Origin: Gammaproteobacteria bacterium
Lineage (GTDB): Bacteria > Pseudomonadota > Gammaproteobacteria > Enterobacterales > Alteromonadaceae
Direction of reading: 5' to 3'
Length of the DNA: 32,215 nucleotides
Assembly: GCA_018820995.1 (NCBI GenBank)
Contig: JAHJNE010000659.1
Location: 1-32,215, forward strand
The notes beneath the pieces are model-generated. The model did no database searches. It was not told the DNA's origin and saw nothing but the letters and a program-made list of their open reading frames with translations. Made by a program: the position numbers and the translations under genes. Of this stretch, positions 1 to 32,215 are shown one piece after another (the stretch's first letter is position 1; every line of letters begins with the position of its first letter).

Positions 1-103
1 CAGAGCGCGGTCAGATGCAGATGGTAAGCTTTTCATCACAATAAAATCAGCCACAGTTGCTATTGCCCAACGCCGAACTGGCTTAGGCTCAGACCATCGT
101 CAA

Positions 104-1276
104 ATGGTCAGGAACATTGTCTTGTCATACCAACATATTTTTAAAAAGTCTGTCAATTTATACCTCACTCCATGTTTGTTCGTGTTGGCTTGCACCTTAA
201 ATCAGGTCAAGGCTGCGGCGGTCGATCCACAAGCCGCAAAACCATCACACGACGCTACGCCTGCCACGAGCACTCTTTTGCCACGCTATTCCGAGTTGGT
301 AAACGTCGGTACCCAAAAGTTTCATATCCGGCGGATGGGACCCGTTGCAGCACAAGTAAAGGCGCCAGTCGTGGTGTTATTATCCGGTCCGAATAAAAAT
401 TTCCATGCCGACAGCGCCTGGTTTGCATTATTGCAGCCGTTATTGGCGCAAAGCTATAACGTCATCGCCATTGACCGGCTTGGCAATGGTTTTAGCGATG
501 ATGCAGACAATCTGTCTTATCAGCGTTTTAGTCAGGATTTAGTCAGTTTGCTGCCCGCCATCACAGATCAGAATGTGATACTGGTGAGTTTTGCCAGCGC
601 CAATATTAGTGCGCAGTTGTTTTATCAACAGGCTCCCACAGGGCCGGCGGCCAGTCAGGTTAAAGCGATGATCTTGATTGATCCGGATATTCCAACACCA
701 GCAGCATTAGCGCTTTATCAGGGTTATCCGGTGGATTGGTATCAGCAGCACTTGCAACAATTACTACCGGAATTGGCCAAAGGTGTTTGGAATCAACGCA
801 CTTTAGATAAGCTAAAAGCCGAGCGGGCGGAAATTACTGCCCTGCTAAATCCAGAGCATCAGGCACAAATGGATTGGGACTATTTCGATCAGATCAGTCA
901 GCAACGAAAAACGCCCAAACGCCAACAGCAACGCGCTATAGAAATTGCGCACTATGCCAAAGATTTAGATTTATTCGCCGCCCTGCCTGCCATCAGCGAC
1001 ATCCCGGTTACCGTCATAGACAGCGATTTTGAAACGATGGATATCGCCGCAGATCCAAGCCAAGCCGGGCAGCTGCAGTTATGGCAACAACAAGGCAGTG
1101 CCTGGAGCAAACAGTTGGCAAACTCTTCAGGTGGTCAGTATCTGCCACTTGCGAACAGCCACCACCTGGTGATGTTTCAACATCCGGAAAAGATCCTGGC
1201 AGCAGTCGATTGGCTGCGGATCAAAATTTCACAGCCAGCTGCGGGCACCGCCGGCCTAAAAGGTTCACGGCCTTAA
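104..1276 (+). CDS. Secreted alpha/beta-hydrolase-fold protein, possibly with a degenerate active site
   Basis: 390 aa ORF with N-terminal hydrophobic signal-like segment. The fold pattern VVVLLSGP...YNVIAIDRLGNGFSD...IPVTVIDSD...NSHHLVMFQHPEKIL is typical of alpha/beta hydrolases. Confidence 0.75.
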   Translation: MVRNIVLSYQHIFKKSVNLYLTPCLFVLACTLNQVKAAAVDPQAAKPSHDATPATSTLLPRYSELVNVGTQKFHIRRMGPVAAQVKAPVVVLLSGPNKNFHADSAWFALLQPLLAQSYNVIAIDRLGNGFSDDADNLSYQRFSQDLVSLLPAITDQNVILVSFASANISAQLFYQQAPTGPAASQVKAMILIDPDIPTPAALALYQGYPVDWYQQHLQQLLPELAKGVWNQRTLDKLKAERAEITALLNPEHQAQMDWDYFDQISQQRKTPKRQQQRAIEIAHYAKDLDLFAALPAISDIPVTVIDSDFETMDIAADPSQAGQLQLWQQQGSAWSKQLANSSGGQYLPLANSHHLVMFQHPEKILAAVDWLRIKISQPAAGTAGLKGSRP

Positions 1277-2202
1277 ATCAGACTTTCACGCCTGCCATCC
1301 GCTGCACGCAAGCCAAGAATAGCCGCACCACGTTCACCGGATGCGGCGCCAAATTCTGCAGTTTTAAGCGGCGGCACCGAAGCGCCTGCAAACAGATGAC
1401 GCGCAATGGCCGCTGGCAGCGCCTGGTGAATTTCCTCCAGATCGGATAAACCGCCACCGATCACAATCACATCCGGATCATATGCCAATACCTGACTGGC
1501 AAGACATGCCCCTAAGGCGTCCATATAACATTCAAAGGTGTGCTTGGCCGTCATATCGCCGCCACGAAATGCGGTAATCCAATCGTAGGTGGTTAAGCTT
1601 TGTTGGCTAAAATGGCTGTATAGCCGTGCCAGGCCAGTGCCGGAAATATATGTTTCGGCACACCCTTTTAAACCACAACCGCAGTCATACAGTGGCAGCT
1701 GGTATTTTGCCAGCACGCGTCCCGCCACCGATTGATGCCCAAACTCACCCGCCAGCTGTTGCGGCCCCTGATACAACTCACCATCGACACAAAGACCGCC
1801 GCCGGCGCCAGTGCCTAAGATCACGCCAAACACTTTGTTGTAACCACGCCCGGCACCGAGCATCGCTTCTGATAACACAAACAAACGGCAGTCGTTCCCC
1901 AAAGCCACCGGTCGTTGCAGCCGCGCCACAAGATCGGCCGCCACGGTGCGTTGATTTAAACAAGCCACGTTGGAGGAAATAACCAAACCTTGCGGAGCCA
2001 CCACGCCTGGCAAGGCAATCCCGACCGGAGCCCGCTTACCTAGTAATTGATCGGCTTTGTCGATTTGCGCCGAAATTGTCTGCAAAAACTGCGGATAATC
2101 ATCGGTCGGCGTCGGTACCCGCCAGCGCTCAAGCAGCTGAAATTGCTCTGTAAATACAGCAATTTCTATTTTAGTCCCACCGATATCCAAACCGTACACC
2201 AT
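1273..2202 (-). CDS. agaK: ROK family sugar kinase, probably N-acetylgalactosamine kinase
   Basis: ROK motifs DIGGTKIEIAVF, GTGAGGG and CGCGLKGCAETYISG (zinc site). The start overlaps the agaS stop (TGATG). GalNAc specificity is inferred from context. Confidence 0.85.
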   Translation of the reverse strand: MVYGLDIGGTKIEIAVFTEQFQLLERWRVPTPTDDYPQFLQTISAQIDKADQLLGKRAPVGIALPGVVAPQGLVISSNVACLNQRTVAADLVARLQRPVALGNDCRLFVLSEAMLGAGRGYNKVFGVILGTGAGGGLCVDGELYQGPQQLAGEFGHQSVAGRVLAKYQLPLYDCGCGLKGCAETYISGTGLARLYSHFSQQSLTTYDWITAFRGGDMTAKHTFECYMDALGACLASQVLAYDPDVIVIGGGLSDLEEIHQALPAAIARHLFAGASVPPLKTAEFGAASGERGAAILGLRAADGRRESLI

Positions 2203-3428
2203 CAGCGGTTTCCTCTGGCTGCTGTCAAAACTACATCACGGGCAAAGGCTGCTGTTTCAGGCAGAGGATAAATGGTCACCCCTTGCACCACCCGGTTCAC
2301 TTCACCACCAGGGCAAGGGTTATCGGGCGTAACGCCAAGCTGCAATGCTTTGTAAAAAGCTAAAGTCTGGCAGTATACAATATAAGGAAAAGCCGACCAG
2401 ACATCTGTCATGGCAGAGTCGGGCAAAGTCGCCCAGTCAGCAATATCCAGCTCAGTAATGGCTTGCGCCCGACCATTCGCCTGCAATTCTTGTTGTAAAT
2501 CCTGATCATAAAGCCGGCTATAAGCGTCACAGGATTTCAGCAGTACAATGTGGGTTTGCCCATCCACCAGTGATTTAGGGCCGTGGCGAAATCCGAGCGG
2601 ACTTTCGTAATAACTACCGATTTGCCCTGATGTCAGTTCCAGATATTTCAGGGCTGCTTCCTGCGCAATGCCTTTTAAACAACCTGCGCCCAGAAACACG
2701 ATGCGCCGGCAAGGCGTTTGCGCTAACTGCCGAATGGACTGATGCTGTAACAACACTTGTTCGCTCAGCAGCGTGGCCTGCTGGAAAGCCTGCACATCGG
2801 GCGCAAATAATAATAAGGTTGCCAGTAACATCCCGGTGAAACTACTGGTCATTGCGAAGCTGCGATCGTGACAGGCATCCGGCAATAACCACAAGGCGCA
2901 ATTAGCTTTGTCTTTGGCAAACCGCGCCAGCTGGCCGTCGGCATTGCAACTAATCATTAAATGAAAGCTTTGCGCCACCAGCGCGTCGACCACAGCAAGC
3001 GCCGCAACACTTTCCGGGCTATTACCAGAGCGACCAAAACTAACCAATAAGGTTGGGATTTCAGCAGTTAAATATAACTGTGGGTGACTGACTAAATCGG
3101 TGGTACTGATGGCTTCGATCCGTTGTCCAGGCAGCGGTAACTTGTTGATTAAATGTGGTACCACGGTCTGACCGATATAAGCAGATGTCCCAGCGCCGGT
3201 GAAAATAATCCGCAAATTCGGTAAGGCTAGTAGCGGCTGCAGCCAACTGCGCAAGCTCGCTTCAATGGCGGTAAATTCAGTTGCCAATTGTTGCCAGATC
3301 GCTGGCTGTTGCGAAATTTCCTGCGCTGTCCAAGACGCGCCTGCCTGCTGCAATTGTGCTGTGCTAAGACCCAGCATGGTTGAATTTTTATCTGCACACA
3401 CGACCACCGAACCACCTCTTTTTTCCAA
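2202..3428 (-). CDS. agaS: AgaS-type SIS-domain aminosugar-phosphate deaminase/isomerase
   Basis: SIS motifs IIFTGAGTSAYIG, LLVSFGRSGNSPESVAA and GFRHGPKSLVDG, plus the C-terminal NRVVQGVTIYPL, recall E. coli AgaS. The tracked start is TTG; the ATG at 3377 (MLGLSTAQ...) is an alternative. Confidence 0.88.
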   Translation of the reverse strand: MEKRGGSVVVCADKNSTMLGLSTAQLQQAGASWTAQEISQQPAIWQQLATEFTAIEASLRSWLQPLLALPNLRIIFTGAGTSAYIGQTVVPHLINKLPLPGQRIEAISTTDLVSHPQLYLTAEIPTLLVSFGRSGNSPESVAALAVVDALVAQSFHLMISCNADGQLARFAKDKANCALWLLPDACHDRSFAMTSSFTGMLLATLLLFAPDVQAFQQATLLSEQVLLQHQSIRQLAQTPCRRIVFLGAGCLKGIAQEAALKYLELTSGQIGSYYESPLGFRHGPKSLVDGQTHIVLLKSCDAYSRLYDQDLQQELQANGRAQAITELDIADWATLPDSAMTDVWSAFPYIVYCQTLAFYKALQLGVTPDNPCPGGEVNRVVQGVTIYPLPETAAFARDVVLTAARGNR

Positions 3429-3577
3429 AATCGTTACTATCTAACCAGTCATTTCAGTACTGTTGTTTGGCACAGATACTGATACTGCTTCAAATAGACA
3501 TCAGCTTGTGCAACACCAGCCTTAAACAACAACGTATACAGCTGGCATTCCACAACACACCAAAAAATATCAATCTC

Positions 3578-4870
3578 TTAGGCAGCGACGGATAACCCAC
3601 AGGCTGTCGCATAACGAGCGGTCACCTGCCTGATTTTGTGTTGAATCAGCGCTTGTGGCGTTGCCGCCAGATCGCCGTTGAGCACGGCCTCATATTGCAC
3701 CGGCAAAAACTGACTGAGCAGTGGCAATGGGATGGCTTGCGTCGCAAGGTTCTGACAAAGTTTTTCAACTGCAGCGCGGATCAACGGCAGGTTCCAGTAA
3801 TAACGGATGCGATCGCTGTAACTGAATTGGCGCAGCAACGATTGTTGCTCGGCGCTCACTTGATAAAATGCCTGCCAATAATCAGGCTGGCGCTGCATTT
3901 CACGCTCACAAATGGCAATCAGGCAAGATTGTTGTTCAATCGGCAGCAACTGCTCTTCAATTAAACAAAGCGCAAACAGTGCTTCGCGCAAGGCAAAAGT
4001 CAGTTGTGGCCCGACTTTTAAAATCGCAAAATGCTGACGCACCAGTTGCTGATAGGCCTGTGCTGGCTGGTAATCGGTGGAATGGGCTTCATACACCACA
4101 TGTGGCACATCCCGGATAAAACTGGCCAAAGCAGCGGTTTTATCCGCCTGAAAGCGATGCACACTGGTATTGTCAAATTCGACGCCCGGCTGTACCACAA
4201 CCGCAATCACTCGTTGCCATACGGCTTCGGTCAATCCTGCCTCTGCAAAAGCCTGCTGATGGTCAAGCAGCGTTTGTGCGACATGGCCAACCGGCGTCAC
4301 TGCCAGGCTTGCCTCTAAACTTGCCACGCCACCCGGCGCCGGTACTTCCGTGCCAATGACATAACAAAGTTCACTGTGGCCAAACTGTTGCATCGACGTT
4401 TGTTCAGCAACCTGACACAACCGTGCTGCACGTTGTGCGATCAACGTATCGGCTAAAGGCAGCACATCATCGGCACAGGCCATACTGGTATCTAAATGAA
4501 TTTTTTGAAAACCTGCTGCGACATACACTTCGATCAGCTTCTCGGCTTGTGCCATCGCTTGCGCGGCGGGTTGATGTTTCCAGCACACCGGGCCTAAATG
4601 ATCACCACCAAACAGGATCTGCTGTCGACTCAGGCTAATTTCATCAGCTAACTTAAATACAAAATCTATAAAATCAGAAGGTTGCATGCCGGTATAACCG
4701 CCATACTGATTGACCTGATTGGCAGTCGCTTCTATCAGCAGTTTGCTGCCATCTTGCTTTGCCTGCGCCAGCGCTGCCATCAGCACCTGCGGGTGCGCTG
4801 AACAAACCGAATAGATCCCCAAGGGCTGACCCGCTTTGTTCGCGCGGATCAATTCAAGCAAAGCTTTCAT
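3578..4870 (-). CDS. GatZ/KbaZ/AgaZ-like protein (class II tagatose-1,6-bisphosphate aldolase non-catalytic subunit family, or putative tagatose-6-phosphate kinase)
   Basis: 430 aa. Motifs GIYSVCSAHPQVL, LLIEATANQVNQYGGYTGMQPSDF, FGGDHLGPVCW and YVIGTEVPAPGG are characteristic of the family. Shine-Dalgarno AGGAG upstream of the ATG. Confidence 0.88.
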   Translation of the reverse strand: MKALLELIRANKAGQPLGIYSVCSAHPQVLMAALAQAKQDGSKLLIEATANQVNQYGGYTGMQPSDFIDFVFKLADEISLSRQQILFGGDHLGPVCWKHQPAAQAMAQAEKLIEVYVAAGFQKIHLDTSMACADDVLPLADTLIAQRAARLCQVAEQTSMQQFGHSELCYVIGTEVPAPGGVASLEASLAVTPVGHVAQTLLDHQQAFAEAGLTEAVWQRVIAVVVQPGVEFDNTSVHRFQADKTAALASFIRDVPHVVYEAHSTDYQPAQAYQQLVRQHFAILKVGPQLTFALREALFALCLIEEQLLPIEQQSCLIAICEREMQRQPDYWQAFYQVSAEQQSLLRQFSYSDRIRYYWNLPLIRAAVEKLCQNLATQAIPLPLLSQFLPVQYEAVLNGDLAATPQALIQHKIRQVTARYATACGLSVAA

Positions 4871-4880
4871 AACACTCCTG

Positions 4881-5654
4881 TTAACTGATGATTTGCACGT
4901 GCACCCCCATCCGGGTCAATTCTTCGACATACCCGGCCGGGATACCGGCATCTGTCACTAATGTATGGACCTGATTTGCCGCGCAAATCAGATGAAACCC
5001 ACGACGTTCAAACTTCGATGAATCGGTGACCACGATAATTTCCCGTGCCACCTCACACATCAGCCGGTTGAGCGTCGCTTCAGCTTCAAAATGGGTTGAT
5101 AGCCCGGTTTTTAAATCAAAACCGTCCACCCCCAGCACCACTTTGTCGAACTGAAAATGACGCAGTGCCTGTTCGGCCTGAGCACCGTAAAAAGACATTG
5201 ATTTCTTGCGTAACAAACCGCCGGTCAACATCACTTCAACTTTGTCGAAAGTTGCCAATTCAGTGGCGATATTCAGCCCATTGGTCATCACAATCAGATT
5301 TTTGTGCTCTGACAAACAAGCCGCTACTTCTTCCGTCGTCGTACCGGAATCAAGAATAATTCGCTCGTCATCGGCAATCAGCGCCGCCACAGCCCGGCCC
5401 AGTTTTTGTTTTAAATCTGAATGTTTCTGCCGCTTCTCTTTGAGCGACAATTCACGACTTAAATCATCATTCACCATGGCACCGCCGCGTGAACGAACCA
5501 CCAGCCGCTTACTATCGAGCGTCGCGAGATCGCTACGAATAGTCACTTCCGACACGCCAAAACGCTGCGATAAATCGGCCACCGATACTTTGCCCTGCAC
5601 TTGCGTCAACCGGACAATCTCTTGCTGCCGCTCAATCGTATTTAAACTTTCCAC
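4881..5654 (-). CDS. agaR: DeoR-family transcriptional regulator, AgaR-like; proposed GTG start
   Basis: HTH TIERQQEIVRLTQVQGKVSVADLSQRFGVSEVTIRSDLATLDSKRLVVRSRGGA and DeoRC sensor domain (LDSGTTTEEVAACL). The track ORF starts at 5747, but GTG at 5654 has the upstream sequence AGGGAGCAAGG and gives 257 aa, a typical DeoR size. Confidence 0.82.
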   Translation of the reverse strand: MESLNTIERQQEIVRLTQVQGKVSVADLSQRFGVSEVTIRSDLATLDSKRLVVRSRGGAMVNDDLSRELSLKEKRQKHSDLKQKLGRAVAALIADDERIILDSGTTTEEVAACLSEHKNLIVMTNGLNIATELATFDKVEVMLTGGLLRKKSMSFYGAQAEQALRHFQFDKVVLGVDGFDLKTGLSTHFEAEATLNRLMCEVAREIIVVTDSSKFERRGFHLICAANQVHTLVTDAGIPAGYVEELTRMGVHVQIIS

Positions 5655-5710
5655 CCTTGCTCCCTGCCCGCCTGGGGCCAGTTGGTTGTACCTTACCATC
5701 AAAAAATAAA

Positions 5711-5740
5711 CTTTCAATAGCTTTCGTTTTCGATATTTCA
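5711..5740. promoter_or_regulatory. Candidate AgaR/DeoR-type operator with tandem CTTTC elements
   Basis: CTTTCAATAGCTTTCGTTTTCGATATTTCA lies upstream of the proposed agaR start. CTTTC-rich operators are known for AgaR. A second CTTTCAATAG copy is at 5849-5858. Confidence 0.4.
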
Positions 5741-6095
5741 AAAGCATTTCTGCTTAAAAATGTTATGCCATGCAACTTAAAAATCACAAACAAACAGCAA
5801 CTGTATGTTTTTTATGAGATTAAAATTTAAATATGGCAATACTCAAACCTTTCAATAGAAGTTTCAGATCTATTCGATTTAACAAATAGACTAAAAACAT
5901 ATAAACGAAAGGCATAAATAACTTGCGATCATTTTCGAATTAACGATATAACAGTATATCGAAGGTTTTGATTGCTGTAGTTATCGTCAATATGTCATTC
6001 ATTTGCTGTTGTGACTGAGTTTACGCCAACCAAGCGTAACTGCGATATGTGCATTCGGGAATTTCATAACAAAAAATAACAAACCGGAGGGGAGT

Positions 6096-8972
6096 ATGTC
6101 AGTTCGCAATGTTTCGCAGGATCAATCGTCATCACATTCACGCAAACCGCACTATTTTTTACAGCCTGGGTTTTCAAAGAGCAAGCTCGCAACCTTAGTG
6201 CTGCTTGCCTTGGCAGGATTGCCCGCAGGCCAGGCGCTGGCTGAAGAGAGCGCCGCCAGCAAAGAAAAATCCGCCAAGGAAGAAAAAGTCGAAAAAATTG
6301 AAGTCACCGGCATTCGCAGCAGTATTAAAGAATCGTTGTTTATGAAACAAAACGCCACCAGTGTAGTCGATGTGGTGGTCGCCGAAGATATTGGCAAATT
6401 CCCGGATGAAAACCTGGCAGAAGCACTGCAACGGATCGCTGGCGTCACTATTACTCGGAACGGTGGCGAAGGACAGAACGTATTAATCCGCGGTTTGGGG
6501 GATGGTTACAACATCACCACCCTTAATGGACGCAAACTAGCCTCAGAAAACAGTGGCCGAGATTTTAACTATGACACTATCGCTTCGGAGCTGGTGAGCT
6601 CTATCGCAGTCTATAAATCACCCGAAGCACGCTTGCAAGAAGGTGGCATTGGCGCCGTTGTCGATATTCAAACCAGAAAGCCTCTTGATTTAAAAGGCTT
6701 GACGATGGCCGCTTCGGCAAAAGGCGTCTATGAAAATCGAACCGGCGAAACCCAGCCCCACCTGTCATTTCTGGTTGGTGACCTGTTTGACGATGGAAAG
6801 TTGGGGGTATTGCTAACAGGCGCTTATTCCGAGCGGACCTTACGCAATGACACCTATTCTGCCGCTGGTTTTTATGATGAAGCTGAAGGCGTGACCGAAG
6901 CGACAATCCCCGTAGATATGAATAAGGATGGGATCATTGATCAAGCCAATGAACTGTTTCCGTCAAAAGTACCGGCTTACATGTATTACGCCAATGCCCA
7001 GGATGTACGAGAGCGACTGGGCGGCACGCTAAATGTGCAATATCAGCCAAACGACTGGATTGATCTCAGTGCCGATGTTTTGTACTCGCGCTACAACACC
7101 AACGGCAATAGATATCAGATCGGCTTCGTCAACTACGATGAAAGCTGGACACCAGGTACGCCAATATTTGGCGATGCTAAATTTGGGGACGATGGCCGGG
7201 TCATTGCCGTCACCCAAACGGCCAACCCGATGGTGGAATTACTGAACCTGACATCCCCACGGAAAACGGATACCTGGCAATTTGGCACGAATGGTAAATT
7301 TCAATTAACTGATCAGCTGACGTTGGTTGCTGACTATTCACACTCAGAAGCCAAAGATCAAAATGCCGGCGACAATCGTTTTATCGTCGCGCGCGGGTTT
7401 GTCGACTCCATTAGCATCGACTACAGCAAAGATAACAAACTGCCGGATGTGACCATTGCTCCGGGGTTAAATGCTGAGCAAAAGTACGGTGCGCATTATA
7501 GCTATAACAGTGGAACCGGCGTCACAGACAAAGTAGATGACCTCAAACTACTGGCCTCTTACACAGTCGATGATTCCATTATCACCAAAATTGATGCCGG
7601 CATTACCTATGTGCAACAAACCAAATCGCGCAGCGAATTCTCTTCAAAAAACCCAAGTCAGTTTAGCAATGGCGGTTTTTATCTGACGCGGGACAAATAC
7701 GCTTTTGACAATAGCACCGTATTCTCACAGGGCGATTTTTCACTCTTCCGGATCCCGACAGATGTCTTTGTACCCGCAAATTTCGACAATTTCCTCGATG
7801 GTGAAGCTGGCGTGCATCCGAGCCCGTGGCCAAGCTTCGATTACGACAAATTACTGTCTTACTACCGCAGTATCAATGCCGAAGCCGCCGACAAAAGCAT
7901 CGTGCCGCAGCTCAATCAAGCCGGTGCTTTTAATGTGAAAGAAGCAATCAGCACCGCCTTTATCCAAATGAACATAGAAGACACCGTCTTTGAGCTACCA
8001 TACTTTTTAAATATTGGCGTGCGCGCCAGTAAAACCGAAGTCACCAGCAGTGGTTTTTCCTATGATTTAGCCAAAGTGGTGCTGGATGGCAATGGCAAAC
8101 CGACTAACAATGACTGGCGCACAGTGCAACAAATTAGTCATGACGGTTCGTACAGCGAGTTACTGCCAAGCCTTAACTTCAAGCTGACGCTACAGGACGA
8201 TCTATTCTTCCGCTTTTCGGCGGCTGAAGTGATGAGTCGTCCAAGCCTTGATCAGTTAAAACCTTGGGCTGCCCCAAACTTCACCACGTTCAAAGAAGGT
8301 TTGCCACAACTCAGTATTAACTTTCCTGATTTACCGCCAGAAATGGCCAAACAGTATGACGCTACACTGGAATGGTATTTTGCCGACAGCAGTCAGCTGG
8401 CAGCTGGGGTGTTTATCAAAGATATTGAGTCTTTTATCAGCACAGAACGCGGCCCGATAGATCTACATGGAGTGAAATATTATGCCGAATATCCGATCAG
8501 CGGCGAATATGGCGCCAGTATCAAAGGTGTCGAGTTATCCTGGCAACAATCGATGGAAAATTGGTTACCAACGCCGTTTGATGGCATGGGTATCCAATTG
8601 AACTATACCTATGTTGACAGCCAGTTTGACGACCCGGAACTGAAGGATATTTCTTATACTGGGATGTCTAAAAATTCCTATAATGCAGTGGTTTATTATG
8701 AAAAAGATGGCATTCAGGCGCGCCTGGCCTACAACTGGCGCAGCAAGTTTCTGTTGTACCCGGGGGATTGGGGCGGCGATAGCTGGATAGCCGATTATGG
8801 TCAGTTAGACGCCAGTGCCAGCTACGACATTAACGAGCAATTGTCGGTGTATACCGAAGTATCAAATCTCACCAACCAGCGCTATTGGGGTTATGTCAAA
8901 CAGGAAGATCAGGTGAACTTTTTGGAACGCTTTGGCACCCAGTTTGCTGTTGGGATCCGCGGTAATTTCTAA
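6096..8972 (+). CDS. TonB-dependent outer-membrane receptor (TonB_Xanth_Caul-like)
   Basis: Signal peptide, then KIEVTGIRSSIKESLFMKQNATSVVDVVVAEDIGKFPDENLAEALQRIAGVTITRNGGEGQNVLIRGLG (plug) and a C-terminal beta-barrel ending FAVGIRGNF. SD GGAGGGG upstream. Confidence 0.95.
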   Translation: MSVRNVSQDQSSSHSRKPHYFLQPGFSKSKLATLVLLALAGLPAGQALAEESAASKEKSAKEEKVEKIEVTGIRSSIKESLFMKQNATSVVDVVVAEDIGKFPDENLAEALQRIAGVTITRNGGEGQNVLIRGLGDGYNITTLNGRKLASENSGRDFNYDTIASELVSSIAVYKSPEARLQEGGIGAVVDIQTRKPLDLKGLTMAASAKGVYENRTGETQPHLSFLVGDLFDDGKLGVLLTGAYSERTLRNDTYSAAGFYDEAEGVTEATIPVDMNKDGIIDQANELFPSKVPAYMYYANAQDVRERLGGTLNVQYQPNDWIDLSADVLYSRYNTNGNRYQIGFVNYDESWTPGTPIFGDAKFGDDGRVIAVTQTANPMVELLNLTSPRKTDTWQFGTNGKFQLTDQLTLVADYSHSEAKDQNAGDNRFIVARGFVDSISIDYSKDNKLPDVTIAPGLNAEQKYGAHYSYNSGTGVTDKVDDLKLLASYTVDDSIITKIDAGITYVQQTKSRSEFSSKNPSQFSNGGFYLTRDKYAFDNSTVFSQGDFSLFRIPTDVFVPANFDNFLDGEAGVHPSPWPSFDYDKLLSYYRSINAEAADKSIVPQLNQAGAFNVKEAISTAFIQMNIEDTVFELPYFLNIGVRASKTEVTSSGFSYDLAKVVLDGNGKPTNNDWRTVQQISHDGSYSELLPSLNFKLTLQDDLFFRFSAAEVMSRPSLDQLKPWAAPNFTTFKEGLPQLSINFPDLPPEMAKQYDATLEWYFADSSQLAAGVFIKDIESFISTERGPIDLHGVKYYAEYPISGEYGASIKGVELSWQQSMENWLPTPFDGMGIQLNYTYVDSQFDDPELKDISYTGMSKNSYNAVVYYEKDGIQARLAYNWRSKFLLYPGDWGGDSWIADYGQLDASASYDINEQLSVYTEVSNLTNQRYWGYVKQEDQVNFLERFGTQFAVGIRGNF

Positions 8973-9037
8973 TGTTCAGTGCTCATGCCGTTGAGAAGCA
9001 ATAAACGCTTGGTCAACGGTATGCCACCCACTGCATC

Positions 9038-9066
9038 CACCGGCATTGTGTTCAGCACTGCCGGTG
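9038..9066 (+). other. Intergenic hairpin between the TonB-dependent receptor and GH31 genes
   Basis: Perfect 8-bp inverted repeat CACCGGCA (9038-9045) / TGCCGGTG (9059-9066) with a 13-nt loop. Confidence 0.5.
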
Positions 9067-9092
9067 TTTCTAAATTTATAAGAGGTTGTTTC

Positions 9093-12000
9093 ATGGGTAT
9101 TCGTTGTGGTCAGACTTTATTCGCGCTGGCTGTCAGCCAAACACTGGCGATGGCTACCGTCGCTGCGCCAATCGGCAATTTACAGCAGATCAGGGCTGAA
9201 ACCAGTCAGGTAGAGATCCAAACAGACCAGCAAGTGCAGCTGCAAATTCAATTATTAAAACCCGATGTTTTCCGACTACAAGCGAGCAACGACGGCAAAT
9301 TTACTGGTCCAGGCAACAAAGCGGCAGCAATTGTCATCAAGCAGGATTATGCCCGCGTTGAGTTCAACCTGAGCGACCAGGGCGACTATCAGTTACTAAA
9401 AACCAGTGCCATGGCGCTGCGTATTTACAAACAACCGCTGAAGTTCGCTTTATATAAAGCTGACAATCAAACGCTAATATTTGAAGAGTTACAACCGCTG
9501 GAACTGGCCAAAGACCTAAGTTTCCAAACCCTCAGCAGTTCTACCGACGAGCGTTTTTTTGGTGGTGGCCAGCAAAACGGTGCCTTTGAATTTAAAGGCA
9601 AAACCATGGATATTTCTTATTCTGGCGGCTGGGAAGAAGGTGACCGGCCAAGTCCGGCACCATTTTTTATGTCGAATAAAGGGTACGGTGTCCTTCGCAA
9701 TACCTGGGCCAATGGCAGCTACGATTTTCGCTCCAATGAATACATCAATGTAAGCCACCAGGAACAACGCTTTGATAGTTACTATTTTGTCGGTGATTCA
9801 TTAAATGACGTACTGGCCGACTATACCGAACTGACGGGTCGCGCCCGCCTGATCCCACGTTGGGCTTTTGAATATGGCGATGCCGACTGCTACAACGATG
9901 GCGACAATATTAAAAAACCGGGCACAGTGCCGGATGGCTGGAGCGACGGCCCAACCGGCACGACACCAGATGTGATTGATAGTGTTGCCAAAAAATATCG
10001 TGAACACGACATGCCTGGCGGCTGGATTTTACCGAATGATGGATATGGTTGTGGTTACACCAATCTGCCGGAAGTGGTGAAAGGGTTAGCAAAATACGGT
10101 TTTCGCACCGGTCTTTGGACCGAAAACGGCGTGGATAAAATTGCCTGGGAAGTTGGCACCGCCGGCACCCGCGCCCAAAAACTCGACGTTGCCTGGACCG
10201 GTCAGGGCTATCAATTCGCGCTCGACGCCAATAAAGCCGCTGCTGATGGCATTTTGAATAACTCCGACTCACGGCCATTTTTATGGACAGTCATGGGCTG
10301 GGCTGGCATTCAGCGCTATGCCGTCACCTGGACCGGCGACCAGTCTTCCAGTTGGGATTATATCCGCTGGCATATCCCAACCCTGATTGGCTCGGGTTTA
10401 TCCGGTCAGACTTATGCCACTGGTGATGTTGACGCCATTTTTGGCGGCAGCCCGGAAACCTTTACCCGCGATTTGCAATGGAAAGCCTTCACCCCAGTAC
10501 TGATGGGGATGTCCGGTTGGGCCAAAGCGGCGCGTAAACATCCGTGGTGGTATGACGAACCTTATCGCAGCATCAACCGTGATTATCTGAAGTTAAAAAT
10601 GCGCTTGATGCCGTACATGTACACCACGGCTTATGAAGCAGAAATAACCGGCGCACCGATTATCCGTGGCTTGATGTGGGACTATCCGCAAGATCCATCC
10701 GCATTCACCGAAGCGCATAAATATCAGTTTTTAGTTGGCAAAGATCTGCTGGTAGCGCCGGTTTACCGCTCGATGGCGGCGACTAAAGGCTGGCGTAAAG
10801 ATGTGTATTTACCACAAGGCCAATGGATTGATTACTGGGATGGGCGGGTCGTGACGGCACCGACAACCGGCGCCAAACTGGATTACAAAACCGATCTGAA
10901 AACGATCCCGGTGTTTGTGCGGGCCGGTGCCATTTTACCGATGTATCCTGAATCATTGTATGACGGCGAAAAACCCAAAGATGTGCTGACACTCGACATT
11001 TATCCTTATGGTCAAAGCAATTACCAAATGTACGAAGATGATGGTAATAGCCGCCAATATCAGCAGGGCAAATTCAGTCAGCAACAATTTCGGGTTACTG
11101 CACCTGAAGGTATAGCCGGCGATATTCAAATCAATATCGATGCGGTCAGTGGCGAATACGCAGGTCAGGAACAACAACGGGTTTACCAGCTACAGGTTCA
11201 CAGCCGCATTCAACCTGACCAGGTCACGGTTGCAGGGAAAGTGCTGAAACAACTCAAAGATGCTAATGCTTTTTCCAAAGCCGAAAGCGGCTGGTATTTT
11301 AGCGCGCAGCAATACGGCGTGGTACAGGTAAAAACGGCCAAGACCTCGATTCGTCAGGCGTTGCAATTTGAACTTGCCATCAACCCGGCATTGCCGTTAA
11401 CCCCCACTGCCGGCTATGAACAGGCGCCGGAGCTTGGCAACGCCATTGCCGCGGATAGCTTGCTGGTCTTAAATCGTCCGGCCGAAGAGTCTGGTCATGT
11501 GCTGGAAAACGCTTTTGACGACAATCCAACCACCTGGTTTCGCACCAAACGTGACCAGGCACAAAAAACCGGGGCCCATGAATTTACATTGGCCTTGGGT
11601 GAACGGCGGATGGTCAACGGTTTTGAAATTGCACCACGCAACGATCAGCACTGGAAATATGGTCAGGTGCGCGATTATGAAGTCTATATCGCCGATAACA
11701 ATGGCGAATGGGGCGAGCCCGCGTATCGCGGCACCTTAAAACTGCTGCAAACGATACAAAAAGTTGAGTTTCCAGCCAAAGCCGGCACCCTATTCCGCTT
11801 TCGGGTGTTAAGCACTCAGGATCAGGCCGATGATGGTACAGCGATCGATTCGATGGTGACAGCGGCAGGTGATGATGCTGCGGGCAAGCAAACGGACGAG
11901 CAAAAAAGTAATTCAGATGCAGCGGCTGAGAAACCAGTTGTCGCCAAAGCCTTTAATGCCCTAATCCCAAAACAAGTAACGCCAATCACCATTTCCGAGT

Positions 12001-12485
12001 TTAAAGTGCTGGAACAGCCGCTGCCAAACCAGCCGCAGTTACAACAACCGCTGTCGGAAGTGGTCGCCAGTGTCAGCGAAAATAGCCGTGGTCCGGTTGA
12101 ACTGGATAGTAGCAACGGCGGCAAAAAAGCCAAAGATGGCGCGCAAATGCAAATGAACGGCCTGAAGTTTCGTAAAGGCCTCGGCGTCGCCGGCCACAGC
12201 AGGATTGATTACCCACTGCAAGGCCACTGGCAGTTGTTCCGCGCCGATGTCGGCATCGACGATAGTTGTCGCCAGCATGGCAGTGTGCAGTTCCAAATCT
12301 ATGGTGACGACCAGCTACTCTACGATTCAGGCACTTTACAGGCGCCAGCCGTGGTGAAACCACAACTGGATATTCGCGGCATCAAATTATTGAGCCTGCG
12401 TACCACAGCCGGTCACAGCAAAGTTTGTGCGAATTGGGCCAATGCGATGGTGATTGGTTTTGCCGGGGATAAAGCTGGCAAGTAA
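9093..12485 (+). CDS. Secreted GH31 family glycoside hydrolase with F5/8 type C (CBM32-like) and NPCBM-like modules; probable alpha-N-acetylgalactosaminidase
   Basis: GH31 core (ERFFGGGQQNG, RARLIPRWAFEYGDAD, KLDVAWTG, WTGDQSSSWDYIRWHIPTLIGSGLSG, RLMPYMYT) plus C-terminal discoidin-like and NPCBM-like regions. The track start is GTG 8979; ATG 9093 follows an AGAGG SD and begins a signal peptide. Substrate inferred from motif and context. Confidence 0.85.
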   Translation: MGIRCGQTLFALAVSQTLAMATVAAPIGNLQQIRAETSQVEIQTDQQVQLQIQLLKPDVFRLQASNDGKFTGPGNKAAAIVIKQDYARVEFNLSDQGDYQLLKTSAMALRIYKQPLKFALYKADNQTLIFEELQPLELAKDLSFQTLSSSTDERFFGGGQQNGAFEFKGKTMDISYSGGWEEGDRPSPAPFFMSNKGYGVLRNTWANGSYDFRSNEYINVSHQEQRFDSYYFVGDSLNDVLADYTELTGRARLIPRWAFEYGDADCYNDGDNIKKPGTVPDGWSDGPTGTTPDVIDSVAKKYREHDMPGGWILPNDGYGCGYTNLPEVVKGLAKYGFRTGLWTENGVDKIAWEVGTAGTRAQKLDVAWTGQGYQFALDANKAAADGILNNSDSRPFLWTVMGWAGIQRYAVTWTGDQSSSWDYIRWHIPTLIGSGLSGQTYATGDVDAIFGGSPETFTRDLQWKAFTPVLMGMSGWAKAARKHPWWYDEPYRSINRDYLKLKMRLMPYMYTTAYEAEITGAPIIRGLMWDYPQDPSAFTEAHKYQFLVGKDLLVAPVYRSMAATKGWRKDVYLPQGQWIDYWDGRVVTAPTTGAKLDYKTDLKTIPVFVRAGAILPMYPESLYDGEKPKDVLTLDIYPYGQSNYQMYEDDGNSRQYQQGKFSQQQFRVTAPEGIAGDIQINIDAVSGEYAGQEQQRVYQLQVHSRIQPDQVTVAGKVLKQLKDANAFSKAESGWYFSAQQYGVVQVKTAKTSIRQALQFELAINPALPLTPTAGYEQAPELGNAIAADSLLVLNRPAEESGHVLENAFDDNPTTWFRTKRDQAQKTGAHEFTLALGERRMVNGFEIAPRNDQHWKYGQVRDYEVYIADNNGEWGEPAYRGTLKLLQTIQKVEFPAKAGTLFRFRVLSTQDQADDGTAIDSMVTAAGDDAAGKQTDEQKSNSDAAAEKPVVAKAFNALIPKQVTPITISEFKVLEQPLPNQPQLQQPLSEVVASVSENSRGPVELDSSNGGKKAKDGAQMQMNGLKFRKGLGVAGHSRIDYPLQGHWQLFRADVGIDDSCRQHGSVQFQIYGDDQLLYDSGTLQAPAVVKPQLDIRGIKLLSLRTTAGHSKVCANWANAMVIGFAGDKAGK

Positions 12486-12506
12486 CTTCAGATTGTGACC
12501 TGTGCA

Positions 12507-12560
12507 GCAGATATCATAACTAACATCCGAATGATGGCAGTTTTGGTATCTGCTTTTTGT
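12507..12560 (+). terminator. Candidate intrinsic terminator after the GH31 gene
   Basis: GCAGATATC (12507-12515) pairs with GGTATCTGC (12545-12553), one G-T wobble, followed by TTTTTGT. The loop is long (29 nt). Confidence 0.4.
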
Positions 12561-12593
12561 TTGGTTGGCGCGGTCATTATTTAGCGGGGCGTC

Positions 12594-12830
12594 TTACACC
12601 CCCTCTTTTGCCCTTGCGATTGCCAACTGAATGGCGGCTTTAGCTTGCGGACTATTTTTCCAACAGCTGGTACGCAACATCAAAGCAACTCGCTCGGCAA
12701 TCTCAGTCGCCTGATAATTTGCCAAGTCAGCAAATGAGTGGATGCCAATTTCCTCAAATCGCTGTAAAACTTTAGGGCCAACGCCCTTTACCGCCAACAA
12801 TGCTTCCCGCTCTGGCGCTGAAAATGCCAT
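12594..12830 (-). CDS. Helix-hairpin-helix domain protein (Cdd1/'pathogenicity locus'-like)
   Basis: LLAVKGVGPKVLQRFEEIGIHSFADLANY is an HhH motif. ATG at 12830 is preceded by SD GGAGAT; the track start at 12860 is GTG. Confidence 0.7.
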   Translation of the reverse strand: MAFSAPEREALLAVKGVGPKVLQRFEEIGIHSFADLANYQATEIAERVALMLRTSCWKNSPQAKAAIQLAIARAKEGV

Positions 12831-12859
12831 CACTATCTCCGTTAGATTGATCAAGTCCA

Positions 12860-13630
12860 CTACAAAGGTAACTGCCAGGTTTTGATGGCTATCGTATTTT
12901 CAAAGGCATCGGGGCATTCGAGTTTTTCCAGTATCTCAGGCCCGGGTAAGCAGTCATTATCCACAAATTTAACCAGTTCAGGAACAGAGTCGCAGAACAA
13001 AATGTCGAGTGACAGGCGATCCATCCCATAAATTCCCCGATGAATCATATTGGCACTAAATACCAATAAATCACCGGTAGCTAACGTCACTCTGAAACCC
13101 GAAGCAAGATCTTCATAGTTTTTGTGACCATTTAGCTCCATCCGAACATCAAACTCTTCGCTGTTATCCCAACGCTGATGGGTTCCTGGCACGAGTTCGA
13201 CTCCGGGTTCATCCACTAAAGCAATCCGACAATGCACAACATGAAGACTGTGCAGCGCTTTTTTCTGCTCATCGACGGACAGATGGTACTGTGGATCCCG
13301 ATGCCAGTAATTTTTCTGGTTGATATTCACCGGATCAAAAAACAATTGAGTATTCATAAATGCAGGTTGTTCGCCAATGATTGAAGTCACGACGTTCATC
13401 AACTTCGCCGAACCGATAAACTTAAATAATGTTTCCCGCTCTGCATCCCGCAAGTGCTTTTTGGCGGTTAGATAAGCAGAGTTTATTGCTTTTGTGGCGT
13501 AAAAAGTGGCGTTTTCTTGTCTCCACGATTGGTGAAACTGCGTGACCACTTCGCGTAGATTTTGCAGCTCATTTGGACTTAAAAAATCTTTAACAATGAA
13601 AAAGCCATCATCCTGGTAGTTTTGATGCAT
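12860..13630 (-). CDS. Phytanoyl-CoA dioxygenase (PhyH) family protein
   Basis: DDGFFIVKDFLSPNELQNLREVV N-terminus, HRDPQYH (metal-binding HxD), VPGTHQRWDNSE and LVFSANMIHRG (distal His). Confidence 0.82.
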   Translation of the reverse strand: MHQNYQDDGFFIVKDFLSPNELQNLREVVTQFHQSWRQENATFYATKAINSAYLTAKKHLRDAERETLFKFIGSAKLMNVVTSIIGEQPAFMNTQLFFDPVNINQKNYWHRDPQYHLSVDEQKKALHSLHVVHCRIALVDEPGVELVPGTHQRWDNSEEFDVRMELNGHKNYEDLASGFRVTLATGDLLVFSANMIHRGIYGMDRLSLDILFCDSVPELVKFVDNDCLPGPEILEKLECPDAFENTIAIKTWQLPL

Positions 13631-13754
13631 AGAGATACCAATAATTTTTGGTTATTGGGAAAATACTGCGTATTGACCGAAACGACCAGCAGTCTTTTTC
13701 CTCGTGAGTTCACCAACAGCATTGAACAATGTGTTCGGCAATTAAACGCAGCTG

Positions 13755-14534
13755 TCAGCGGTTGCCCTCGCATGCTAACTCCACCAAAGATTGGGCATTA
13801 ATACGGTAACGCTCTTGCAGCAATAAGTACTTTTCATCTTGAAACAACGACTTCAGCGCTTGATCAAAAGCTTTTGCATCTTCGACTTTGCGAAAAGCGG
13901 CACGGTAATAACTGGCTGGGAATAAAGGATGAATAGTGACCTGTTGCAGGGGGACGATTTTATCATTGTGATAATTAAATATATTTACATCCATCACCAA
14001 CGCCTGCACTCTTTTGCGCAGTAACGATTCCACCTGACTACTTTGCTCAACGGTTTCCCGGTATTTGTAGGAGTTTTCGACCGCGCTCCGATATTCATCA
14101 CCCAGCAGCTGCGATGCATTTTGAAACGCTAATACCGATAAATCCTTCAAATCACTCAACTGCACGATCGACAATGCATCGGCTTCCAAAGTAATCACCA
14201 CATTCTGATAACGAATATAGGGACAGCTATAAAACAGTTCAGGCTCGTTAGCGGACATCGGCTGTAAAGTCGCAATATCGCCAATCCCTTGCTGTAACAA
14301 CGTTTGGATTCGCTTATTCGGAACGTGGGTAAATTCTGCGCGGTAGCCCATCCGTTGCACAACTTCGCGTAATAACTCAAGCTCAAAACCGTCCGAGGTT
14401 TCAATCTGAATATAGGGCGGCTTGCTCATCCCAACCAACACTTGCAGCGGCTGTTTATCTCGAGCCTCAACCTGAAATCCAAGCTGTACCGCCAAAATTA
14501 CCAGCCACACCCATACCCGACCAATGTTTGTCAT
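13755..14534 (-). CDS. Periplasmic solute-binding (SBP_bac_3-like) protein
   Basis: Signal-like N-terminus at Met 14534 (MTNIGRVWVWLVILAVQLGFQVEA), then SKPPYIQIETSDGFELELLREVVQRMGYRAEFTHVPNKRIQTLLQQGIGDIA. The track ORF extends to 14615. No transporter genes adjacent. Confidence 0.72.
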   Translation of the reverse strand: MTNIGRVWVWLVILAVQLGFQVEARDKQPLQVLVGMSKPPYIQIETSDGFELELLREVVQRMGYRAEFTHVPNKRIQTLLQQGIGDIATLQPMSANEPELFYSCPYIRYQNVVITLEADALSIVQLSDLKDLSVLAFQNASQLLGDEYRSAVENSYKYRETVEQSSQVESLLRKRVQALVMDVNIFNYHNDKIVPLQQVTIHPLFPASYYRAAFRKVEDAKAFDQALKSLFQDEKYLLLQERYRINAQSLVELACEGNR

Positions 14535-14715
14535 AAGAGCATCCGGCGAAGTCATACCTGTTGCAAGCATAGTTGGCACAACTGTGATTAATCCAGCAAG
14601 TACAATAACTATCATCGCGAAGGGTGCGACCTATTGTCGCAACATCTGGAATTGTTGAATTTTAGTCGATAGTATAAATCCAGATATTTTTGATATTCAG
14701 TGAGTTACTCAATCT

Positions 14716-15456
14716 ATGCGATATCTCCGCACAATCCGGTTCTGGCGAACCTTTCATCTTTGGTTGAGTTTATTGCTGTCATTGCAGTTGCTGGCTTGGT
14801 TTGGTGGCGGGTTGATCATGTCGGTGTTGCCAATTAACGAAGTGCGCGGCGACCATTTAAGAGCCCCCACACCAAGTATTCAATGGTCACAGGCGAATGT
14901 CAGCCCAGCGCAATTAAAGCACCTCGTGCACATGCAATTACCCAATGCGGGCTTATTGACGGGTGTATTAAGTCTGAAACAACGTGGTGAGCTACCGGTA
15001 TATCAGCTGCAGAATGGTCCAAAATCGCAGTATTTCAGTGCTATCGACGGTAGCAAACTGCAGCCACTGAATGAAAAAGAAGTACATCAATTAGCGCAGC
15101 AGTTGTATCGGGGCGGCGGCAAATTACAGCAGGCTAGGTTGATCAGCGAGTTGCCGATTGAAGCTCGGGGTTTGCGTGCGCCGGTCTGGCAGGTCACCTT
15201 TCAAGATGCGGATAATAGCGTATTTTATCTGGATCCCATCCTTGGACAACTACTGCGGGTTCGCACCGACAACTGGCGGTTATACGATTTTGTCTGGATG
15301 TTGCACATCATGGACTATAAGGAGCGGGATAATTTTAATCACGGCTTATTGATTGCAAGTTCTGCATTGGCTTTGTTATTTACGATCAGTGGCTTGGTAT
15401 TGCTGGTCATGACATTGCGCCGAAAAACCAGTCGCTCTTCATTAGCGGGGCAATGA
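14716..15456 (+). CDS. PepSY-domain membrane protein
   Basis: N-terminal TM (RTFHLWLSLLLSLQLLAWFGGGLIMSV), C-terminal TM (LLIASSALALLFTISGLVLLVMTLRRK) and PepSY-like VYQLQNG...FYLDPILGQLLRV. Confidence 0.7.
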   Translation: MRYLRTIRFWRTFHLWLSLLLSLQLLAWFGGGLIMSVLPINEVRGDHLRAPTPSIQWSQANVSPAQLKHLVHMQLPNAGLLTGVLSLKQRGELPVYQLQNGPKSQYFSAIDGSKLQPLNEKEVHQLAQQLYRGGGKLQQARLISELPIEARGLRAPVWQVTFQDADNSVFYLDPILGQLLRVRTDNWRLYDFVWMLHIMDYKERDNFNHGLLIASSALALLFTISGLVLLVMTLRRKTSRSSLAGQ

Positions 15457-15558
15457 ACCTGGTCAGCGTGTCGACTGACGCTTGTCGCCCCACTTTACTG
15501 GTAAAAGACCGCTGCTGACGTATACTGAAAAGTACCATGTACTAAACGGAGACGCATT

Positions 15559-15786
15559 ATGGACAACAGTCATCATTCTTTACGTGAGTTGTTTGACCAA
15601 CTTGGGCTCGACAGTGATTACAATAGTATTGAGCAATTTATCGGCAAACATCGGTTAAATGAAGATTTACCATTATCCAAAGCCAGCTTCTGGACGACAG
15701 CTCAAGCTTCTTTCTTACGCGAATCTTATCATCAGGACGCGGATTGGGTTGCAGTGATCGATGAACTGAATCAACGCCTACGCTAA
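15559..15786 (+). CDS. DUF2789 family small protein
   Basis: 75 aa, SLRELFDQLGLDSDYNSIEQFIGKH...FWTTAQASFLRESYHQDADWVAVIDELN. Clear SD GGAG upstream of the ATG. Confidence 0.75.
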   Translation: MDNSHHSLRELFDQLGLDSDYNSIEQFIGKHRLNEDLPLSKASFWTTAQASFLRESYHQDADWVAVIDELNQRLR

Positions 15787-15814
15787 CTTTTGTGAGGTCA
15801 ATTCCGCCTTGGTA

Positions 15815-17137
15815 TCATTCAACAATACGGATTTGATACAACGGCAATGCATCAAGTCGTTGATCAATATCCTGCAGTATTTTCTGGTAATTAACTGAGT
15901 CAACCGACTGATATTCCTGCTCAAAGGTTTGCTGCGACAGACCTTCCGGCAACCGGGATTTGCTTGGGAATAAATCTGCTTCAGTCAACTCCTGACTAAA
16001 AAACTGCTGCAGCGCAGCGGCTGAGCTGGCAGAACCAATCGCAATTTGTGCAAAACGAACTCCGGCACGATCTGCCAGCAAATCCACAAAACTAAAACCA
16101 CTGCCACCTTTGATTGAATCTAGCAGTTCTTTGGCCTCACCGACCGTGTCGCTGACGTTTTTATTCGTCAGCACTTGGATGGTCGCTGAATAAATAAAAT
16201 GTTGTTGTAAATCCGGACGTCTGGCTAAAGTCACCCGAGGTGCTTTCCCGCCAGGCGCTTTTTTCACTTCATTCACCAACAATTGTAAGTTCTGCCCACC
16301 CAGCAATTGCGCCATCGCGAGCAACACAGCTTGATTCTCTAGTTGTGCCCGGCCTGGTTCATCCTGATAGACCGCTGTGCGCAGCTGCGCCTGACGAAAC
16401 AGCAGCTGCAAATAGCCATGCAGACTGCTATTCGGATTTGCGACAGCATACTCGGCGGCGATTTTGTAATAAAACTCGAGATTGGCGGTTTGTGCTGGCG
16501 AACTGAATAACTCACGATAGACCGACAGGCCGGATTGCTTCAGGCGCTGAAAATCCCAGCCACCTGGTCTTGTCACTTCAACCTTGACTTCGTCCTGCTG
16601 AAATTGCACCGAACGCACCATCGCTAACAAACTGGCACCTTTACCTGGTCCCCACAAACGATCGGCAAACCAACCAAGTAGACTCAAAGCCGTGTCACCT
16701 GGCAGAGTCAGCATGCCCAGCGTCACCTGCTGAATATCCAATGGACCTGTTGAAGGATGAACCTGCACGCTGGCGTTCAAATAATAAGATTTCCCCAGCA
16801 AGGTCACCGGCAAGGTCATATAGCTGGTTAAGCCTTCAGGGGTCACTTGTGCCTGGCCCCGAAAACCCGGCAAGGTACGGCTGGCGAGCGCAAACGCAGA
16901 GTTTAACTCATCCGTATTCGCTGAAAAAACCCATTGTTGCTCGGTCGGATTTTGCATTGCGGAATTGAGGTTGCTCAACAATTGTTTACTGTGCCGCACC
17001 GCTTCAGCGTTCATTCGCCCTTGCGGTGTAACCAGTGGCTGCGCATCAAATAACAACCAGAAGCAAATAACGCCTAAGGTGATAATCACCAAAAGCAACG
17101 TCAGCACTTGCCGGAATAAATGATGTACCGCCTGCAT
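15815..17137 (-). CDS. Conserved-type membrane-anchored protein of unknown function
   Basis: Long ORF with N-terminal TM (LTLLLVIITLGVICFWLLF) and a large presumably periplasmic domain. ATG at 17137 (MQAVHHLFRQ) fits better than the GTG track start at 17212. Confidence 0.65.
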   Translation of the reverse strand: MQAVHHLFRQVLTLLLVIITLGVICFWLLFDAQPLVTPQGRMNAEAVRHSKQLLSNLNSAMQNPTEQQWVFSANTDELNSAFALASRTLPGFRGQAQVTPEGLTSYMTLPVTLLGKSYYLNASVQVHPSTGPLDIQQVTLGMLTLPGDTALSLLGWFADRLWGPGKGASLLAMVRSVQFQQDEVKVEVTRPGGWDFQRLKQSGLSVYRELFSSPAQTANLEFYYKIAAEYAVANPNSSLHGYLQLLFRQAQLRTAVYQDEPGRAQLENQAVLLAMAQLLGGQNLQLLVNEVKKAPGGKAPRVTLARRPDLQQHFIYSATIQVLTNKNVSDTVGEAKELLDSIKGGSGFSFVDLLADRAGVRFAQIAIGSASSAAALQQFFSQELTEADLFPSKSRLPEGLSQQTFEQEYQSVDSVNYQKILQDIDQRLDALPLYQIRIVE

Positions 17138-17441
17138 CGCCACTCGATGGACCTTCTGCACCAAAAAACAGTATCTTACCAGAAGGATTGTCATCCACGG
17201 CAAGCTTTTCACGGCGAATAGACGGCAAAGACAGCTCGACGTTGATCCAGTCTATTTACGCTCAGCAGCAAGCAAATAATTTTCAACATGCGGCCGCCTG
17301 ACAAGTGAAGGAGTAGACCCATCAATCAACGCCGACGGATCTGGCGTTTATCATTTCAATGACGAAAGTGACATTGTCGCTGCCGCACTATATATTCTTG
17401 TTAACTAATTCAACCCAACCCTGCAATAGCCGACTAAGCTG

Positions 17442-19565
17442 TTGATGAGTATCAAAATAACGGTGAAGCCCCCAACAATGCGATCGATATGGTTTTGGTT
17501 TTGGTTTAGGTACAGATGTATCCCCGGCAGCCGCTGGCTGTTGATGTTGTGGCTCACCATCAGCTCAGTACAGGCCGCTCCGGAAGTTGATGCCAAACTC
17601 GAAGAAGAGCTCAACCAATATTTGCAGCTGACGACTAGCGATCAGGCAGCAGCCGAGGTTTTGCTCCAGAAAATAGCGCCAAAAATCACGGCTTTAACAC
17701 CAATTGCTACCAAAGTCCGTTACAACAGTTATCTATCAACGACCCTGTCTGCTGATAAAAAATACCAGGAAGCAGATCAGCTATTACAGCAAAACTGGCT
17801 CTGGGCTGAGCAGGTTCAAGACCCGGATATCTGGGCAGAGGTTTTGGCAGATCATCTGCAAGAAAGCTGGGGCCGCGGTGAAAATGCCAAAGCCGTCAGC
17901 TTCCTTGAGCCATTATTGCAATACGCAGCAAAAGCCACCCAGCACAGGGTCCAATATTATGCATGGAATACAGCCGCTCGCTTTCAGTCCTGGCAAGGCA
18001 AATATGAACTGGCGCTGGCGTCATTTCATCAAGCCTATGCCGGGATCGAGCAGGATGAAAACCCTCGCACCCCGTTCCGAAAAATGTACCTCAAAGCCAG
18101 CATTGCCAATTTGCATGGTAGTTTACGCAATTACCCGTTGGCTTTAAAAACCATTCAGGAAGGCCTGGCTGAGTCGAAAAAGAATCCTGATCTGGCCTCT
18201 TACGTCACCGACTTTTATACCCAGGAAGGTTATCTGTTGGTCGATGTTGGCGAGTTGGATGCCGCGCTACATAGTTATCAACAAGGCCTGAGCTGGGCCA
18301 TCAAGCAAAATAACGACTTCGCCGAAGCAACCTTACAAAACAACATTGGTGACATCTATTTGCGTCAACGCAAACTTGATTTAGCCACCAGCTATTTTGA
18401 GAAAAGCCTGGCCTTTGGCGTCAGTAAACAGAATAAAGCAACGATTGCTCTGTCCACATTTAATTTGGGTTATGTCAAAGTATTGCAAGGCGATTATGCG
18501 CAAGGGATTGCGCAAATGCAGGCCATGATTAAAGAGTTTGGCGATTTAAACGGCAAAGCAGATTCACTGGCTTATTTGATTGAACTCGCAGATGCCCTTC
18601 GGTTTGCCAAACAGTATCAAGCAGAGGCTGAGACTTTACGACAATACAATCAGTTGTCATCAGAAATATTTCAAAGTGACCGGGAAAAACAGTTAAATCA
18701 ACTGCAGGAAGAATTTTCAGCCAAAGAAAAAACCAAAGAAATTGCTGTGCTGACGCAGCAAAATCAGCTCAAAGCGGTTGAAATCGAACGACAAAACCTG
18801 CAACAGGAAGTGACAATGCTGGTTGGGATTGTTGTGGCGCTAGCCTCCGTTTTGCTGTTTTTACTGTATCGCAAAGTGCGGCAAGCTAATTTAAAATTGA
18901 AAGAAGTGAACGATAAACTGGCCTATCAGTCATTGCGTGACCCACTGACCGGCTTGTTTAACCGTCGCTCCTTGCTCGAACATATGGAACGCCGCCAAAT
19001 CAGCGACCGGCGTGCCGCTGCACCGCAGTTGACGGATGGATTTATCCTACTGGATATCGATTTTTTTAAACACATTAATGATCACTATGGCCATGCGGCG
19101 GGAGATGCAGTGTTGGTAGAAATTGCCAAACGACTCACGGCCCTGACCCGTAATGACGATATGGTATGGCGCTGGGGCGGCGAAGAATTTCTCATTTTAT
19201 TGCGTAAAGTTGATATGGCTGCACTCACACAATTTACCCAACGGGTGCTTGAGGTCATTGGCGCTAACAGCATTACTTTTGGCAAACAACAACTGCAGGT
19301 GACTGCTTCAGCGGGGTTTTTAACCTATCCTTTTGCCGCACTGGATGAACAGACACTCAGTTGGCCGAAGGCATTACAACTGGCTGATATGGCGTTATAT
19401 CTGGGGAAAATACATGGCCGTAACCGCGCTTATGGTTTAGTGCAATTAAATCAACCCTATCAGCAAATTGCGGCGCAGCTGGAAACCGATTTATCAGCTG
19501 CGATTGAACTGGGGCTTGTTGATGTGGTGTTGGTTGAAGGGCCGGCCAAAGACGAGCGGCTCTGA
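17442..19565 (+). CDS. TPR-repeat periplasmic sensor diguanylate cyclase (GGDEF)
   Basis: N-terminal signal segment, TPR-like repeats (ATLQNNIGDIYLRQRKLDLATSYFEKSL), TM segment LVGIVVALASVLLFLLYRKV and GGDEF domain with WRWGGEEFLILLRK. The start may be ATG 17445 or 17478. Confidence 0.9.
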   Translation: MMSIKITVKPPTMRSIWFWFWFRYRCIPGSRWLLMLWLTISSVQAAPEVDAKLEEELNQYLQLTTSDQAAAEVLLQKIAPKITALTPIATKVRYNSYLSTTLSADKKYQEADQLLQQNWLWAEQVQDPDIWAEVLADHLQESWGRGENAKAVSFLEPLLQYAAKATQHRVQYYAWNTAARFQSWQGKYELALASFHQAYAGIEQDENPRTPFRKMYLKASIANLHGSLRNYPLALKTIQEGLAESKKNPDLASYVTDFYTQEGYLLVDVGELDAALHSYQQGLSWAIKQNNDFAEATLQNNIGDIYLRQRKLDLATSYFEKSLAFGVSKQNKATIALSTFNLGYVKVLQGDYAQGIAQMQAMIKEFGDLNGKADSLAYLIELADALRFAKQYQAEAETLRQYNQLSSEIFQSDREKQLNQLQEEFSAKEKTKEIAVLTQQNQLKAVEIERQNLQQEVTMLVGIVVALASVLLFLLYRKVRQANLKLKEVNDKLAYQSLRDPLTGLFNRRSLLEHMERRQISDRRAAAPQLTDGFILLDIDFFKHINDHYGHAAGDAVLVEIAKRLTALTRNDDMVWRWGGEEFLILLRKVDMAALTQFTQRVLEVIGANSITFGKQQLQVTASAGFLTYPFAALDEQTLSWPKALQLADMALYLGKIHGRNRAYGLVQLNQPYQQIAAQLETDLSAAIELGLVDVVLVEGPAKDERL

Positions 19566-19647
19566 CATATTTGCTGACATTCAATCACTGGCAATTGGCG
19601 GGTTCGCCGATTTACACTGAAATAAACAGCTTTTAAAGGACACGCCC

Positions 19648-19968
19648 ATGCTTAGTAGCCTATCTGACAGTCACATTCAAAAAAAAGTGCTGGCGACGGC
19701 ACAATTAGGTGCAGGCCACAGCGATGGTTATTTGAGTGTCAGTTCGACAACGCTGCGCTTTGAACCATTTAATCAGACGTATGGCTTAGGCCCTTATCTT
19801 ATTCACCGGGATGAAATCAGCAAGGTTGAACCCACTTATGGCAAAGGTGGTGGTTTTATACCGGTAGTAGCAGAAGCCATTACCATTACCATGGCTGATA
19901 GCCGGCAATATCAGTTTGTGCTGGCTGACGCCGCTGGCTGGATCGCATTGTTGCAACCAGCGCAGTGA
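19648..19968 (+). CDS. Small hypothetical protein, PH-like/GRAM-like by pattern only
   Basis: 106 aa ORF with SD AAAGGA. Pattern GYLSVSSTTLRFEPFNQ...IHRDEISKVEP...ITITMADSRQYQFVL. Confidence 0.6.
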   Translation: MLSSLSDSHIQKKVLATAQLGAGHSDGYLSVSSTTLRFEPFNQTYGLGPYLIHRDEISKVEPTYGKGGGFIPVVAEAITITMADSRQYQFVLADAAGWIALLQPAQ

Positions 19969-20071
19969 CAACTTCCGGTTTGCTTCGTTTTCCTAAAACT
20001 GTGATCTGATGTTCACCATAAGGGTGTTTCTGCACTATGGTTAGCTCATACTCGGGAGGAAAAGACGACCG

Positions 20072-20497
20072 ATGACCTTTCAAATATTACAGCTCGACCA
20101 TATCGTGCTGCGCTGCCAGCACTTACCAGAAATGTTGGAGTTTTATCAACAGCGACTTGGCTGTACGCTGGAACGTAGCGTCCCGGAACTGGGTCTGTAC
20201 CAATTGCGTGCAGGGCAGCACCTGATTGACTTAATTAGTGTTGAAGGGGAACTGGGACAACAAGGTGGCGCCGCACCTCGGGCTGAAGGCCACAATATGG
20301 ACCATTTTTGTCTGCGGATAGACCCTTTTGACAGCCTATCTTTAACCGCATTTTTTAGTCACTACGGTATTGAAGTATCCACCAGCGCAGAGAGATATGG
20401 CGCTGATGGTTTTGGGCCTTCGTTGTACATCAAAGATCCAATGGGGAATACCATTGAACTCAAAGGCCCACCCGTCAAAACTGTAACCAGCGACTAG
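20072..20497 (+). CDS. VOC family (glyoxalase/bleomycin resistance-like) protein
   Basis: [28 protein letters not shown]...[16 protein letters not shown]...HFCLRI...[17 protein letters not shown]. Confidence 0.88.
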
Positions 20498-21312
20498 TCC
20501 AATTCTGGCAAGTTACGGCCATAGAAAATTTCGCGCATTTCACGTTTCACTTTCTTGCTGATATCTTTTTGCTCTTGCTCAGAAAACGAATCCGCACCAG
20601 AACCGAACAAATAATTATCTAAATCAAACTCTTTGAGCATCATTTTGGTGTGGAACAGATTTTCCTGATAGACATTGACATCCACCATCTGGAAGGCATT
20701 TTTAGTCTGCGCATCCATAAAATTCTGAATCGAATGGATCGGATGATCGATGTAATGTTTCACACCATTCACATCACGGGTAAAACCACGCACCCGATAA
20801 TCGATGGTCACGATGTCAGATTCAAAGCTATGGATTAAAAAATTCAACGCTTTAAGCGGTGAAATCACCCCACAGGTCGAAACTTCGATATCTGCTCTAA
20901 AGGTACAGATGCCACCTTGCGGGTGATGCTCTGGGTAGGTATGAACACAGATATGGCTTTTATCAAGATGGGCGACAATTGCGTCAGGGAATGGGCCAGG
21001 TTGCTCTGTGGTCGGAGGTGCAACAGCACCTGGTACTTCTATCGGTTCTTCGCATACCAGGATCGTGACGCTGGCACCTTGTGGATCATAATCCTGCCGC
21101 GCCACATTCAGAATATTGGCGCCAATAATATCAACCACTTCACTCAGGATGTCAGTTAACCTATCCGCATTATATTGTTCGTCGATATAAGAAATGTACT
21201 CTTCCCGGTGCTGGTCGGTCGGGGCGTAACAAATATCGTAAATACTGAAACTTAAGCTTTTTGTTAGATTGTTAAAGCCATGCAGCTTCAGTTTTTCAAA
21301 TGGTTTTACCAC
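20494..21312 (-). CDS. speD: S-adenosylmethionine decarboxylase proenzyme, E. coli type
   Basis: [90 protein letters not shown] and [12 protein letters not shown] start with SD GGAGAG. Confidence 0.95.
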
Positions 21313-21381
21313 GGTCTATGCTCTCCACTGCCCGTTGTCATCAGGGTCAGTATAGTGTATTCAAAAACAACTTCAGAAATG

Positions 21382-21825
21382 TCAGCTGGCAGGTTTTACC
21401 GCTGAAGGATGAACACTGAACGAATGTGTCACGGTCATGGCCTGTTGCAACATAATCGACACTGAGCAGTATTTTTCCGCAGATAAATTCACCGCGCGCT
21501 CAACATGTTTTTCGCTGACGTCAAAACCAGTGACTTCAAAATGCAGGTGAATTTTACTAAACACCCGTGGCACTGTATCCACCCGATCACCCGTTAACAC
21601 CACTCGGCAATCCGTCACTTGTTGCTTCGCTTTTTGCAAAATACTAACGACGTCCACCGAAGAACAGGCGCCAGCCGCCATAAGCAGGGTTTCCATTGGC
21701 GTGGGGGCAATACCCTCATCTTTATTCGAATCGAACATTACAGCGTGCCCGCTGCCTGAACGACCAATAAAACTGCTGTCGCCAGCCCAGGATACTGTTG
21801 CGTGAAGTTGGTTATCGCCTGCCAT
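21382..21825 (-). CDS. OsmC family protein
   Basis: TPMETLLMAAGACSSVDVVSILQKAKQ...FEVTGFDVSEKHVERAVNLSAEKYCSVSIML. ATG at 21825 has SD GGAG; the track ORF extends to 21897. Confidence 0.85.
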   Translation of the reverse strand: MAGDNQLHATVSWAGDSSFIGRSGSGHAVMFDSNKDEGIAPTPMETLLMAAGACSSVDVVSILQKAKQQVTDCRVVLTGDRVDTVPRVFSKIHLHFEVTGFDVSEKHVERAVNLSAEKYCSVSIMLQQAMTVTHSFSVHPSAVKPAS

Positions 21826-21951
21826 CAGAATGCTCCGAGAGAAAATAGACAGGCATTCTATAAAAAATGTCGGCCCGGGGATAGGCCTAAGCGACATAGA
21901 AGCTTTTTCACGAAAGTGAACTTCATTGACTCGATGCTTTTCAAGCCTGAT

Positions 21952-22302
21952 TTAGTCCATTAAATGCGCAATCGCAGTATCAAATAGGTTTTTAATTAAC
22001 AGCGCCACTTCATTAATCAGTTCGACTTGTTCAGCCGTGGCTGGTCGGTTCAGCACTGACGCCAGTACTTCCTGAAAATCATACATGATGCCATCTACTT
22101 CACGGATAATCTGACTGCGATGGATGGTTTCAAGCTCGGTATGCTGCGTACAAAGCTGAATAATTTGTTCAGCAATTTGCTCTTCAATAATGACGCCCAG
22201 CGTTTTATTGTCGCTGGTTTGGGTTCCGGCCTGCTCAAACAACGCAAGGTGCTCTGTTAAAAACTGGATCAGGTGCTCGTAACCGGGTTTGTCAGTGACC
22301 AT
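21952..22302 (-). CDS. DUF3802-like small protein
   Basis: YEHLIQFLTEHLALFEQ...EQIAEQIIQLC...REVDGIMYDFQEVLASVLN...LINEVALLIKNLFDTAI. The start is either ATG 22302 or TTG 22314. Confidence 0.65.
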   Translation of the reverse strand: MVTDKPGYEHLIQFLTEHLALFEQAGTQTSDNKTLGVIIEEQIAEQIIQLCTQHTELETIHRSQIIREVDGIMYDFQEVLASVLNRPATAEQVELINEVALLIKNLFDTAIAHLMD

Positions 22303-22400
22303 GGTGTAAACCAAAAACCGTTATAACCAGAAGGTAGGTAAATCTGCCACAGAACAGGAAGCAGGGTAAAGCTTTGTCTGAAAATATTTACTCATTTAGC

Positions 22401-22445
22401 AAAAAATAAGGCGCACCAGAAGCCATTGATCAGGATCAGGTGCGC
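22401..22445 (-). terminator. Intrinsic terminator downstream of the DUF3802-like gene and upstream of astD (read on the minus strand)
   Basis: GCGCACC (22411-22417) / GGTGCGC (22439-22445), 7-bp stem. On the minus strand it is followed by CTTATTTTTT. It lies beyond the 3' end of astD, whose stop is at 22477. Confidence 0.6.
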
Positions 22446-22476
22446 TTTACCTTTGGGTCAAGCGATAGTTAACAGA

Positions 22477-23973
<1,497 letters not shown>

Positions 23974-23996
23974 TCACAAACAAAAAAAGGCGGAAA

Positions 23997-25013
23997 TTAA
24001 AGACGCGCCAGTCGCACCCAATCGCCATCCTGTACCTGCAGCGCACTTGCCAATTCTGCCGGCAAATTAACCTCGTCACTGGTTTCACTGACGTGTAAAT
24101 GCGCCCAGGTTGCGCGAAAGTTTTGCCGGTCGCTGTTGCAAATTAAATGAGGTTGACCACCACTCACATCGGCGACGCGCACCTGCAACCGGCGGCTATT
24201 CCGTGCAGTACGAATGTGCTCAAGTTTGGCTTCAACTGTCGGGCCAGCATCAAAAATATCGACATAACCGGTGGTCGAAAAACCTTCAGATTGCAGCAAT
24301 GCCAGCGCAGGCTTGGTTTTGGCGTGAACCTGACCAATCACCGCTTGGGCATCTTTACTCAGTAAACTGACGTATATCGGGTATTTAGGCATCAATTCCG
24401 CAATAAATACTTTCTGACCGATACCAGTCAGATAATCGGCGGTCGGAAAATCGACTGAAAAGAAATGCTCCTCCAGCCATTGCCAAAACGGTGAATTGCC
24501 TACTTCATCAGAGACTCCACGCATTTCGGCGATAACCCGATCCGCAAATCGTTCGCGAAACTCTGCCATAAACAAAAATCTGAAACGCGACAACAATTTG
24601 CCGTTGTGCTTCAGGCGTCGCTGCTCACGCAGGAACAAAGTGCATAACTCGGTCGCACCGGTGTAATCGTTGCACAAGGTCAAAATATCGACAGTGTTGT
24701 ACACACCAAGTGCCCGCGATGTATGAACCACTTTGCCGAGGTGATAATGATAAAAAGCATCATCGAGACCCACTGCGGCTTCAATCGCACTGGTGCCACA
24801 GATGTGGCCGGTTTCAGTATCTTCCAGGACAAACAAGTAACCTTCGTCACCAGGTTTGCTGACATTTTTGGCAAAAGAGGCTTCTGAGCGATTAATTTTG
24901 CGCTGCAACAGTTCATCGTTGACTGGCAAAGAGGTAAATCCATGGCCGGATTCCACTGCCATATCATATAAGGCAGGATAATCGTCGGCGCGGATTGGGC
25001 GAATCACCATCAT
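23997..25013 (-). CDS. astA: Arginine N-succinyltransferase
   Basis: MMVIRPIRADDYPALYDMAVESGHGFTSLPVN, EASFAKNV, YHYHLGKVVHTSRALGVYN and RFRFLFMAEFRERFADRVIAEMRG. The track ORF (to 25115) includes a probable non-coding leader. Confidence 0.95.
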   Translation of the reverse strand: MMVIRPIRADDYPALYDMAVESGHGFTSLPVNDELLQRKINRSEASFAKNVSKPGDEGYLFVLEDTETGHICGTSAIEAAVGLDDAFYHYHLGKVVHTSRALGVYNTVDILTLCNDYTGATELCTLFLREQRRLKHNGKLLSRFRFLFMAEFRERFADRVIAEMRGVSDEVGNSPFWQWLEEHFFSVDFPTADYLTGIGQKVFIAELMPKYPIYVSLLSKDAQAVIGQVHAKTKPALALLQSEGFSTTGYVDIFDAGPTVEAKLEHIRTARNSRRLQVRVADVSGGQPHLICNSDRQNFRATWAHLHVSETSDEVNLPAELASALQVQDGDWVRLARL

Positions 25014-25034
25014 CGTCGCTTGCTCCAGAGTTGC

Positions 25035-25178
25035 GGCGGGAGCTTCAGGCCCGCCATTTTGTTTTTGCTTTACGCAAGCCGCTCCTGCCGCATTATTGCT
25101 ATTGTCTGACGGCATGGCTTGCGTTGGTTGCTTCGTTTTTTAGTATTATTGGTCTTCACCCCAGCTTCGCACTGGGGT
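25035..25178 (-). other. Structured intercistronic spacer with three hairpins between astC and astA
   Basis: Inverted repeats ACCCCAG(25158-25164)/CTGGGGT(25172-25178), ACGCAAGCC(25072-25080)/GGCTTGCGT(25116-25124) and GGCGGG(25035-25040)/CCCGCC(25050-25055). Confidence 0.55.
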
Positions 25179-25195
25179 TTTGGCAAAAATGGAAA

Positions 25196-26497
<1,302 letters not shown>

Positions 26498-26721
26498 TCA
26501 GATTGGGATTTATTATTGCAGAATAAAAATCGAAAGTCTTGAGCGAAAACAGGTAAAACCTACGAAAATCAAGGGCTACAGATAGATTTGCAAAACCAAT
26601 GAATAACTAAGCAGTCGTTGCAGAACAGCTGACAACGCCAGCCGGTAACGCATGCAACCAGCCATTTCGCTTAAGATAAGCCAGTAGCTGATTGCATGAA
26701 TATGGTAAAAAAAAATGCGGA

Positions 26722-27843
26722 TTATTCTAAATCGAGCTTATCCAGCCGGGTATTTTGCAAAATTTCCAGATAATCTTCGCGTAATTGCACTTCATGACGC
26801 CATTGTTGGTCTTCAGCATCGGTCAGTTGTTTCGCTTTTCGCAGTGTTTGAGATTGCGCAAAATATTCAGCTTGATGTAACAAACGGGTCAGTTGATTCG
26901 CGCCCTGGAAACTAACACCTTCGGCTAACTGATCTAGGGTGTTTCCTAACGGGATCCGTTTTAACTGCCACTTCGAGACCAAATCAGCACTGATAATCGC
27001 AGCAAATTCCTGAAAACAACTGGTTAAAAAACTGGCATCGGCATCCAGACTATCCAATGCGTCGGTTAATACGGTATCTCTGGCGTCTCTGGCTTGTAAT
27101 AACGCTGCTTGCTTGGTTTGTTGGTAAGTTCTCAAGTACGTTCGGGTCACCACAAAATAACCAAGACTATTAAACAATCCGGCACAAAATGCCACAAATT
27201 GATTGTCACCGGTTTCTTCCGCCAATCGCTGCGAAGCAATGGCCACCGCCAAACTATATTCCCAGATGTTCAGTTTAAAACCAGTAAAAGGATCCGTGGA
27301 ATGCGGTAAACAACGCTTTAAGCCAAACACCGGGATAATTTGCTTTAATGACTCGATACCCACCAAGCCCAGTGCCGTTTTTATCTCTTTAACGTAATTA
27401 CCACCGGCGGCTTTTTTACGGTAATTCGGCTGATTGACCAGCTTCAGAATATCTTCTTTTAACCAATCAACTTTGCTAACGAGCGCTTCGAGCTGACTGA
27501 GCGTGACCGCTCTGGCGCTGAGCGCGTCTAACACCGGTGGAAATCCTTCCGCCAAACTGAACACTGTGCTGGCGACGGTTTCAAATTTACCCAGTTTTAA
27601 AAATAACTCTTCAGCCACCTGATCATGCAAATGAGCCTGAGTAAATTCGAGAAACTGTTGTTTGGCCACTTCGTCGGCCTGACGATTCTGTTGTGCCTGT
27701 TGTTCAATTGCCAACAAAGTGCGTTTAGTATCAGGTTGATTACCTTTACGAAGAGCGGATTTCACACCAAAACGGGTTTGCTGGGGACTGACTTCAAGCA
27801 CACAGTCAAAAAACCGCTGCTGTAAAACGACTGCTATCGACAT
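26722..27843 (-). CDS. HDOD domain protein
   Basis: LPCSxP-less HDOD-like region: LEALVSKVDWLKEDILKLVNQPNYR...EIKTALGLVGIESLKQIIPVFGLKRCL...EYSLAVAIASQRLAEETGDNQFVAFCAGLFNSLGYFV. Confidence 0.75.
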   Translation of the reverse strand: MSIAVVLQQRFFDCVLEVSPQQTRFGVKSALRKGNQPDTKRTLLAIEQQAQQNRQADEVAKQQFLEFTQAHLHDQVAEELFLKLGKFETVASTVFSLAEGFPPVLDALSARAVTLSQLEALVSKVDWLKEDILKLVNQPNYRKKAAGGNYVKEIKTALGLVGIESLKQIIPVFGLKRCLPHSTDPFTGFKLNIWEYSLAVAIASQRLAEETGDNQFVAFCAGLFNSLGYFVVTRTYLRTYQQTKQAALLQARDARDTVLTDALDSLDADASFLTSCFQEFAAIISADLVSKWQLKRIPLGNTLDQLAEGVSFQGANQLTRLLHQAEYFAQSQTLRKAKQLTDAEDQQWRHEVQLREDYLEILQNTRLDKLDLE

Positions 27844-27895
27844 AGGTTACAAACTTCCAAATTCTAATGCTAAAAGCAGTGTGCGTTTTGGCGGT

Positions 27896-28507
27896 TCAGC
27901 TGTCAACCGCAATGGTTTTTGCAACGTTACCAAGGGTTAAAAAGTTTGCCAATAATTGATGGCCTTGTTCCGTTAAGATCGCTTCCGGATGAAATTGCAC
28001 CCCATGTAACGGTAAAGTCTGGTGCGCCAGTCCCATAATTTCATCCACATGACCATCCTCATCTTCGGTCCAGGCGGTGATCACAAATTCAGAGGGGAGT
28101 TGCTCATTCGCCACCACCAATGAATGGTAACGGGTCACACTCAGTGGATTATTCAAACCTTGAAACACCGATTGCCCGGCATGGCGAATCAATGAGTTTT
28201 TACCATGCATCACCTGTTTCGCGCGCTGCACTGTTCCGCCAAACGCTTGCGCCATTGCCTGATGACCCAGACAAACACCAAGGATCGGGATTTTCCCGGC
28301 AAAATGACGAATGGTCGCCAGTGAAATACCGGCCTGATCCGGACTACAAGGCCCGGGTGAAATCACCAAATAATCAGGCGCCAACTGCGCTATTTCGGCC
28401 AGAGAAATATCATCATTGCGCCTGACCATGACTTGCTGACCCAGTTCAGAGAAATACTGAACCAGGTTGTAGGTAAAAGAGTCGTAGTTGTCGATCATTA
28501 ACAGCAT
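27896..28507 (-). CDS. pabA: Aminodeoxychorismate/anthranilate synthase glutamine amidotransferase component
   Basis: [52 protein letters not shown] and [25 protein letters not shown] at 28507. pabA versus trpG cannot be settled from sequence alone. Confidence 0.9.
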
Positions 28508-28755
28508 GAATAGTCGGGCCTTGGTAGAACGCCACGGCACAAAAGGCGCCGCCGATTTTGGTTGCGCATTGTAATGGAATACGTTTGGAAAAGTTAGTAC
28601 TGCAGCTTAGCGAAAGCTACAAGGTATCTGAACTACACATTGCGAAACGCAGTTCAAGGCCGCAGCTTCCAACTATGCTTAATCAACTTCAACAGGTTCA
28701 CGTGAAGCCGTGTTACGGTTTTGAATCATCGCATTTCAACGACAAGGACAATCTT

Positions 28756-30132
28756 ATGCATACCAGAACCGAACACGACAGTATGGGCGAAATGCAGGTG
28801 CCGGATACGGCACTATATCAAGCGCAAACCCAGCGCGCGGTACTTAACTTTGCAATTCGGCCAGAGCCGATGGCTGCTGGCTTTATCCGCGCTTTATTGC
28901 TGATCAAACAAGCGGCCGCAACGGCGAATCAACAGCTGGGGTTATTGCCAGACAACATTGCAGCTTCGATTGTGAGTGCTGCAACCTCGCAGCTCAATCA
29001 GCTGGATTTAAGTCAGTTTCCGGTGCCGCTCTACCAGACCGGTTCTGGCACCAGCAGCAATATGAATGTGAATGAAGTCCTTGCGAGCCTTGCAACAAAA
29101 CAACTTGCAGAAAAAGTTCATCCAAACGATCACGTCAACCTGGGACAAAGCAGCAATGACACAATCCCAACAGCAATCAGCGTCAGCACGGCATTGGCAC
29201 TTCGTCAGCAATTATTGCCGGCTTTACAGCTGCTGCAACAAACGCTGACCCAAAAAAGTAAGCAAATTGGCCATCTTGTTAAAACCGGCCGCACCCACTT
29301 AATGGATGCAATGCCGGTTACTTTTGCTGATGTATTGCAGAGCTGGTCTTCACAATTGCAACACGCAGAAACTTTGCTCCATGAGCAGCTTCCCCGTTTA
29401 CAACAGCTGCCACAAGGTGGCACAGCTGTAGGTTCAGGTGTCAATGCACATCCTGATTTTTCAATGCAATTTTGCCAGCAATTGCAGCAGATGACTGGCG
29501 TGTCATTTCAACCGGCGCCGAACCTGTTTTTTCGCATCGGGACACAAGATGTTTCGGTCGCTTGTTCCGGTGCATTAAAGGTATTGGCGGTAGCGCTTAT
29601 GAAAATAGCCAACGATTTACGCTGGATGAACTCTGGTCCGCTGGCTGGCCTTGGTGAAATAGAGCTTCCTGTGCTGCAACCGGGTTCGTCAATAATGCCA
29701 GGCAAAGTGAATCCGGTGATCCCTGAAGCCGTGGCAATGGCTGCTGTGCAGGTCATAGGCTTGGATACGGCCATTGGAATTGCCGGACAATCCGGCAATT
29801 TTGAGCTCAATGTTATGCTTCCTCTAATTGGCCAAAATTTATTACAAATGATTGACTTACTAAGTGATAGTTGCCGGGAACTCGCCGAAAAAGCTATCCG
29901 GGGTTTTGTGGTGCGTGAAGATGTGATCAGTCAAGCTCTCGCGCTGAATCCGATTCTGGTGACGGCACTCAACCCTCTGATTGGCTACGAAAAAGCGGCG
30001 GCAATTGCGAAGCAGGCCTATCAACAAGGCCGGCCGGTACTGGATGTCGCGCTGGAACAAACCGAATACAGCCGGGAACAACTCGGTGTTTGGCTGGATC
30101 CCGCGACACTGACCAAAGCCCAGTCGTTGTGA
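28756..30132 (+). CDS. Class II fumarase/aspartase superfamily lyase, probably fumarate hydratase class II-like
   Basis: MGEMQVPDTALYQAQTQRA, TGSGTSSNMNVNEVLA, HPNDHVNLGQSSNDTIPTA, TGRTHLMDAMPVTF and GSSIMPGKVNPVIPEA. ATG at 28756 has SD AAGGA; the track ORF starts at 28558. Confidence 0.85.
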   Translation: MHTRTEHDSMGEMQVPDTALYQAQTQRAVLNFAIRPEPMAAGFIRALLLIKQAAATANQQLGLLPDNIAASIVSAATSQLNQLDLSQFPVPLYQTGSGTSSNMNVNEVLASLATKQLAEKVHPNDHVNLGQSSNDTIPTAISVSTALALRQQLLPALQLLQQTLTQKSKQIGHLVKTGRTHLMDAMPVTFADVLQSWSSQLQHAETLLHEQLPRLQQLPQGGTAVGSGVNAHPDFSMQFCQQLQQMTGVSFQPAPNLFFRIGTQDVSVACSGALKVLAVALMKIANDLRWMNSGPLAGLGEIELPVLQPGSSIMPGKVNPVIPEAVAMAAVQVIGLDTAIGIAGQSGNFELNVMLPLIGQNLLQMIDLLSDSCRELAEKAIRGFVVREDVISQALALNPILVTALNPLIGYEKAAAIAKQAYQQGRPVLDVALEQTEYSREQLGVWLDPATLTKAQSL

Positions 30133-30290
30133 AACACGCATTTTTCTATGATGCTGACGAATGCTTGCCGACCATTTGTCCGGAAAAACAGCCGTTCTTC
30201 AGCATTTTGCTGCAGATTAGCAATAAGTTGTTCACAACATATAACCTTCATCGGTATGCTTTCACCTGAAATAAATTGGGTGGAGTTGTT

Positions 30291-31256
30291 ATGTTGCACA
30301 TCGAAGTTTCCCGTGTCGCCAAAACTTATGGTTCAGTCAAGGCGGTGAAAGACATCAGTTTTACTATTCCTGCTGGACAGATTTTTGCGTTGTTGGGTCC
30401 GAATGGCGCCGGTAAATCTTCGCTGATCCGAATGCTGGTCGGCCTGACCATCCCCGATCAGGGACAGATCAAAGTGACATTCAACGGACAACAACATCAC
30501 AGCTTGCCGGATGGATGCTTCGGCTATCTACCGGAAGACCGTGGCTTATATTTAGATAAAACAGTGTCGGATAATTTGCAGTACATCGGTCAGCTTCGAG
30601 GTTTGAGTAAAAACCAAATAACAGCGCAGCTGGACTCCTGGTTACAGCGCCTGGACCTGCTCGATAAACGCAAAGAAAATCTGTCTAAGTTATCTAAAGG
30701 TAATCAGCAAAAAGTACAACTGATCAGCTGCCTGATCCATCAACCAGCACTACTTATCCTAGACGAACCATTTTCTGGCTTGGACCCTATCAATCAAGAA
30801 CATGTGTTGACCATTCTGGCTGAACTTAAAGCCAAAGGGACCACGATCCTATTAAGTGCGCACCAAATGGCGTTGGTTGAACGGCTTGCCGATCAGATGC
30901 TGCTGCTAAACAAAGGCCAGGTAGTGGCGCAGGGGAATTTGCAGCAAGTAACGCAGCAGTTGGATCCAACTATCAGTTATCACGTCACTTTTACTTCAGC
31001 CATTGATGCACAGCTGCTGAATCACTGCTCGAGTATCAGCCAGTGGCGCGCACCATCAACGGAAAAATTTATCTTGGAAATTCAACCTCATGCCACTGTA
31101 AATCAGTTGCTGCAGGAATTAAGTCAGCTCGGCACATTGGCTGATTTCAGTCGTCAACAACCGAGTTTACATGACTTATATCTGGCGGCGGTGCAACAGC
31201 ACAATCAAGCGCCTCACCAGCCTGCTTCAGAGCACAATGAAGGGGTCGCAGCATGA
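30291..31256 (+). CDS. ABC transporter ATP-binding protein (ABC-2 exporter, NatA-like)
   Basis: Walker A LLGPNGAGKSSL, signature LSKGNQQKVQLI, Walker B LLILDEPFSGLDP and H-loop LLSAHQM. ATG at 30291 with SD GGTGGAG. Confidence 0.92.
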   Translation: MLHIEVSRVAKTYGSVKAVKDISFTIPAGQIFALLGPNGAGKSSLIRMLVGLTIPDQGQIKVTFNGQQHHSLPDGCFGYLPEDRGLYLDKTVSDNLQYIGQLRGLSKNQITAQLDSWLQRLDLLDKRKENLSKLSKGNQQKVQLISCLIHQPALLILDEPFSGLDPINQEHVLTILAELKAKGTTILLSAHQMALVERLADQMLLLNKGQVVAQGNLQQVTQQLDPTISYHVTFTSAIDAQLLNHCSSISQWRAPSTEKFILEIQPHATVNQLLQELSQLGTLADFSRQQPSLHDLYLAAVQQHNQAPHQPASEHNEGVAA

Positions 31257-32215
31257 AGATCTGGACCATTGCTATTTTTGAATTCAAACGGTATTTCAAG
31301 TGGAAACAAGAGTTGATTGGCATTGGTTTGATGCTACTCATTTTTACTTTATCGAGTTTATGGCCATTGCTTAAAAACGCGCTGGATAAAGATTACAACG
31401 TTGCCATATTGGCTACCAATAGCAGCATGCCTGAACTTGAAGGTTTTAAATTTCAGCGACTCCCGCCTGAAAAAAAAGCTGATGTCGAAGCCGGTATTGG
31501 TGAAGTGTGGGATGCCGTGATTGATACCAGCACAACGCCGGTACAATTGCTGGCCAAAGAAAAAGCCAGCTGGCAGGACAAACTAAAAACGACCATGCAA
31601 AAGTGGCAACAACAACGGTTAATTGCCGCGCTACCGCTTACTGAAGAACAGCAACAACTAATCGCGAAACTACCTGAGATTCACATTCAGTTCGTCAATG
31701 CTGACGGCGGCGCAAAAGATGACAAAGGCCAGAAACTAATTAGCGCTGGTTTATTGTTTTTACTCGGTTTAGGGGTATTTTCCGGGTTTGGTTATATGTT
31801 CACAGCCATCACCACCGAAAAACAAAGCCGCGTGACCGAGCAACTTCTTACACTGCTCACACCACAACAATGGATCGATGGAAAAATTCTTGGTATTTCA
31901 CTGTTTTGCTTAAAGACGATGCTCACCAGCGGCCTGTTTTTCTTTTTGGTTTTGCAGGCGTTGCGCTTACTGGATAACAAACCCATGCAGACGATACCGA
32001 TGACGGGCTTTGAAGTCTTCAGTGCCCTGCTATTCATTGGTTTGGGATTGTTGCTGGTCAACAGTTTTATGGCGGGATTCGCGGCGACCATTGATGATCC
32101 CAATCATTCCAGCAGAAGTATGATGATGTTTTTACCGGCGGCCCCATTGGGTCTGGCTTTTAGTGTAATGGACAATGCCGAAGGTTTAATGATGCAGATT
32201 TTAAGCATCTTTCCA
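31253..32215 (+). CDS. ABC-2 type transporter permease (NatB-like), truncated by the window edge
   Basis: ATGA overlap with the ATPase. Reading frame open from 31253 to the window end: MKIWTIAIFEFKRYFKWKQELIGIGLMLLIFTL...GYMFTAITTEKQSRVTEQLLTLLTPQQWIDGKILG. Not in the ORF track because it has no stop in the window. Confidence 0.85.
   Translation, partial: MKIWTIAIFEFKRYFKWKQELIGIGLMLLIFTLSSLWPLLKNALDKDYNVAILATNSSMPELEGFKFQRLPPEKKADVEAGIGEVWDAVIDTSTTPVQLLAKEKASWQDKLKTTMQKWQQQRLIAALPLTEEQQQLIAKLPEIHIQFVNADGGAKDDKGQKLISAGLLFLLGLGVFSGFGYMFTAITTEKQSRVTEQLLTLLTPQQWIDGKILGISLFCLKTMLTSGLFFFLVLQALRLLDNKPMQTIPMTGFEVFSALLFIGLGLLLVNSFMAGFAATIDDPNHSSRSMMMFLPAAPLGLAFSVMDNAEGLMMQILSIFP

Follow-up and report, generated by a model that had tools for sequence, protein, structure and literature searches.

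A predicted GH31 alpha-N-acetylgalactosaminidase in a proteobacterial aga locus, and a second gene context among its relatives

Described GalNAc-releasing enzymes and amino sugar pathways

EfNag31A of Enterococcus faecalis (structures 6m76, 6m77, 7f7q and 7f7r) belongs to subfamily 18 of glycoside hydrolase family 31 (GH31_18) and is an LPXTG-anchored enzyme of a Gram-positive bacterium. To date, alpha-GalNAc activity is the only one reported for GH31_18 (PMC13096917, PMC11790493, PMC11992087). Characterised members remove core GalNAc linked to the mucin peptide but leave blood group A intact, some cleave mucin and neither small Tn nor blood group A substrates (PMC11992087, PMC11790493), and one is active on pNP-alpha-GalNAc alone (PMC13096917). 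The Bacteroides BT3169 / B. caccae enzymes and Akkermansia Amuc_1008, predicted to be periplasmic, strip core alpha-GalNAc from mucin (PMC11992087, PMC11790493).

According to PMC9537276, the breakdown of GalNAc and of the other sugars listed there starts with phosphorylation. The proteobacterial aga pathway for GalNAc, in E. coli and Shewanella, involves AgaR, AgaS, AgaZ and AgaA (Leyn 2012, as cited in PMC4694137). The role of agaA can be taken over by nagA in E. coli (PMC3668189). The Ong pathway of Pseudoalteromonas serves the oxidative catabolism of GlcNAc1A; its OngC is distantly related to the D-serine-deaminase-like PLP family (PMC9537276).

The window, that is the whole 32,215-nucleotide stretch of DNA analysed here, encodes a protein with the same catalytic architecture as EfNag31A, including both Asp motifs and the active-site blocks, at 38% identity to this characterised enzyme. 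Unlike EfNag31A, it lacks several barrel insertions, carries CBM32-like and NPCBM modules, and is encoded in a Gram-negative aga locus together with a TonB receptor. The Bacteroides and Akkermansia enzymes belong to the same subfamily by literature description, not by alignment, and their hosts are gut mucin degraders, in contrast to the host of the window, which is most likely a Rheinheimera, judging from its closest named relatives. As in the E. coli and Shewanella pathway, AgaR, AgaZ, AgaS and a kinase are clustered; however, the window has neither agaA nor a permease, but has the GH31 enzyme and the TonB receptor. We propose, with a probability of roughly 0.88, that this gene codes for a secreted, retaining alpha-N-acetylgalactosaminidase within the GH31_18 clade, and that the enzyme feeds the Aga route. 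Homology, catalytic alignment, clade, domains, predicted fold and gene context support this reading, and from them we infer activity, linkage, transport and regulation.

The GH31 protein, its catalytic residues and its placement

The coding sequence (9093..12485, + strand) yields 1130 aa from the ATG at 9093; the reading frame stays open upstream as far as a GTG at 8979, and the stop codon ends at 12485. A probable Sec signal peptide (...LAMATVA/AP; 9093..9161, +) was judged by eye from the translation. It is followed, all on the + strand, by the GH31 N-terminal galactose-mutarotase-like domain (residues 50-211, 9240..9725; PF13802, E=6e-17), the Pfam-matched part of the TIM-barrel (residues 375-511, 10215..10625; PF01055, E=6e-28), the GH31 C-terminal domain (residues 520-615, 10650..10937; PF21365, E=4e-22) and DUF5110 (residues 632-704, 10986..11204; PF17137, E=1e-17). 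The PF01055 model does not cover the N-terminal part of the barrel, which has diverged too far. PF13802, PF01055 and PF21365 all scored above cut-off, so that the protein is a GH31 member by curated HMM; a reading made earlier from the sequence only had called it a GH31 enzyme, and the Pfam domains together with both catalytic motifs bear this out. The accessory modules named in the same reading were also recovered, as an F5/8 type C module with a CBM32-type fold (residues 799-911, 11487..11825, +; PF00754, E=2e-9) and an NPCBM module (residues 986-1120, 12048..12452, +; PF08305, E=4e-30).

The sequence-only reading had placed the nucleophile in KLDVAWTG and a probable acid/base Asp in WTGDQSSSW. 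Both motifs were found at those positions of the 1130-aa product, the first Asp being residue 365 (GAC, 10185..10187, +) and the second residue 416 (GAC, 10338..10340, +). KLDVAWTG aligned with KTDVAWVG of 6m76, and Asp365 with Asp455 of the E. faecalis enzyme; because this aligned residue is Asn in 7f7r (D455N, with Tn antigen), Asp365 is the predicted nucleophile by homology. Asp416, the predicted acid/base, aligned with the Asp of WTGDQT in 6m76. Relatives were collected by scanning one genome per species, which gave at least 582 encoded relatives. The best 80 were kept, these being the top-scoring loci, with many close kin, and not an even sample. KxDVAWxG and WxGDQ, with both catalytic Asp, were invariant in all 80. 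The motif had been described as non-classical, which holds against alpha-glucosidases only; among the known GH31 alpha-GalNAcases it is the usual one.

By phmmer, the closest solved protein was 6m76, the E. faecalis GH31 alpha-GalNAcase (E=2e-119), followed by a Flavobacterium GH31 dextranase (2e-58). Comparison of predicted structures, which had been put forward as a check, agreed: in a Foldseek search with a model of the catalytic domain, 7f7q, 7f7r, 6m77 and 6m76 came out on top (E about 1e-51, TM 0.8), above the FjDex31A dextranase (1e-42). In both rankings, the four E. faecalis entries came before any structure of a dextranase, transglucosylase, xylosidase or glucosidase. The model (pLDDT 72, pTM 0.78), whose barrel was partly of low confidence, served for fold ranking only and not for active-site geometry. 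A full-length model (A3; 1107 aa, 36 sequences) was set aside, with pLDDT 69.5, pTM 0.56 and the barrel below 50.

In the tree, the window protein formed one clade with E. faecalis, Phocaeicola, Kitasatospora, Photobacterium and proteobacterial proteins, split 100/100 from other GH31. The five outgroups were YicI, YihQ, CjAgd31B, the Rheinheimera relative of CjAgd31B and a glucosidase-II-like GH31, and the E. faecalis enzyme was the single characterised GH31_18 reference. Grouping with alpha-glucosidases or xylosidases, chosen beforehand as the refuting outcome, did not appear. The clade with the GH31_18 reference was monophyletic to the exclusion of the other GH31 types, with a long internal branch that leaves the subfamily boundary loose; the E. 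faecalis/Phocaeicola pair sat on its own long branch, 1.3 changes per column from the window's group. The blocks LPNDGYG, KxDVAWxG, GWAGxQR and RDxQWKxFTP of the active site were common to the window and E. faecalis enzymes, and absent from the xylosidase- and glucosidase-type GH31 compared. Closest structures, tree, active-site blocks and gene context thus all favour the alpha-GalNAcase group over glucosidases, as had been suggested from the sequence.

Gene context, proposed function and rival readings

Directly upstream of the GH31 gene, in the same direction, lies a gene for a TonB-dependent receptor (6096..8972, +; TIGR01782, 631 bits for a cut-off of 310), a probable glycan or glycopeptide importer. 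Divergent from these two genes, on the - strand, are those for the DeoR-family repressor AgaR (4881..5747; NF040755, 336 bits, cut-off 260), an AgaZ / GatZ-like protein of the tagatose-bisphosphate step (3578..4870; TIGR02810, 607 bits, cut-off 569), an AgaS-like galactosamine-6-P deaminase/isomerase with SIS domains (2202..3428; TIGR02815, 446 bits, the cut-off of 529 not being reached) and a ROK-family sugar kinase, probably an N-acetylhexosamine (GalNAc) kinase (1273..2202; Pfam ROK, E=4e-66). Homology to AgaR begins only at residue 36, so that the true start is probably near 5645. TIGR02815 is the best-matching family for the AgaS-like protein despite the score, and the best NCBIfam model for the kinase, N-acetylglucosamine kinase, was also below its cut-off. 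The neighbouring GalNAc genes of the sequence-only reading were found by NCBIfam, with AgaR and AgaZ passing equivalog cut-offs and the other two matching below theirs; with AgaS, AgaR and AgaZ clustered, the window holds an aga locus. No GalNAc-6-P deacetylase AgaA was found among the window ORFs scanned with Pfam and NCBIfam, nor an inner-membrane sugar transporter in the window. One NagA over cut-off is encoded elsewhere in the genome (contig C613), adjoining a SIS-domain gene.

The divergent agaR/receptor interval contains a candidate AgaR operator region (5711..5911), with CTTTCAATAGCTTTCGTT at 5711-5728 (+) and CTTTCGTTT at 5903-5911 (-). Two copies of CTTTCGTTT, and no more, are present in the whole window, for 0.29 expected, and 4 of 100 shuffles reached two. 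The surroundings are partly conserved in two relatives, and a double-motif search for AgaR boxes performed no better than chance. The repeats are weak candidates for AgaR operators. On the other side of the GH31 gene, and facing it, is a PhyH-type dioxygenase gene (phytanoyl-CoA dioxygenase family; 12860-13630), absent from the 80 related loci.

These genes can be arranged into a route. The TonB receptor would import GalNAc-bearing oligosaccharides or glycopeptides to the periplasm, and hydrolysis would take place there or outside the cell, given the signal peptide seen by eye. With the enzyme probably anchored on glycan by its CBM32-like and NPCBM modules, Asp365 would attack the anomeric carbon of a terminal alpha-GalNAc, Asp416 would protonate the leaving group, and water would then free GalNAc with its alpha configuration retained. 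The ROK kinase would phosphorylate the freed sugar, the single NagA encoded elsewhere would probably deacetylate it, and AgaS and AgaZ would then convert it towards tagatose-1,6-bisphosphate, under the control of AgaR.

All of the best 80 of at least 582 relatives were proteobacterial (Rheinheimera, Shewanella, Undibacterium, Massilia, Duganella, Janthinobacterium, Stenotrophomonas, Lysobacter and others). AgaS was encoded within 10 kb of the GH31 gene in 60 of these loci; other neighbours were an AgaA/NagA-like deacetylase (49), a sugar MFS transporter (45) and a TonB receptor (51). AgaS, AgaZ, AgaR and the ROK kinase were seen in none of 13 control GH31 loci. The GH31 gene was present in 3 of 369 sampled genomes of the class, the window's own counted, and in 10 of 22 Rheinheimera genomes. 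In Rheinheimera, 6 genomes had both GH31 and AgaS where 5 were expected, so that co-occurrence did not exceed chance (Fisher p=0.67), and four genomes (G007, G012, G018, G020) have the GH31 enzyme and lack AgaS, which weakens the argument from GalNAc context within the genus.

Several individual loci differ from the window in their neighbours. One Rheinheimera locus (L054), from a genome without AgaS, has kept AgaR and the ROK kinase beside GH31, and two others (L030, L088) have a LysR regulator near GH31 and no aga genes. On plasmid pGJ3-1 of Photobacterium sp. GJ3, a 1.69-Mb replicon, a GH31 relative (L119) lies in a PTS-type aga cluster with AgaZ, a SIS-domain AgaS, an EII-Sor PTS, a NagA-like deacetylase and a class II aldolase.

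The proteobacterial/actinobacterial branch might instead cleave another alpha-linked galacto-sugar, such as alpha-Gal, alpha-GalN or a modified GalNAc of bacterial surface glycans, and not peptide-linked GalNAc. Its distance from the E. faecalis/Phocaeicola pair in the tree would fit such a shift, as would the free-living, aquatic and soil hosts, the 20 of the 80 best loci without AgaS, and the variation in substrate already seen among characterised GH31_18 enzymes (PMC11992087, PMC11790493, PMC13096917). However, the active-site blocks are retained, and genes of N-acetyl-hexosamine deacetylase type and deaminase type occur in both kinds of neighbourhood, the Aga type and the one described below, so that we consider this alternative unlikely. 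An ordinary alpha-glucosidase or alpha-xylosidase whose motif has drifted is hardly conceivable: alpha-xylosidase and alpha-glucosidase models were indeed the best NCBIfam matches, but fell well short of cut-off (165 of 606 bits), while sequence, fold search and tree all point elsewhere, the protein does not cluster with YicI, CjAgd31B or the glucosidase-II-like GH31, and neither the WxDMNE-type motif nor the glucosidase active-site blocks are present. An inactive or lectin-like GH31 protein, as the two accessory sugar-binding modules might suggest, is next to incredible with both catalytic Asp invariant in 80 out of 80 relatives.

A second gene context in Oxalobacteraceae

Besides the aga loci, 19 of the aga-less GH31 loci were examined. 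Eight of them (Massilia L034, Pseudoduganella L035, Undibacterium L036, L041, L045 and L046, Solimicrobium L043, Sapientia L044) share a LysR regulator, a DgoK-family kinase, an SDR and a protein of about 400 aa beside GH31. A RidA protein was present in six of the eight, a D-serine-deaminase-like PLP enzyme (OngC-like) in seven, and a D-aminoacylase matching PpOngB (E=1.7e-132) in four, two of which are cut by the locus end. In L034 the module spans 9905-20400. The full module takes in the DgoK-family kinase, RidA, SDR, OngC-like and OngB-like proteins, a NagP-like MFS or ABC transporter, LysR and the protein of about 400 aa, and was also seen at L174-L179.

The protein of about 400 aa (YRSLYTYAWD...AYHAGKF; P0001, L041:4999-6204) was encoded next to the SDR in all loci read. 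Pfam and NCBIfam gave no match for it, and the PDB none of significance. In L034 and L035 its gene starts at the GH31 stop codon. Among 44 Undibacterium genomes, it was found in 17 and GH31 in 18, with both in 10 (p=0.07, suggestive only); physical linkage is the stronger argument for tying the two together. The module is not specific to the GH31 enzyme, because 7 of these 17 genomes have it without GH31.

Of the 80 loci, 60 had AgaS and 8 the module, and none had both (Fisher 4e-6). A whole-genome search of 17 bacteria with aga-less GH31 loci detected no AgaS, although it picked up two positive controls. The protein of about 400 aa was not found in 22 Rheinheimera genomes, in a search run without a positive control; the oxidative module is therefore no explanation for the Rheinheimera genomes that lack AgaS.

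OngB-, OngC- and OngD-like genes of the Ong pathway recur at the Oxalobacteraceae GH31 loci and not in the window. Compared with that pathway, a kinase from the DgoK (galactonate) family replaces KdgK, the SDR and the protein of about 400 aa are added, and the GH31 enzyme takes the place of the chitin enzymes. This gene content suggests, as a coherent reading, an oxidative GalNAc route parallel to Ong. The SDR would oxidise GalNAc, the protein of about 400 aa would perhaps act on the lactone, which is a guess, the OngB-like enzyme would deacetylate, and the OngC-like enzyme with RidA would deaminate to 2-keto-3-deoxygalactonate, the DgoK-family kinase phosphorylating only after deamination. 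A narrow search of the literature found no description of an oxidative, phosphorylation-free GalNAc route. We tentatively suggest, leaning somewhat against rather than for it, that the GH31 alpha-GalNAcase family is tied to two mutually exclusive modules, the phosphorylating Aga route and a new oxidative GalNAc route in AgaS-less Oxalobacteraceae.

The window enzyme itself, as placed by alignment and tree, belongs to a known GH31 alpha-GalNAcase group, and its comparative context is the newer part. If correctly assigned, these proteins widen the range of GH31 alpha-GalNAcases beyond gut mucin degraders to a large group of free-living proteobacteria that includes Rheinheimera, Janthinobacterium, Massilia, Undibacterium, Stenotrophomonas and Lysobacter, for no member of which an assay was found in the literature. 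Enzymes that strip core GalNAc off proteins are useful for glycoprotein work. The comparison of neighbourhoods also yields a testable prediction, the oxidative pathway, which, if true, would break down GalNAc without phosphorylating it first.
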